Shown here in pieces: positions 1-64,000 of a stretch of DNA of 64,000 nucleotides. Made by a program: the position numbers and the translations under genes. The notes below the pieces were generated by a model. The model was not told the DNA's origin. It did no database searches and worked only from the letters and a program-made list of their open reading frames with translations. Position 1 is the stretch's first letter. Every line of letters begins with the position of its first letter. The stretch is from contig NZ_OU659204.1 in assembly GCF_915403165.1 (NCBI RefSeq), positions 2,604,001 to 2,668,000 of the forward strand, read 5' to 3'. This DNA comes from Providencia alcalifaciens. Lineage in GTDB: Bacteria > Pseudomonadota > Gammaproteobacteria > Enterobacterales > Enterobacteriaceae.

Positions 1-1701
1 CACGCCCTGACACGTCTAGAGTGGCTGGGTGGCGACCAATTTGTTATTGGCTCCCTTATCACCGTCGTCGCACTGATTGCGCTATTTATCGTCTTTCCCA
101 GTGTGGCAATTTTTATTCCGATGTTTACTGATGGGAACGGAGATTTTGCACCATTTGCATTTGTGGCTATTTTAACCCAGTCACATATTGTTCAGGTGAT
201 TATCAACTCCATATTCCTCTCATTAGCAGTGGGTGTTGGCTGTACCTTCTTTGGTTTAATCCTCGCAATTTACACCACCCGAATTGCTAAGCGCTCTGCG
301 ATTATTGGTCGCGTATTCTCAATTTTACCCATTGTGACCCCGCCGTTTGTTGTCGGTTTAGGTGTCACCTTAATGATGGGTCGCTCAGGCTATATTACTG
401 AATTTTTAGCCACCTATATGGGCCTAGAAAATACCAACTGGCTATACGGCTTTACCGGTATTTGGTTAGCACAGGTTCTCGCCTTCACCCCAATGTCCTT
501 TATGATCCTCGATGGCGCGATTAAAACCATCCATCCATCACTAGAAGAAGCGTCATATACCTTACGCGCTAACCGCTACCAGACGTTCTTCAACGTGTTT
601 ATGCCACTGTTGAAACCTGCACTGGCTAACGCCTTCTTAATCGTGATTGTGCAATCCCTTGCCGACTTCAGTAACCCGTTAGTATTAGGGGGTAACTTCG
701 ACGTTCTGGCGACACAAATCTATTTCTATATCACAGGTTCCCAGCTTGATTACCAAGCGGCCAGTACGTTAGGTGCTTCCTTACTTGTCTTCTCATTGCT
801 GGTTTTCTGTGTGCAATACATGTGGATTGGTAAACGCTCTTACGTCACCGTTTCCGGTAAATCTTACCGTGGCGATGTTCAACCGCTGCCAGTTTCCCTT
901 GTTGCAACGGTAACAACAATTCTCGGTATTTGGGTCGCGTTTAACGTCTTACTGTACGGCAGCATCTTCTACGGAAGCTTCACTGTGAACTGGGGTGTGG
1001 ATTACACATTAACCCTCGACAATTTCATCAAATTATTTGGCCAAGGTTTTGATGATGGTGCATGGCCGTCGCTGTTAGACACCTTGTTATATGCGGGTAT
1101 CGCTGCGCCAATCACCGCGATTTTAGGTTTGCTTATCGCGTATATTGTGGTTCGCCAAGATTTCCGTGGTAAGAAAACCATCGAATTTACCACCATGTTG
1201 TGCTTTGCCGTACCAGGCACCGTGGCTGGGGTTTCTTACATCCTCGCCTTTAACGACACACCGTTCTATTTAACAGGGACGGCGGCGATTGTAATTATCT
1301 CCATGACCATGCGTAACGTACCGGTAGGTATTCGTGCGGGTATCGCGGGATTAGGCCAAATTGATAAGTCGTTAGATGAGGCCTCCCTCAGCTTGCGTGC
1401 AGGTTCAATGCGGACAATTTTCCACATCCTGCTGCCATTATTACGTCCAGCGATTTTATCGGCGCTGATCTACAGTTTTGTCCGTGCTATCACCACCGTA
1501 AGCGCCATTGTGTTCTTGGTAACGCCAGACACCCGTGTTGCGACAGCGTATATCTTGAACCGCGTTGAAGATGGTGAATACGGTGTGGCGATTGCTTACG
1601 GTTCTATTCTGATCGTGGTCATGCTCGCGATTATCTTCTTATTTGACTATTTAATTGGCGAAGCCCGTGTTTCACGTTCCAAAGCCAAAAATGCACAGTA
1701 A
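1..1701 (+). CDS. afuB: ABC transporter permease AfuB (5' end outside window)
   Basis: Inner-membrane permease of an AfuABC-type importer. The frame is open from base 1, so the start lies upstream; the visible part is 566 residues, against roughly 690 for the family. Two fused permease modules are visible, each ending in an EAA loop (nt about 541-620, EEASYTLRA; nt about 1375-1455, DEASLSLRA) that contacts the ATPase. It is hydrophobic throughout. afuC follows after 16 nt. The family is usually annotated as ferric-iron transport, but AfuABC of Actinobacillus and enteropathogens was shown to import hexose phosphates, so the substrate should not be assumed to be iron. The binding protein AfuA would lie upstream of the window. 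Confidence 0.85.
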
Positions 1702-1717
1702 TCATGGAGTCACTGAC

Positions 1718-2758
1718 ATGACACAGAAAAGTTTCGTTGAATTAAAAAATATAACTAAGCGCTTTGGCGACAATACGGTCATTGACGATTTAAGCCTTTC
1801 CATCCCACAAGGGAGCATGGTCACCCTATTAGGACCATCTGGTTGTGGTAAAACCACCGTACTGCGCTTAGTCGCAGGTTTAGAGAAGCCAACTGAAGGG
1901 CGCATGTTTATCGATGGCGAAGATGTCACCGACCGCTCTATTCAACAGCGCGATATTTGTATGGTATTCCAATCCTATGCCCTCTTCCCGCATATGTCGT
2001 TAGGGGATAACGTTGGCTATGGTTTGAAAATGCTTGGCTTGCCGAAGGCTGAAATCAAAAAACGTGTAGAAGAAGCGCTGGAGCTGGTGGACTTAGCGGG
2101 CTTTGCAGACCGTTTCGTTGACCAAATTTCCGGTGGGCAACAACAGCGTGTTGCACTAGCACGAGCCTTGATTTTAAAACCGAAAGTGCTGTTATTTGAT
2201 GAGCCATTAAGTAACTTGGATGCCAACTTACGCCGCAGCATGCGTGAAAAAATCCGTGAACTGCAACAGCAATTTAATATTACCTCACTGTACGTGACCC
2301 ACGATCAGAGCGAAGCTTTTGCAGTTTCAGATATGGTTCTGGTGATGAACAAGGGTAAAATCATGCAGTTAGGCTCACCGCAAGAGCTGTACCGCCAGCC
2401 GGCATCTAAATTTATGGCGAGCTTTATGGGGGATGCGAACATTTTCCCTGCAACCCTCAGCACTGATACTGTTGAAATCTTTAATTACCGTTTACCGCGC
2501 CCTGCGCAGTTTGCGACAGATAAAGCTCAAGTCACTGTCGGTGTTCGCCCTGAAGCCATCACATTAAGCAAACAAGGTGAAGAGAGCCAACGCTGTACTA
2601 TCACGCATGTGGCCTATATGGGGCCGCAATATGAGGTCACGGTAGATTGGCACGGTCAATCTATGCTATTACAGATCAACGCAACTCAATTGCAACCGTC
2701 TGTGGGTGAAGATCTTTATTTGCAAATTCACCCATACGGGATGTTTATTTTAGAGTAA
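1718..2758 (+). CDS. afuC: ABC transporter ATP-binding protein AfuC
   Basis: ATPase of the AfuB importer, 346 residues. Walker [10 protein letters not shown] at residues 39-47, Q-loop near 85, signature SGGQQQR at 138-144, Walker B VLLFDEP at 157-163, and a switch His in VTHDQ near 195. A C-terminal TOBE-like domain follows. The frame extends upstream into afuB. ATG 1718 is preferred because GGAG (1706-1709) lies 8 nt before it and the protein then begins MTQKSFVEL, matching the start I recall for Escherichia AfuC. A Rho-independent terminator follows, so afuC ends the operon. Confidence 0.9.
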
Positions 2759-2787
2759 AAAATTTCTGTTTTAGACTTGTTATTTCA

Positions 2788-2811
2788 GCCGCCCAGTTGG
2801 GCGGTTTTTTT
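2788..2811 (+). terminator. Rho-independent terminator of afuBC
   Basis: Stem CCGCCC (2789-2794), loop AGTT, GGGCGG (2799-2804), followed by a run of seven T. It lies 30 nt after the afuC stop. Confidence 0.9.
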
Positions 2812-2863
2812 ATGAATAGCAGAATAAAAAAACGACAATTTTGTGTGACTTTGTATCACTCTT

Positions 2864-2887
2864 TGCTATAGTGTAACTAAGTTACAC
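2864..2887 (+). promoter_or_regulatory. Toxin-antitoxin promoter with palindromic operator
   Basis: An extended -10 (TGC TATAGT, 2864-2872) runs into a perfect palindrome GTGTAAC-TAA-GTTACAC (2871-2887), placed 24 nt before the antitoxin start. A dyad overlapping the promoter fits the autoregulation by antitoxin and toxin-antitoxin complex known for MazE/PemI/ChpS families. The -35 region (around 2841-2849) is weak. Confidence 0.6.
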
Positions 2888-2911
2888 CTAATAGATATGC
2901 GAGGCTTATAT

Positions 2912-3175
2912 ATGTCAACAACCAAATTAAGGCAGCAAGGCGGAGCTGTTGTTTTAACTATCCCAATTGAAGTCGCCAATATGGCTGGATGGGTCGTCGG
3001 TATGAAATTAAATATTGATGCTGTTGGAGAATCCATTTGCATAAAACCGGTCAAACGCGTGGCTAGAGGAAGAAAATCTATTAATGAGCTACTATCCGGT
3101 ATTGCTAAAGAAGAGATTAAGTTATTAAACAGTGAAGTCGATGATTCTGACCCACAGGGAAATGAGATTATTTAA
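2912..3175 (+). CDS. Antitoxin, ChpS/PemI/MazE family
   Basis: 87-residue antitoxin. The N-terminal half has the AbrB/MazE swapped-hairpin pattern (LRQQGGAVVLTIP) that binds DNA. The acidic C-terminal tail (…DSDPQGNEII) resembles the ChpS tail that wraps around the toxin. ATG 2912 is preferred over the in-frame ATG 2897: GAGG (2901-2904) sits 7 nt before 2912, and the family starts near this point. The stop and the toxin start overlap as TAATG, so the two are translationally coupled. It likely represses its own promoter through the upstream palindrome. Confidence 0.85.
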   Translation: MSTTKLRQQGGAVVLTIPIEVANMAGWVVGMKLNIDAVGESICIKPVKRVARGRKSINELLSGIAKEEIKLLNSEVDDSDPQGNEII

Positions 3176-3543
3176 TGGTAAAAGCAAAAAGGCCTCACAA
3201 AGGCCAGATTTGGCACATTAATGGCGATCCAGTCGCAGGCAAGGAATTCAAGGGACCCCACTACTATTTAGTGGTTACAGATGCACAAATCAACACCGCA
3301 CTTGGTACGTCAATTTGTGTTCCTATTACAAGTGGAGGGAGCCGCGCCAGAACTCAAAATGTCACTGTTTACTTAGATGGTTCAAGTACAGATACAGGTA
3401 ACATTACTGGCTGTATCTTATGTTATCAACTCCGCTCGTTAGATCTAATAGCCAGAAAAGCCACTTACTCAGCAACACTCAATGAAGATATTTTCGAAGA
3501 GGTTCTCAGCAATATTATTGATATCATTGACCCTCAAATTTGA
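3175..3543 (+). CDS. Toxin, ChpB/PemK/MazF-type endoribonuclease
   Basis: 122-residue MazF-superfamily toxin that would cleave mRNA and arrest growth. Conserved features in order: GQIWHINGDPVAGKEFKG near the N-terminus, the central PITSGG.RAR segment, and the C-terminal LCYQLRSLDLIAR block that supplies catalytic and RNA-binding residues. Its length (MazF 111, ChpB 116) is normal and no lesion is visible, so it should be active. It overlaps the antitoxin stop by one base. A hairpin shared with purL terminates the unit. Confidence 0.88.
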   Translation: MVKAKRPHKGQIWHINGDPVAGKEFKGPHYYLVVTDAQINTALGTSICVPITSGGSRARTQNVTVYLDGSSTDTGNITGCILCYQLRSLDLIARKATYSATLNEDIFEEVLSNIIDIIDPQI

Positions 3544-3570
3544 ATTTTTACCATTTTTGATGAATCGAAA

Positions 3571-3610
3571 AAACACCCTATAAATCAACCGACCTATAGG
3601 GTGTTTAGTT
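3571..3610. terminator. Bidirectional terminator between the toxin gene and purL
   Basis: A 12-bp perfect stem, AAACACCCTATA (3571-3582) with TATAGGGTGTTT (3595-3606), has A-rich and T-rich flanks on its two sides. It serves the convergent toxin gene (+) and purL (-). Confidence 0.8.
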
Positions 3611-3642
3611 TTTAGCGCTAAATTAAAACAGGTGTTTTCATC

Positions 3643-6600
3643 TTAGCCTAATTGCTTACGTGCATTACGGAAAATGCGCATCCATGGGCTATCTTCACCC
3701 CAGTTTTCTGGGTGCCAAGAGTTGCTCACAGTACGGAATACACGCTCAGGGTGCGGCATCATGATAGTCGTGCGACCATCCGTTGATGTTACTGCCGTAA
3801 TCCCATTCACAGAACCGTTCGGGTTCGCTGGGTATTGCTCAGTCACTTGACCGTAGTTATTCACAAAACGCATTGCCACCAGCGCGTTATTTTCTAACTG
3901 CGTTAAATGAGCTGGTGCACGAGTTTCTACTTGGCCTTCACCGTGAGAAACCGCAATCGGCATGCGTGAACCCGCCATATCTTGCAGCAGTAATGATGGG
4001 CTATTTGCAATTTCCACTAAGCTAAAGCGTGCTTCAAAACGCTCTGAACGGTTACGGACAAAACGCGGCCAATACTCGGCACCCGGAATCAAGTCATGCA
4101 AGTTAGACATCATCTGACAACCATTACACACCCCTAATGATAAGGTGTCTGGGCGATTGAAGAAGCTAGCAAACTCATCACGAACACGGTTATTGAACAG
4201 AATGGACTTCGCCCAACCTTCACCAGCGCCTAATACGTCACCGTATGAGAAACCACCGCATGCCACTAGCGCTTGGAACTGTTCAAGAGACAAGTTGCCC
4301 GCCAGTAAATCACTCATGTGAACGTCGATAGCATCAAAACCTGCACGATCCCATGCCGCCGCCATTTCAACGTGGGAGTTAACCCCTTGCTCACGCAGTA
4401 CAGCCACTTTAGGGCGCACACCAGACGCGATATACGGCGCAGCGATATCCTCTGCGATATCGTAAGTCAGTTTCACATTCAGACCTGGGTCTTGATTGTC
4501 TTTCTTCGCGTCATGCTCTTGGTCTGCGCACTCTTCGTTATCACGTAAGCGCTGCATCTGCCATGTGGTTTCAGCCCAGCACTCACGCAGAGCACTACGG
4601 GAACCATTGTAAACGACTGTATCACGGCTATTAATGATCACCGCGTCGTCATGAGTTGCAGAACCAAGATAGTGAACACAGCCTGCTAAGCCCGCGTCGG
4701 CAAAACATTGCTCTACATATTGACGATCCGCACCTTGGATTTGGATCACTGCACCCAGCTCTTCATTAAACAACGCCGCTAAGGTGTCTTCATCAAATGA
4801 GCTAATATCCACATTAATACCGCAGTGACCCGCAAATGCCATCTCCACTAATGTGACAAACAGCCCGCCATCGGAACGGTCATGATAAGCCAGTAATTTT
4901 TGCTCAGATAACAGTTTTTGGATGGTATTAAAGAAGCCTAACAACAACGCTGGATCACGGACATCTGGCGCTTTATTACCTAACTGACGGTAAACTTGCG
5001 CCAGTGCAGAGCCACCAAGCGCATTGTGACCTTGACCAAGGTCGATTAATAACAAGCCGTTATCTGCCGTGGTTTTCAGTTCTGGTGTAACTGTTAGACG
5101 AACATCTTCAACGCGACCAAACGCCGTAATAATCAATGACAATGGTGAAGTCATTTCACGCTCTTCACCATTTTGCTGCCAGCGAGTCTTCATTGACATC
5201 GAGTCTTTACCCACTGGGATTGTCAGACCTAATGCTGGACACAACTCTTCACCGACTGCTTTAACCGCTTCGTACAGACCCGCGTCTTCCCCTGGGTGAC
5301 CCGCCGCAGACATCCAGTTAGCAGATAGCTTCACGCGCTTAAGGTCTTGTACATAAGAGCATGCTAAGTTGGTTAGTGCTTCACCCACGGCCATACGCGC
5401 AGAAGCGGCAAAATCCAACAGTGCCACTGGCGTTCTTTCGCCAATAGACATTGATTCACCATAATAGCTATCCAAGCTTGCGGTTGTCACCGCGCAGTCA
5501 GCGACTGGGATCTGCCATGGGCCAACCATTTGGTCACGAGCAACCATTCCCGTCACAGTACGGTCACCGATAGTGATTAAGAACGTTTTCTCCGCAACGG
5601 CCGGTAAATGCAGAACACGCTTGACGGCTTCAGTTAAATCGATGGCGGTTCTATCCAGTGATTCAGGCTCGGCTTTCAGTGTCGTCACATCACGCAGCAT
5701 TTTTGGCGTTTTGCCTAGCAATACATCCAGTGGCATATCGATAGGCTGGTTATCAAAATGCTCATCATTAAGGGTTAAATGACGTTCTTCCGTTGCTTCA
5801 CCGATCACGGCAAATGGCGCGCGTTCACGCTCACAAATTTCAGTGAATAATGCGAGTTGTTCTGGAGCAACTGCCATCACATAGCGCTCTTGAGATTCGT
5901 TACACCACACTTCCAGTGGGCTCATTCCCGGTTCATCATTAAGAATTTTACGCAGTTCAAAACGACCACCACGACCGCCATCGCTCACCAATTCAGGCAT
6001 TGCGTTGGATAAACCACCCGCGCCAACATCATGGATAAACAGAATTGGATTTTTATCACCTAGCTGCCAGCATTTGTCGATCACTTCTTGGCAACGACGC
6101 TCCATTTCTGCGTTATCACGTTGAACAGAAGCAAAATCAAGGTCAGCCGCAGATTGACCAGATGTCATGGATGATGCAGCTCCGCCCCCTAGACCGATAT
6201 TCATCGAAGGGCCACCCAGAACGATGAGCTTAGCGCCAACAGTAATTTCGCCTTTTTGAACGTGATCCGCACGGATGTTACCAATACCGCCCGCTAACAT
6301 AATTGGCTTATGGTAACCGCGTAATTCTTCGCCGTTGTGACTATTCACTTTCTCTTCATAGGTACGGAAATAACCTAATAAAGCGGGACGACCAAATTCG
6401 TTGTTAAATGCCGCTCCGCCTAAAGGGCCTTCGGTCATAATATCGAGTGCGGTCACAATACGCTCAGGCTTACCGAAATCTTCTTCCCACGGTTGTTCAA
6501 AACCTGGAATACGTAAGTTTGAAACGGAGAAACCAACCAAACCTGCTTTTGGTTTTGCACCACGGCCCGTTGCGCCTTCATCACGAATTTCACCACCAGA

Positions 6601-7530
6601 ACCGGTTGCAGCCCCCGGCCATGGAGAGATTGCCGTTGGGTGGTTGTGGGTTTCCACCTTCATCAAAATATGAGCATCTTCTTGATGGTAACGATAAGTA
6701 CGTCCATCCGGTTCAGGGAAGAAACGACCCACTGAAGAGCCTTCCATTACCGCCGCATTATCTTTATAGGCAGACAGAACGTGATCTGGCGTTTTTTCGA
6801 AGGTATTTTTGATCATTTTAAATAGGGATTTTGGCTGTGTTTCCCCGTCAATAATCCAATCCGCATTGAAAATTTTATGGCGGCAATGTTCTGAGTTTGC
6901 TTGCGCAAACATATACAGCTCAACATCCGTTGGGTTACGTTTTAACCCTGTGAATGCCTCTAATAGATAGTCAATTTCATCGTCAGCTAACGCTAAACCC
7001 ATCTCTTTATTAGCCGTATCTAGTGCTTGGCGTCCACCTGTGATGATATCAATTACTTTCATTGGGGCAGGCTGTTGCTGAACAAATAACGCCTCAGCTT
7101 GTTCAAAAGAGGCAAACACCGTCTCCATCATGCGGTCATGTAACAGGCTGATGACCAGACTCCACTGCTCGCTTGTCAGGGAATCGGCTTGAATATAATA
7201 GGCAACGCCGCGTTCAATACGTTTAACCTGTGTTAAGCCACAGTTATGCGCGATATCTGTTGCTTTAGAAGACCAAGGAGAGATGGTTCCTGGGCGCGGG
7301 GTGACTAAAATCAGTTTTCCAAATGGCTCATGCTCTGCCAGAGAAGGACCATATTTTAACAAACTATTCAGTTTACCTTGCTCACTGCCACTTAATGGGG
7401 CTGATAGCTCAGCAAAATGCATATATTCAGCATAGATATCCGTTACAGGGAGCTGTTTTTCAGCAAACAGCGCCAAAAGGCGGGTAATACGAAATGCTGA
7501 TAGTGCCGGTGAGCCACGCAAAATTTCCAT
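3643..7530 (-). CDS. purL: Phosphoribosylformylglycinamidine synthase PurL
   Basis: 1295-residue large-type FGAM synthase. It converts FGAR, glutamine and ATP to FGAM in purine biosynthesis (step 4). Domain order: N-terminal PurS-like region, linker, two AIRS-type synthetase halves (glycine-rich [20 protein letters not shown] near residue 310), then a C-terminal class I glutamine amidotransferase domain with the nucleophile in LGVCNGCQM and a catalytic HPE at the C-terminus (MMPHPERVF). Length equals that of the Escherichia enzyme (1295). The ATG at 7530 follows a GAGAG ribosome site. A PurR box lies 85 nt upstream. Confidence 0.97.
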
Positions 7531-7614
7531 AGTCTTAAATTCTCTCTTTTAAACGCCAGCCCTGATCACGAAAGCAGGGAAACCGGCGTCCATTATAAAG
7601 CAATGTTCATCAAT

Positions 7615-7630
7615 ACGAAACCGTTTGCGT
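7615..7630 (-). promoter_or_regulatory. PurR operator of purL
   Basis: ACGAAACCGTTTGCGT matches the PurR consensus ACGCAAACGTTTGCGT at 14 of 16 positions. It lies 85 nt upstream of the purL start, where Escherichia purL also carries a PurR site. Purine-dependent repression is inferred. Confidence 0.8.
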
Positions 7631-7798
7631 GACTAAAAATAGAGCGATTAGTTAAATATTAATATGTGCGAAATACGATAATATTAGTTGCACCAATCAT
7701 CATTGTTAGAGCAAAATACGAAACCACTGGATTTATAACCATGATTAAACAGTTTTTATTAAGCGCACAACACCCGTTCCTGCACGAGAAATAATTAT

Positions 7799-9966
<2,168 letters not shown>

Positions 9967-10044
9967 TCATCCATCCACACTCGAAAAGTTGATTATTACG
10001 AAATGTTAAAGTGACTGCAAATTGAATCTGATATTAATCAATAA

Positions 10045-10692
10045 CTAATTGCTAAAAATGGCAAGTTTAGCAGCGAACCCCATAAAAAATGCACCGACAG
10101 TGCAATTTCCCAGTTTCGCCAAAATCTGCTTTTCCCGTAAAAATCGGGCTATCAAGTAACCACTGAATATCAATAAGCTTAGATACAAAAAACTAACCGT
10201 TTCTAAGATAACCGCTAATACCATGTACGGCACCCAAGCATGGCTATAATTGAAGTCGATAAATTGAATAAAGAACGAGATATAGAACAAAATCGCTTTC
10301 GGGTTCGTTAAGCTAAGCACCAAAGCTCGAGTAAAGTAATTCTCTTTTCTTACTTCAATCTGCTCTACCCCTGCTGATAACGATTTTTTCTGCCAAAAGG
10401 TTGCATATAGGATTTTACACCCTAAGTACAAAAGATAAGCAGCCCCTAAGTATCTTACGATGGTGAACAGTGTTGGAGAGGCTTTGATCACCGAGGCAAC
10501 ACCAATAAATGAAAGAAAAATCAGTATTGCATCGCCAGTAAAAACACCGATTGCGGCGCGATATCCCGCTTTAGTCCCATGTGAAGTACTTGATTTTAAT
10601 ACATACAATGAGTTTGGACCGGGAACAATAATGATAAGCACCAATCCCGCTAAGTAAGTCCAAAAATTCAATACCCCTAGGTTTTCAAACAT
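10045..10692 (-). CDS. leuE: Leucine efflux protein LeuE (LysE/RhtB family)
   Basis: 215-residue inner-membrane exporter of the LysE/RhtB superfamily with about six membrane segments. The signature VPGPNSLYVLK near the N-terminus and LTNPKAILFYISFF in the middle are both present. It resembles Escherichia LeuE (YeaS) over its whole length, which exports leucine and related hydrophobic amino acids. ATG 10692 is chosen over the in-frame GTG 10698 because AGGAAG lies 5 nt before the ATG and would be too close to the GTG. It is a lone gene in an AT-rich surrounding. Confidence 0.85.
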   Translation of the reverse strand: MFENLGVLNFWTYLAGLVLIIIVPGPNSLYVLKSSTSHGTKAGYRAAIGVFTGDAILIFLSFIGVASVIKASPTLFTIVRYLGAAYLLYLGCKILYATFWQKKSLSAGVEQIEVRKENYFTRALVLSLTNPKAILFYISFFIQFIDFNYSHAWVPYMVLAVILETVSFLYLSLLIFSGYLIARFLREKQILAKLGNCTVGAFFMGFAAKLAIFSN

Positions 10693-10883
10693 AACCACTT
10701 CCTAATTATTTTTTCTTATTACTATCACAGTTGGGATCCATTGTGAATATTCTACTTTTATTAATTTTTAAATCATTTGAATATATAAAACAAACTAATA
10801 ATTAACATTATTTTTAAAATCTCTTTCATTAAATATGATTAACCCGCACTTAAGTTTTCATAATTTAAATAAGAGGAATAAAC

Positions 10884-11333
10884 ATGGCTTTTATTAGAAG
10901 AACCGTGCAAACAAACATCTTTGAAGAGTTTTACCCAACAACGCTCGCATTCAGCGCTGCTAAGAAAAATTACTTCTTAGGACATTCAAAAGATAAATCT
11001 TACATGATCTACAACATGACAGACGCAGGAAAAATCGAACCTACTGTCGTTGTACAAAAAGGTAAATTAAAAACCTACCTGCAAAATATTCAAGCTTTCT
11101 ACGACCCTACTCAAAACAAGCAATATCTGTACGGTTATAATCTCGATGAAAAAGTAATCGATGTCTATCAAATCGCTGATAATGCCAGCATCGTGCTAAT
11201 GTATTCTGAGGAGTTTAACGTTGAAGATTCTATAAAGTCAGCGACCTTCTTCATCATTAATGGCGTACTGTGCTTCTATACGCAATCTGATAAAACTAAG
11301 AACTGGTATATCTATAACTTAATTAATTATTAA
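10884..11333 (+). CDS. Unrecognised 149-residue protein with three internal repeats
   Basis: I do not recognise the family. GAGG lies 8 nt before the ATG. There is no signal peptide or membrane segment. Three segments look like diverged copies of one aromatic-rich beta unit spaced about 55 residues apart: YFLG…KSYMIYNMTDAGKI (about 30-52), YLYGY…KVIDVYQIADNASI (about 81-105) and LCFYTQSDKTKNWYIYNL (about 128-147). This pattern suits a beta-propeller-like or lectin-like fold, but that is inference. It is a stand-alone gene between leuE and yfhL with its own terminator, in an AT-rich stretch, suggesting acquisition. Confidence 0.7.
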   Translation: MAFIRRTVQTNIFEEFYPTTLAFSAAKKNYFLGHSKDKSYMIYNMTDAGKIEPTVVVQKGKLKTYLQNIQAFYDPTQNKQYLYGYNLDEKVIDVYQIADNASIVLMYSEEFNVEDSIKSATFFIINGVLCFYTQSDKTKNWYIYNLINY

Positions 11334-11362
11334 TTTAATATTTTCTATTAATTATTTTACTC

Positions 11363-11395
11363 AATAAGAGCTTAAATTAAGCTCTTATTTTATTT
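11363..11395 (+). terminator. Terminator of the 10884 gene
   Basis: Perfect 11-bp stem AATAAGAGCTT (11363-11373) / AAGCTCTTATT (11379-11389), followed by TTTATTTAT, 30 nt after the stop. Nothing else was recognised between here and yfhL (11617). Confidence 0.75.
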
Positions 11396-11616
11396 ATCAA
11401 AATAAACCATTTTTATATTTTTAGTTCCATTTTATTCGCAGGCTATCCACTTTGAGTAACACTTAAAGCTCTTGATTATTCTGCCTGTCCTCATCATTTT
11501 TTCGCTGAGCATCTCCTTTCACTCATTCATAATTCAGTGTCTAATTGATTTACTTCAGTGTAAAATGGCGTTCGAAAACGTATACTACTGGTTTGAATCT
11601 AATATAACTAATTGAA

Positions 11617-11877
11617 ATGGCACTATTAATTACTAAAAAATGCATTAACTGCGATATGTGTGAGCCCGAATGCCCAAATGATGCAATTTTCATGGGATCA
11701 GAAATCTATGAAATAGATTCTAACCTGTGTACTGAATGTGTTGGGCACTATGATAAACCCACTTGCCAGTCAGTTTGTCCCATTACTAATACGATTATTA
11801 CAGACCCTGAACATGTCGAGTCCCAAGAGCAACTTTGGGATAAATTTGTCATGATCCATCACGCCGATAAAATCTAA
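11617..11877 (+). CDS. yfhL: YfhL family 4Fe-4S ferredoxin
   Basis: 86-residue 2[4Fe-4S] ferredoxin of the Allochromatium type. First cluster motif CINCDMCEPECP; the second has the expanded spacing CTECVGHYDKPTCQSVCP that marks this subfamily. The C-terminal extension ends in …MIHHADKI, as in Escherichia YfhL. It is cytosolic and its electron-transfer partner is not settled. The position beside acpS-pdxJ is conserved in enterobacteria. Confidence 0.93.
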   Translation: MALLITKKCINCDMCEPECPNDAIFMGSEIYEIDSNLCTECVGHYDKPTCQSVCPITNTIITDPEHVESQEQLWDKFVMIHHADKI

Positions 11878-12005
11878 TTTCACAAACACACTGAACAAGT
11901 ATGTTAAAGCGGCGATGGCTGAGTTCTGCGTTATTCAATTTTTGTTTTACTAAAAACACCCATCCGTTGAAGTACTATTTCATTAACACACTATTTCATT
12001 GAAAC

Positions 12006-12032
12006 ATTGCCGACCAAAAATAAGTCGGCAAT
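12006..12032. terminator. Hairpin between yfhL and acpS
   Basis: Inverted repeat ATTGCCGAC / GTCGGCAAT with a short A-rich loop between two convergent genes. No strong T run on either side, so termination is only probable. Confidence 0.45.
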
Positions 12033-12041
12033 CAATAATGC

Positions 12042-12425
12042 CTACAGGCTTTCAATAATCACCGTTGCAGCCGCATAGTGCCGTTCATCAGTAATCGAAA
12101 CATGAAAATGCGTGGCTTTTAAATTATTGGCTAGTTTTAACGCTTCACCGCTCAGGGAAAGTAACGGTTTGCCTAGCTCATCGTTTGTAACTTCAAACTG
12201 ATTAAAAGCCAAGCCATTACGGATCCCAGTACCTAATGCCTTAGCCGCGGCTTCTTTCACTGCAAATCGCTTAGCAAGAAAACGCGCAGGCTTAGTTTGT
12301 TGCTGATATTGCGAATATTCATGTTCTGTTAAAATACGCTTCGCTAAGCTATCTGCGGAGCGCTCGATAACAGATTCAATACGCGTAATCTCAACAATAT
12401 CTGTACCTAAACCTACAATGGCCAT
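12042..12425 (-). CDS. acpS: Holo-[acyl-carrier-protein] synthase AcpS
   Basis: 127 residues. It transfers 4'-phosphopantetheine from CoA to apo-ACP. The N-terminal GLGTDIVEI (Mg-binding Asp) and the central [15 protein letters not shown] (Glu and Lys of the active site) are intact. Length is as in Escherichia (126). Its ATG overlaps the pdxJ stop as TAATG, so the two are translationally coupled, as in the usual rnc-era-recO-pdxJ-acpS operon. Confidence 0.96.
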
Positions 12426-13156
12426 TATTTACGCGCTTCTATAAGTAAGTTTTTCATGTCGGACACAGCTTGAGCTAAACCGCTAAACAGTGCTCGGCCA
12501 ATAATCGCGTGCCCGATATTCAGCTCATAAATTTCAGGCAGTGCTGCGATACGTTGAACATTATGGTAAGTCAGCCCATGACCCGCATTCACTTTAATGC
12601 CTTTACCCGCTGCATAGCTTACACCATCACGAATACGGCGGAATTCAAGCTCTTGCTCTTGTTCAGTTTTGGCATCCGCATATGCGCCTGTGTGAATTTC
12701 AATAAATGGTGCCCCACACTCTTGAGCAGCATCAATTTGTTCATGATCCGCATCGATAAATAAAGAGACCAAAATACCCGCTTCGTTCAGCCGTTTTACT
12801 GCGGATGCGACTTTTTGTTTTTGCCCTGCAACATCAAGCCCACCTTCAGTGGTCACTTCTTCACGTTTTTCGGGAACTAAGCAGCAATAAGTCGGCTTAA
12901 TGCGACAAGCAATGTCAATCATCTCTTCCGTGACCGCCATTTCAAGGTTCATACGCGTTTGAATGGTTTGGTTGAGCAGTTCAACGTCTCTATCGGTAAT
13001 ATGACGGCGATCTTCACGTAAGTGGATAGTGATCCCGTCGGCCCCTGCTTGCTCAGCAACAAATGCCGCTTGAACAGGATCAGGATATTGTGTTCCTCTT
13101 GCATTTCTAACAGTTGCAATGTGGTCAATGTTAACGCCCAATAACAGCTCAGCCAT
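12425..13156 (-). CDS. pdxJ: Pyridoxine 5'-phosphate synthase PdxJ
   Basis: 243-residue TIM-barrel enzyme that condenses 1-deoxyxylulose-5-phosphate with 3-amino-2-oxopropyl phosphate in vitamin B6 synthesis. N-terminal [17 protein letters not shown], the central [14 protein letters not shown] and the C-terminal [10 protein letters not shown] and [10 protein letters not shown] phosphate-site motifs are all present. GGGAG precedes the ATG. Unlike Escherichia, where pdxJ directly follows recO, a 300-nt gap with a palindrome lies upstream here, suggesting its own promoter. Confidence 0.96.
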
Positions 13157-13456
13157 GTTTAACTCCCTATGAATAAACAGTCACTTATTTCTTGTCTGCC
13201 ATATCCTACTGCAATTTATGGGATTGGGGGAAAAAATCTCTCATTCTTCCTCACCGATTCCAAACTGATAATAATATTTCATCAATTACATTCATTTTTT
13301 GGGAAGCGCCTCGAAGAAAATCAATAAAGCGAAAGTTTTGGCTAGGTAGCCTGCTGTTATACAGTTAAAACAGACTGTAGTTACGACAAATTGTCGTTAA
13401 AAAGACTTATAGTTATAACAAATAGAAAAAATAGCGTCATAGAACAAAATCTATTG
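13157..13456. other. Intergenic region recO-pdxJ with palindrome
   Basis: 300 nt without a gene. It holds a perfect 7-1-7 palindrome ACGACAA-A-TTGTCGT (13383-13397) close to the recO stop, and AT-rich sequence that may contain a pdxJ promoter. No sRNA was recognised. Confidence 0.4.
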
Positions 13457-14182
13457 TTATGACTTAGCCATGTTCTGAGAAGGGATAATAAATTGCCTGA
13501 AAAGTTCGCGGCTTTTAAGGGGTTTACCGCCTAGGTAAGGTTTCAGTGCCATGCGAGTAAACCGTTTAGCGGCTTTTAAGGTGTCGGCATCTGGGAATTC
13601 GCGATCGGCTAACGCTCTTAGTTGCTTACCCGTGAACGTGAGTTGGTCAACAACTAGGCTGCCAATAAATCCTTTTTCTTCACGGTAACGGTAAGTCATA
13701 GTCTCTGAAACTGGCTCACCACTGCCCGCACAATGTAAAAAATCTACGCCGTAACCAAGATAAGACAGCAAAGCAAGCTCAAACTGGCGTAAAGCAGATT
13801 CAGGCGTGCGTTCACTTCCTGCTAAAACTTGCAAGCAATTGAGATAGTCAAAAAATAGAGATGAATAAGGTGTACCGAACTCAATAACCCGAGCGGTAAG
13901 TTCATTAAGGTATAAACCGCTATATAAAACAGTGCCACTGAGAGGGAGAGCAAGAGAGACGGGATCAGCATTGATGAGGGTTTTGATTTCACCTTTGCCA
14001 CTCCAACGGATCAACAAAGGTGTAAAAGGCTGTAAACAGCCTCTTAATGGTGAGCGGTTGCGTCTCGCACCCTTTGCTAGCAAACGAATTTTACCTTCCC
14101 CTTCCGTGAAAAAGTCAATTAATAGACTTGTTTCACTGTAAGGACGGGAATGGAGCACAAACGCGCGTTGCCAACCACTCAC
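13457..14182 (-). CDS. recO: DNA repair protein RecO
   Basis: 241 residues. It mediates RecA loading onto SSB-coated ssDNA together with RecR. An N-terminal OB fold ([24 protein letters not shown]…) is followed by a helical domain, and the C-terminal block [24 protein letters not shown] is strongly conserved. Length matches Escherichia (242). The start is GTG (14182) with a weak GGTGA upstream, 11 nt after the era stop, in the same operon. Confidence 0.95.
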
Positions 14183-14193
14183 GGTGTCACCGA

Positions 14194-15102
14194 TTATTTT
14201 AAATCGTCAACATAGCCCAGACTGCGCAGCGCTCTTTCATCATCTGCCCAACCGGATTTAACTTTAACCCAAAGTTCTAAGTGAACTTTAGTTTCGAACA
14301 GACGCTCCATATCAATACGGGCTTCTGTACCAATGGTTTTCAGCTTGCTACCTTTATTGCCGATAACCATTTTTTTCTGGCCTTCACGCTCAACTAAGAT
14401 CAGACCGTTGATATGGTAGCCGCCTTTATCCATCTCTTTAAACTGTTCAATTTCAACAGTCACAGAGTAAGGTAACTCGTCACCTAAGAAACGCATCAGT
14501 TTTTCACGGATAATTTCAGAGGCCATAAAACGCTGAGAGCGGTCTGTAATATAGTCTTCAGGAAAGTGGTGAATAGCTTCAGGTATATGCTGTTTCACAA
14601 TCTTCGCGATGGTATCAACGCCAGTGCCTTTTTCTGCACTAATTGGTACGACATCCAAGAAATTCATTTTTTGGCTGATCATACCGATGTGTGGTAGTAA
14701 GCTGGTTTTATCCGCTACATTATCAATTTTGTTGATCGCCAAAATGACTGGGCAACGCAAGCTAGATAGCTTGTTCAGCACCATTTCATCATCAGGTGTC
14801 CAGTGGGTACCTTCAACCACAAAAATAACCAATTCAACATCACCAATAGAGCTAGATGCTGCGCGGTTCATCAAACGGTTAATCGCCCTTTTTTCTTCAA
14901 TGTGAAGACCTGGGGTGTCAACATAGATAATTTGGTAATTATCTTCTGTATGGATCCCCATAATACGGTGGCGAGTTGTCTGCGGCTTTCTCGATGTGAT
15001 CGAAACTTTTTGCCCCAGTAACTGGTTTAACAGTGTTGATTTCCCAACATTTGGTCGTCCAACTATGGCAACAAAACCACAGTGGGATTGTAATTCACTC
15101 AT
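14194..15102 (-). CDS. era: GTPase Era
   Basis: 302-residue GTPase required for 16S rRNA processing and 30S assembly. G1 [10 protein letters not shown]3 DTPG and G4 NKID form the N-terminal GTPase domain. The C-terminal third is a KH RNA-binding domain ([17 protein letters not shown]). The start overlaps the rnc stop by 4 nt, giving tight coupling to RNase III. Confidence 0.97.
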
Positions 15103-15779
15103 TCAATCTCCAAGATTTTCAATGCTTGTTCTGCTGCGGCTTGCTCCGCTTTACGACGGCTTGAACCTATCCCGTGAATCGGCTCTTCAATGCCGCTCAC
15201 TTGGCAATGGATCGTAAATTCTTGATCATGAGCTTCACCTTTCACATGCACCACTAAATAGTTTGGTAGTGGAAGATGACGCCCTTGCAGATATTCTTGT
15301 AGCCGCGTTTTCGGGTCTTTTTGTTTATCACCCGGACTAATTTCATCCAACCTTACTTTGTACCATGCCAGAATGATCTCTTCGATAGTTTGAATATTAC
15401 TATCGAGGAAAATCCCACCAATTAAGGCTTCAACGGTATCAGCTAAGATTGATTCTCGGCGGAAACCGCCACTTTTTAATTCACCCGGCCCTAAACGTAA
15501 ACATTCACCGAGTTCAAATTCACGGGCAATTTCAGCCAGTGTATTTCCACGCACTAACGTTGCGCGCATACGGCTCATATCACCTTCATCCACCTTAGGA
15601 AAACGATGATAGAGATCGTTAGCAATCACAAAACTGAGAATTGAATCACCCAAAAATTCCAGTCTTTCATTATGTTTGCTGCTAGCACTTCTGTGAGTTA
15701 ATGCCTGAATTAATAAATCATTTTGCTGGAATGTATATCCAAGCTTACGCTGTAATTTTTCTAACAAAGAGGGGTTCAT
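15099..15779 (-). CDS. rnc: Ribonuclease III
   Basis: 226 residues, identical in length to Escherichia RNase III. The catalytic signature [12 protein letters not shown] (metal-binding Glu and Asp) lies near residue 38-49, with further acidic residues in [15 protein letters not shown]-terminal double-stranded-RNA-binding domain carries the expected [13 protein letters not shown] helix. It processes rRNA precursors and regulatory dsRNA, and is the first gene of rnc-era-recO. Confidence 0.97.
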
Positions 15780-16019
15780 GTGCGCCCAACCATTCTACGT
15801 TTAATAAAAAAGCACACGCAACAAACCTGTAAAATCAGCTATTTTACAAAACTGTTGCGTTTGCACTGACTTCCGCTGACCATCACCCATAAGCAATTGA
15901 TATTCAAAAAATAACTTTTATGAATTATCGAAATTTAACGAGGATAGTTAATAATTAGGAAGTCAATAATGTTTAAAACAACATTATTGTACACTGGGTA
16001 AAATAATAATGCTTATGAT

Positions 16020-16049
16020 AATGCGAGTTTTCTCATGAAAACCCGCATT
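16020..16049. terminator. Hairpin downstream of lepB
   Basis: Inverted repeat AATGCGAGTTTTC / GAAAACCCGCATT with one mismatch, 12 nt beyond the lepB stop. The trailing sequence is AT-rich but has no clean T run. The rest of 15780-16061 (rnc promoter region) shows nothing else clear. Confidence 0.45.
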
Positions 16050-16061
16050 GTCTGAAATGAA

Positions 16062-17027
16062 TTATAGAGGACCAATTCGGCTAAAGCGAATACCTGTAGG
16101 CCATTCGTTCTCTTGTTTATCTAAACTTAACCAGATAAACACCGCACGACCAACCAAATTCTGCTCAGGAACAAAGCCCCACATACGGCTATCAGAGCTG
16201 TTGTCTCTATTATCACCCATCATAAAATAGTGTTTCTCAGGCACAATCCACTCATTAAGTGGTAAACCTGGTTGTATATATTTTGATTGAGTAATGTAGT
16301 TATTAATTGTCAAAATTTGGTGCGTAACAGTATCTAATTTCTCACTTCGACCATATTGGCGCAGTGAGTTATTCGGTAACGCTTGGTCTACTGGGATTTG
16401 ATAATTACCATATTGATTATCAACCACAGAGCTATTTTCAAATACCATTGTCCATTCACTTGGCTCTAATGGGCCATAAGTAACCGGCAATTTCTCTGTG
16501 CATTTATTGTCTGCACAGTTAGGGTAAATCGTCAGCTCTTTCGCTTCTGGGTTATAAATGATTTTATCACCCGGCAAACCAATAACACGTTTCACGAAGT
16601 CTACATTTGGCTCTTTCGGATATTTAAATACCGCGATATCTCCACGATTTGGTTTACCCGTTTCGATTAATGTTGTTTGAGTAATTGGATCTTTCAATCC
16701 ATAAGAAAACTTCTCAACCAGCATAAAATCACCAACTAAGAGTGTTGGCATCATCGAACCTGATGGAATTTGGAACGGCTCATAAATAAACGAACGAACA
16801 ACCAAAACAATGGCTAACACAGGAAAAATTGAGGTTCCTGTTTCCAGCCACGACGGACGACGAACCGCTTTCGCGAGTTCATCTTCGTTCATTGAGCCGT
16901 TTGTTACTTCCCGCAATTTTTTAAGTTTCGCTTTACGTGCTGGCGCAAACTTAAATTTATCTAAGCACCAAATAATCCCTGTCACCAGTGTCGCCAGTGT
17001 GAGGATTAGGGCAAATGTGTTAGCCAT
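16062..17027 (-). CDS. lepB: Signal peptidase I LepB
   Basis: 321 residues. Two N-terminal membrane segments (about 4-20 and 64-80) precede a periplasmic Ser/Lys protease domain. The nucleophile Ser91 lies in PSGSMMPTL and the general base Lys146 in DFVKRVIGLPGDK; the GDNRDNSSDSRMWG box is intact. It removes signal peptides from Sec and Tat exports. AAGGAG precedes the ATG. It lies 17 nt after lepA and is co-transcribed with it. Confidence 0.97.
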   Translation of the reverse strand: MANTFALILTLATLVTGIIWCLDKFKFAPARKAKLKKLREVTNGSMNEDELAKAVRRPSWLETGTSIFPVLAIVLVVRSFIYEPFQIPSGSMMPTLLVGDFMLVEKFSYGLKDPITQTTLIETGKPNRGDIAVFKYPKEPNVDFVKRVIGLPGDKIIYNPEAKELTIYPNCADNKCTEKLPVTYGPLEPSEWTMVFENSSVVDNQYGNYQIPVDQALPNNSLRQYGRSEKLDTVTHQILTINNYITQSKYIQPGLPLNEWIVPEKHYFMMGDNRDNSSDSRMWGFVPEQNLVGRAVFIWLSLDKQENEWPTGIRFSRIGPL

Positions 17028-17044
17028 TAAGACTCCTTGTAAAC

Positions 17045-18847
17045 TTAGCTGTCTTTACCAACGTGCAATATAGCAAGGAACGCTTCTTGTGGGAGTTCAA
17101 CGTTACCCACTTGCTTCATACGTTTCTTACCGTCCTTTTGCTTCTGTAACAGTTTTTTCTTACGGCTAACGTCACCGCCATAACATTTGGCAAGAACGTT
17201 TTTGCGCAGCTGTTTCACTGTAGAACGAGCAATAATGTGGTTACCAATCGCAGCTTGGATAGCAATATCAAACTGTTGACGTGGAATAAGCTCTTTCATT
17301 TTTTCCACCAGCTCACGTCCACGATACTGTGAATTTTCACGGTGAGTGATCAGCGCTAATGCATCAACACGTTCGTTATTAATAAGAACATCAACACGCA
17401 CCATATCGGATGTCTGGAAACGTTTAAATGCGTAATCCAAAGATGCATAACCACGAGAGGTTGATTTCAATCGGTCAAAGAAATCAAGAACCACTTCTGC
17501 CATCGGAATTTCATAGGTCAAAGAAACCTGATTTCCGTGGTAAACCATGTTGGTTTGTACACCACGTTTTTCAATACACAGAGTGATAACGTTACCTAAA
17601 TACTCTTTAGGCATCAGCATATGGCACTCAGCAATTGGTTCTCTTAACTCTTCAATATTGTTTAATGCAGGTAACTTGGATGGACTATCCACATGTACAA
17701 CTTCACCATTGGTTTGCACCACTTCATACACTACCGTTGGTGCGGTCGTGATCAGGTCAAGATCGTATTCACGCTCTAAACGTTCCTGAATGATTTCCAT
17801 GTGCAGTAACCCAAGGAAACCACAACGGAAACCGAATCCTAATGCTGTTGATGTTTCTGGTTCATAGAATAATGAAGCATCATTCAGGCTTAATTTACCT
17901 AATGCATCACGGAAGGCTTCATAATCATCTGAACTCACAGGGAATAAGCCAGCGTAAACCTGAGGCTTCACTTTTTTAAAGCCAGGCAATGACTTCTCTG
18001 CTGGATTACGAGCCCCGGTTAAGGTATCACCAACCGGTGCGCCAGTGATGTCTTTAATCGCACACACTAACCAGCCTACTTCACCACAGCTAAGCACATC
18101 ACGGTCAACTTGTTTTGGTGTGAAAATACCGAGGCGATCTGCGTTATACACATTGCCTGTACTCATCACTTTAACTTTGTCGCCTTTTTTCAATGTTCCG
18201 CTTTTAATACGGATTAGAGAAACAACGCCTAAATAGTTATCGAACCAAGAGTCGATAATCAGCGCTTGTAACGGCGCATCACCATCACCTTCTGGTGGTG
18301 GGATTTCTTTTACTAAACGTTCGATAACATCTTGAACACCGATACCGGTTTTCGCAGAACAACGAACTGCATCATGGGCATCAAGACCCACAATGTCTTC
18401 AATTTCATCAGCAACACGCTCAGGATCAGCGGCTGGTAAGTCAATCTTGTTAAGGACTGGAACCACTTCCAAGTCCATTTCAATTGCGGTATAGCAGTTC
18501 GCTAAGGTTTGAGCCTCAACGCCTTGCCCTGCATCCACAACTAATAATGCGCCTTCACACGCCGCCAATGAACGAGAAACTTCATAGGAGAAGTCTACGT
18601 GTCCTGGGGTGTCGATAAAGTTCAGTTGGTAAGTTTCACCATCCGCAGCTTTATAATCGAGCGTTACGCTCTGTGCTTTAATGGTAATGCCACGTTCACG
18701 TTCCAGATCCATAGAGTCTAAAACCTGAGCCGCCATTTCACGGTCAGTTAAGCCACCACAGATTTGAATAATACGATCTGACAACGTGGATTTTCCGTGG
18801 TCGATATGTGCAATGATCGAAAAGTTTCTGATGTTTTTGATTTTCAA
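17045..18847 (-). CDS. lepA: Elongation factor 4 LepA
   Basis: 600-residue translational GTPase (back-translocase/EF4). G1 [10 protein letters not shown]2 RGITI, G3 DTPGH and G4 NKIDL are visible, followed by EF-G-like domains. The C-terminal LepA-specific domain ends in …[16 protein letters not shown]. Length equals the Escherichia protein (599) plus one. First gene of lepA-lepB. Confidence 0.97.
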
Positions 18848-19061
18848 GGTAATATCTTCTTTTAAATTGCCTTACAAAATCAGTTTTGAGCAAATTTTGC
18901 CACAAAACTAAAATGCTATGATTATCACAAGATTGCTAATTAGCAGCATTTTACATACAAGACCCCACTAACACAAAGATTCAATGTAAAACAACTGTAA
19001 ACTAGCCAAAGTTGAATGAGTTACTTATTTCATTTTTCTTTGTTTTTCTTCATTTTTGAAC

Positions 19062-19123
19062 GACTAAAAACAAAATCGCCTGTAGTAAAAAGCTTATGTC
19101 GTGAAAGCTTAGCTACAGGCGAT
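19062..19123 (-). terminator. Terminator of the rpoE-rse operon
   Basis: An 11-bp outer stem ATCGCCTGTAG (19075-19085) / CTACAGGCGAT (19113-19123) encloses a smaller AAGCTT hairpin. On the minus strand it is followed by TTTTGTTTTT, immediately beyond the rseC stop. Between here and lepA (18848-19061) no gene was seen. Confidence 0.85.
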
Positions 19124-19141
19124 GATGTGAGACAATGGCAT

Positions 19142-19606
19142 TCAACAATGTGTTTGAATGCTGATTTCGCCGGGAGGAAGTCCTATTTGTAAGACAATAG
19201 GCTGGAAATCAATTTTATTTCGCCAACGTGAAGCCATTTTTCGCGCAGTGAAAAAGCCAGCAAATCCACCGGAAATTCCCGCTAATGCGACCCATACCTG
19301 CTCAAATTCAGCTAATTGAGCCAATGCAGCAAATAAAAACAATCCAACCAATGGTGTTAAATAGACTAACATCGCAGAACGCAGCAAGCTCCCTTCAGGA
19401 ATACCCACTTCAATTTTTTGTCCAACAACCAATGGCTGTTCAACTTCAAGTTCTAATTCGTGCTCTGTGTTAGGCCCTATTTTGTTTAAAGCATATGAAC
19501 CACAAGCAGCACGAGCGCTGCAACTTCCACATCCGGCCGAAGAGCCATAACGCAATAATGCTCGCCCTTTCTGCCACCTAACCACCGTTGCCCATTCTTT
19601 TACCAT
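19142..19606 (-). CDS. rseC: SoxR-reducing system / sigma-E factor protein RseC
   Basis: 154-residue inner-membrane protein. An N-terminal cytosolic cysteine cluster (C26, C29, C35 in GCGSCSARAACGS) is followed by two membrane segments near residues 78-118 and a basic C-terminus. RseC positively modulates sigma-E and belongs to the SoxR-reducing complex in Escherichia. It is the last gene of rpoE-rseABC, 3 nt after rseB. Confidence 0.93.
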   Translation of the reverse strand: MVKEWATVVRWQKGRALLRYGSSAGCGSCSARAACGSYALNKIGPNTEHELELEVEQPLVVGQKIEVGIPEGSLLRSAMLVYLTPLVGLFLFAALAQLAEFEQVWVALAGISGGFAGFFTARKMASRWRNKIDFQPIVLQIGLPPGEISIQTHC

Positions 19607-19609
19607 GAT

Positions 19610-20560
19610 TTACTCCCGAAACTGAATGCTACTCGCAATTAACTGGGATGTTGATAGCGGTAACTCTCCTATTATCGTAATCACATTTTGCTTTTGAGTC
19701 ATGGTGTAAATTGTGCGGCGACCATTTTGTAGTGGCTGATCAAGTAAAGGACCTTTCGATGTTTTTGTCACATTAACCGAAAAGGTAAATAGCCCATCGC
19801 TGAACATCGCCGTTTCAATGATGTCATCATCGCTCAGTTTTCGCGTAGAGCGAGAAACTTCCTCAAAGCCTGGAGGCAACATTCCCACCTGCCATTTAAA
19901 TGATGGATTTTCGTTTTTCGGCGACACCAATAATGGCGGCAAATTCACATTACTGAGAGACTTCAATGAATCTTGTACATTTTTGCTATCTAAAACAGTG
20001 GAAATCACCCGAAACTGTTCCAGTGTTTGATTATTGTTGTCGAGTAAATCAACACGCAGTGGCAATTTAGTTTCTTCATCGATTAATAACACATAATTAA
20101 ATCGAGAATTATCTTTTGAAATAATACGCATGACTAATGCGGGTCTATCACCAATATGCGTGCGACCGGCATCGATAAAATTATAATAAGGCTGAATTTT
20201 TTGGTAATCCGCAAAAAGTACCGTAGGTAAATTATCAATAATATGTTCGCCATTCAGGCTAAACGCATCGAATCCAGGTTCAAAATAACTAATTCGGTTG
20301 CCATTTTGCACTATTTCTCGGCGAGATGAATCCATTTGGATCATTTGAGAAATAGGGACATCATTGATAATTGCGTGGCGATAGCGCACTGGAACGATAT
20401 TTTGCGGATTGAATGTCATAAACGACATTTCATATGACAGATTCTGGGCAGCCGTTCCCATTTCTTTGAAAAGAACGTCGGCATCCGTAGATGATGCCGA
20501 CGCTTGATTAGACATAATCAGGCTGCCCGTCAGGCAGAAGACGGATAACCATTTATTCAT
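19610..20560 (-). CDS. rseB: Sigma-E regulator RseB
   Basis: 316-residue periplasmic protein with a cleavable signal peptide (residues about 1-22, ending ASA). It has an N-terminal LolA-like domain and a smaller C-terminal domain. It binds the periplasmic part of RseA and protects it from DegS until lipopolysaccharide intermediates are sensed. Its ATG overlaps the rseA stop (TAATG). Confidence 0.94.
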   Translation of the reverse strand: MNKWLSVFCLTGSLIMSNQASASSTDADVLFKEMGTAAQNLSYEMSFMTFNPQNIVPVRYRHAIINDVPISQMIQMDSSRREIVQNGNRISYFEPGFDAFSLNGEHIIDNLPTVLFADYQKIQPYYNFIDAGRTHIGDRPALVMRIISKDNSRFNYVLLIDEETKLPLRVDLLDNNNQTLEQFRVISTVLDSKNVQDSLKSLSNVNLPPLLVSPKNENPSFKWQVGMLPPGFEEVSRSTRKLSDDDIIETAMFSDGLFTFSVNVTKTSKGPLLDQPLQNGRRTIYTMTQKQNVITIIGELPLSTSQLIASSIQFRE

Positions 20561-21183
20561 TATTGCAGTTTAACCCCTGCTGATGCGGTATTTTTATCAC
20601 TGTCTTGATGCGGTTGATTCAGCATTGAACGTCTTTCAATTTCATACTGTTGCAGCATGGCATTGATACGTTGATTTTGTTGTTCGATTTGCTGAGATTG
20701 TTGCTCAGTACCAAACAATTGGCTATCTGAGATATTTAAGCTAACTGGCGCACCACGTCCAACTGGAACAGTATTAAATACGGGATCATCCACAGTAGAA
20801 TCGACGCTATTGCTTTGATTGTATTGTTGAACACCCACAATTACAGCGAGTGATACACATGCAGCCACACCGATTTGCGTAATTTGGCTAGCCCATGGAC
20901 GAATTTTGTTCCAAAACGGGAAACCACTCCAGCTGGCTGGTTCTGGTTGTGATTCAACAACTGCTTGAGGATTAATTCGCACCGCTTCATTTTCCAGCGC
21001 TGCCGCAACTTTACTTGCAATATCAAAATGAATGACATCGCCTATATCATTACGCAGAGTATCACGAACAAGATGATAGCTCTCCCAACGTTGCTTTAAC
21101 GTTGAATCACATGAAATGGTGTTAATAAGTTCTAAATCTAGAGCTTCACCATCCATCATTGCGGAAAGTTTCTCTCTTTGCAT
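20560..21183 (-). CDS. rseA: Anti-sigma-E factor RseA
   Basis: 207 residues. A cytoplasmic anti-sigma domain (MQREKLSAMMDGEALD…) is followed by a single membrane segment near residue 108-124 and a periplasmic Gln-rich tail cleaved by DegS and RseP under envelope stress. ATG 21183 is chosen because the protein then starts like Escherichia RseA (MQKEQLSALMDGE) and AAGG lies upstream; the frame also permits a TTG two codons earlier. Confidence 0.94.
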   Translation of the reverse strand: MQREKLSAMMDGEALDLELINTISCDSTLKQRWESYHLVRDTLRNDIGDVIHFDIASKVAAALENEAVRINPQAVVESQPEPASWSGFPFWNKIRPWASQITQIGVAACVSLAVIVGVQQYNQSNSVDSTVDDPVFNTVPVGRGAPVSLNISDSQLFGTEQQSQQIEQQNQRINAMLQQYEIERRSMLNQPHQDSDKNTASAGVKLQ

Positions 21184-21240
21184 GCCCAATTACCTTCAGT
21201 TAATTGCTCACAGTTAAATGGTAACTCGCGACCCAACCCA

Positions 21241-21819
21241 TTAATGCTGTTGGATCAACGGCTGAACTTTTTCATCAATTGCTTCCCTTGCTCTAAAGAT
21301 CCGCGATCGAACTGTCCCTACAGGGCAATCCATCACCTCGGCTATCTCTTCATAGCTTAAGCCATCAAGTTCACGTAGCGTGATTGCCATTCGAAGATCT
21401 TCTGGCAGTGACTCAATGGTACGGAAAACAACTCGCTTTAATTCCTCAGACAACATTAAGTTCTCTGGGTTCGAAATTTCTTTTAATGCGCCGGCTGATT
21501 CGAAGTTTTCTGCGTCGCTCGCTTCCAGATCTGACGCGGGAGGACGTCTATCTTGCGCGACTAAGTAGTTCTTTGCCGTGTTGACAGCAATTCGATAAAG
21601 CCAAGTATAAAAAGCACTGTCGCCACGAAACGAACCGATTGCACGGTAAGCCTTAATAAACGACTCTTGTGCGACATCAGGCACATCCGCTTGCGGTACA
21701 TAACGAGAAACGAGACTTGCAACTTTATGCTGGTATTTAATCACCAGTAAATTGAAAGCTTGTTGATCGCCTTTTTGTACTTTCTCAACCAATATTTGGT
21801 CTGTCAGCTGCTCGCTCAT
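21241..21819 (-). CDS. rpoE: RNA polymerase sigma factor RpoE (sigma-E)
   Basis: 192-residue ECF sigma factor. Region 2 (FIKAYRAIGSFRGDSAFYTWLYRIAVNTAKN) and region 4 (ELDGLSYEEIAEVMDCPVGTVRSRIFRARE) are intact. It directs transcription of outer-membrane and periplasmic stress genes. Start ATG 21819 gives MSEQLTDQ, the Escherichia start; an ATG four codons earlier (21831) has its GGAG too close. Preceded by a sigma-E promoter, hence autoregulated. Confidence 0.96.
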   Translation of the reverse strand: MSEQLTDQILVEKVQKGDQQAFNLLVIKYQHKVASLVSRYVPQADVPDVAQESFIKAYRAIGSFRGDSAFYTWLYRIAVNTAKNYLVAQDRRPPASDLEASDAENFESAGALKEISNPENLMLSEELKRVVFRTIESLPEDLRMAITLRELDGLSYEEIAEVMDCPVGTVRSRIFRAREAIDEKVQPLIQQH

Positions 21820-21896
21820 TCCAGGAACCATCTCCTGAACACAGATTGATAATGACTTAACTTGTTCATCTTCTCCCTTCCTTAAGCAAGCCTAAC

Positions 21897-21923
21897 TTCG
21901 AGTAATAAAAACTGATGAAGTTC
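21897..21923 (-). promoter_or_regulatory. Sigma-E-dependent promoter of rpoE
   Basis: On the minus strand, -35 GAACTT (21923-21918) and -10 TCGAA (21901-21897) are separated by 16 nt, fitting the sigma-E consensus (GAACTT, N16, TCNAA). It lies about 80 nt upstream of rpoE and predicts the usual autoactivation loop. Confidence 0.8.
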
Positions 21924-22248
21924 AATTTATTCCAAAAATAATCGAAAATAATTTCAAAAAATGAGTTCGATGTTTCTTAATCGATCCCATTGATCCTTGT
22001 GAGCACTACCCAATAGTATACACAAAATAGGCATATACTCGGCATGATTACGTGGAATTTATTCATTTACATTGGCACTTATCATGTAGCCAATGGTTTT
22101 TTCCAAATAAACGATGATTTTCCAAATAACTAAAGTGTAGCTAAATAAAACGGTTCTTTGGGAACTCAAAATGCGATTAATACATAGTCACAGGCAGCTC
22201 GATAGGCTAACATAAAATTCTCTATAGAAACACAACACGCAAACACTT
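21924..22248. other. rpoE-nadB divergent intergenic region
   Basis: About 325 nt upstream of the rpoE promoter, reaching to nadB. It contains a 12-bp direct repeat TTTTCCAAATAA at 22099-22110 and 22118-22129 (19-bp period, about two helical turns), which could be a regulator site. I found no good NadR box and no gene. Confidence 0.35.
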
Positions 22249-23850
22249 ATGAACGCATCCACACAGCATGACACTGATATTTTAATCATTGGAAGTGGTG
22301 TCGCAGGATTATCAGCCGCACTCCGGCTCGCGCCCTTTCATCAAGTTACTATTCTCAGCAAAAGCACCCTCAGTGATGGTGCATCTTATTACGCTCAGGG
22401 CGGAATAGCCGCCGTTTTCGATGACACAGACAGCATAGAATCCCATGTTAATGACACACTCGTGGCTGGTGCGGGGATCTGTAAAAAGAGCGCCGTAGAA
22501 TTCATTGCATCAAACGCCAAACATTGTGTTCAATGGCTGATTGACCAAGGCGTATTATTTGATACCGAAGTCAATGAAACAGGGGAAACTCAGTATCACC
22601 TCACCCGAGAAGGCGGACACAGCCATCGCCGTATTCTGCATCACGCGGATGCCACCGGAAAAGAGGTTGAAACCACTCTGGTTAATCTTGCTTTCGAACA
22701 CCCAAATATCCAGATCAAAGAACGCTACAATGCAGTTGATCTGATCCTCGAAGATAAAACCCAAAAGAACGCACGCTCCCGCATTGTCGGTGCCTATGTT
22801 TGGAATCGCCAAAAAGAGCAAGTCGAAACGATCCGAGCAAAAACCATCGTTTTAGCCACTGGTGGGGCTGCTAAGGTTTATCAATACACCACCAACCCCG
22901 ATATCTCATCCGGTGATGGCATTGCCATGGCATGGCGGGCAGGCTGTCGTGTTGCTAATTTGGAATTTAACCAGTTTCATCCAACCTGTTTATTCCATCC
23001 TCAAGCACGTAATTTCCTACTCACAGAGGCTTTGCGAGGTGAAGGTGCTTACTTAAAACGCCCAGATGGCGGCCGATTCATGCCAGATTATGACGAACGT
23101 TGTGAATTAGCACCGCGGGATATTGTCGCCAGAGCTATCGACCATGAAATGAAACGCCTCGGGGCAGACTGCATGTATCTGGACATCAGCCACAAATCCC
23201 CTGAATTTATTCAACAGCACTTCCCAACCATTTACGCCAAATTGCTCACCTTAGGTTTAGATTTAACCCAAGAGCCGATCCCGATAGTTCCCGCAGCCCA
23301 CTATACCTGCGGCGGTGTCGTTGTTGACCCGACAGGCATGACGGATGTACCGAATCTGTATGCTATTGGTGAAGTGAGTTACACCGGGTTACATGGAGCC
23401 AATCGCATGGCGTCCAACTCATTACTTGAATGCCTTGTTTATGGATGGGCTGCCGCAGAAAATATTCTCAAAACGATCAACGAGATCCCTGCTGTTTCTA
23501 CACTCCCTGAATGGGATGAAAGCCGAGTCCATAACTCTGACGAACAAGTCGTAATTCAGCATAACTGGCATGAATTACGCTTATTTATGTGGGATTACAT
23601 GGGGATCGTAAGAACCACAAAACGCCTTGAACGCGCTTTGCGCCGTATTCACTTACTTCAGCAGGAAATTAATGATTACTATGCTAATTTTCGCATCTCC
23701 AACAACTTACTGGAACTGCGTAACTTAGTCCAAGTTGCAGAATTAATGGTACGTTGCGCCTTAGAACGCAAAGAGAGTCGCGGTTTGCACTATACCTTAG
23801 ACTACCCTGAGCGATTACCAAATTCTGGCCCAACCTTTTTAACTCCATGA
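22249..23850 (+). CDS. nadB: L-aspartate oxidase NadB
   Basis: 533-residue flavoenzyme that oxidises L-aspartate to iminoaspartate, the first step of NAD synthesis. The FAD-binding [11 protein letters not shown] lies near residue 16-26, with [10 protein letters not shown] and [18 protein letters not shown] (FAD/succinate-site motifs of the fumarate reductase family) present. Length is close to Escherichia NadB (540). It is cytosolic and divergent from rpoE, the conserved enterobacterial arrangement. Confidence 0.96.
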
Positions 23851-23854
23851 TATT

Positions 23855-23891
23855 AAAAGCCTATCTGTACATTAACCACAGATAGGCTTTT
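23855..23891. terminator. Bidirectional terminator nadB/trmN
   Basis: Perfect 14-bp stem AAAAGCCTATCTGT (23855-23868) / ACAGATAGGCTTTT (23878-23891). It overlaps the last bases of trmN and serves both convergent genes. Confidence 0.85.
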
Positions 23892-24624
23892 AGTACTTAA
23901 GATAAAATGGCTGGATCAACGAGATAAATTCATTCGTATAGCTATCATCTGTTTTTTTCAATGCTAAAGACGAAATAACCGGCTCCGTCATCTTTGTCGT
24001 CAGCCCTAATAACATCCGATGATATGGCGTATGTGCTTTATCCTGAACTTGCACGCGGTAAGCTAAATTCCAACCGCTCGCCATTGCCATCGCTTCAACT
24101 TTCTCCCCCACTTCATAAGGCAATACCAAACAAAAAATACCGTCTGGAGCCAAACACGCTTTCGCGCTATCGAGTAATACTTGGTGAGTGAGTGTTCCGG
24201 TATAGCGAGCCTGATCGCGTTTTTCATCTCGACACGCCACCGCCGGTTCAAAATAAGGTGGATTACTCACGATTAAATCATACTGGCGATTAGGCTGCTC
24301 GCTAAACCTAACAATGTCCTGATGGAACACATGTAGCCGTTCAGTCCATGGAGATTCATCAAAGTTTTCCTGTGCTTGTAACGCTGCCGCATCATCGAGT
24401 TCAACGGCATCAACCCAAATTTGATCACTACGCTGGGCGAGCATTAAGGCAATTAATCCGCTTCCACAGCCAATATCCAACGCGTATTTTACCGAATTAA
24501 TCGGTGCCCACGCACCGAGTAATACCCCATCTGTACCGACCTTCATCGCACAACGGTCATGTGCGACAAAAAATTGTTTGAAGGTAAACCCGCCTTTTCG
24601 ATGACTCTTTTTTTGTTCGCTCAT
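23890..24624 (-). CDS. trmN: tRNA1(Val) (adenine(37)-N6)-methyltransferase TrmN
   Basis: 244-residue SAM-dependent methyltransferase (formerly YfiC) that makes m6A37 in tRNA1-Val. SAM motif I ALDIGCGSGLIALML and the N6-adenine signature IVSNPPYF are present. The N-terminal GGFTFKQFFVAHDRCAMKVGTDGVLLGAW block is typical of the subfamily. It lies tail to tail with nadB. Confidence 0.94.
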   Translation of the reverse strand: MSEQKKSHRKGGFTFKQFFVAHDRCAMKVGTDGVLLGAWAPINSVKYALDIGCGSGLIALMLAQRSDQIWVDAVELDDAAALQAQENFDESPWTERLHVFHQDIVRFSEQPNRQYDLIVSNPPYFEPAVACRDEKRDQARYTGTLTHQVLLDSAKACLAPDGIFCLVLPYEVGEKVEAMAMASGWNLAYRVQVQDKAHTPYHRMLLGLTTKMTEPVISSLALKKTDDSYTNEFISLIQPFYLKY

Positions 24625-24783
24625 ACTGCCACTCTGGTTTAAATAGGATTTGCGTGAATATTCTCAACTTCAACCCACAAATCTATAAATTTAATCTAAT
24701 TTCAATAATATTATTCTCATATTTTGAGAATATCATTTGTTAGTGTTTTTTTTTGCTGCTAAGTTCGAGAAAAAGGAGATGCC

Positions 24784-25515
24784 ATGAACAGTATTAATAG
24801 AACACTAGATATCTTATCGTTTGTCACGACTTGCGCATCTCCAATCACACCTCAAACCATCTCCAAAGAGTTAGATATTCCTCTTTCTACGGTTTATCGT
24901 CTTTTAACTATTCTCATAAATTGGGAATTTGTGACTTACTCTAAGCAATATGGCACCTATACCGTTGGTGCGCAGAGTATCAAAACACAAGAAAAATACT
25001 ATCACCACAGTTTGCTGATGACCTCGTCAAAATCAGAACTGCACGCATTAGCGAAAAAGACCCAAGAGACTGCGGCAATTATCACCGCTAACCTACGGGA
25101 AACCATTTGTGTCGATAAAATTGATAGTGAACAAGCCGTACGTTGCTCTTTTATTGTCGGACATGGCAATACCGTGATCCGCGGCGCTAGTGCCAAAACC
25201 CTCTTAGCCTACCGTGATGAACAATACCAAGAATTGGTCTTCGAAACTCACGCCAAGCAGCTATACAAAGATAACTATTTACAAAAATTAAAACAGGATC
25301 TGATCCAAATCCGCCAACAAGGCTATGGCATTTCTGTTGGTGAAATTGACGCTGGTGTTTTTGGCGCATCGGCACCTGTTTTTAAAGGCAGCGATATTTT
25401 AGCTGTCGTCTCTGTCATGGCACCCGAATTTCGTGCCATCAACCGCGTCGATGAGCTAATTAAAGCCACATGTCAAACGGCCCAAAATATAACAAAACTG
25501 ATTAACTTGGAGTAA
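24784..25515 (+). CDS. IclR-family transcriptional regulator
   Basis: 243 residues. An N-terminal winged helix (about 1-60; ISKELDIPLSTVYRLLTIL is the recognition region) is followed by an IclR effector-binding domain (about 75-240; VSVGEIDAGVFGASAPVF motif). AGGAG lies 6 nt before the ATG. The stop is 2 nt before hutG, so they form one transcript and the regulator likely responds to a substrate of that pathway. This is an unusual partner, since hut genes are normally under HutC (GntR family). Confidence 0.85.
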   Translation: MNSINRTLDILSFVTTCASPITPQTISKELDIPLSTVYRLLTILINWEFVTYSKQYGTYTVGAQSIKTQEKYYHHSLLMTSSKSELHALAKKTQETAAIITANLRETICVDKIDSEQAVRCSFIVGHGNTVIRGASAKTLLAYRDEQYQELVFETHAKQLYKDNYLQKLKQDLIQIRQQGYGISVGEIDAGVFGASAPVFKGSDILAVVSVMAPEFRAINRVDELIKATCQTAQNITKLINLE

Positions 25516-25517
25516 CT

Positions 25518-26435
25518 ATGACACAACCTTTTCAATGGCAAGGTCGTACTGATGGTGAAACACCGGAACATTTACGCATTCACCAAGTCATCAACCAACA
25601 CTCACCTGCAGAGTTTGCCATTATTGGCTTCGCTTCGGACGAAGGTGTTCGACGCAATAAAGGTCGCCAAGGCGCTAAAGCCGGCCCTGATGCCATCCGT
25701 CGTCAACTTGCTGGCCTGCCTATCCACCAGCCATTGGCTATCCGTGATGTAGGAACCGTAAGTTGTGACGATGGTGATCTGGAAGCGGCTCAACGCCGCC
25801 TATCCGATGAGATAATCTCTGTGTTAGAACAGCGCCAAAAACCCATTGTTTTAGGTGGGGGGCACGAAGTCGGCTTTGCGAGCTTCCAAGGTGTTTTCGA
25901 TTTCGTTCAAAAACATCAACCAGAAAAAACCATTGGGCTCATCAATTTTGATGCGCACTTTGATTTACGCGAAGCCCCAGAAGCCACATCCGGTACGCCG
26001 TTTTTACAATCATCGCTGCTGTGCGCTAAGCACCAGCGCCCTTTCAATTACCTGTGTTTAGGCATCGCCGATCACGGTAATACCAAAGTGTTATTTGATA
26101 CAGCGGACCGCTTAGGCTGCCACTATATTCGCGATAAGGCCTTAACCTCGAGCTTATTACCACAAGCAATTGAACAGATTAAACAATTTATAAATTCTGT
26201 GGATTACCTGTATGTCACTGTGGATTTGGATGTGTTCTCTGCGGGTATCGCACCGGGAGTCAGCGCACCGGCCGCTCGAGGGATTTCCACTGAAACATTT
26301 GATGAATTATTTAACGTCATCAAATCTAGCGGCAAGATTGCGCTGTTTGATATCGCTGAGTGCAATCCTGAATTTGATATTGATAACCACACATCAAAAC
26401 TAGCAGCTTACTTGGTTTACCAATATTTATTCTAA
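25518..26435 (+). CDS. hutG: Formimidoylglutamase HutG
   Basis: 305-residue ureohydrolase. It hydrolyses N-formimidoyl-L-glutamate to L-glutamate and formamide, the last step of one histidine-degradation route. Manganese-site motifs in order: LGGGHEVGF, INFDAHFDLR and VTVDLDVFSAGIAPGVSAPA. GGGHE instead of GGDHS points to HutG rather than agmatinase or arginase. No other hut gene is in the window. It is coupled to the IclR gene and followed by gltS, a glutamate transporter. Confidence 0.85.
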   Translation: MTQPFQWQGRTDGETPEHLRIHQVINQHSPAEFAIIGFASDEGVRRNKGRQGAKAGPDAIRRQLAGLPIHQPLAIRDVGTVSCDDGDLEAAQRRLSDEIISVLEQRQKPIVLGGGHEVGFASFQGVFDFVQKHQPEKTIGLINFDAHFDLREAPEATSGTPFLQSSLLCAKHQRPFNYLCLGIADHGNTKVLFDTADRLGCHYIRDKALTSSLLPQAIEQIKQFINSVDYLYVTVDLDVFSAGIAPGVSAPAARGISTETFDELFNVIKSSGKIALFDIAECNPEFDIDNHTSKLAAYLVYQYLF

Positions 26436-26548
26436 AAACAACAAACACAATAAAACGACTGATAAACAACTTTACCTTGTCTTTCAAAATATAAATAAAA
26501 GCTTAGTCAACTAAGCAACTAGTTAAAAATAAACAGCATTGTGACCCT

Positions 26549-26566
26549 AACGCTGTAGCACGAAAA
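26549..26566. repeat. Right-end remnant of the palindromic repeat
   Basis: TAACGCTGTAGCACGAAA resembles the right end (AACGCTGTAGCTTGAAA) of the two complete copies that follow, suggesting a third, decayed copy. Confidence 0.45.
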
Positions 26567-26590
26567 ACAATTTTATCGTGTCTTTAACAA

Positions 26591-26709
26591 GACATTTATA
26601 CCCTTGGATTTCGAGTTACAGCTAGGCGGCTAGAGAGGATATCCCTAGGAGTATACATAAGTATGTGACTAGGGTAGCCGAACGCGGCCAACAACGCTGT
26701 AGCTTGAAA
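26591..26709. repeat. Palindromic intergenic repeat, copy 1
   Basis: About 120 bp, beginning GACATTTATACCCTTGG and ending AACGCTGTAGCTTGAAA. Its ends are inversely related (TTTCGAGTTACAGC against the complement of GCTGTAGCTTGAAA), with an inner CCCTAG…CTAGGG arm pair. It is ERIC-like in size and structure, probably a non-autonomous MITE of Morganellaceae. Confidence 0.75.
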
Positions 26710-26739
26710 ATTAAGCGTATTTATCTCTTTCATTATAAA

Positions 26740-26870
26740 GACATTTATACCCTTGGATTTCGAGTTACAGCTAGGCGGTGAACGAAGGTAGCCCTAGGAG
26801 CATACATAAAGTATGTGACTAGGGTAGCTGAGAGAAACCAACAACGCTGTAGCTTGAAAGACATGGTATA
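26740..26870. repeat. Palindromic intergenic repeat, copy 2
   Basis: Starts 149 bp after copy 1 and is largely identical to it. The outer termini TATACC (in TTATACCC) and GGTATA (26865-26870) form a terminal inverted repeat. It lies just upstream of gltS, so it may be transcribed and fold in the gltS leader. Confidence 0.75.
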
Positions 26871-26885
26871 AAAAAAGGGAAAAAC

Positions 26886-28091
26886 ATGACATTCCAAATT
26901 GACACACTCACCACCCTCTTCCTGACTGTAGTTTGCTTACTGATGGGTGTTCACCTCAAAAAACGCATTGAATGGCTACAGCGTTTTTGTATCCCTTCAC
27001 CGGTAATTGGTGGTTTTTTAGTCAGCCTGCTTATTTGGGGATTAAAGTCTTTCGATTTAGCTGAAATTACGTTCGATACCAGCTTGCAGTCATTCTTAAT
27101 GGTGGCGTTCTTTACGACTGTTGGTATTGATGGCAGCTTCCGTATATTAAAAAGCGGCGGACGCTTACTGATTACTTACCTGTTAATTTGCTGGACATTG
27201 GTTATTTTCCAAGACACCTTTGGTGCCGGTTTGGCGCATTTATTAGGTATCGACCCGGTTATCGGGATCATGGCTGGCGGGGTTTCCTTAACAGGTGGAC
27301 ACGGTGGTGCGGCGGCATTTGGTGGTATGGCTGAAGGTCTTGGCGTACAGTCTGCAACCGTTGCAGCGATTGCGGCAGCAACTTTTGGTCTGATTTCAGG
27401 AAGCTTATTAGGTGGCCCTATCGCGAGCTACTTAATTAAGAAACATAAAGTCACCATCCAGGCTGAAGAGAACGTTGCCAGTGTAAAAGTTGAAGAGAAA
27501 CTGGCAGGCAAAATCGACTCTATCGACGCCCATGCATTCTTAAAAATGTTAGCGCTGATTTTAGGTGTGATGGTCGTCGGTCAATTTGCGTCTGCGCAAT
27601 TCACTAAAGCCACAGGGTTCTCTTTACCAAGCTATGTAGGTGCAATGATTATCGCAATTATTGTGCGCAACATTAACGACCAAGTTGAAGTTGTTCGTAT
27701 TAACCAAAAATCCATCAACTTAATTTCGGATGTTTCACTGGGCTTATTCTTAACCATGGCGATGATGTCGCTTAAGATTTGGGAACTGAAAGTCATCGCG
27801 CTGCCATTGTTCATCATCTTACTGGCGCAAACTATTGCCATCATCCTATTCGTTGTTTTCGTCGTCTTCAGACTCTTAGGCAAAAACTACGATGCTGCAG
27901 TAATGTGTTCTGGCATGATGGGACATGGTTTAGGTGCAACGCCGAACGCAATGGCAAATATGTCATCGGTCTGTGAGCGCTATAAGCAAGTTTCCATGAA
28001 AGCGTTTATGATTGTGCCATTAAGCGGCGCTGTACTTATCGACCTCGTGGGAATTCCTTACCACACATGGTTAATTAACATGCTCAGCTAA
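26886..28091 (+). CDS. gltS: Sodium/glutamate symporter GltS
   Basis: 401-residue inner-membrane transporter with about ten membrane segments arranged as two inverted halves. Each half has a glycine-rich re-entrant motif (GGVSLTGGHGGAAAFGG near residue 140 and CSGMMGHGLGATPNAMANM near 344), characteristic of the GltS family. It imports glutamate with Na+. Its position after hutG, which yields glutamate, may be functional or chance; the repeats between them suggest separate transcription. Confidence 0.93.
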   Translation: MTFQIDTLTTLFLTVVCLLMGVHLKKRIEWLQRFCIPSPVIGGFLVSLLIWGLKSFDLAEITFDTSLQSFLMVAFFTTVGIDGSFRILKSGGRLLITYLLICWTLVIFQDTFGAGLAHLLGIDPVIGIMAGGVSLTGGHGGAAAFGGMAEGLGVQSATVAAIAAATFGLISGSLLGGPIASYLIKKHKVTIQAEENVASVKVEEKLAGKIDSIDAHAFLKMLALILGVMVVGQFASAQFTKATGFSLPSYVGAMIIAIIVRNINDQVEVVRINQKSINLISDVSLGLFLTMAMMSLKIWELKVIALPLFIILLAQTIAIILFVVFVVFRLLGKNYDAAVMCSGMMGHGLGATPNAMANMSSVCERYKQVSMKAFMIVPLSGAVLIDLVGIPYHTWLINMLS

Positions 28092-28102
28092 TTCCACTTC
28101 AT

Positions 28103-28140
28103 CCCTCTTACCCACTATACGACATGGTTTGGTAAGAGGG
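28103..28140. terminator. Hairpin downstream of gltS
   Basis: 10-bp inverted repeat CCCTCTTACC (28103-28112) / GGTAAGAGGG (28131-28140). The loop is 18 nt and no T run follows, so termination is likely but not certain. Confidence 0.4.
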
Positions 28141-28272
28141 AGCATTATAAGTAAGCCACTTCCTTATATACCCCCCGCCAACAAAAACAGGTAAACTCTG
28201 CACAAAGCTGATTTTTGTGGTGAACAATTTTGCTAACCTGTTTATAATCAGCGCCCCAAATAGAGGTATATC

Positions 28273-29628
28273 ATGACTGCATCCACTTTTTCTGAACTTG
28301 AGCTTGATGAAAGCCTGATCACCGCGCTGACCAATAAAGGTTACGAGCGCCCGACGGCCATCCAAGAAGCTGCCATCCCACCTGCAATGGATGGACGCGA
28401 CGTTTTAGGTTCAGCCCCTACCGGAACAGGTAAAACTGCGGCATTCTTATTGCCAGCCATTCAACATTTACTTGATTTCCCAAGAAAAAAATCAGGTCCG
28501 CCTCGCGTTCTGATTTTAACACCAACTCGCGAACTCGCTATGCAAGTCGCTGATCAAGCTAAAGAGTTGTGTGCACATAATCATTTAGACGTTGCCACCA
28601 TCACAGGCGGCGTTGCGTATATGAACCACGCTGAAGTGTTCAGCGAAAACCAAGATATCGTCGTCGCAACCACTGGACGTTTGCTGCAATACATTAAAGA
28701 AGAAAACTTCGATTGCCGCGCGGTGGAAATTCTGATCCTCGATGAAGCTGACCGTATGCTGGACATGGGCTTTGCGCACGATATCGAAACTATCGCAGGC
28801 GAAACCCGCTGGCGCAAGCAAACCATGTTGTTCTCCGCGACCCTTGAAGGCGAGGCGATTCGTGACTTTGCTGAGCGCCTACTCGAAGATCCTATCGAAA
28901 TTGAAGCTGACCCTTCTCGTCGTGAACGCAAGAAAATCCAACAATTTTACTATCGCGCTGACACGTTAGAACATAAAACTGCGCTACTGTGCCACCTTAT
29001 CAAGCAAGAAGATGTCACCAAATCGATTGTCTTTGTACGTAAACGTGAACGCGTTCGTGAAGTTGTTCAATGGTTGCGTGAGGCAGGTGTTGAACCTTGC
29101 TATATCGAAGGCGAAATGGTGCAAGCGAAGCGTAACGAAGCCGTTCGCCGCTTAGTGACTGGACAAGTTAAAGTCCTCGTTGCGACAGACGTTGCTTCCC
29201 GTGGATTAGATATTGAAAACATCAGCCATGTTTTTAACTTTGACTTACCGCGCACCGCAGATGTCTATTTGCACCGTATCGGTCGTACTGGTCGTGCAGG
29301 ACGCAAAGGTACTGCTCTTTCTTTAGTTGAAGCACACGATTTCCCTCTACTGGGTAAAATCACTCGCTACATCGAAGAACCGATTAAGATGCGTGTGGTA
29401 GATTCATTACGCCCAACAACCAAAGCGCCTTCTGAAGCGATGCTAAATAAGCCAAAACCCTCTAAGAAAGTACTGGCTAAGCGTAAAGAAAAGAAAAAAG
29501 AAGAGCAAACTAAGAAAAAAGAAAAAGTACGCCATCGCGATAAGAAAAATATCGGTAAACGTCGCACTCCAGCTATATCATCTGAAACTACGCCATCTGC
29601 AACTGCGGATAGCAATAAAACCAAGTAA
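28273..29628 (+). CDS. srmB: ATP-dependent RNA helicase SrmB
   Basis: 451-residue DEAD-box helicase for early 50S assembly. Q motif FSELELDESL…RPTAIQ, motif I SAPTGTGKTA, Ia PTRELAMQ, motif II LDEADRML, motif III SAT, and motif VI HRIGRTGRAGR. The lysine-rich C-terminal tail (about 390-451) matches SrmB. It lies next to the trmN-nadB-rpoE block in Escherichia; here iclR-hutG-gltS is inserted between. Confidence 0.95.
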   Translation: MTASTFSELELDESLITALTNKGYERPTAIQEAAIPPAMDGRDVLGSAPTGTGKTAAFLLPAIQHLLDFPRKKSGPPRVLILTPTRELAMQVADQAKELCAHNHLDVATITGGVAYMNHAEVFSENQDIVVATTGRLLQYIKEENFDCRAVEILILDEADRMLDMGFAHDIETIAGETRWRKQTMLFSATLEGEAIRDFAERLLEDPIEIEADPSRRERKKIQQFYYRADTLEHKTALLCHLIKQEDVTKSIVFVRKRERVREVVQWLREAGVEPCYIEGEMVQAKRNEAVRRLVTGQVKVLVATDVASRGLDIENISHVFNFDLPRTADVYLHRIGRTGRAGRKGTALSLVEAHDFPLLGKITRYIEEPIKMRVVDSLRPTTKAPSEAMLNKPKPSKKVLAKRKEKKKEEQTKKKEKVRHRDKKNIGKRRTPAISSETTPSATADSNKTK

Positions 29629-29654
29629 AACTCAATCGAGTGATACTGACAAAA

Positions 29655-29674
29655 GCGGGCTTCGGCCCGTTTTT
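29655..29674 (+). terminator. Terminator of srmB
   Basis: CGGGC-TTCG-GCCCG stem with a stable tetraloop (29656-29669), then TTTTT, 27 nt after the stop. Confidence 0.9.
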
Positions 29675-29680
29675 CATTTA

Positions 29681-31135
29681 TTAACTTAAGTTCATTAGCT
29701 TATAGACCTTCTCCCTCATTGCCCGGCTTTCATTAGTTAACGATTCTGCTTTTATCATATGATTATCTAAAATATCTCGGCAGCTATAACCCTGATTATT
29801 TTCCATTCGCCAATCTGCACCATTCGATAATAATAATTCAGCAACATCTAAAGAGTGACTATTTAAAGCATCATGCAACGGGGTATTTCCCAAATTATCT
29901 CTCACATTGACCATTAAACCATTACTTAGCAAAATTTCTGATTGAGCCACTCTCCCGCTTTGAGCCGCTAAATGTAAGACTGTTTTTTGCTGAGCCAACT
30001 GCATTTTTTTAATCCCCTGCCCGTATGGAGACTCCAATAATACTTTTATAAATTGGCTATTACCTGCACGAACAGATTGCATTGCGAGTTTATCAATATC
30101 ACAGTGCTTATTTTTCATTGAAAGCAGCACTTTAAATTCACTGATATTTTCTTTCTTAATTGAATTTTTACAACTTTCCTGCCAATTAAAACTTTGTTTT
30201 AGCTCTACGTTAGGAAATTCATTCAACATAGAATCCGCTGTTTTATCAAATTCACCTGTAATCGCATTCCAATTATTCCATGGTTTATGTTTGCACATCA
30301 TCCTAATAATCTTAAACATTGAATGTGCAATAAAGCTCCTGGTCAACAAACGGTGTGGTAACCAGTCTTTCCAAGAATTATGTTCGCTGTAAGCCATTTT
30401 GATACGATTTCCCAACGCAGAAGGGATTGGTAACGTGTTTTGAAATGCATCAAGCCAATCATATTGAACAGTATAAAAGCGTATCAAACCTTCATCTGCT
30501 TGTTGCTTAGCAATGTTATAATCCATTCCAATTTTATGTACTGTATTTTGAGCAAGCCCTGAAGGACTAAATGAAATACAAGGTGATTGACTCGCCAATC
30601 CGGCTATTGATGCAAGGCCGCCCCCTAGAGAGTGCCCTGTGCAGATAATATTGCCTTTCACGGCTCGATATAGAATATTCGTTAACCCCACTGCCTGAAA
30701 GAATTGAGGCTCATAATATCCTAGCCCTTGCCGAATATTGGCATAAAAATCGACAATATCATTCGTTCCCGCAAAGCAAATAATATACAGACCATTAAAA
30801 CAACAAATATTCGATTGAAAACCTGTAAATTCATTATTTAAAAGTTCTGCATCTATACCTAATTCATTAATTTTTGACGCGCTAAGCTTTTCTATTCCTT
30901 GAATATCACGCCAATTACGATGATAGGCACCTTGTGATAGTAACGCTAAAAGATAATCTTTATTCTGTGCATCTCTTCCTAAAAACTCCTCTTTCGTGAC
31001 ATTCTTAGGCCATTTATCTCTAAAACTGCATGATGAATCTAAAAATGTATTTTGTTGATATAAATTTAAACCTTCCTCAACAAAAGAAAGTTCATCCTTA
31101 CTTACTGTCTGCTGTATTGCTGTACTAAATGGCAT
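29681..31135 (-). CDS. Class 3 lipase-like protein with C-terminal ankyrin repeats
   Basis: 484 residues. The N-terminal half is an alpha/beta hydrolase: nucleophile elbow GHSLGG (residues 167-172, Ser169) preceded by FAGTND (121-126) at the oxyanion position, as in fungal-type class 3 lipases. The C-terminal part (about 345-470) holds ankyrin repeats (TVLHLAAQSGR…, NTPLHDALNSHSLDVAELLLSNGAD). No signal peptide is visible. Lipase-ankyrin fusions occur among secreted or injected effectors, but no secretion gene or immunity gene is adjacent, so the role is unknown. AT-rich relative to its neighbours. Confidence 0.75.
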   Translation of the reverse strand: MPFSTAIQQTVSKDELSFVEEGLNLYQQNTFLDSSCSFRDKWPKNVTKEEFLGRDAQNKDYLLALLSQGAYHRNWRDIQGIEKLSASKINELGIDAELLNNEFTGFQSNICCFNGLYIICFAGTNDIVDFYANIRQGLGYYEPQFFQAVGLTNILYRAVKGNIICTGHSLGGGLASIAGLASQSPCISFSPSGLAQNTVHKIGMDYNIAKQQADEGLIRFYTVQYDWLDAFQNTLPIPSALGNRIKMAYSEHNSWKDWLPHRLLTRSFIAHSMFKIIRMMCKHKPWNNWNAITGEFDKTADSMLNEFPNVELKQSFNWQESCKNSIKKENISEFKVLLSMKNKHCDIDKLAMQSVRAGNSQFIKVLLESPYGQGIKKMQLAQQKTVLHLAAQSGRVAQSEILLSNGLMVNVRDNLGNTPLHDALNSHSLDVAELLLSNGADWRMENNQGYSCRDILDNHMIKAESLTNESRAMREKVYKLMNLS

Positions 31136-31226
31136 AAATTCTCCCTAACAAATGCTGTATGCTGGAAGAATATTGAAATATAAATAGCCAAGGGGGGAAA
31201 TAATCAACTTTGTTAGGGGCAAATAA

Positions 31227-31252
31227 AAAAGCCATTGAGAACAATGGCTTTT
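31227..31252. terminator. Terminator of grcA
   Basis: Perfect 11-bp stem AAAAGCCATTG / CAATGGCTTTT with a 4-nt loop, beyond the grcA stop. The T run follows on either strand. Confidence 0.85.
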
Positions 31253-31295
31253 AGAATTTATTAAGATAAGAGATCTATTGACCTCTTAATATTTA

Positions 31296-31679
31296 TTACA
31301 GGCTTTCAGTGAAAGTACGGGTAATAACGTCACGCTGTTGTTCAGGCGTTAATGAATTAAAACGTACTGCATAACCAGAAACACGGATAGTTAATTGAGG
31401 ATATTTCTCTGGATTTTTTACTGCATCTTCTAATGTTTCACGGCTTAATACGTTAACATTTAAGTGCTGACCACCTTCTACACGAACAGTTGGTTTCATT
31501 TCCAGAGGAACTTCGCGGCTCTCAAAAGCACCTAATTCATCTTTAGGAACAACCTGGCCTTCGCTATAATCTGCTTTCGCACACACGCAACGAGCTTCAT
31601 TTGTCTCGCTATCGATTAACCAGAAAGAGTTCAGCAGTGCTGCATTGTCACTTTTAGTAATTTGAATACCAGTAATCAT
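31296..31679 (-). CDS. grcA: Autonomous glycyl radical cofactor GrcA
   Basis: 127 residues. It replaces the damaged C-terminal glycyl-radical segment of pyruvate formate-lyase. The radical site is Gly102 in [12 protein letters not shown] 31679 is chosen (GGAGG 5 nt upstream), giving MITGIQITK as in Escherichia YfiD, which is also 127 residues. An ideal FNR site upstream predicts induction without oxygen. Confidence 0.96.
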
Positions 31680-32018
31680 CTCGACCTCCACGTTCGAATC
31701 AGATTTTGATCAATCTTTGCTAACTGTTTTTAATCGCTGTTGATTGGACAATTGGTCTAACCAACCTATTTAACTAATATATACCAGCTAGAACCCCTAT
31801 ATTCTTTGATATTTATCAAATATTTCGTATGGTAATTAACCAAGTCAGTGCATCTTCATGATTTAAATCAATATTCACATTTAGATTTTTTAATTATTTT
31901 TGTAAATTTTCAAATTAATTTTAAATACTTTGAGTGGGTTAGCGCAGAACAACACTTTATCTCTACGTCATGAACCAGTAAGCTACGAACTATAAAACAC
32001 ATCACTATGGGATCATTC
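31680..32018. other. grcA-ung divergent intergenic region
   Basis: 339 nt. It contains the FNR promoter of grcA and its roughly 90-nt leader. No gene is seen; the ung promoter was not resolved. Confidence 0.5.
31777..31819 (-). promoter_or_regulatory. FNR-activated promoter of grcA
   Basis: TTGATATTTATCAA (31806-31819) is a perfect FNR box. On the minus strand a -10 TATATT lies at 31782-31777, which places the box near -42 relative to the expected start, the class II activating position. This matches the FNR dependence known for Escherichia yfiD. Confidence 0.85.
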
Positions 32019-32699
32019 ATGTCAAATACGATGACTTGGCACGACGTAATCGGTGCGGAAAAATCACAAACTTATTTCAAAGAAACTCTCGCGTTTGTCG
32101 CAAAAGAAAGGGAAAGCGGAAAAACAATCTACCCTCCGCAAGAAGATGTTTTCAATGCGTTTCGCTATACAGAGTTACCTGATATCAAAGTCGTGATCTT
32201 AGGACAAGACCCCTATCATGGACCAGGACAAGCACACGGCTTATCCTTTTCTGTACGTCCGGGTATTAAAGCGCCGCCTTCACTCGTCAATATGTATAAA
32301 GAGCTTGAGAAAGATATTCCTGGATTTGTTCGCCCAGAACATGGCTACCTGCTTAGCTGGGCGCAACAAGGGGTTTTACTCCTCAATACTGTATTAACTG
32401 TAGAACAAGGCAATGCGCACTCACATGCACATCTAGGTTGGGAAACCTTTACAGATAAAGTGATTCAGGCGATTAATGATCATACTGAGGGCGTGATTTT
32501 TCTTTTATGGGGCTCTCATGCACAAAAGAAAGGTCGCATTATCGATACTAAACGCCACCATGTACTTAAAGCACCTCATCCATCCCCACTTTCTGCGCAT
32601 CGAGGCTTCTTAGGATGTGGTCATTTCTCGCAAGCTAATCAATTGCTTGAACAACAGGGCCGCGCACCTATTGATTGGTATCCGGTTATTCCTGAATAA
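32019..32699 (+). CDS. ung: Uracil-DNA glycosylase
   Basis: 226 residues, family 1 UDG that excises uracil from DNA. The water-activating motif [13 protein letters not shown] and the DNA-intercalation motif [11 protein letters not shown] are intact. ATG 32019 is chosen over the in-frame ATG 32007 because GGGA lies 6 nt before it and no ribosome site precedes the first. The protein then begins near TWHDV as in Escherichia. Confidence 0.95.
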
Positions 32700-32746
32700 A
32701 CAAATTATATAGCGATAAATGTGTTGGTGATGAAGTTCGTAATAGA

Positions 32747-32774
32747 AAAATGGGATGCTCAGCATCCCATTTTC
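32747..32774 (+). terminator. Terminator between ung and grpE
   Basis: TGGGATGC (32751-32758), loop TCA, GCATCCCA (32762-32769), with A-rich left and T-rich right flanks. It can act for ung and for convergent grpE. Confidence 0.8.
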
Positions 32775-32807
32775 GTTATATACCCTAAAACTATTTATGC
32801 TCTAAAC

Positions 32808-33398
32808 TTATTTAGAAACAATGACCATTGCAGGGCGCAACAGACGGTTATTCAAGGTATAACCCTTTTGCATCACATTGATCACTTGTCCTGCACTGTG
32901 GTCAGGAGATTCAATCATGGTCATTGCTTGGTGAACCTCAGGGTTGAATGGTACATTTGCCGCATCAACAGGCTCAATACCAAACTTAGAAACGGCATCT
33001 AAGAACGTTTTCAACGTAAGATCTAAGCCTTCTAACATCGCTTTGGATTCTTCGTTGTCACGATCAGCAGCCTCAATTGCACGCTCTAAGTTATCAATAA
33101 CAGGCAACAATTCATTGGAAAACTTCTCAAGCGCGAACTTGTGGGCTTTTTCAATATCTTGTTCTGTACGACGTCGAATATTTTCGATTTCAGCGTGAGC
33201 ACGTAACATCGCTTCGCGTTCAGTTTTACGGGAAGCTTCAAGTTGCTGTTCAAGCTCAGCAATACGCGCTGCTAACGCTTGTTCTTCGGCTTGTAAATCT
33301 GCTTGTTGAGTATCAACTTCTTGCTCTGCTTGAACTTTTTGTGTTTCATTTTGCTCAGAAGCTTGCTCATCATGCATGTTTTGTTCTTTACTACTCAT
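32808..33398 (-). CDS. grpE: Nucleotide exchange factor GrpE
   Basis: 196-residue co-chaperone that releases ADP from DnaK. A long Gln/Glu-rich N-terminal helix (about 10-90) is followed by the conserved [17 protein letters not shown] segment and the beta domain (EVHQAMTMI…[21 protein letters not shown]). Length is close to Escherichia (197). It is driven by a heat-shock promoter and divergent from nadK. Confidence 0.96.
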
Positions 33399-33443
33399 GA
33401 ATATCTCCGCGTATTTAGCAATAATTCTATCTATGAGAGTATT

Positions 33444-33469
33444 ATGGGGATCTAATACAGGGATTCAAG
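33444..33469 (-). promoter_or_regulatory. Sigma-32 heat-shock promoter of grpE
   Basis: On the minus strand -35 CTTGAA (33469-33464) and -10 CCCCAT (33449-33444) are separated by 14 nt, matching the sigma-32 consensus CTTGAAA-N11-16-CCCCATNT. It lies about 46 nt before grpE. Confidence 0.88.
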
Positions 33470-33499
33470 GGAAGTCATACAACGAGGAGTTAAAAAAGT

Positions 33500-34399
33500 A
33501 TGCAAAAGGCTAAGATGACACCATCTTCACAATTTAAAACTATCGGTATTGTCGGACACCCAAGGCACCCTGAAGCACTGGCGACCCATGAACTTATCTA
33601 TCATTGGCTAATTTCAAAAAATTACCACGCAATAATTGATAAACAAGTGGCTAAGGATTTGAAATTAAAAGATGCCAATACAGGGACTTTAACAGAAATC
33701 GGTCAACAAGCCGATTTAGTCGTTGTTGTTGGAGGTGATGGCAACATGCTTGGAGCCGCGCGAATTTTATCCCGCTATAACAATAAAGTTATTGGTGTAA
33801 ACCGCGGCAATTTAGGTTTTTTAACCGACCTGGACCCCGACAATGCCCTTCAACAACTTTCTTGTGTTCTTGATGGCGAATATCACGAAGAGCAGCGCTT
33901 TTTATTAGAAGCTCAAGTTATTAAAGCGAATCAAAAAGCCCGTAAAAGTAGCGCCATCAACGAAGTGGTTCTGCACCCTGGTAAAGTCGCGCATATGATT
34001 GAGTTTGAAGTTTACATTGATGAAAAATTTGCCTTTTCACAACGCTCAGATGGCTTAATTATTGCGACCCCGACAGGCTCAACAGCCTACTCTTTATCCG
34101 CTGGGGGGCCTATCCTGACACCGAATCTAGACGCTATTGTACTCGTGCCGATGTTCCCACACACCCTATCGTCTCGCCCGCTAGTGATCAGCAGCGACAG
34201 CAGTATCCGCTTAAAATTTTTACGAACCAATATTGATTATGAAGTCAGTTGCGACAGTCAAATTATGCTACCCATACAGGATGGCGAAGAGGTGATTATT
34301 AAACGCAGCTCGAAGAGCCTGAATTTAGTTCATCCAAAAGATTATAATTATTTCAATACATTAAGTTCAAAACTCGGTTGGTCTAAAAAAACTTTTTAA
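33500..34399 (+). CDS. nadK: NAD kinase
   Basis: 299 residues. It phosphorylates NAD to NADP. GGDGNML (catalytic Asp), [10 protein letters not shown] and [15 protein letters not shown] are intact. Two starts are plausible: ATG 33500 with GAGGAG 10 nt upstream, or ATG 33515 with AAAGG 5 nt upstream, which gives a length closer to Escherichia (292). The longer form is listed. Confidence 0.94.
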
Positions 34400-34418
34400 A
34401 TTTTTCGCACTGCCTCTT

Positions 34419-34438
34419 TACTGTATAAAAAAACAGGC
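34419..34438 (+). promoter_or_regulatory. LexA box 1 of recN
   Basis: CTGTATAAAAAAACAG (34421-34436) is CTG-N10-CAG with the usual A/T interior, about 50 nt before recN. It overlaps a likely -10 (TATAAA). Confidence 0.88.
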
Positions 34439-34440
34439 TA

Positions 34441-34460
34441 AACTGTATGAAAACACAGGT
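34441..34460 (+). promoter_or_regulatory. LexA box 2 of recN
   Basis: CTGTATGAAAACACAG (34443-34458), again CTG-N10-CAG, 22 bp after box 1. Tandem LexA sites before recN also occur in Escherichia and predict strong SOS control. Confidence 0.85.
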
Positions 34461-34484
34461 GTGTATTTAAACAGGAGAGCGCAG

Positions 34485-36146
34485 ATGCTAACCCAACTAA
34501 CCATCAATAATTTTGCTATCGTTCGTGAGTTAGAAATCGATTTTCGTAGCGGTATGACGACAATTACAGGTGAAACCGGTGCGGGGAAATCCATTGCTAT
34601 CGATGCTCTTGGTTTATGTTTAGGTAACCGAGGTGAAGCCAATATGGTTCGCCCTGGCGCTCAACGTGCCGACTTGTGTGCTCGCTTTTCACTATCTGAC
34701 GCTCAAATGGCGGCAAACTGGCTCATTGAGCATCAGCTTGATAATCAAAATGAGTGCTTACTTCGTCGAACCATCGCTATTGATGGACGCTCTCGAGGCT
34801 TTATTAATGGTGTCTCCGTTCCCTTATCCCAATTACGTGAACTGGGCGCATTACTGATCCAAATTCATGGCCAACATGCCCACCAACTATTATTAGATAA
34901 TGACCATCAGCAATCCTTACTTGATGCCTACGCTAATCAGCAAGAATTACTCGCTCAAATGAAGCAAACGTGGCAAAAATGGCATGAATCTTGTCAGCAA
35001 TTAGCTGTTTTTCAAAAACAAATGCAAGAGCGTGAGTCTCGCCAGCAATTGCTTGATTATCATTTAAAAGAGCTCAATGAGTTCCTACCTATTCAAGGGG
35101 AGTTTGAGGAAATTGACCAAGAATATAAGCAGCTTGCTAATCACGGGCAATTTTTAACTATTGGGCAAACAACAGCACAAATTCTGACAGAAAGTGATGA
35201 TGCGAACGTCATCAGCCTTCTCAATATGGCAAAAAATGAGCTTTCCGACTTAGTCGCTCTGAACCCTAAATTCTCAGGGTTATTGGATATGCTGGAAGAA
35301 GCGACCATTCAAGTTAGCGAAGTGAGTGATGAAATTAAACATTACTGCGATCAATATGAATTAGACCCAAATCGTTTATTTGAATTGGAACAGCGAATTT
35401 CCAAACAAATTAGTTTGGCACGTAAGCACCACGTTACGCCTGAAGCTCTACCTGAACTTTTCCAGCAATTAGTTGAAGAACAAAATCAGATTGCTAACCA
35501 AAATGAAGATTGTGAAGCTTTAAATGCACAAGTCATTGCTGACAACCAAAAAGCGTTAGAATGTGCGGAACGTTTACATCATGTACGCCGGCATTATGCA
35601 CAAGAGCTCAGCCAGCTAATTACCAGCAGTATGCACCAACTTTCAATGCCTCATGGCCTCTTCACGATTGATGTAAAATTTGTTCCTGAACATTTGCAAA
35701 TTGATGGTGCCTGCAAAGTCGAATTCAATGTCACTACTAACCCAGGACAGCCACATCAAGCATTAGCAAAAGTCGCATCAGGTGGTGAGCTATCTCGCAT
35801 CGCTTTAGCTATTCAAGTGATCTCCGCGAAAAAAATGGATACTCCGGCGTTAATTTTTGATGAAGTGGACGTGGGGATCAGTGGCCCAACCGCTGCTATC
35901 GTCGGGAAATTGCTCCGTGAACTGGGTGAATCCACCCAAGTTATGTGTGTGACTCATTTGCCTCAAGTTGCAGGCTGCGGTCATCAGCATTTTTATGTTA
36001 GTAAAGAAACAAACGGTGTGGAAACCGAGACTCACATGCAATTACTGGATAAAAAATCTAGATTACAAGAACTTGCAAGGTTACTCGCAGGTTCTGAAGT
36101 GACAAAAAATACGTTAGCTAATGCAAAAGAGTTGCTCGCAGCTTAA
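34485..36146 (+). CDS. recN: DNA repair protein RecN
   Basis: 553-residue SMC-like ATPase for double-strand-break repair. Walker A GETGAGKS near residue 29-36, central coiled coil, ABC signature [14 protein letters not shown] near 427 and Walker [13 protein letters not shown] near 455. ATG 34485 (AGGAG 7 nt upstream) gives [16 protein letters not shown] and the exact Escherichia length; upstream in-frame codons overlap the LexA boxes and are unlikely to be used. Confidence 0.96.
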
Positions 36147-36258
36147 ATTTCGACAACTTTTTTTATCTCCTGTTGTCTTAGAGTCGATCTGGAAGGTTTT
36201 AAATTGTATCAATGTCGATTATCATTGATGTTCTGACTCCAAAAGGAATGAGATATCC

Positions 36259-36651
36259 ATGCGTTATAAATTGTTAACTGCTGCAGCACTATCATTCGCA
36301 TTAATGTCCACGGGCTGTTCAATGATGGAACGTCTTGTCTATCATCCGGATATTAACCAAGGTAACTACCTGACGGCGAAAGATGTTGCGAAGATTAAAA
36401 AAGGAATGACACAGCAACAGGTTGCTTATGCTTTAGGCACGCCAATGATGACTGACCCGTTTGGTTCTCAGACTTGGTTTTATGTTTTCCGCCAAGAGCT
36501 GGGGCATGATCCAGTGAAGCAAGAAACATTGACGCTGACGTTTGATCGCAACGGTATCCTGACAGATATCAAAAACGAAAAAAACCTTGAAGCGCAACAA
36601 GCCATGGAAGCTGGTGAAATTAAAGCATCAGAACCAAAAGCAGCGGAATAA
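36259..36651 (+). CDS. bamE: Outer membrane assembly lipoprotein BamE
   Basis: 130-residue lipoprotein of the BAM complex (SmpA/OmlA). Signal peptide with lipobox MSTGC (acylated Cys near residue 20). The conserved core [24 protein letters not shown] and [12 protein letters not shown] follow. A Lys/Glu/Ala-rich tail of about 20 residues makes it longer than Escherichia BamE (113). It stands alone downstream of recN, as in Escherichia. Confidence 0.95.
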
Positions 36652-36700
36652 CACCCTATATAGCGTAATGCTTGAGCGTGTATAACTTGAATATGTATAA

Positions 36701-36761
36701 GTAGCTACCTGCTCCATTTACATGATGGGATAACAAACAGGTAGTTACTTTAGTGTTTTTG
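36701..36761 (+). terminator. Possible terminator of bamE
   Basis: Inverted repeat GTAGCTACCTG (36701-36711) / CAGGTAGTTAC (36738-36748), one mismatch, followed by TTTAGTGTTTTT. The remainder of 36762-36931 shows nothing clear. Confidence 0.5.
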
Positions 36762-36931
36762 TTCATCCCTTTATAGTTTCTTGTCAATACATAAAGCGCC
36801 ATCCTCTACGTTCTAGCCTATCAATCGAGGCATCCATCGCACCCACAAAGAAAAAACCTATAAATTAGATACAAAAAAACCAAGCTTTCACTCGGCTTCA
36901 TATCAAATTGATTCACTCACTACGCAATATC

Positions 36932-37225
36932 TTATTTATTATTCTCTTTCGATTTTTCAGCTCGCTTGCGACGTAGCTCTTTCGGGTCGGCAATCAATGG
37001 GCGATAAATTTCGATTCTATCCCCTTCTTGAACGACATCACCCAATTTCGCTGGGCGACTATAAATGCCCACTTTATTTTTCTTTAAATCGATATCCGAA
37101 CGCAACGTTAAAATACCCGACGCAATAATTGCTTCTTCAATCGTGGTTCCTTCTGCAACCTTCACAGAGAGCAAAAATTGCTTTTCAGGCAACGCATAAG
37201 TCACTTCAATATTGATATCAGACAC
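36932..37225 (-). CDS. rnfH: RnfH family protein (YfjF/RatB)
   Basis: 97-residue ubiquitin-like (beta-grasp) protein of uncharacterised role. The diagnostic block [45 protein letters not shown] is present. The true start is GTG 37225, which overlaps the ratA stop (GTGTCTGA, 8-nt overlap) and gives the usual length; the longer open frame upstream is ratA read in another frame. Confidence 0.9.
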
Positions 37226-37652
37226 GGTAAACGACCTTAGCGCGAGACGTAAATGCTTGAACCATATTATTAGCCAGCTCTTTGAATATTTTACCGAATG
37301 CCAATTCAACCAGCTTGTTCGTAAATTCAAAATCGAGATGAAATTCAATTTTACAGGCGTCAGCACTCAAAGGAATAAACTGCCATCCCCCAGTTAAGGC
37401 TCTAAAAGGGCCTTCAACTAATTGCATTTGGATACGTTTATTTTCTTCCAACGTATTTTTCGTAATGAAGGTTTTGCTAATTCCCGCCTTTGAAACCTCA
37501 ACCGAGGCCGTCATTTCATCAGAATTTTGGCTAATAATTCGGCTTCCAACGCATCCCGGTAAAAAACTTGGATATGAAATCACATCATTCACAAGTTTAT
37601 ACATTTGTTCTGCGCTAAAAGGGACTAACGCAGAGCGACTAATCTGTGGCAT
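37218..37652 (-). CDS. ratA: Ribosome association toxin RatA
   Basis: 144-residue START/polyketide-cyclase-fold protein (YfjG). In Escherichia it binds 50S subunits and blocks 70S formation; homologues (COQ10-like) bind ubiquinone. Motifs [28 protein letters not shown] and [27 protein letters not shown] are present. ATG 37652 (AGGAA 5 nt upstream) is preferred to the earlier in-frame start. Divergent from smpB, the conserved arrangement. Confidence 0.92.
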
Positions 37653-37805
37653 ATCAATTCCTATCCCCAAAAACTGCGCATATAATAGCACCATTGATGG
37701 GTTACTCAAAAAACAAAACCCGTGCAGGGCAAGAAATGCACAATCGCAAAAATATCAGTGTTGAACGATTTCATTCAACGCATCTTAACGTATAATGAAT
37801 GAACT

Positions 37806-38288
37806 ATGACAAAGAAAAAACCATATAAACCCGGTTCAGCAACAATTGCTATGAACAAACGTGCTCGCCACGAATATTCTATCGAAGAGGAGTTCGAGGC
37901 GGGTTTATCCCTACAAGGTTGGGAAGTTAAATCATTACGCGCGGGCAAAGCCAACATTGGTGATAGCTATGTTTTACTGCGAGATGGTGAAGCCTATCTG
38001 TTTGGTGCCAACTTTACACCACTGACGGTAGCGTCATCCCATGTCGTCTGTGATCCAACTCGCAGTAGAAAATTACTTCTTAATCAGCGTGAATTAGATA
38101 CCCTTTACGGTAAAGTTAACCGTGAAGGCTATACCGTCATCGCTCTTTCCTTATATTGGAAAAACGCGTGGTGCAAAGTGAAAATTGGCGTCGCCAAAGG
38201 TAAAAAAGCCCACGACAAGCGTTCTGATATCAAAGATAGAGAGTGGCAATTAGATAAAGCACGAATAATGAAACATTCTAATCGCTAA
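37806..38288 (+). CDS. smpB: SsrA-binding protein SmpB
   Basis: 160-residue partner of tmRNA in ribosome rescue. The OB-fold core ([40 protein letters not shown]) and the basic C-terminal tail ([24 protein letters not shown]) that mimics the anticodon arm are intact. It lies 47 nt before ssrA. Confidence 0.97.
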
Positions 38289-38316
38289 GTCCTAGCTTTA
38301 TAGAGTTATTTTCTGT

Positions 38317-38322
38317 TATACT
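38317..38322 (+). promoter_or_regulatory. -10 element of ssrA
   Basis: TATACT lies 13 nt before the mature 5' end of tmRNA. The -35 is weak. It implies a short 5' leader removed by RNase P. Confidence 0.6.
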
Positions 38323-38335
38323 GCGCTCATAACTT

Positions 38336-38699
38336 GGGGCTGATTCTGGATTCGACGGGATTTGCGAAACCCAAGGTGCATGCCGAGGGGCGGTTGGCCT
38401 CGTAAAAAGCCGCAAAAAAATAGTCGCAAACGACGAAAACTACGCACTAGCAGCTTAATAACCTGCTTAGAGCCTTCTCTCCCTAGCCTCCGCTCTTAGG
38501 ACGGGGATCAAGAGAAGTCAAACCCAAAAGAGATCGCGTGGATGCCTTGCCTGGGGTTGAAGCGTTAAACTTAATCAGGATAGTTTGTTGATGGCGTGTC
38601 TGTCCGCAGTTGGCAAATGAAATTAAAGACTAGACTAAGCATGTAGTACCGAGGATGTAGAAATTTCGGACGCGGGTTCAACTCCCGCCAGCTCCACCA
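38336..38699 (+). ncRNA. ssrA: tmRNA (SsrA)
   Basis: 364-nt transfer-messenger RNA. The 5' end GGGGCTGATTCTGGATTCGA and 3' end …GGTTCAACTCCCGCCAGCTCCACCA pair to form the alanine-tRNA-like acceptor and T arm. The resume codon GCA at 38426 opens the tag reading frame ANDENYALAA, ending at TAA 38456-38458, identical to the Escherichia tag. It rescues stalled ribosomes with SmpB. Its 3' end is a common integration site, and an island follows directly. Confidence 0.98.
38676..38699 (+). other. Candidate attachment site (attL) in the ssrA 3' end
   Basis: GTTCAACTCCCGCCAGCTCC, the T-arm and acceptor end of ssrA, recurs in degenerate form at 46884-46903, with AT-rich mobile-type genes between. The pair is interpreted as the borders of an integrated island. 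Confidence 0.5.
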
Positions 38700-38707
38700 A
38701 TTAAATC

Positions 38708-38742
38708 AAGGGGTTGCGTGAAAACGCAGCCCCTTTGTTTTA
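38708..38742 (+). terminator. Terminator after ssrA
   Basis: AAGGGGTTGCGT…ACGCAGCCCCTT stem (from 38708) with a GAAA-type loop, then TTTGTTTTA. Confidence 0.88.
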
Positions 38743-38808
38743 TCTAATGTCCACTTTGTGACTGCCACTTATAATCAAGCTCAATCACCTCCCCATCATG
38801 ATCTCTTT

Positions 38809-40242
38809 CTAACTAGATCGCGGAGCTAACACCTCGCGGTTACCATTATGAATCGGCTCACTGACTATACCGTTAGATTCTAACTGTTCAACGATCATTG
38901 CCGCTCTGTTATAACCGATTCTAAATTGCCTCTGAATACCTGAAATAGAAACGCGCTGTTGCTCTACAACAAATTCAGTTGCTTGATCAAATAATGGGTC
39001 AAGCTCTTCCTCTGACATACCACTATTCTGGGCATCATTATAAAGATTAAGATAACTCGCACTTCCCCATCGTTTACAATAATCGACTGTATCCCTGATA
39101 TCTGAATCACTCACATAAGTACCTTGAATCCTAGTCGGTTCAGATAAACTCGGTGATGCGAATAGCATATCCCCCAAACCAAATAGTGATTCTGCACCAT
39201 ACTGATCAAGGATTAAATTAGAGTCAGCCCTAGAGGACACAGAAAGAGCAATGCGTGTAGGAATATTAACTCGAAGCTGTGTGCCAATACTGGTGGATAA
39301 AGGGCTACGAGTTGTCAGAATTAAGTGAATACCAACCGCATGACCTTGCTGGCTCAATAGAACCAACATTTCTCCTATTTGCTTATATTCACCAATAAGT
39401 TGGACGTAATCATCAACACAAACAACAATTTCAGGCTCACAACCTAAATACGGATGCTCACTGTCACTTTCTCTAGGACGCCAGAAAGGATCAGGCAAAG
39501 GCATATTTAGCTCTTTCGTATTTGATATTACTTTATTGTATCCACTCAAATTACGTTGATTTAATGCGCCAAATAATTTTTGACGGCGCTGCAATTCCGC
39601 GACCAAAAACGTTAATGGATTTATTGACTGAATAGGAGCAGAGATAACAGGAAATAATAAGTGAGGTATATCGTTATATAAGCTGAGTTCAAGCTGGCTT
39701 GTATCAAACATCACAAAGCGAACTTTATCCGGCGAGTTTCTGTATAAAATGCTCATTACCAAGGAATGCATTAACATTGACTTGCCTGAGCGCGTCACGC
39801 CTGCAATAAGTAAATGCGGCATTTGAGCCAGATCCCAACCAATTGGATCTCCAATAATATCTTCGCCTAACATGACTGAAAGAGAGGATAAACCACCACT
39901 TCCGCACCATACATTAAAGCACTCAGCAAAAGGTACTACTCGACGATAAGTGTTAGTAACGCGTAACCCGATACAAGGCGTCCCTGCAATAAAATCAATG
40001 ATTTTTATATCAACGACACTCAGGAAGCGACACAACTCTGGCACTAGCGCCGTCACTTGAGATGCTTTTATCCCCCTGCCCAGCTCGATTCTAAAGAGTG
40101 TAAATGTTGCGCCTTCGTCATAGCCGACAACCTCTCCTCTTATTTGGTATTGCAGAAAGCAAGATTCAATAGCACGAGCCATCATATCTAGCTCTTGAGG
40201 TGACCAACAAAACACAGAAGTATGAATAAACGGTTGTGACAT
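38809..40242 (-). CDS. Soluble FtsK-like DNA translocase, truncated paralog
   Basis: 477 residues corresponding to the C-terminal motor half of FtsK. Order: alpha domain, RecA-like beta domain with Walker A AGVTRSGKS (147-155; FtsK has GTTGSGKS) and Walker B VVCVDDYVQL (273-282; FtsK has VDEFADL, so the catalytic Glu is Asp here), then an FtsK gamma winged helix (about 405-477, DPLFDQATEFV…ISGIQRQFRIGYNRAA…HNGNREVLAP). There is no membrane domain or linker. ATG 40242 has AGGAG 7 nt upstream. It follows a small membrane protein by about 40 nt. Not the housekeeping FtsK; its function is unknown. Confidence 0.8.
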   Translation of the reverse strand: MSQPFIHTSVFCWSPQELDMMARAIESCFLQYQIRGEVVGYDEGATFTLFRIELGRGIKASQVTALVPELCRFLSVVDIKIIDFIAGTPCIGLRVTNTYRRVVPFAECFNVWCGSGGLSSLSVMLGEDIIGDPIGWDLAQMPHLLIAGVTRSGKSMLMHSLVMSILYRNSPDKVRFVMFDTSQLELSLYNDIPHLLFPVISAPIQSINPLTFLVAELQRRQKLFGALNQRNLSGYNKVISNTKELNMPLPDPFWRPRESDSEHPYLGCEPEIVVCVDDYVQLIGEYKQIGEMLVLLSQQGHAVGIHLILTTRSPLSTSIGTQLRVNIPTRIALSVSSRADSNLILDQYGAESLFGLGDMLFASPSLSEPTRIQGTYVSDSDIRDTVDYCKRWGSASYLNLYNDAQNSGMSEEELDPLFDQATEFVVEQQRVSISGIQRQFRIGYNRAAMIVEQLESNGIVSEPIHNGNREVLAPRSS

Positions 40243-40284
40243 CAAATTTCTCCTGAATAACTATTTATCTTTTAATATAAGGAA

Positions 40285-40839
40285 TTATCGGGAAAACTGA
40301 TAATCAATCATGTATGCCCCCATAGGGCTCGTTTTTACTCTGACCCAGAGCACTCCTGTATTTTTCAACGTTTTCGAGTTTGGCTCTTTGATGCAAGATA
40401 ATGTCCACCGGTCAGTATAGATTTCTTTTATCCATATACCATATTCACATCTACCCGATTTACCAACTCTCGGCCCTGGTGATACGATTTCATATTCTGT
40501 TTGGTAGCGAACTGTTTTATTTGCCAATGAATAGGCAAGCACATCAAATAGAGGCACGATAAACATAAGTCCAAGGAATCCGCCCCAAAGAAAATTACTA
40601 TATACTTGTTTTTTAGGGCGCAGAAAGGTACTCCAAACGCTGCCAATTACCCCAGTGAAAATGGCAAAAACAATAGAAATTGTCCATATTGGAAACCATT
40701 CGAATAACACAACATTGTCGCCTAAAAAAAACGACAGAAATAGATATGCTAGCCAATAGCAATAAAGGATAAAAATAAAATAAGTAGATAATGATTTTTC
40801 CTTGTTACCCTTACTGTATGATTTGAATTGATAGTCCAT
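40285..40839 (-). CDS. Small membrane protein of unknown function
   Basis: 184 residues, not recognised. Three hydrophobic segments (about 19-40, 50-72 and 83-105) are followed by a soluble C-terminal domain of about 75 residues containing Cys near 131 and 149. The sequence begins and ends with the word DYQF. It lies 42 nt upstream of the FtsK-like gene on the same strand and is probably co-transcribed. It might tether that motor to the membrane, but this is inference. Confidence 0.65.
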   Translation of the reverse strand: MDYQFKSYSKGNKEKSLSTYFIFILYCYWLAYLFLSFFLGDNVVLFEWFPIWTISIVFAIFTGVIGSVWSTFLRPKKQVYSNFLWGGFLGLMFIVPLFDVLAYSLANKTVRYQTEYEIVSPGPRVGKSGRCEYGIWIKEIYTDRWTLSCIKEPNSKTLKNTGVLWVRVKTSPMGAYMIDYQFSR

Positions 40840-41233
40840 AAAATTCTTACATCGCTAAAATACGCGCTTATATAGGCATTTATACTTAATTCACTTTAAA
40901 TTAAGCCAATTATTTTTATCATGAAATTACGGCCAAGTAGATACAGTCTTTACAAATAGGCAATCTATTTGGCTTCAATAAATTAAATCACATATTGTTT
41001 ATATCTGAAAATCTTTATGCCTTACTGATAAATAACACTCTATTTCACTCCATTGAAAAAATGTAAATTATGATATATCAAGTTAATATTTTTCTAATTC
41101 AAACGTAAATCCAGCATATAACAAGGTCAAATAAGCTCTTTATCACATAAATATCTAATGTGAGACACTTTCCTCTAGATAGCAAAAACAATGGCCTTAA
41201 GACTCAAAAACTATGAACCTTAATAGTAACTGA
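40840..41233. other. AT-rich gap in island
   Basis: 394 nt between the small membrane protein and the integrase remnant. Very AT-rich; no gene, RNA or repeat recognised. It should contain the promoter of the membrane protein/FtsK-like pair. Confidence 0.4.
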
Positions 41234-41818
41234 GTGATTTGCCCTCTATCACCTAAAGAAATCTCAGCCCTACTCGCTGCGGCAAGATACGAGCAATAGA
41301 AAAACTTATTTCAGTTTGCCATTAATACTGGGTTAAGAAGTTCTGAATTATGCGCATTGAGATGGAGCGATATAGATTTTTTAGAGAATACCGCACACGT
41401 GCAGTCCGCCAGCGTAGTAGGTGTTATTAAGAAAACCAAAACTAAAGCTGGTACCAGAAAGGTAGAGTTGAATAGTGAAGCCATGAACGCCCTAAATGAC
41501 CAAAAGCAATTCACGTTTATGAAAGATGGTGTAATTTTTGAAGACCCGAAAACAAATAAAGTCTGGGCAGGTGCTGATGCGATCAGGAAAAAAGCATGGG
41601 TACCGACGCTGAAAAAAGCAGGTATTCGATATCGCAATCCATATCAAACTAGACATACCTTTGCCACGAGGTATATCAGCCAAGGCGCTAATCTATTTTG
41701 GCTAGCAGGACAAATGGGGCATAAAGGGCCTGAGATGCTGTTTAGGCATTATCTTAAAGAGTATGACGGCTATACAGCTTATAATATTAAGTATCAAAAT
41801 TTCTCTTCAGCTAATTAA
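41234..41818 (+). pseudogene. Tyrosine integrase remnant
   Basis: C-terminal half of a phage/island tyrosine recombinase. From 41243 the frame reads PLSPKEISALLAAARYEQ, then a TAG at 41297, then continues as FQFAINTGLRSSELCALRWSD, the catalytic Arg I box. The R-H-x-x-R region (RNPYQTRHTFATRY), GH and final Tyr (FRHY) are intact. The N-terminal arm-binding and core-binding domains are missing, with a TGA just upstream at 41231. A residual ORF could start at TTG 41357 but lacks Arg I. The island is therefore probably unable to excise by itself. Confidence 0.85.
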
Positions 41819-41853
41819 TACTTCTTTTATCAGGAACTATATGAATATAAAAC

Positions 41854-41885
41854 GCCCTGAGATAGTTTAACTCGGGGCATATTTA
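41854..41885. terminator. Hairpin between integrase remnant and nuclease gene
   Basis: GCCCTGAG (41854-41861) / CTCGGGGC (41871-41878) with one G-U pair, AT-rich flanks. It could terminate either convergent transcript. Confidence 0.5.
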
Positions 41886-41929
41886 AATTAACATCAGCCT
41901 TTTAATGTGTGATATTTAGTATTATCATC

Positions 41930-43786
41930 TTATGCAAAATTCGCATTTAGAGGATAAGTATTTATATCAACTTCATTAACTTGTCGCCTAGTTAGATCAA
42001 CTATCTGAAGTAATGTATTTTCAAATTGACTATTACCAACAAACTCATCACCAGGAGAAATTGCTCCACATAATAAAAATGGTAGGGCAGGTTTTTCTGA
42101 AAAAACATCAAAATTACTATGATGAAAATCTCTTACTTTTGATTCTTCATCAGGATTTAGTATCATCAATCCTGTAATTATATTTTTAATATTTGAAATG
42201 GAGTGAAGCCCATGCAAATACTTAAGAGTTAAGTCAGGGAGATATTGAGTAAATGCTTTATCGGAATATGTATATTTTGCATCTAAAATAATATATTTTT
42301 CATTCTTGTAATTATCATTTATTTTAATAACAAAATCTGGTGATCTATTTGAAAATCGACTAGAACTAGAACGTTTTGATACCTTTCCATTATAAGTAGT
42401 CCACCCCTCAGTATTTATAAGCCCTCTAAAATCAACTTTAGGATGATTAACCATCCAATATTTTGGCTCATAAAACAAACTCAACTTTAGACCTTTTTCA
42501 ATGTTAATGCTAAATAATAATGATTCACTTACAGGTTCACTTGAAAAATTAGAATTATACTTTCTTTCTAAGATAGTCTTAATATAGAATAAAGAATAAT
42601 ATTCAAATAGCTTTGGAATACTCTGAATTGACAACAGCTCTTCTTGTACACTCCAATCAGGACTCCCAAAACGATACCAATCGACTATTTTTTTAAACAG
42701 TGATAAATATAAGGGATTCTTTTTGGCTTTCATCGTGAATGTAGGTATACCGACTATATGTTTTTTCGATGGTATTTTTTCAGTCAGCATTCTCTTTATA
42801 GAATGAAGATTAGTTAAAATAGATTTACATTTCAATATCTTCCTCTGGTTAATACACTTTTGAAAACGTTGAATTTGACTAAAGAAACTAATATACCCTA
42901 GAGGTGTTTCATTTACTTTATTGGTTTTTCCTTCAGGCATTTCAAAACCAAAAAGTAACATTGATGTGGTTTGAATCAAAGTATTTATAAAACCATAGAT
43001 CACCTGATTTTCATAAACATCTGAATCTTCCGTTGCCTTATGCTCAATTAATTTCCCAGCTATATAGAAACTATCATTGTATTCTAAAATAGCATGATCA
43101 ATACAATCAGTTTCAGAAAGTTCATCTATATTATTACAAAGCCATGATAGTGTAAGATCATCAACATTAGTGCTATCATTAGGATAAACATATTTTCCTA
43201 TCGTTGATAATTTAGTAATTGGTCTATTAACTATTTTCTTTACTAATATTGATGTTGTTTCTGTAATATTTTCAATTTGCTCAAGTAAGATTTCTGCAGG
43301 AGTATCACCATGCTTATAACCCGCTTGACGACGAGTTACTCTAAAGAAAGAACATAGTACTTCACTATCAACTCCAGCTAGAAATGAAAGCATTTTTTCC
43401 ACTCGCTCTGCATTTATTTTTCTCGCGAGAACCTCTACTGCTTGAAAGTTAACTATTTCGATGTTTTCTTCAGCTTTCAACTCTAAAGCTAATTCGGCAA
43501 TGCCATAATAATTATGAAAAATACATTCATAGTTGAACTTCCCTAATCTTCTAGGTTGCCATTTATAAATCCATAAATCATTATGCTGTTCAATCACTGT
43601 AGGTTGCATTTCATTTTCATATAAAAGTAAAGATACTCTATCGTAAAATAACTCACTAGAGAATGATATTTCGATAGCTTCATCTTCAAGAATGAAAACA
43701 GCTGACTTACTTTTAGATTCAACTAAGGGTAATTCAAAAGCGTCACCTTGACGCTTCCCTCCTAAAATTGATATTTTAATTCTCAC
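41930..43786 (-). CDS. McrC-like nuclease, DUF2357 plus PD-(D/E)XK
   Basis: 618 residues. The N-terminal and central region has the look of DUF2357 proteins: DVYENQVIYGFINTL (about 256-270) matches the family's ENRF-type helix, and KLFEYYSLFYIKTIL (392-406) the E-x-W-type helix. The C-terminal PD-(D/E)XK nuclease site is complete: PD at 483-484 and DAK at 502-504 (SPDFVIKI…YIILDAKYTY). It follows the AAA+ gene by 11 nt and would be its effector nuclease, as McrC is for McrB. The gene is markedly AT-rich. The target (DNA or RNA) cannot be read from the sequence. Confidence 0.8.
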   Translation of the reverse strand: MRIKISILGGKRQGDAFELPLVESKSKSAVFILEDEAIEISFSSELFYDRVSLLLYENEMQPTVIEQHNDLWIYKWQPRRLGKFNYECIFHNYYGIAELALELKAEENIEIVNFQAVEVLARKINAERVEKMLSFLAGVDSEVLCSFFRVTRRQAGYKHGDTPAEILLEQIENITETTSILVKKIVNRPITKLSTIGKYVYPNDSTNVDDLTLSWLCNNIDELSETDCIDHAILEYNDSFYIAGKLIEHKATEDSDVYENQVIYGFINTLIQTTSMLLFGFEMPEGKTNKVNETPLGYISFFSQIQRFQKCINQRKILKCKSILTNLHSIKRMLTEKIPSKKHIVGIPTFTMKAKKNPLYLSLFKKIVDWYRFGSPDWSVQEELLSIQSIPKLFEYYSLFYIKTILERKYNSNFSSEPVSESLLFSINIEKGLKLSLFYEPKYWMVNHPKVDFRGLINTEGWTTYNGKVSKRSSSSRFSNRSPDFVIKINDNYKNEKYIILDAKYTYSDKAFTQYLPDLTLKYLHGLHSISNIKNIITGLMILNPDEESKVRDFHHSNFDVFSEKPALPFLLCGAISPGDEFVGNSQFENTLLQIVDLTRRQVNEVDINTYPLNANFA

Positions 43787-43797
43787 CTAAATCACCC

Positions 43798-46347
43798 TTA
43801 AAAATATGAATATGATTCACTATATATATCGCCATTATTTATTATATTTTTTAAAGTTGCCTTAGATAAATTTAAATCAAGTTCAACTAGCTTTTGCTCA
43901 AGATTATGTAATCTTTCTTTAAAGCCTGTTCCATATCCTTCAATCAATGGTAAAATATGTTGATTAATAGCAAAATCTAGTGGCTGGATCCTTAAACCTT
44001 CAATTTCATTTGCCACATGACAATATCTCTTTATAGCATTATATTTTCTTTGGCTAACTATTACAGATGTTGTTCTATTAATTGGTGCTCTTAAAATTTC
44101 AATGATTTGCTCTAGTGAATTTTCTTCTTCAGTAGTAAACGAAGACTCATATAAACTAACATCAAAACACTCATCAAACGATTCGTTATGTATTGCTCCA
44201 TCAAAATCTATAGTTTTTAACAAACTAGATTTAAAATCTAAATTATGATTCAAGCCTATTACGGGAACACGATCTATCAATCGAGGAGATAAGCGCTCTG
44301 TAGATGCATCATTATTTATAGTTGCAATAAAACGTACCCCCTTGGAAACTTTTATGTATCGCTCTTCATCAGAAGGTATGCCCAAATCAATTTTTCTATT
44401 CCGTCCTTCAGGATCACACATACTTAAAAAATCAGACCAATAATGCTCAACACTAGAAAGATTTGCCTCATCTAATAAAATTAATTTTAGATAATCTTGA
44501 TTATGATCGCTTTTCAAAAATTCATAAAGCCCTGTTCTAGCTGGCTGATAAACATCTTTTAATGAATTATAAAAGCCTAATATGTCTCTACTTGAAACCC
44601 AAGCTCGCCCTACAGAAATATTAATAAAATTACTTGTGTTATGTGTATTCTCTTCATTAGTCAATCCCATACTTTGAGCAAGCCTAATTGCAGTAGAGGT
44701 TTTACCTGTACCTGGGGGACCTGCTAATATAGTCATAAAAGATTGATTTAAGCAAATAAGCAAATTGGCCATTTCATCAAATGAAAAATTTTTACCATTA
44801 TCATTACTAAATGAATCTATTATATAATTTATATAATCTTTTCTATTATCTTTTGTTAATTTTATCGTCGTTGGAGTTATTTTCGTTTTATATATATTTG
44901 GCGAACTCTCTTTATTTCTCCCACCATTTAACAATGTAGTTAAAGTTTTAATTTCAACAGCCTTCTCAAATAATTGAGGGGAATTTAAAGTCGCCTTTTT
45001 AAGATTAATAGTTTTTTCAACTGCCTCTTTTTCTTTATCTAGATCTTCTTTTAACCTTTTAAGATAATTTATTTCAGAAACTAATGAATCATAATCATTT
45101 ACTCTTGATAAAGTTGAATAAAAAGCCTCAAGCTTTTGGTTTGAGTCTGTTATTTTACTCTCTAGAGTGGTGTTTTCTTCTGTTAATGCTTGCTGTTTCT
45201 GTAGTAATATTTTATGTGCATCTTCTGCGGTTTGTTTCTTTATTCTTTCGATTTCATCTTTAGCTTTTGATTTTTCTGCTTCAACATTTTTTACTTCAAA
45301 CTCTAACTCTGATTTTTTACTTGAAATGAGTCTCTCTAACTCATTAAGCTCCTTATCTAATTTTATTTTTTGAATTCTTGTTACTTCCTCCAGTTCCTCT
45401 GATTTTTGTTTCACTAATAAATCTTTGTTTTTAGCAAAGTAATTATCTAAATAAAGCCTTCCATCTCTACTTTCAGCTAAAAATTCTTGAACTATTTCTT
45501 GACCAAATGGACTAGAATCTAAAAAGTCACCTAACAGTTCTTTAAGTCTTATCAATCGTTCACTATTCTCTAGAACTTTATTTTTTTTTACATATTCATC
45601 AATGCCTAGAGATAACTTTTGAGCTTCACTTTTTCCTAACGGATTTTTGTTCTTAGACACTCCGTTACCAAAACCATTTTTAGTGAAATATGATACTAAA
45701 CGAGTATCAGATATATAATCAACTTGCTCATAGGGTAGAATTGAAATATCTTTCAAGTTATTTATATAGTTTTTATTTTCACCTTTTATAGCCCAATCAG
45801 AAATTAATTTATTTTCGACTATACTTTTTAATTCTATTTTTGCAATATGGTCTTGTTTTAATTGTAATGGAGAAGGTGTTGATAATGGCGATAATTGCCA
45901 GTTGTTATCTTGTTTAGATGCTTTGAATGGACCATAAATATAATCATTATTTTCGATAAAAAATTGGTTACTCGATGCATCAATATCATGGCTAATATAA
46001 CCAGTTTTAATATCAGGAAGTTCAGATTTTATAATTGGAATAAAATAATTTCGCTCAAGTCTCTCTACTTTATTCCCTAGTCCAAAATGTTTTTGATATC
46101 TAGAGTTATTCTTCCAATCATCATCGTTACTTTCATAAAATTCAGTAAGAATGAAAAGCTCATCATTTCCAAATTGTTGGCTAATATTTGTAAATCCTTT
46201 AGATATAAATATTCCACCATTTGGAAAATCGTTAGGGTTTATTTTTTCATACTCTCCACCTTCATTTATATAGGCAACTGGAATAACTAATCCCATATCT
46301 GGATTAGATATATGGTTTTCTTCTTTAATAACTAACACCCTATTCAT
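43798..46347 (-). CDS. McrB-like AAA+ NTPase with long coiled coil
   Basis: 849 residues. An unrecognised N-terminal region (about 1-300) is followed by a long charged coiled coil (about 305-460, heptad-rich in Glu, Lys, Leu) and a C-terminal MoxR/McrB-type AAA+ domain: Walker A AGPPGTGKT (542-550), Walker B LILLDEANL (622-630), sensor region RFIATINND (672-680) and arginine-rich LSPRLIDR (686-693). The McrB guanine-recognition MNxxD is not exact, so nucleotide choice is open. It is the first gene of a two-gene operon with the nuclease. The arrangement resembles coiled-coil nuclease tandems related to McrBC defence systems. Confidence 0.8.
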   Translation of the reverse strand: MNRVLVIKEENHISNPDMGLVIPVAYINEGGEYEKINPNDFPNGGIFISKGFTNISQQFGNDELFILTEFYESNDDDWKNNSRYQKHFGLGNKVERLERNYFIPIIKSELPDIKTGYISHDIDASSNQFFIENNDYIYGPFKASKQDNNWQLSPLSTPSPLQLKQDHIAKIELKSIVENKLISDWAIKGENKNYINNLKDISILPYEQVDYISDTRLVSYFTKNGFGNGVSKNKNPLGKSEAQKLSLGIDEYVKKNKVLENSERLIRLKELLGDFLDSSPFGQEIVQEFLAESRDGRLYLDNYFAKNKDLLVKQKSEELEEVTRIQKIKLDKELNELERLISSKKSELEFEVKNVEAEKSKAKDEIERIKKQTAEDAHKILLQKQQALTEENTTLESKITDSNQKLEAFYSTLSRVNDYDSLVSEINYLKRLKEDLDKEKEAVEKTINLKKATLNSPQLFEKAVEIKTLTTLLNGGRNKESSPNIYKTKITPTTIKLTKDNRKDYINYIIDSFSNDNGKNFSFDEMANLLICLNQSFMTILAGPPGTGKTSTAIRLAQSMGLTNEENTHNTSNFINISVGRAWVSSRDILGFYNSLKDVYQPARTGLYEFLKSDHNQDYLKLILLDEANLSSVEHYWSDFLSMCDPEGRNRKIDLGIPSDEERYIKVSKGVRFIATINNDASTERLSPRLIDRVPVIGLNHNLDFKSSLLKTIDFDGAIHNESFDECFDVSLYESSFTTEEENSLEQIIEILRAPINRTTSVIVSQRKYNAIKRYCHVANEIEGLRIQPLDFAINQHILPLIEGYGTGFKERLHNLEQKLVELDLNLSKATLKNIINNGDIYSESYSYF

Positions 46348-46932
46348 AAGCTCTCTTTATCATAGTAATCAAACGCAATAATAACGCTATATATAATTTA
46401 CAATGGTTACCATATTGAAATAATAAAAATCATCAAAACTTTTACTGTTCACCATCAAGAAAAATCAATTAAATTCATTTAATTTCAATTAATTACAAAT
46501 AAAACATCATATTGTATCTTTAAATAATCTAATTATAATATCACTATTCCCGCTTATATCCACAGTGCTTCATCTATATTAGACATGCATCTCATAATTT
46601 AATTTTATGTACTATGCATATCGAATTGAAGAATTTCACTTAAGATTCATACCAACCACTAATGATGCTGAAATACTGAAAAACTTTAATAAGTTATATA
46701 GTTAGTCTTATTAAAGATAAAAAATAAGAAATTAGTTATTATTGCTGATTATGTAAAAATAATAATATTTTATACTGAATCAATTTGCATGGAGATGTAA
46801 AAAGAATTACCTAGATGTGCACATGATTTAGGTTACGTAAAAATATCTTTTCATAATCAATGCATTAAAAAATCACAGACTCAGTTCGACTCCCTCCAAT
46901 CCAGAAAAAACCAAAAGCCCGCCAATTAATCA
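46348..46932. other. AT-rich leader region and island edge
   Basis: About 585 nt, very AT-rich, no gene of useful length on either strand. It holds the presumed promoter of the AAA+/nuclease operon, the degenerate ssrA-end copy (46884-46903) and the left arm of a split terminator (46913-46920). Confidence 0.5.
46884..46903 (+). other. Candidate attR, degenerate ssrA 3' end
   Basis: GTTCGACTCCCTCCAATCCA agrees with the ssrA 3' end at 17 of 20 aligned positions (one gap). It is not part of a folded tRNA. It sits immediately before a terminator-like hairpin, as expected for the displaced downstream end of an integration site. Confidence 0.5.
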
Positions 46933-46979
46933 TGAAGTGACCCCCAATAGTTGGACAACCAATTACTGGGGGTCTTTTT

Positions 46980-47486
46980 ATGTCAAAATACAGTCGCGAT
47001 TTAAAAATTATCATTGCTAATCAGTGTCTAGCCGGTGAAGCATCTCGCAAGCTTTCAAGAAAATATTCAATATCTTCTCGGCAAATTCGATATTGGTCAC
47101 AAGTCGTTGCCATTCATGGCGATAACGCTTTCTTGCCCACACCCCATTTGCGTTGTGCAACTGCCAAATTTCAAGCACTTAAACTTATGTGGACAAACGA
47201 TTGGTCTCTCGGTCACACTAGCGCCATACTGAATTTAATTTCCCCTGGGATCTTATCTGTCTGGCTTGATAGATATAATAAAAATGGATTCAAAGGGCTT
47301 GAATGTGGACCCAGAGGACGACCGACAATGAAACACCCTCGTATAACACCAGTACGCTCTGATGATGAAAAAACACTTGAAGAACTCAAAGAAGAGGTTG
47401 CTTATTTACGTGCAGAAAATGCCGTTCTAAAAAAGTTGGAAGAGCTGGAACAGATAAAACGACGCCAAGCAAAGAAAAAACGTTAG
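46980..47486 (+). CDS. IS3-family transposase OrfA
   Basis: 168 residues. Two helix-turn-helix regions (about 14-35, EASRKLSRKYSISSRQIRYW, and about 65-105) bind the terminal repeats; a C-terminal leucine-zipper-like helix (LEELKEEVAYLRAENAVLKKLEEL) mediates multimerisation. It ends in a run of A (AAGAAAAAACG, 47472-47482) suited to -1 frameshifting into orfB. Confidence 0.92.
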   Translation: MSKYSRDLKIIIANQCLAGEASRKLSRKYSISSRQIRYWSQVVAIHGDNAFLPTPHLRCATAKFQALKLMWTNDWSLGHTSAILNLISPGILSVWLDRYNKNGFKGLECGPRGRPTMKHPRITPVRSDDEKTLEELKEEVAYLRAENAVLKKLEELEQIKRRQAKKKR

Positions 47487-47515
47487 TTGTTTTAGCTCTT
47501 AAAAATAAGTACCCC

Positions 47516-48328
47516 TTGAAACACTTACTTTATGCAGTAAGCCTTGCAAAAAGTGTGTTTTATTATCATGTTAGCGCACTTAAGAAACCTGCAAATTATG
47601 AGAACGAACTGACACGTATTAAGTCTATTTATTATGAGCATAAAGGGCGTTATGGCTACAGGCGTATTCATTTAGCGCTAAAAAATGAAGGCATTACACT
47701 CAATCATAAAACCGTTCAGCGGTTATTGGGACAACTTAATTTAAAGTCGACAGTTAGGCCAAAAAAATATCGTTCATACCGTGGTGATGTAGGTAAAACA
47801 GCGCCGAATTATCTTAATAGAGATTTTACGGCAACCAAGCCGAATGAAAAGTGGGTCACGGATGTGACAGAATTTAAAGTCAATGAACAAAAAGTTTATC
47901 TGTCTCCCATAATTGATTTATATAATCAAGAGGTTGTCGCGTATAAGGTCGCTAAAAATACACGCTTAACGTTGGTCACGGAGATGCTAAAAAGAGGTTT
48001 ATCTCGATTAACCAAAACACAAAATCCGTTATTACACAGCGATCAGGGTTGGCAATACCGAAACCCTAGCTATCAGAAACAGCTAGTTGATAATGGAATT
48101 AAGCAGAGTATGTCTAGAAAAGGAAACTGCTTAGATAACACAGTCGCTGAAAACTTTTTCGGCTTATTAAAATCAGAAATGTATCATGGGCATGATTTTC
48201 AAAATGCCGATGAATTAATTGAAAAAATTGACGAATATATAGAGTATTACAATACCAAACGGATCAAAGCCAAATTAAAAGGCCTGACTCCGGTTGAATA
48301 TCGAAATCAGGCCTTACAAGCCGCTTAA
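47516..48328 (+). CDS. IS3-family transposase OrfB (DDE integrase)
   Basis: 270 residues from a TTG at 47516, but the -1 frame is open upstream through the A-run at the end of orfA, so the natural product is probably the OrfAB fusion. An HTH_21 region (YYEHKGRYGYRRIHLAL) precedes the rve catalytic core: D in WVTDVTEFKV, D in LLHSDQGWQY and E in AENFFGLLKSE. The C-terminal YYNTKRIKAKLKGLTPVEYR is typical. All catalytic residues are present. Confidence 0.92.
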   Translation: MKHLLYAVSLAKSVFYYHVSALKKPANYENELTRIKSIYYEHKGRYGYRRIHLALKNEGITLNHKTVQRLLGQLNLKSTVRPKKYRSYRGDVGKTAPNYLNRDFTATKPNEKWVTDVTEFKVNEQKVYLSPIIDLYNQEVVAYKVAKNTRLTLVTEMLKRGLSRLTKTQNPLLHSDQGWQYRNPSYQKQLVDNGIKQSMSRKGNCLDNTVAENFFGLLKSEMYHGHDFQNADELIEKIDEYIEYYNTKRIKAKLKGLTPVEYRNQALQAA

Positions 48329-48441
48329 CTCAAAGTGTCCAACTTTATGGGGTCACTTCAATCGATGGGCTTTTTTTATATCCCACACAGCCTAATATAA
48401 CCTAACTACCCCAATCACTTTAGGCTTCCTCCAGCAACCCA

Positions 48442-49086
48442 TCAATGCTCCATCATTTCATGCACAATATCCTTACCGCTCATAGAATATGGATAATACG
48501 TTGGCCAATTCTCTAATTGAGTCAATAAAGCCTCCTGAGATTCATTCCCCATATAAAGATGGAAATGCCCAGCTTTCTCTGGAGCAATAATATGATCACT
48601 AAACTGGATAAACCTAGGGGCTTGGCTATTTTTAGCCTTACACTCAAATAAATAACGGACGCCCTTCTTGCCTGAAGAATAATTTAAAACTCGGTAACCC
48701 GCATAATCATATTGGCACTGAGAGACTTTATCCCCTCGGTGGAATTCAATAATATTATTCTCAATGCCAATCATATCCACATCGGTTTTATACCCTTTGG
48801 CATAATAATCTCGATACTCTTGCGCAGTTTTACCCTTATTCTTTTCAGCCTTATCTTGCATTACAGGGTCTAACGTTCCATTAGCAAGATAAGGCTCCAC
48901 AGATTGCCAAACACCGTCCCAATCACTCAATTTACGATCTTTAACATCACTATCCTCAAAAATACCTTTTGCAGCATTGCGTTGCGCTTCTGTCTGCGGC
49001 TTATCATGGTGATGCCCATGCGCCATCGCTGTGTGGCTGAATAAACTGGCTAACACAAGCAGTGAAAGAATATTTTTTGTCATCAT
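48442..49086 (-). CDS. zinT: Periplasmic zinc-binding protein ZinT
   Basis: 214 residues. Signal peptide (about 1-22, cleaved after AMA) followed by the His-rich metal-binding start HGHHHD and a lipocalin-like YodA/ZinT domain ([14 protein letters not shown]…, [22 protein letters not shown]). It delivers zinc to ZnuA under scarcity. The first of two adjacent ATGs (49086) overlaps the rpmE2 stop as ATGA, so it is translationally coupled and under the same Zur site. Confidence 0.95.
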
Positions 49087-49346
49087 TTTTCCTCTCTGGT
49101 TTGAACAAAATTCCCAAAACGCTTATTAAAGCGAGCAACATTCCCTTCCTGTGAATGGGTTTTCTGTTTCCCGGTATAAAACGGGTGAGAATGCGAGGAC
49201 ACATCGAGAGGAACATACGGATAACTTTGCCCTTCAAACTCAATGGTTCTTTCTGTTTTTATGGTTGACCCAACCTTAAAATAAGCATCTGCCGCGGTAT
49301 CGTGAAAGATCACCACTCGGTAATCTGGATGAATATTTGGCTTCAT
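49083..49346 (-). CDS. rpmE2: Ribosomal protein L31 type B, zinc-independent
   Basis: 87 residues ([27 protein letters not shown]…). It lacks the CxxC zinc ribbon of L31 type A and replaces it during zinc starvation, freeing ribosomal zinc. ATG 49346 is preferred to an upstream in-frame start because the family begins MKPNIHP and the longer version would run through the Zur operator. First gene of rpmE2-zinT. Confidence 0.94.
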
Positions 49347-49359
49347 CGCCAGCTCCTTT

Positions 49360-49382
49360 GTTATGTTATAATATAACATTAA
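49360..49382 (-). promoter_or_regulatory. Zur operator of rpmE2-zinT
   Basis: Perfect palindrome TGTTATA-A-TATAACA (49364-49378), the core of the enterobacterial Zur box, 18 nt before the rpmE2 start. It predicts repression by Zur with zinc and induction on zinc depletion. Confidence 0.88.
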
Positions 49383-49711
49383 TATTTTTTGGAGCGATTG
49401 ACCACTCTTTTTTAACCATGAGTTTTATATGGGAAATACACGACGAATATCGACTTAAGATGCACTGAAATAATCTGCACATAATCCCATCAACAATAAA
49501 TAAACTTGAATTTCCTTTACCTTGAATGCTGATCATGAACTTTCTTCATGTTCGAAGTGAAATTAAGTCGCTTTAACTCACCTATCCACTCTGGCATAAA
49601 TTAAACATATTAACTTACTGGCTACATAAAATTGATGAATGAGAAAACGTGCAACATCTCTGTAATCAAGAAATAAACGCCGTTTTCCTATTAGAGCTAG
49701 GATGCAAAATC
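49383..49711. other. rpmE2-mesX divergent intergenic region
   Basis: About 330 nt holding a MetR-type site and the mesX leader; no gene recognised. An in-frame GTG at 49649 is not considered the mesX start. Confidence 0.5.
49536..49548 (+). promoter_or_regulatory. MetR-type box upstream of mesX-mesD
   Basis: TGAA-CTTTC-TTCA is an exact match to the MetR consensus TGAANNNNNTTCA. A near match TGAATTTCCTTTA lies 29 bp upstream (49507-49519). It sits about 165 nt before mesX and suggests activation by MetR with homocysteine. Confidence 0.65.
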
Positions 49712-50689
49712 ATGAATACAGAATTTACCTTTAATATTACGCGCAGCCTTTTTGATGAAAACTACAACCCATCGGAAAATACGCGGATTACCACCAACTT
49801 TGCGAATTTAGCCAGAGGCAAAAACCGCCAAGAAAACCTGCGTAACGCATTGTCGATGATCAACAACCGCTTTAATTCATTGGCGTATTGGGATAACCCT
49901 AAAAGCGATCGCTATGCTGTTGAGTTGGAAATTATCTCTGTCGAGATGAATATCGAAGAAAAAGACAGCGCCTTCCCTGTCATTGAAATCTTAAAAACCA
50001 ACATCATCGATAAAAAAACACAGCAGCGTATCGAAGGGATTGTGGGGAATAATTTTTCATCCTACGTACGGGATTATGATTTTAGCGTTTTACTCTTAGA
50101 ACATAACAAAGACCAAACAGAGTTTAGTATTCCGACTAAATTTGGCTGCCTGCATGGCAATATTTTTAAATCGTTTATTAACTCCGAAGAGTACAAAGCG
50201 AACTTTAATAAATCACCAGTGATCTGTTTAAGTGTCTCAAATAGAGATACCTACCATCGCACAGGAAATCAACATCCTATATTAGGCATTGAATATCAAC
50301 CAAGTAACGCATCTTTAACGGAGCAATACTTCGCCAAAATGGGCTTACAGGTCCGTTACTTTATGCCGAAAAATAGCGTTGCCCCTTTGGCCTTTTATTT
50401 TACGGGAGACTTGCTGAGCGACTACAGCAACCTTGAGTTAATCAGCACTATTAGCACTATGGAAACATTCCAAAAAATTTATCGTCCTGAAATTTATAAT
50501 GCCAACACGGTGGCGGGTGAATGCTATCAACCGAGCTTAAATCAGCAGGATTACTCATTAACCAAAATTGTTTATGACCGTGAAGAGCGCAGCCAACTTG
50601 CCATTGAACAAGGTAAATTTACTGAAGAGCACTTCATTAAGCCTTACCAAACGATCCTTGAAAAATGGTCAGCAAGCTATTCGCTTTAA
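49712..50689 (+). CDS. mesX: MesX (DUF1852), partner of methionine synthase MesD
   Basis: 325 residues, DUF1852 family (TEFTFNITRSLFDENYNPSENTRITTNFANLARG at the start). DUF1852 genes sit beside MesD and are needed for its oxygen-dependent activity in aerobic bacteria; the biochemical role of MesX is unresolved. ATG 49712 is preferred, preceded by AGGA, since the upstream extension to GTG 49649 does not look like the family. mesD follows after 44 nt. Confidence 0.88.
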   Translation: MNTEFTFNITRSLFDENYNPSENTRITTNFANLARGKNRQENLRNALSMINNRFNSLAYWDNPKSDRYAVELEIISVEMNIEEKDSAFPVIEILKTNIIDKKTQQRIEGIVGNNFSSYVRDYDFSVLLLEHNKDQTEFSIPTKFGCLHGNIFKSFINSEEYKANFNKSPVICLSVSNRDTYHRTGNQHPILGIEYQPSNASLTEQYFAKMGLQVRYFMPKNSVAPLAFYFTGDLLSDYSNLELISTISTMETFQKIYRPEIYNANTVAGECYQPSLNQQDYSLTKIVYDREERSQLAIEQGKFTEEHFIKPYQTILEKWSASYSL

Positions 50690-50733
50690 TAAACTCGCGC
50701 ATTTAGAAAAAATAAAATAAAAGGTCACCTGCA

Positions 50734-51765
50734 ATGAAAATATTATTACCCACTTCCACAGCCGGCAGCTTGCCGAAGCCATCTTGGTTAGCAGAACCTG
50801 AGAAACTCTGGTCGCCATGGAAATTGCACAACGAAGAACTTATCGCCGGCAAACAAGATGCCCTACGTTTATCACTGGACGACCAATTACGTGCAGGTAT
50901 CGACATCGTGAGCGATGGCGAACAAACTCGCCAGCACTTTGTGACCACTTTTATTGAACACTTGAGCGGCGTGGATTTTGAAAAACGCCAAGTGGTAAAA
51001 ATTCGTGACCGTTACGATGCCAGCGTACCGACCGTTGTTGGTGCTGTTGCTCGCCAAAAACCGGTGTTTGTGGATGATGCCAAGTATCTGCGTCAACTCA
51101 CGGACAAACCGATTAAATGGGCATTACCAGGCCCAATGACCATGATCGACACTCTCTATGATAGCCACTATAAAAGCCGCGAAAAATTAGCGTGGGAGTT
51201 TGCTAAAATTCTTAACCAAGAAGCGAGAGAGTTAGAAGCCGCAGGCGTCGATATCATTCAATTTGATGAACCCGCATTTAACGTCTTTTTTGATGAGGTG
51301 AATGACTGGGGGATCGCTGCCCTTGAAAGAGCCATTGAAGGGCTGAAATGCGAAACAGCGGTACATATTTGTTATGGCTATGGCATCAAAGCCAACACCG
51401 ATTGGAAGAAAACGTTGGGTTCTGAGTGGCGACAATATGAAGAAGCTTTCCCGAAACTGCAAAGCTCGAATATCGATATCGTTTCACTGGAATGCCACAA
51501 CTCCAACGTCCCGATGGACTTGATTGAACTTATCCGTGGTAAAAAAGTGATGGTCGGCGCAATTGACGTGGCAACCAACACTGTCGAAACCCCGGAAGAA
51601 GTCGCCAACACATTGCGAAAAGCCCTACAATTTGTTGATGCAGACAAACTTTACCCATCAACTAACTGTGGGATGGCACCATTATCTCGCGATGTTGCTA
51701 GAGGTAAACTCAACGCGTTAAGCGCAGGCGCTGAAATCATCCGAAAAGAACTTGGTGCAAAATAA
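50734..51765 (+). CDS. mesD: Folate-independent methionine synthase MesD (MetE core-like)
   Basis: 343 residues, equivalent to the C-terminal catalytic half of MetE. N-terminal LPTSTAGSLPKP and QFDEPAF are substrate-site motifs. Zinc ligands are visible as His and Cys in VHICYGYG, Glu in SLECHN and Cys in STNCGMAP. It methylates homocysteine without a folate-binding MetE N-domain; the methyl donor of MesD is unknown. Operon with mesX; a strong terminator follows. Confidence 0.88.
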   Translation: MKILLPTSTAGSLPKPSWLAEPEKLWSPWKLHNEELIAGKQDALRLSLDDQLRAGIDIVSDGEQTRQHFVTTFIEHLSGVDFEKRQVVKIRDRYDASVPTVVGAVARQKPVFVDDAKYLRQLTDKPIKWALPGPMTMIDTLYDSHYKSREKLAWEFAKILNQEARELEAAGVDIIQFDEPAFNVFFDEVNDWGIAALERAIEGLKCETAVHICYGYGIKANTDWKKTLGSEWRQYEEAFPKLQSSNIDIVSLECHNSNVPMDLIELIRGKKVMVGAIDVATNTVETPEEVANTLRKALQFVDADKLYPSTNCGMAPLSRDVARGKLNALSAGAEIIRKELGAK

Positions 51766-51773
51766 ATTAACCC

Positions 51774-51813
51774 AGATTTGGCGATCTCATCAATCGCCAA
51801 ATCTCATCATTTT
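51774..51813 (+). terminator. Terminator of mesX-mesD
   Basis: Perfect 12-bp stem AGATTTGGCGAT (51774-51785) / ATCGCCAAATCT (51793-51804), then CATCATTTTT, just after the mesD stop. Confidence 0.88.
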
Positions 51814-51987
51814 TAAACCTTTTATCGCCATTCACACCCCTTATTCGTATTTACTGAAAATCCTTGAAATTCTTTCAACCATTATCACAGAAACCCTCTA
51901 TCAATGTTGCTGGCTAGGTATTTTCCCTCCTATACTTTTTTTTGCTTAAAAAGTGACTAATAACAAAATAACTGGAAGGAAATAATC

Positions 51988-53016
51988 ATGAAATTATCTC
52001 TACTAGGATGTTTATTGGCAGCTTCATTTTCTCTGCACGCTTACGCCGCAAGCGAGCCACCAATCCGATTAGTGATCCACGGGGGAGCCGGTACTATTAC
52101 CAAAGACACCATTACTCCAGCACAAGAAAAAGAGTATCAAGCAAAACTGACCGAAGCCTTAGAAGCAGGCTACGCGGTACTCAACAAAGGCGGTAGTAGC
52201 CTTGATGCAGTACAAGCCTCTATTAACGTGATGGAAGATTCTCCGCTATTTAACGCAGGAAAAGGCGCTGTATTTACCCATGAAGGCAAAAATGAAATGG
52301 ATGCGTCGATCATGGATGGCAGCAACCGTAAAGCGGGTGCTGTTGCTGGCGTCACCAACATTAAAAACCCGATTAATGCCGCTTATGCCGTCATGACCAA
52401 AAGCCCTCATGTCATGATGGTTTCTAAAGGTGCCGAGCAATTCGCCGCGGAACAAGGTATTGAAATCGTTGACCCATCGTATTTCCGAACTGATTTCCGT
52501 TGGCAGCAACTTCAAAAAGCCAAAGAAAAAGAGAAAGTGGTACTCGACCATGATGGTAAAACTGCCGCTCTCTTTATTGACCCAATGATGTATGACTACA
52601 AATATGGCACCGTTGGCGCGGTCGCTCTCGATAAAAACGGTAATATCGCCGCAGGGACATCCACAGGCGGCATGACCAATAAACGCTTTGGTCGTGTCGG
52701 TGACTCGCCAATCATTGGTGCGGGTAACTACGCAGACAACAATACCGTCGCCGTTTCAGCCACTGGCTCTGGCGAGATGTTTATCCGTACCGCCACCGCC
52801 CACAATATCGCCGCCCAAGTTAAATACAACAAAACGCCTATCGACCAAGCCGCCCGTAATGCGTTGGATGAAGTCAAAGAGCTGAATGGAAGTGGTGGTG
52901 TGATTGTGTTGGATAAATCCGGTAACTACGCGATGGAGTTTAATTCAGAAGGGATGTACCGCGGAACAATCGGTAATGATGGCAAACCTCAAGTCGCGAT
53001 TTATAAAAACGATTAA
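51988..53016 (+). CDS. Periplasmic isoaspartyl peptidase/L-asparaginase (Ntn hydrolase)
   Basis: 342 residues. Cleavable signal peptide (about 1-20, ending AYA), then an IaaA-type Ntn hydrolase: VIHGGAGT near the mature N-terminus, FNAGKGAVF, the self-processing site with catalytic Thr in KYGTVGAVALD, and the substrate motif STGGMTNKRFGRVGDSPIIGAG. It would hydrolyse beta-aspartyl dipeptides and asparagine. Escherichia IaaA lacks such a clear export signal; here a periplasmic location is expected. Monocistronic, with a terminator at 53054-53076. Confidence 0.9.
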   Translation: MKLSLLGCLLAASFSLHAYAASEPPIRLVIHGGAGTITKDTITPAQEKEYQAKLTEALEAGYAVLNKGGSSLDAVQASINVMEDSPLFNAGKGAVFTHEGKNEMDASIMDGSNRKAGAVAGVTNIKNPINAAYAVMTKSPHVMMVSKGAEQFAAEQGIEIVDPSYFRTDFRWQQLQKAKEKEKVVLDHDGKTAALFIDPMMYDYKYGTVGAVALDKNGNIAAGTSTGGMTNKRFGRVGDSPIIGAGNYADNNTVAVSATGSGEMFIRTATAHNIAAQVKYNKTPIDQAARNALDEVKELNGSGGVIVLDKSGNYAMEFNSEGMYRGTIGNDGKPQVAIYKND

Positions 53017-53053
53017 GTTCATCGCATTTAAACTCGCTACGCAATAAAAATAC

Positions 53054-53076
53054 AAAAGCCCACCAATGTGGGCTTT
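53054..53076. terminator. Terminator after the peptidase gene
   Basis: AAAGCCCAC-CAAT-GTGGGCTTT hairpin, flanked by A-rich sequence on the left and a short T run on the right. Confidence 0.75.
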
Positions 53077-53147
53077 ATAAACTATATCTATAAGCACGTT
53101 TCTATAAAATATGTCTCTACGGACTATGCCTCTATAAACAACGGCCC

Positions 53148-54530
53148 TCAGCCCAATGACTTTTGAACTGCGCCACTGGCCAAATACCCTTTATGGAACG
53201 CAGCTTGCCTTGGAGAGATACGCGCAACCGCCTCTGCTGAGCAAGAGGCATCCACCAGCACAAAACTGGCATCATCGCCTTTCGCTGGCCACACTTGCTT
53301 GCCCTTTTCATCCAATGGCAATACGTTGCCCGTGGCGATAGCAAGGGAGCGAGATAATGCCAGCTCATCAGGGCGCGTGTACAACTGCGCATATAAATTG
53401 GCTTTTTCTAACATATCCCCGAGACCAAATGGCGACCAGTGATCAATCACACTGTCAGTGCCTGTCATCACAAACACACCATTTTTATTCAGCGTTTTTA
53501 ATGGCATATGTAATGTACCGATAGGCACGGTCGACGCTATCGTGATCTGCTGCTCAGCCAAGCGTTTTGCCATTGCATCGGCGTCTTCAGGGTTTAACAT
53601 GGCTAATGCAAATGCATGACTAATCGTCACCTTGCCACGCAAGCTGCGGTTTTCATCCACGGTTTTTATCATATAGTTGATAGCGGCAAGTCCTGCCGGG
53701 CTTGTCTCATGCAGATGGATATCAACCCCTTTATTATAATCCAGTGCAATTTGGAACATCGCATCAAGAGATTTTTCCATCGCGCCATCCACATTGGTTG
53801 GATCTAGCCCACCCACATAGTGCGCACCCGCCTGCATCGCTTCTCGCATCAAAGGGACTGATTTTGAAAGCAGTAAACCATGTTGAGGGAAAGCCACAAT
53901 TTCGCACGTGAGATCTTGCTGACGTTTATCCAACACCGTTTGCAGTGCTTCAAGGTTTTTTAACCCAGAAACAGGCTCAATATTGCAATGGCTGCGTGCG
54001 ATGGTCGAACCGTGAGATTGAATTAAATCAATTAGCGCATGCGCCCTTTCTTGAGTAAAGGGTTGCAACTCAGGCAACATTTTCTGCTCTAAGGTAATCA
54101 TATCCATGATGGTTTTACCTTCACGAGACTGTGGCGCTTGCCATGGTCCTCCGTAAAAGGTTTTATCCAGATGAATATGCATATCTCGAAATGCAGGAAG
54201 CATCAATTTACCTTGCGCACTGTATGCATTCAGAACGGTATTTGGATGCTGTTTATTGGGTAACACCGCCACGATTTTACCATCATTAATTTCGATGGTT
54301 TTTAGCTCAGTTTGTGTCCCAATCACCGTACTATCACGGAAATTAAAGCCTGTTTCGAGTAACGCATCATCAAGATAATAATGTTTATCTGTGATGCGAG
54401 AAACACCGGACTGCGGTACGCTTTGCGCCGCCGCGCCTGCAGAGACTGAACCTAATAATGTACAAGCCGCCACCACTTTTACACTTGTCGTCAGAAACTC
54501 TCTACGTCCAGATAACTGTTCTACATTCAT
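53148..54530 (-). CDS. yahJ: Tat-exported amidohydrolase YahJ (cytosine-deaminase-like)
   Basis: 460 residues. N-terminal twin-arginine signal (SGRREFL, Arg9-Arg10, then a hydrophobic stretch about 16-36). The amidohydrolase barrel has metal motif HIHLDK (118-123), HLHE, a later His in TISHAFAL and catalytic Asp in MTGTDSVIDHWSP, the pattern of cytosine deaminase relatives. It matches Escherichia YahJ nearly end to end, including length. It should act in the periplasm on a heterocyclic or ureido compound; the substrate is unknown. Last gene of the yah-type operon. Confidence 0.88.
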   Translation of the reverse strand: MNVEQLSGRREFLTTSVKVVAACTLLGSVSAGAAAQSVPQSGVSRITDKHYYLDDALLETGFNFRDSTVIGTQTELKTIEINDGKIVAVLPNKQHPNTVLNAYSAQGKLMLPAFRDMHIHLDKTFYGGPWQAPQSREGKTIMDMITLEQKMLPELQPFTQERAHALIDLIQSHGSTIARSHCNIEPVSGLKNLEALQTVLDKRQQDLTCEIVAFPQHGLLLSKSVPLMREAMQAGAHYVGGLDPTNVDGAMEKSLDAMFQIALDYNKGVDIHLHETSPAGLAAINYMIKTVDENRSLRGKVTISHAFALAMLNPEDADAMAKRLAEQQITIASTVPIGTLHMPLKTLNKNGVFVMTGTDSVIDHWSPFGLGDMLEKANLYAQLYTRPDELALSRSLAIATGNVLPLDEKGKQVWPAKGDDASFVLVDASCSAEAVARISPRQAAFHKGYLASGAVQKSLG

Positions 54531-54587
54531 AGCAATTCCTTATCATCGAGAGTTCGACCCCATCGTATGAGGCCGAACGAGTGAGGC

Positions 54588-55538
54588 TTAGCCTTGAATA
54601 ATATGGGTTCCCGTCTCACCACGTAACGCCGCTGGTAGAGCTTCAGGCGTGGTGATAATCACGCGCTTACCGCCATTAGCGATAAACGATAAACTGGCTT
54701 CGATTTTCGGCAGCATGCTCCCCGCAGGGAAATGCCCCTCTGCCATATAGCGCTGCATGTCCGTCGTTGAGGTTTCACCAAGGGCTTTTTGTTCCGGTTT
54801 GCCAAAGTGAATACACACTTTTTCCACGCCCGTGGTGATGATTAATATGTCCGCATTGAGCTCTTTCGCCAGTAGCGTAGTCGATAAATCTTTATCAATA
54901 ACGGCATCCACACTTTGATAGCCGCCCTGCCCATTATTCACAACAGGGATCCCACCGCCGCCTGCCGCAACAACCACATAGTCATGTTCGGTTAATGTGC
55001 GAATTGCCGCTGACTCAATGACACGTTTAGGTTCAGGGGATGCCACTACACGGCGATATCCACGCCCTGAATCCTCAACAAAGTGCCAATCAGGGTTTTC
55101 CTGCTGCAATACATCCGCTTGTTCTTTACTGAAAAACGCGCCAATCGGCTTAGTCGGTGCAGCAAAGTTCGGGTCATTTTTATCGACTTCCACTTGGGTG
55201 ACTACCGTTACTGCTTGGCGATGTTGCTGTTTAGCTAATACGTTAGTGAGTGCTTGCTGAACTAAATAGCCAATCCCCCCTTGCGTATCCGCCACACAGT
55301 TAGCTAGAGGTGTTAGCGGTAAGCCTTCAGTCACATGAGCAATTTCAGCACGACGCAAATCCAACCCAACCTGCGGCCCATTACCGTGAGTCAGCACAAT
55401 ATTGTAATTACCTTTGAGCATATCGCTGATGTGCTGAGCCACTTCTTGAACCGCTTTTTCTTGAGCTTCAATGGATTGGCTGCTGTTATCTTTAATAATA
55501 CTGTTGCCCCCGATGGCAACAACCACGAGTTCTTTCAT
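54588..55538 (-). CDS. yahI: Carbamate kinase YahI
   Basis: 316 residues. It makes ATP and carbamate from carbamoyl phosphate and ADP. Motifs VVAIGGNSI, LTHGNGPQVG, the PTKPIGAFF loop, GRGYRRVVASP and AAGGGGIPV with DAVIDKD are all present. ATG 55538 gives MKELVVVAIGGNSIIKDN, the same start as Escherichia YahI. It would collect energy from carbamoyl phosphate produced by the YahFGE proteins. Confidence 0.92.
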   Translation of the reverse strand: MKELVVVAIGGNSIIKDNSSQSIEAQEKAVQEVAQHISDMLKGNYNIVLTHGNGPQVGLDLRRAEIAHVTEGLPLTPLANCVADTQGGIGYLVQQALTNVLAKQQHRQAVTVVTQVEVDKNDPNFAAPTKPIGAFFSKEQADVLQQENPDWHFVEDSGRGYRRVVASPEPKRVIESAAIRTLTEHDYVVVAAGGGGIPVVNNGQGGYQSVDAVIDKDLSTTLLAKELNADILIITTGVEKVCIHFGKPEQKALGETSTTDMQRYMAEGHFPAGSMLPKIEASLSFIANGGKRVIITTPEALPAALRGETGTHIIQG

Positions 55539-55570
55539 GATTAAGGATCCTGATACCGAAAATTTGGTAG

Positions 55571-55599
55571 ATAGCAGGTGTACCACGTACACCTGCTAT
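55571..55599 (-). other. Intercistronic hairpin permease-yahI
   Basis: Perfect 13-bp stem ATAGCAGGTGTAC / GTACACCTGCTAT with a 3-nt loop, lying between the permease stop and yahI. There is no T run, so it may stabilise or process the mRNA rather than terminate. Confidence 0.6.
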
Positions 55600-55612
55600 A
55601 AAGATTGGCTTA

Positions 55613-57175
55613 TTACGCTGATTTACTGAGCTTCTCAGCTTTTTCAGCTTGTTGCTGCTCCACTGATTGGCGACCATCTAAAAAGTGTTTGATAACAAAC
55701 AAAGCCGCCATCATGAGGTATGCGTAGACAAACATCAATGCCGGGCCTGTTGCAATACCCACAGCCGGAGAATGGATGATGCCAAAGAAGACCAATACCG
55801 CCCCCACTGCCGCTGCAATCGCGCCACGTAACGGCTTGTTTAAAATAGCGAAGATAGCGATACAGCCCCATAACATACTTGCCAACGGTGCGCCGTTACC
55901 TAAGTGAACCAGACCTTGATAATAAACGCCTTTATGTAACAGAACTTCTGTACCAATAGCGCTTGCAGACGTCCCAGCCGCTCCCATGACACTATTAACC
56001 ATCGTCAATGCCCAGTTCGCAATCCATGGGAATAGACAGATGAAAATCACAGGCACTTCGACTTTCGGTGTTTCTCGCACCACTTGGTTGGCTGTCACGA
56101 CACCGATAAACACTAAGATAGGGACAATGGCCGTCATTGGGATAACCGCAAGCATAAATGCTCCGATACCAAATAACGGGACGATAAACATAGTGATACC
56201 GGATGCTAATGTATAGCCCACACTCGCGCCCATCGCTTTCCAACCCGCATGGCCCACATACACAGTCACCGGGAATGGGTTACCCAGCACGACACCCACG
56301 GTTGAAGATAAACCGTTTGCTAGCATCACTTTACGTGTGTTGTATTCATCACCCGCTGCGTGAGCACTTTCAATATTTTCAAGGTCAAAGATGTAGTTCG
56401 CTAAACCTAAAGGTACCGCTGAGGCCAAGTACGGCAGTGCGTGCGGTAAACCTTGGAAGAAGCTATCCACATGGATACTTGGCGGGTTAAAACCAAATGA
56501 TGCCATGGATGCCGTAATCGCTTCTGGGCTTTGTAAGCCAGAAATCCAGGCTAAGGCTGAACCTGCGATAAGCAGCAGCAACCCTGTAGGAATACGTGCA
56601 AAGATAGGCTTTTTACCAAACCAGTTGATGAAAATTAACAGCAGGACAATAAACGAAACCGTTGGTGCTTCAAATGCTTGCAGCATCGGGTTCATTGCCA
56701 GTAACAATAATCCGAGACCCGATAAGCACGATAATAATACGGTACGTGGGATCATTTTACGGATGGTTTCACCAAGGAAAGATCCACCCACTAAAATCAT
56801 CGATTCCACAAAACACCAAACCAACGCAATTTGCAGAGCAAATTCAGGATCTTTGGTGGTTTGGTAGACCGGCATGATCACTAAGAAGGTCACGGTGAAG
56901 ATAGAAGGTGCGCTTGGCCCTGATGGTAGTGCCGTGACGTCATTGCGTCCCGTTTGCTTGATCATCTGCTGACCAAAGTAAGCGTAACTTATACTGGCAA
57001 GTAATACAGCAAAACCAAACGCTGGAGCGATACGACCATAAACAATTTCCGCTGGGATGCCGACAACAAAAATCAGTAAGCCCATCATGGTGAGTAGGTT
57101 CGTGAGGTTATTGGTCATCAAACCAAAATAGGCCGCCAAATCACCACGTTTCCATTTAATATTTAATAGACTCAT
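55613..57175 (-). CDS. Permease resembling xanthine/uracil (NCS2-like) transporters
   Basis: 520 residues with about 12 membrane segments and a charged C-terminal tail. GRNDVTALPSGPSAPSIFTVTF and HAAGDEYNTRKVMLANG resemble the substrate and loop motifs of nucleobase/ureide permeases. It lies between yahG and yahI in one transcription direction. I do not recall an equivalent gene in the Escherichia yah operon. It probably imports the compound used by the cluster or the product of YahJ. Confidence 0.75.
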   Translation of the reverse strand: MSLLNIKWKRGDLAAYFGLMTNNLTNLLTMMGLLIFVVGIPAEIVYGRIAPAFGFAVLLASISYAYFGQQMIKQTGRNDVTALPSGPSAPSIFTVTFLVIMPVYQTTKDPEFALQIALVWCFVESMILVGGSFLGETIRKMIPRTVLLSCLSGLGLLLLAMNPMLQAFEAPTVSFIVLLLIFINWFGKKPIFARIPTGLLLLIAGSALAWISGLQSPEAITASMASFGFNPPSIHVDSFFQGLPHALPYLASAVPLGLANYIFDLENIESAHAAGDEYNTRKVMLANGLSSTVGVVLGNPFPVTVYVGHAGWKAMGASVGYTLASGITMFIVPLFGIGAFMLAVIPMTAIVPILVFIGVVTANQVVRETPKVEVPVIFICLFPWIANWALTMVNSVMGAAGTSASAIGTEVLLHKGVYYQGLVHLGNGAPLASMLWGCIAIFAILNKPLRGAIAAAVGAVLVFFGIIHSPAVGIATGPALMFVYAYLMMAALFVIKHFLDGRQSVEQQQAEKAEKLSKSA

Positions 57176-57276
57176 ATTTTTACTCCCATTCCCTTCAGAC
57201 CTTGAGCAGCACGTTGTTGACGGTCTATCTCTTATGCCACTGAATAATTTAGGGAATGCGTTGCTTTATTTTTATC

Positions 57277-57294
57277 GCCCGACCGGAGCCGGGC
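57277..57294. other. Intercistronic hairpin yahG-permease
   Basis: GCCCGACCGGAGCCGGGC forms a GC-rich stem (GCCCG / CGGGC) in the 157-nt gap. On the operon strand no T run follows, so partial attenuation or mRNA processing is more likely than full termination. Confidence 0.5.
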
Positions 57295-57332
57295 ATTATT
57301 TTTTGCTTAGTGAGCTTTGGGCTCAATCACCA

Positions 57333-58748
57333 CTATGCATAGTGTTTCGCGTAAGAAAGCATCGCTTTTTCGAAGCAATCAAACGGAGGATGCACAATCC
57401 CTGCCCCAATCATTCCAATACCCGCATCTTTATGCGCAATCGCCGTGTTAATCACCGGAAGAATGCCACTTGCTGCGACTTTCGTGATATCAATCGCTGT
57501 CGGAATTCCCATAAAACCTAGCAATGGAATGGTGACGTTCGGGTTTTCACCAAGGGTGATTTCACGCATTTGGCGAGAGAAATCCACCGCTTCCTCAACG
57601 GTTCCCCCTACAAGCGCCACGATAGCCGGTGCTGTCGCCATCGCAAATCCACCAATCCCGTAAGTTTCTGTGATAGCCGAGTCACCAATATCTAAACCTG
57701 AATCTTCCGGTTTATAACCCGCGAACATTGGACCAATCACTTGCTGAGAAGGACCTGTAAACCATTGCCCCGGTAATCCGCTAATACGTAAACCAAACTC
57801 ATAACCATTACGCGCCATGGTCGTAACAACAGTACTGTATTCAATGCCGTGTGCTGCATCCATTGAGGCTTTACACATTGCCATCCATGTAGGACCGGAG
57901 AAATAGTCGCTACTTGCAACGAAATCAAACACCTCTTTTTGCTGTGCAACCGTAAAATTGGTTTGAATAATTCCCGTGGTCAACGCTTGGATCAGCAGTG
58001 TTGTTCCCGCATTGTTACGGTTATGGCATTCATCCCCCATATGTAATGCTTGTGCCAACATTAAACGCAGGTCAATTTCACCCACGATTTTCATGGCGTC
58101 ACGCAGCATTGGCCCCAGCACATCACGCATCCAATTCAAACGGTCAATAACGCTTTGGTCATTGGCACCCATGCGCAAAATTTTTGCCATCTGCTCACTC
58201 AAGTTAGTGAATGCGCGGTTGCCGTAAGTTTTGTTTTCGACAATATGCATAAACATCGATGCAGATGTCACGCCAGCCATTGAACCTACGCAATCATGTT
58301 CATGGCATGGGGAAAAGATAATTTCACCAGAAGCCGCAACGCGTTCCGCATCCGCTAAGTCTTTTGCCAATCCTTCAAAAACTAAAGCACCAGTCACCGC
58401 GCCTTTCATCGCGCCACACATATCCTTCCATGCCACTGGCGGGCCTGCATGTAGAATGGTGTTTTTCGTCATGCCCGGTACCACATTAATGGCTTGGTCA
58501 TAACCCACGAGCACTGGCTGGGACTGAATAATGCGCTCAAGCGCTTGTGCGTTCGCCACTGCGATTTTTTCTTGTAACGCTGCGTTGCCTTCAATTTGGT
58601 CAAGCGCGCGGATCACGGCAACGTTACCTTGTCCCGGCGGCGTCCAATTCAGTTGAGTCACCGGAACGTGCTGTTTTTTCAGATCATCACTGAACATCTC
58701 AATGCCGATATTGATAACGTTCAATGGTTGTTTAAATAATGAAGTCAT
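57333..58748 (-). CDS. yahG: DUF1116 protein YahG (oxamate carbamoyltransferase subunit-like)
   Basis: 471 residues, DUF1116 family, related to YlbE/AllG. In Escherichia the paralogous trio FdrA-YlbE-YlbF has been assigned as oxamate carbamoyltransferase. Conserved features: GYDQAINVVPGMTKNTILHAGPP, CGAMKGAVTGAL, HEHDCVGSMAGVTSASMFM and HMGDECHNRNNAGT (His and Cys clusters probably in the active site). The start overlaps the yahF stop (TAATG). Confidence 0.88.
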   Translation of the reverse strand: MTSLFKQPLNVINIGIEMFSDDLKKQHVPVTQLNWTPPGQGNVAVIRALDQIEGNAALQEKIAVANAQALERIIQSQPVLVGYDQAINVVPGMTKNTILHAGPPVAWKDMCGAMKGAVTGALVFEGLAKDLADAERVAASGEIIFSPCHEHDCVGSMAGVTSASMFMHIVENKTYGNRAFTNLSEQMAKILRMGANDQSVIDRLNWMRDVLGPMLRDAMKIVGEIDLRLMLAQALHMGDECHNRNNAGTTLLIQALTTGIIQTNFTVAQQKEVFDFVASSDYFSGPTWMAMCKASMDAAHGIEYSTVVTTMARNGYEFGLRISGLPGQWFTGPSQQVIGPMFAGYKPEDSGLDIGDSAITETYGIGGFAMATAPAIVALVGGTVEEAVDFSRQMREITLGENPNVTIPLLGFMGIPTAIDITKVAASGILPVINTAIAHKDAGIGMIGAGIVHPPFDCFEKAMLSYAKHYA

Positions 58749-60298
58749 TACGCTTTCTCCCCTTTCCAGACAAACTCACGTCCTAATAAACCTGTATTGG
58801 TACTGCTACTCGCCCAAATAACACCTGCGTCAGTGAGCATCTTGACCTGAGCATCCATCGATGGCGTATCTTGGTCAGTACCCAGCACATAGCCGAGGAT
58901 CACCAGTTCACGCCCTTCTTGTTTCGCTATCTCTTTTGCTGTTTTGATAGCGTCAATCATCACACCAACCGGATCTTCATGAGAGCCAAAGCCAAGCACG
59001 AAATCCATCATGATCACGCCAACTTCTGGGTCACGAGCTTCTTGCAGTAAACGTTCGATACGGTTTGTTGGGTCGATCATTGGGTGTGGCTTACCGTTGG
59101 TAAAATCATCATCACCAAAGTCGAGGAAGGTATGGGCGACACTTTTATTGATATCTTTCAGACGGAAGTCAGGGTTAGGCTGAATATTGCTGTAGACGTC
59201 ATCGTATTTTTCCAGCGCTGCAAACATTGCTTCATCACACAATGTACCGCCACAGAAAAGACCACGAATGTATTTTTGTTCCGGTTTGAGTAAAGCTCTC
59301 ACTTCATCAATCAATGGCAGATTGAGAGGATGAAGGTCTAAATCCTCTTTGCGAATGCCAGTCAGCAAAACGGCTTTCAGAGCAGCTTCTTTGGTGCTTT
59401 GGGCAAAGGTTAAGCCTGGTTTATCATCCGGCAACGGTTGGCTTCCTAAGAAACAAACCACCACTGGCTTATGGCATTTTTCAGCTTGTTCTAACACTTT
59501 TTTGGCAACCGCTGGCGCTGGTGGCTTAGAAATGAGCGCAATGACTTGGGTTTCATCATCCGCATCCAGCATTTTGAGTGCATCAATCATCATGATGCCA
59601 CCAATTTTTTCACTCAGGTCACGACCACCCGTACCAATTAGCTGAGAAACCCCCGCACCAAATTCATGGATGCGAACACTCAGTTCTTGGCTCCCTGTAC
59701 CGGATGCCCCAATAATTCCGATGCTACCGCGACGAACATTGTTACCAAAACACAGGGCTGTCCCATTAATGATCGCCGTTCCGCAGTCTGGCCCCATCAT
59801 TAACAACCCTTTTTGACTCGCCAACTGTTTCAGCGCCAGCTCATCGTCAATCGAGACGTTATCAGAGAACAGCATCACGTTGAGATCATTTTCGAGTGCA
59901 ATACGCGCTTCACGAGCCGCAAATTGCCCATTAACAGAAATAACCGCTAAGTTGGCATCAGGAATGTGCGTTTTTGCAGAATTAGTCGTGGCATATTTGG
60001 CTTCATGCTGCCCGCCACCTTGGTTTTTCTTATTAAACAGTTCTTCGATAGCAATCAATGTCGCATCATTGGCTTCATCACTAGGCCCTTTAATCACTAT
60101 CATTAAATCGCCGTTTTTTGCTTCTTCTAATTCCGGTGTTAATAAACCTAAGTTTCTTAATACGCCTTTATTCATTTCTGTTGCCATTGCCACAAATGCT
60201 TGCTCAACATTTTCAAGTTGGTTGGCTTTGGTGGAAATAGACATCAATGACACGGAATCAAAATAGGTATTCTTTTTTATGACCACTTTAGTCGACAT
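58748..60298 (-). CDS. yahF: FdrA-family protein YahF (acyl-CoA synthetase-like)
   Basis: 516 residues. A CoA-binding Rossmann-like domain and a succinyl-CoA-synthetase-like ligase domain are visible: GIIGASGTGSQELSVRIHEFG with GTGGRDLSE, as in the SCS alpha subunit, and GGTLCDEAMFAAL further on. FdrA proteins act as a subunit of carbamoyl-transfer complexes. GGAG precedes the ATG. It overlaps yahE by 11 nt. Confidence 0.88.
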   Translation of the reverse strand: MSTKVVIKKNTYFDSVSLMSISTKANQLENVEQAFVAMATEMNKGVLRNLGLLTPELEEAKNGDLMIVIKGPSDEANDATLIAIEELFNKKNQGGGQHEAKYATTNSAKTHIPDANLAVISVNGQFAAREARIALENDLNVMLFSDNVSIDDELALKQLASQKGLLMMGPDCGTAIINGTALCFGNNVRRGSIGIIGASGTGSQELSVRIHEFGAGVSQLIGTGGRDLSEKIGGIMMIDALKMLDADDETQVIALISKPPAPAVAKKVLEQAEKCHKPVVVCFLGSQPLPDDKPGLTFAQSTKEAALKAVLLTGIRKEDLDLHPLNLPLIDEVRALLKPEQKYIRGLFCGGTLCDEAMFAALEKYDDVYSNIQPNPDFRLKDINKSVAHTFLDFGDDDFTNGKPHPMIDPTNRIERLLQEARDPEVGVIMMDFVLGFGSHEDPVGVMIDAIKTAKEIAKQEGRELVILGYVLGTDQDTPSMDAQVKMLTDAGVIWASSSTNTGLLGREFVWKGEKA

Positions 60299-61211
60299 GT
60301 GTTTCTCCGAAATAATGAGTCAGAAACAGCGCATCGCGAATGCCAAATAGCATGTCGCAACCTGAACTAGACCCGATATTTAAAATCTCTAAAATTTGTG
60401 GATAAATATTTGTTTCTCGCCCATCAACTAAACACTGGATCAGTTGATGCATATTTTCGCGATACTCTTGGTTTAATGCTTTTTCTAACGTGATGGCACT
60501 GATAGGTGTTGTATTCGCCTTGCTTTGCGAAATTCCTTGATAAAAACTCTGATAGAAGGAATTCGCAGGGTGATGTTTCAACAACAAAAAAGCCATCAGT
60601 CCCACTAAATAATCATCTCCCGAAGGTGTTAACCCAATTCCTAACCCAACAAACTGGCTTACAATATTAATCAATGCTTGGTGCCGTTTATTGAAAAATA
60701 ATTTAATTAAACTAGAGCGTAATTCATTTAATTTCTTTGATGATTCAAGATAAAAATAATTCTCCCCTTGGTAGTTAAAAAGAGAGTGTGTTTTATCATT
60801 TAAAATAGAATCAATTTCGTTAATTTTAGACTGAAGAAAATAACGGTATTTTTCTTCGGTTAATTTATCATTAATAAAATAAACCGTTGGTGGGATCCAT
60901 TTCTTACATAATAAAAATGAAACAGCATATTTCTCACCAATATGAATTTCATTATTTAAAATACAAACAGAATCCCCCGCCATGATATTTAACGGTAAAA
61001 AATCCTTATTAATTATTCGGCAACTATTGGGTCCATTATCCGTTTGCGAACTAAGCAAGGTATAAAGTTGGTTATTAATAGAAAAATTAATGGCTTTATT
61101 GAATACTTGCTCGACATTCCCTGTTAATAATGGCTGATGCAAAAGATCCAAGAAATGCACATCAGCCGTTAACCCATAAATGTTTTGCCGCTGAGATTGG
61201 TGTCTGTCCAC
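60288..61211 (-). CDS. yahE: DUF2877 protein YahE
   Basis: 307 residues, DUF2877 family (related to YlbF/AllH). The diagnostic FVGLGIGLTPSGDDYLVGLMAF lies at about 187-208. The start is GTG 61211, preceded by AGGGGG. It is AT-richer in its middle. Probably the third subunit of the YahFGE carbamoyl-transfer complex; overlaps yahF and follows yahD by 18 nt. Confidence 0.85.
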   Translation of the reverse strand: MDRHQSQRQNIYGLTADVHFLDLLHQPLLTGNVEQVFNKAINFSINNQLYTLLSSQTDNGPNSCRIINKDFLPLNIMAGDSVCILNNEIHIGEKYAVSFLLCKKWIPPTVYFINDKLTEEKYRYFLQSKINEIDSILNDKTHSLFNYQGENYFYLESSKKLNELRSSLIKLFFNKRHQALINIVSQFVGLGIGLTPSGDDYLVGLMAFLLLKHHPANSFYQSFYQGISQSKANTTPISAITLEKALNQEYRENMHQLIQCLVDGRETNIYPQILEILNIGSSSGCDMLFGIRDALFLTHYFGETHVD

Positions 61212-61229
61212 AATCCCCCTTATGGGTGG

Positions 61230-61835
61230 TTACGCACCCGCTGCAATCAGTAATTCAGCGATTTCGTGATAGCCTTTTTCCTGTGCCAGCTCTAACGGTT
61301 TTTTGCCATATTTGTCCGTCATATGTGGATTAGCACCGTGCTCTAACAGCATTTTTACGATTTGCTGCTGTTTTACACCACCATCATTCAACACAATCGC
61401 TTCTAGCAATGGCGTCCAGCCGACAAAGTTGGTGTGGTTAACATTAATGTCCGTGTTTTCAAGTAATTCACGCACAATTTCCACATGCCCTTTTTCACTC
61501 GCTGGCGTGATCCCAACACCACCAAAACGGGTTAATAAATCTAAATTCGGGTTAGCAGGTAATACCAAGCGTAATAATGTTAAATCATTATTTAGGCAAC
61601 TTAATAAAAATGGGTTAAAACAGGTTTGATCTTGTTTATTAATATCAGCACCCGCATGAATAAGAAAATCAACGCACTCATAGTGCTGATTTAAACTGGC
61701 ATTCACAATAGCAGTTCGACCTTGGCGATTGGTGCTATTAATATCAACACCTTTTTCAAGGCAATTTTTTAAAATAGCTAATTGGCCTTGCTCTGCTGCT
61801 TTAAGAAAATCTTGAACGAGTGTGCTTTCTGTCAT
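61230..61835 (-). CDS. yahD: Ankyrin-repeat protein YahD
   Basis: 201 residues consisting almost entirely of ankyrin repeats (about five; for example NRQGRTAIVNASLNQHYECVDFLIHAGAD, and DKYGKKPLELAQEKGYHEIAELLIAAGA at the end). No signal peptide. ATG 61835 has GGAG 6 nt upstream; the frame extends to an upstream TTG without support. Position and type match Escherichia YahD. Likely a protein-binding scaffold for the YahFGE enzymes. First gene of the operon. Confidence 0.87.
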   Translation of the reverse strand: MTESTLVQDFLKAAEQGQLAILKNCLEKGVDINSTNRQGRTAIVNASLNQHYECVDFLIHAGADINKQDQTCFNPFLLSCLNNDLTLLRLVLPANPNLDLLTRFGGVGITPASEKGHVEIVRELLENTDINVNHTNFVGWTPLLEAIVLNDGGVKQQQIVKMLLEHGANPHMTDKYGKKPLELAQEKGYHEIAELLIAAGA

Positions 61836-62435
61836 AACGCTCTCCAAATTTAGCTATTTAAATTTCCAGATAGCCAAATTAAATATGAATTAAAGATTAT
61901 TTAGCATGGTTAGAGCATATCAATTGCCATTAATAAATAGAATCCATTTAAATTTAATTCATCAATCCGCCACCTTATTATTGATTTAAATTCAACAATC
62001 GAGCATTTTTGTGCGTGAAAGCATCCTTCACTGACCTTTATTGATGTTTTTTTGTCTGTTTTCTATGCAACTTGACCAAATTATTTTGTTAATCTGTTGG
62101 CCAATTTATTCTTTCTTCAATTTTGTGACAGCCATCAAATCAAAGGTTTTTAAATTGTTAACATTGTGATTTTTTTGTTTATAAACTCGATATCCCCTAA
62201 TGGTTATTTTTCCATTTAATTCAATAATATTAATTAGTTTGAATGTAAACATACGTTTCATTAGTTGCTTTTTGTGGTGACATAAATTAAATACTATTTA
62301 TTGTACAGAATAGATAAATATCCCCGCAGAGGGCTATCAATAATAATCGATAAAAAGCCTGTTTTTTAAGCTATTGAATTGTATTCACAGAAAATGTTAT
62401 TTAGGCTAATTTTTACACACTTTGGGACACGACAC
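61836..62435. other. yahD-yahB divergent control region
   Basis: 600 nt, AT-rich, no ORF supported. As a divergent LysR-target gap it should contain the YahB binding sites and both promoters, but I could not single out one T-N11-A site with confidence. AT-rich runs near 62040-62280 may be curved DNA. Confidence 0.45.
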
Positions 62436-63371
62436 ATGAACTCTATTTTTACCGAAGAAAATTTATTGACCTATACCACCGCCGCTAAATTTGCCAGTTT
62501 CAGTAAAGCGGCTGAAGAACTTGGGATTACTACCTCAGCAGTAAGCTACACCATAAAACGTATCGAAACCTATTTAGATGTCGCCCTGTTTATCCGCGAT
62601 ACCCGTAATATTGAGCTGACCGAAGCGGGATACTATTTTTATCGCAAAGCCACCGACCTTCTGAATAATTTTCATCTCATCAAAAAAAGTATCGATTCCA
62701 TTGAACAAGGGATTGAAGCCCGTGTTCGCATCTGTATCAATCAGTTGATCTACACCCCTTACCATACGGCGAAATTACTGCAAATCTTGAAAAAGCAATT
62801 TGGTACCTGCCAGATAACTGTTACCACGGAAGTGTATAACGGTGTTTGGGATGCCATTATCAATAACCATTCGGATATTGCGATTGGGGCTCCGGGTACA
62901 CTCATGGATGGCGGCGGGATTGATTACACAGAAATTGGAGCCATACACTGGCAGTTTGCGATAGCGTCTAGCCACCCTTTAGCCTTAATGCCTGAGCCAA
63001 TTGCCGAAAGCCAGCTACGCCTCTATCCAAATATTATGGTGGAAGATACCGCGCATACCATCAATAAACGCGTTGGGTGGCTACTGCACGGGCAAGAGGC
63101 AATTCAAGTGCCCGATTTCAACACTAAATGCCAGTGCCAAATCTTAGGTGAAGGGATCGGATTTTTGCCAGACTATATGGTCAAAGAACATGTAAAAAAC
63201 GGTGTCTTAGTCACTAAGCAAATACAAAACCCAAGGCAGGATTCTCACATGCTATTAGCCACTCAGCACTCTGCAACAGGGTTAGTCACCCAATGGATCA
63301 GAAAAGAATTTATGGCAAATGGGGTATTAACAGAGCTTTACAGTGACTTACTCAAGCCCATCGCCAATTAA
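62436..63371 (+). CDS. yahB: LysR-type regulator YahB
   Basis: 311 residues. N-terminal winged helix (about 3-62, AAKFASFSKAAEELGITTSAVSYTIKRIE) and LysR substrate-binding domain. ATG 62436 gives MNSIFTEENLL, the start I recall for Escherichia YahB, and the C-terminal half is nearly the same (YPNIMVEDTAHTINKRVGWLLHGQE). Divergent from yahDEFG, so it most likely controls that operon in response to the unknown substrate. Confidence 0.9.
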   Translation: MNSIFTEENLLTYTTAAKFASFSKAAEELGITTSAVSYTIKRIETYLDVALFIRDTRNIELTEAGYYFYRKATDLLNNFHLIKKSIDSIEQGIEARVRICINQLIYTPYHTAKLLQILKKQFGTCQITVTTEVYNGVWDAIINNHSDIAIGAPGTLMDGGGIDYTEIGAIHWQFAIASSHPLALMPEPIAESQLRLYPNIMVEDTAHTINKRVGWLLHGQEAIQVPDFNTKCQCQILGEGIGFLPDYMVKEHVKNGVLVTKQIQNPRQDSHMLLATQHSATGLVTQWIRKEFMANGVLTELYSDLLKPIAN

Positions 63372-64000
63372 CACGGTTCTAATTGATGAGCCAACTGCTC
63401 CGCCAATACTGAAACCATCTCCGATGATTCTTTGTGAAAATGCATCGCCAGTTCCATCTCTTGGGCAGGAGGAAAACCCTCTTCTGCTATCAAGATTCGA
63501 TGCTGGGGTAATTTAGCGCGTACGGGTAACAGGCTAACCCCTAATCCGTCGGTAATCGCACTTTGGATACCCGCCAGACTGGTGCAAGTGTAAGTGATGT
63601 GCCAAGGGCGTTGCTCATTATCTAACAATCTAAACATATCATTCCGGTATAGCCCATTTTCTGGAAAAACAATCAGTGGAATAGAATCAGTGAGGAGAAC
63701 ATGTTGCTGGCGACTCGCTAGCCAGCAAAGAGGCTCTGACCAATGATAATCACTATGAAATTCCCCTTTTCGTTGTTTCACAATGATCAAATCCAACTCA
63801 CCATGCTGATAGCGTTGCTGTAGTTGACGACTCAATCCGCTAGTCACTTCTAATCGGACATTAGGATGCGCTTGCATAAATGCGGCTAATGTCGGTGTCA
63901 CTAATCCCGACGCCAAATCTTCAGGAAACCCTAATCGCAGAGTTTGAATAATCGCATTTCCTGTTATTTTCATAAAAAACGTATCATTAAGTGCCAGAAT
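63368..64000 (-). CDS. LysR-type regulator, N-terminus outside window
   Basis: 211 visible codons including the stop. The frame stays open to the window edge (ILALNDTFF precedes the first Met), so the HTH domain lies beyond. The visible part is a LysR substrate-binding domain: LRLGFPEDLASGLVTPTLAAFMQAHPNVRLEV…GELDLIIVKQ…GLGVSLLPV. It converges with yahB, stops overlapping by 3 nt (63368-63371). Target unknown. Confidence 0.85.
   Translation of the reverse strand: MLALNDTFFMKITGNAIIQTLRLGFPEDLASGLVTPTLAAFMQAHPNVRLEVTSGLSRQLQQRYQHGELDLIIVKQRKGEFHSDYHWSEPLCWLASRQQHVLLTDSIPLIVFPENGLYRNDMFRLLDNEQRPWHITYTCTSLAGIQSAITDGLGVSLLPVRAKLPQHRILIAEEGFPPAQEMELAMHFHKESSEMVSVLAEQLAHQLEPC

Follow-up and report, generated by a model that had tools for sequence, protein, structure and literature searches.

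The closest described systems to the gene pair reported here are the CoCoNuTs, for which the published signature is an NxD motif together with a coiled coil (Bell et al. 2024, PMC11090510). In CoCoNuTs of any type, the McrB homologue carries NxD and a long coiled coil fused N-terminal to its GTPase (in I-B the coil is separate), and an McrC homologue with a DUF2357 region is encoded in tandem. No McrB GTPase with NxD had been characterised as of that survey (section 7), and the targeting of RNA by CoCoNuTs was predicted from domain content. The window analysed here is a stretch of 64,000 nucleotides from Providencia alcalifaciens, in which the gene for an 849-aa motor ends 11 nt before the start of the gene for a 618-aa nuclease, the two forming an operon (Table 1). 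This pair is probably a Type I CoCoNuT, most like subtype I-C, that acts against phages or other invaders as a mobile module.

Table 1. Features of the island and its borders (positions in the window)
Feature	Position	Strand	Evidence or remark
tmRNA gene (ssrA)	38336..38699	+	integration site; ARAGORN, Rfam; island starts past its 3' end
Variable island at tmRNA gene	38701..48366	.	flanks common to three sibling genomes
Stand-alone FtsK motor, alpha/beta/gamma domains	38809..40245	-	Pfam; island neighbour
Tyrosine integrase, C-terminal remnant	41247..41818	+	Phage_integrase 1.9e-11
CnuC/McrC-like nuclease, 618 aa	41930..43786	-	GTG start; predicted architecture
CnuB/McrB-like motor, 849 aa	43798..46347	-	ATG start; predicted domain architecture
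IS3-family insertion sequence, right border	46933..48360	+	two ORFs; 25-nt inverted repeats; NF033516 3.5e-95

Both open reading frames and the gap between them were recovered as given in the original prediction, and the AT-rich island it had placed there is apparent from a GC content of 0.28-0.31 over 42-47 kb, versus mostly 0.40-0.49 elsewhere in the window, with a few other dips. The motor is predicted to consist of a β-rich N-terminus (residues 1-215), a helical linker (216-306), long helices (308-455) and an AAA+ domain (approximately 490-849). The single N-terminal domain of 300 residues assumed earlier is thus replaced by two predicted β-rich lobes (3-107 and 117-210) and the linker. 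The motor motifs comprise Walker A (543-550), Walker B (D626-E627) and NxD (N678-N-D680). An McrB-type AAA+ domain had been proposed, and the assignment held: Pfam AAA matches residues 540-689 (E 1.8e-5), among solved structures the single sequence matches E. coli McrB best (E 0.005), and McrB also ranks highest in the fold comparison of the motor model. In a profile search against structures, Lon came first and McrB was absent at E<=0.001; the Lon, pachytene-checkpoint and dynein-like matches were read as the common AAA+ fold. NxD stands in place of the McrB NxxD in 13/13 motors, own included, with a one-residue gap relative to the NTAD of K-12. This 13-sequence comparison omitted the near-duplicates L003, L005, L006, L009-L011 and L016, L012 (same plasmid as L021), the partial or AAA+-only matches L013, L014 and L023-L025, and the later additions L053-L056.

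The coiled coil of about 150 residues noted at the outset is borne out as two long predicted helices (308-376 and 387-455) with a single proline or glycine in 154 residues, but less so as a heptad repeat. Heptad periodicity is weak over the whole helix region (163/2000 shuffles reach the observed value) and in the first helix (250/3000), and clear in the second (16/3000). Since the signal is clear for the second helix only, that the helices are long is more certain than that they pair.

For the nuclease, the predicted layout is an Ig-like β-sandwich (1-122), a helical McrC/DUF2357-like part (123-410) and a PD-(D/E)XK domain (411-604), the last matched by PF04411 PDDEXK_7 (E 4.3e-5, residues 393-506). 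The nuclease site is intact, as had been claimed, with P483-D484 and D502-A503-K504 present and D484, D502 and K504 as catalytic residues; P483, D484, D502 and K504 are invariant in alignments of 7 and 9 sequences, and the pattern P-D...D-[A/S]-K is kept in 12/12 partners. Pfam DUF2357 gave no match to the nuclease at E<=1, and a profile of the nuclease gave none to solved structures by sequence. The suggested DUF2357 likeness was nevertheless retained, because the top matches in fold comparison are McrBC entries and the RefSeq names of relatives with 65% and 76% identity point to DUF2357/McrC. Among PADLOC models, PDC-M26A matches 11/11 motors scanned, covering only the helix/AAA+ part of the own protein (308-662), and mad8 matches 9/11 more weakly (best 2e-6). 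PDC-M26 is a candidate system in PADLOC. None of nine partners was matched by a PADLOC model.

The features common to all CoCoNuT types recur here, namely NxD, predicted long helices ahead of the AAA+ domain and an McrC-like partner immediately downstream. Type I systems have an Ig-like N-terminal β-sandwich in CnuC (RhoGDI-like in I-B and I-C), which is present in the partner, and a cold-shock-like OB fold at the N-terminus of CnuB, where the motor has its first predicted lobe. In I-C, a YTH-like domain often lies between the cold-shock domain and the coil, at the place of the second predicted lobe; the folds of both lobes are barely covered by the comparisons made. The helical insert between Walker B and NxD that marks I-A is absent from the motor, with D626 and N678 separated by 52 residues (54 in K-12 McrB), and I-B, in which the coil is a separate protein (CnuA) and none is fused to CnuB, differs from the 849-aa protein, whose long helices are fused to the motor. 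The UPF1-like helicase CnuH and the effector CnuE, found beside CnuBC in Types II and III, were not seen among the island ORFs scanned. As the operon has two genes and the helical insert is absent, the sequence features point to a Type I CoCoNuT that is most like I-C, a likeness of features rather than a placement in the GTPase tree. The pair fits a class that is already published, albeit one without a characterised member, and the earlier view of an undescribed system was given up. It differs in that carriage on satellites and phage contigs is seen here, whereas the words prophage and satellite are absent from the main text of PMC11090510. Druantia I/II, presented as Type IV CoCoNuT in PMC12458937, likewise contain a homologue of CnuB whose coiled coil is extended; however, an inactivated CnuB and a YprA-type helicase are described there, neither of which applies to the window pair.

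The N-terminal lobes have no sequence match in Pfam or the PDB and resemble no known reader domain by sequence; adenylate-cyclase matches to the N-terminus (E 0.39 and worse) were put down to chance. An Anti-LPS-SCYG match (E 0.04) in the Pfam scan was dismissed likewise. The motor-model matches listed include no cold-shock, YTH or EVE fold, but all of them are AAA+ and uninformative for the N-terminus. A profile of the N-terminus was found in 5/394 genomes of the order: four of these, the own copy included, have it in front of this motor, and the fifth lies no more than 1.2 kb from a contig end. On phage contig L020, a separate gene matching the first ~150 residues precedes one for a helix/AAA+ protein. 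In nearly all pairs, L017-L018 excepted, the AAA+ part has diverged more slowly than the N-terminus, and domain swapping was rejected, as no pair seen combines similar AAA+ parts with unrelated N-termini. It is conceivable, if on the unlikely side, that the predicted β-rich 215 residues represent a new separable class of sensor, aiming an McrBC-like motor and nuclease at a signal other than modification (e.g. RNA or a ligand derived from translation or replication).

A classical McrBC mode, in which the β-rich lobes read methylated or hydroxymethylated DNA, cutting proceeds by translocation and the coiled coil is a mere spacer, appears rather improbable. The pair does share the AAA+ and McrC/PD-(D/E)XK folds, gene order and catalytic DAK of K-12 McrBC, the nuclease site is intact in every partner compared, and DNA methyltransferase genes lie near some relatives. 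However, NxxD is replaced by NxD throughout, the N-terminus resembles no known reader domain in sequence, and K-12 McrB (459 aa, Walker A at 201) has no room for the 300-residue N-terminus and long helices of the window motor. Relative to K-12 McrBC, the nuclease also has an extra Ig-like domain.

The genomic setting is consistent with the pair being mobile cargo. Synteny with three sibling genomes stops at 38700, and the same flanks there enclose ~25, 47 and 76 kb of different DNA; the sole island stretch shared with them is 41247-41801, in one of the three genomes. Integrases from 8 sibling genomes share 79-94% identity with the remnant over their C-terminal portion, and in 7 of the 8 the frame is open over 391-399 aa. 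The island FtsK motor, 48% identical to the C-terminus of the host's chromosomal FtsK, is not part of the pair. In a sibling species, Type I restriction-modification genes occupy the same tmRNA site. Second copies of the tmRNA 3' end occur in 9/24 genomes of the genus, and none was found at this island. That the pair and tmRNA are functionally linked was rejected as the default in view of these copies and of the frequent use of the tmRNA gene for integration (PMC10121019). An RNA-directed mechanism found no backing at this locus: no RNA families were detected in 38-49 kb beyond tmRNA and sub-threshold matches, and a comparison of six relatives showed nothing conserved ahead of the operon (best E 0.42).

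Both genes have recurrent full-length relatives, with identities of 20-89%, and the pair is under purifying selection, as judged from dN/dS values against L001 of ~0.04 for the motor and ~0.09 for the nuclease, with synonymous sites near saturation; on these grounds the pairing is more than chance. The motor is sporadic, being present in 1/99 genomes of the relatives search (its own), in 3/369 genomes of the class at E<=1e-30 (own included, the other two matching the helix/AAA+ part only) and in 7/5426 E. coli genomes, and a housekeeping role was accordingly rejected. The E. coli relatives, from complete genomes with ~80% DNA identity, lie in 7/7 cases in one integrase island beside yfgJ. INPHARED phage records gave no match; a viral scan with an alignment recovered 11 relatives, and the same scan with the single window protein recovered none. 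In other hosts the pair has a GC content of 0.31-0.39 versus 0.49-0.59 in its flanks, and it is carried on P4-like satellites, phage contigs, ICEs and plasmids. On satellite-like elements (L015, L016) it directly follows the integrase, and on phage contigs it sits amid packaging, lysis or head genes. Some relatives have an IetS-like protease and a DNA methyltransferase downstream. Also found downstream are genes for MvaI-type restriction-modification and Vsr, together with a PtuA/PDC-M01A ATPase and its accompanying HNH gene (Septu-like). A mobile module with the defence role first proposed is well supported by context, although the defence neighbours were seen in single loci.

Position beside the integrase and carriage on phage contigs and plasmids would also suit a role in maintaining the mobile element or in its competition with others, for example by excluding rival satellites, prophages or plasmids, rather than in defending the cell. 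We regard this as very unlikely; such a function is not sharply separate from defence, since antiviral systems are known from the P4 hotspot next to the integrase (PMC9122126), and relatives are kept in chromosomal islands too. Still harder to credit is a decaying remnant without function in this genome: the integrase fragment, the single tmRNA 3' end and the IS3 border have the look of decay, in 1/7 E. coli islands the annotation splits the nuclease gene in two and one plasmid-borne relative is broken, but neither window frame is interrupted, no motor or nuclease residue is missing, and their divergence from relatives is under strong constraint.

The analysis of the pair covers its predicted domain architecture, NxD, the intact motor and nuclease sites, its arrangement as an operon, its mobile and defence-gene context and purifying selection; we infer that it forms a ring, which nucleotide it uses, that it has a sensor, which nucleic acid it cuts (DNA or RNA) and that it acts against phages. 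As a Type I CoCoNuT, the AAA+ domain of the 849-aa protein would assemble into an McrB-like ring, from which the two lobes, held outward by the long helices, may sense nucleic acid derived from an invader. The 618-aa protein would dock into the ring via its McrC-like helical part and stimulate hydrolysis of NTP, probably GTP, and target engagement would license the PD-(D/E)XK domain to cut.

As single operons open to point mutation in a laboratory host, compact two-gene, nuclease-intact pairs on small mobile elements are practical test cases for a defence function of CoCoNuTs and for which nucleic acid, DNA or RNA, they cleave.

The genes for the CnuB/McrB-like coiled-coil AAA+ motor and its CnuC/McrC-like partner nuclease, both encoded on the minus strand and separated by 11 nt in the ORF listing of the window, have a GC content of 0.29-0.30, and the window profile gives 28-31% around them. 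On the left, collinearity with three sibling genomes extends to base 38700, where the tmRNA gene has its 3' end; it restarts on the right at about 48367, and the island therefore spans 38701-48366. Between these flanks the siblings carry different DNA of about 25, 47 and 76 kb, and the sole stretch found in common, with one of the three, is a piece of an integrase whose relatives (79-94% identity) occur in 8 sibling genomes. The tmRNA 3' end is duplicated in 9 of 24 genomes of the genus; since no second copy was found in the window's own genome and an IS3 element forms the right border, the island has probably lost its end. Its stand-alone FtsK motor is 48% identical to the C-terminus of the host FtsK and is perhaps linked to XerCD/dif-related mobility; the copy in sibling G011 (88% identical) lies about 14 kb from the tmRNA gene of that genome, and siblings G017 and G021 have fragments only. 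The island also encodes a 184-aa protein (40285-40839, minus strand) that matched no family above the cut-off and has hydrophobic segments as judged by eye. Elsewhere in the window, low-GC stretches (0.34-0.37) at 10001-12000, 30001-32000 and 60001-63000 may be other acquired segments. To judge from sequence matches in sibling G003, the tmRNA site holds other predicted defence genes elsewhere in the genus.

Coordinates of features in the window and in compared loci
Feature	Location	Strand	Remarks
Stand-alone FtsK motor	window 38809-40245	-	478 aa; alpha, beta and gamma domains; tmRNA island
Shared stretch of the C-terminal tyrosine integrase remnant	window 41247-41801		inside island; common to one sibling
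Partner gene	window 41930-43786	-	618 aa
Motor gene	window 43798-46347	-	849 aa
IS3 element	right border of island		25-nt inverted repeats
Gene matching N-terminal module	L020 7060-7569		169 aa; directly upstream of helix/AAA+ gene; phage contig
Shorter helix/AAA+ protein	L020 7626-9644		phage contig
tmRNA island of sibling G003	L034 2562-15668		integrase-like ORF (by eye), HsdM, HsdS, HsdR-like, SspE/DUF262-like, PrrC-like (PDC-S06)

PMC11090510 (eLife 2024) defines an NxD branch of McrB GTPases with a coiled-coil-fused clade (CoCoNuT) inside it, and describes Types I-A and I-C as two genes only, with Ig-like domains in CnuC. Every testable Type I feature is present in the pair, whereas the I-A insert, the separate coil protein of I-B and the helicase of Types II and III are absent; it is therefore assigned to Type I, probably I-C, and may or may not carry the cold-shock and YTH domains. 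Section 7 of the same paper describes the NxD McrB GTPases as all uncharacterised at the time of writing. Among the literature matches listed, a coverage that mostly excludes subscription papers, none showed a Type I CoCoNuT being put to an experimental test.

The motifs and operon structure of the pair and its predicted folds are shown by the analysis; the ring, the sensor role, the nucleotide and the substrate are inferred by analogy with McrBC. By this analogy the motor would most likely form an NTP-driven ring, from which coiled-coil stalks would point outward with the N-terminal lobes at their ends as putative sensors, and the partner would most likely be both activator and nuclease of the ring. 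The partner may cut either DNA or RNA: its PD-(D/E)XK site is intact, whereas PMC11090510 predicts, from the accessory domains of CoCoNuTs, that they recognise RNA.

Relatives in other hosts indicate that the pair is constrained where kept and compositionally foreign. Against the E. coli-type locus L001, the motor is 89% and the partner 76% identical, and dN/dS is low, about 0.04 for the motor (pN 0.059, pS 0.67) and about 0.09 for the partner, with synonymous sites near saturation; at five loci in other hosts the GC content of the pair (0.31-0.39) is below that of the flanks (0.49-0.59). The pair was found in 7 of 5426 complete E. coli genomes, always in one small island. Inspection of all seven revealed yfgJ and an HTH regulator on the right (matching AlpA in the one island scanned), der on the left in six (in the seventh this side lies beyond the stretch taken), and an integrase in every case; IS1 interrupts one, and the partner gene is annotated as two pieces in one genome. 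The genome collection yielded four loci, three of them distinct: the E. coli-type island (L001 and L003, the latter a short contig whose label, a Ligilactobacillus MAG, is probably a misassignment), an ICE in Brenneria, and a Kluyvera ICE with a PFGI-1-class relaxase.

Eleven loci with relatives were identified in the viral collection. At L015, in an element that we take to be P4-like, an integrase is followed directly by the pair, with DUF5375 and primase-helicase genes downstream, and L016 has the same arrangement, gene order alone being compared. An integrase lies upstream of the motor at L017, and recombinase-like genes lie on either side at L022. At L019 the pair lies between a DnaC-like loader gene and an endolysin gene, on whose far side is terminase, and at L020 between portal and endolysin/head genes; at L018 an anti-repressor lies upstream of the pair, and genes for a DNA methyltransferase and an IetS-like protease lie downstream. 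On L021, the same Acinetobacter baumannii plasmid as L012, the genes just downstream of the pair encode an MvaI-type restriction-modification set and Vsr, as well as an ATPase with matches to PDC-M01A (1.9e-198) and to Septu PtuA (4.3e-180); after the ATPase gene comes one for an HNH protein. In the plasmid collection the motor was covered to at least 80% in 28 records and the partner matched in only 4, presumably because the partner diverges faster. As the collections searched favour mobile contexts, these counts do not constitute an enrichment test.

A profile of the motor's beta-rich N-terminal module was found in 5 of 394 genomes of the order (E<=1e-4). In four, the window's own copy and three others, the module fronts the motor over at least 650 residues; the fifth match is near a contig end, where tblastn did not match the motor. 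Weak matches (E 9e-4) occur in 23 plasmid records of Citrobacter, Enterobacter and Klebsiella, including NZ_CP072954.1, on which a broken relative of the pair (L057 6893-9379), in which neighbouring short frames match the N-terminal and the AAA+ C-terminal part, adjoins an IS903B element near a mercury-resistance cluster. On the viral contig L023 (6866-9440), the start of a helix/AAA+ protein of 488 aa is overlapped by a protein of 388 aa that shows weak N-terminal similarity (i-Evalue 5e-4); this reflects either separate genes or a frameshift. On the phage contig L020 the module is a gene of its own, its protein matching profile positions 19-148 (i-Evalue 3e-16, with two sequences searched), and this split arrangement provides a lead on the putative sensor of the motor.
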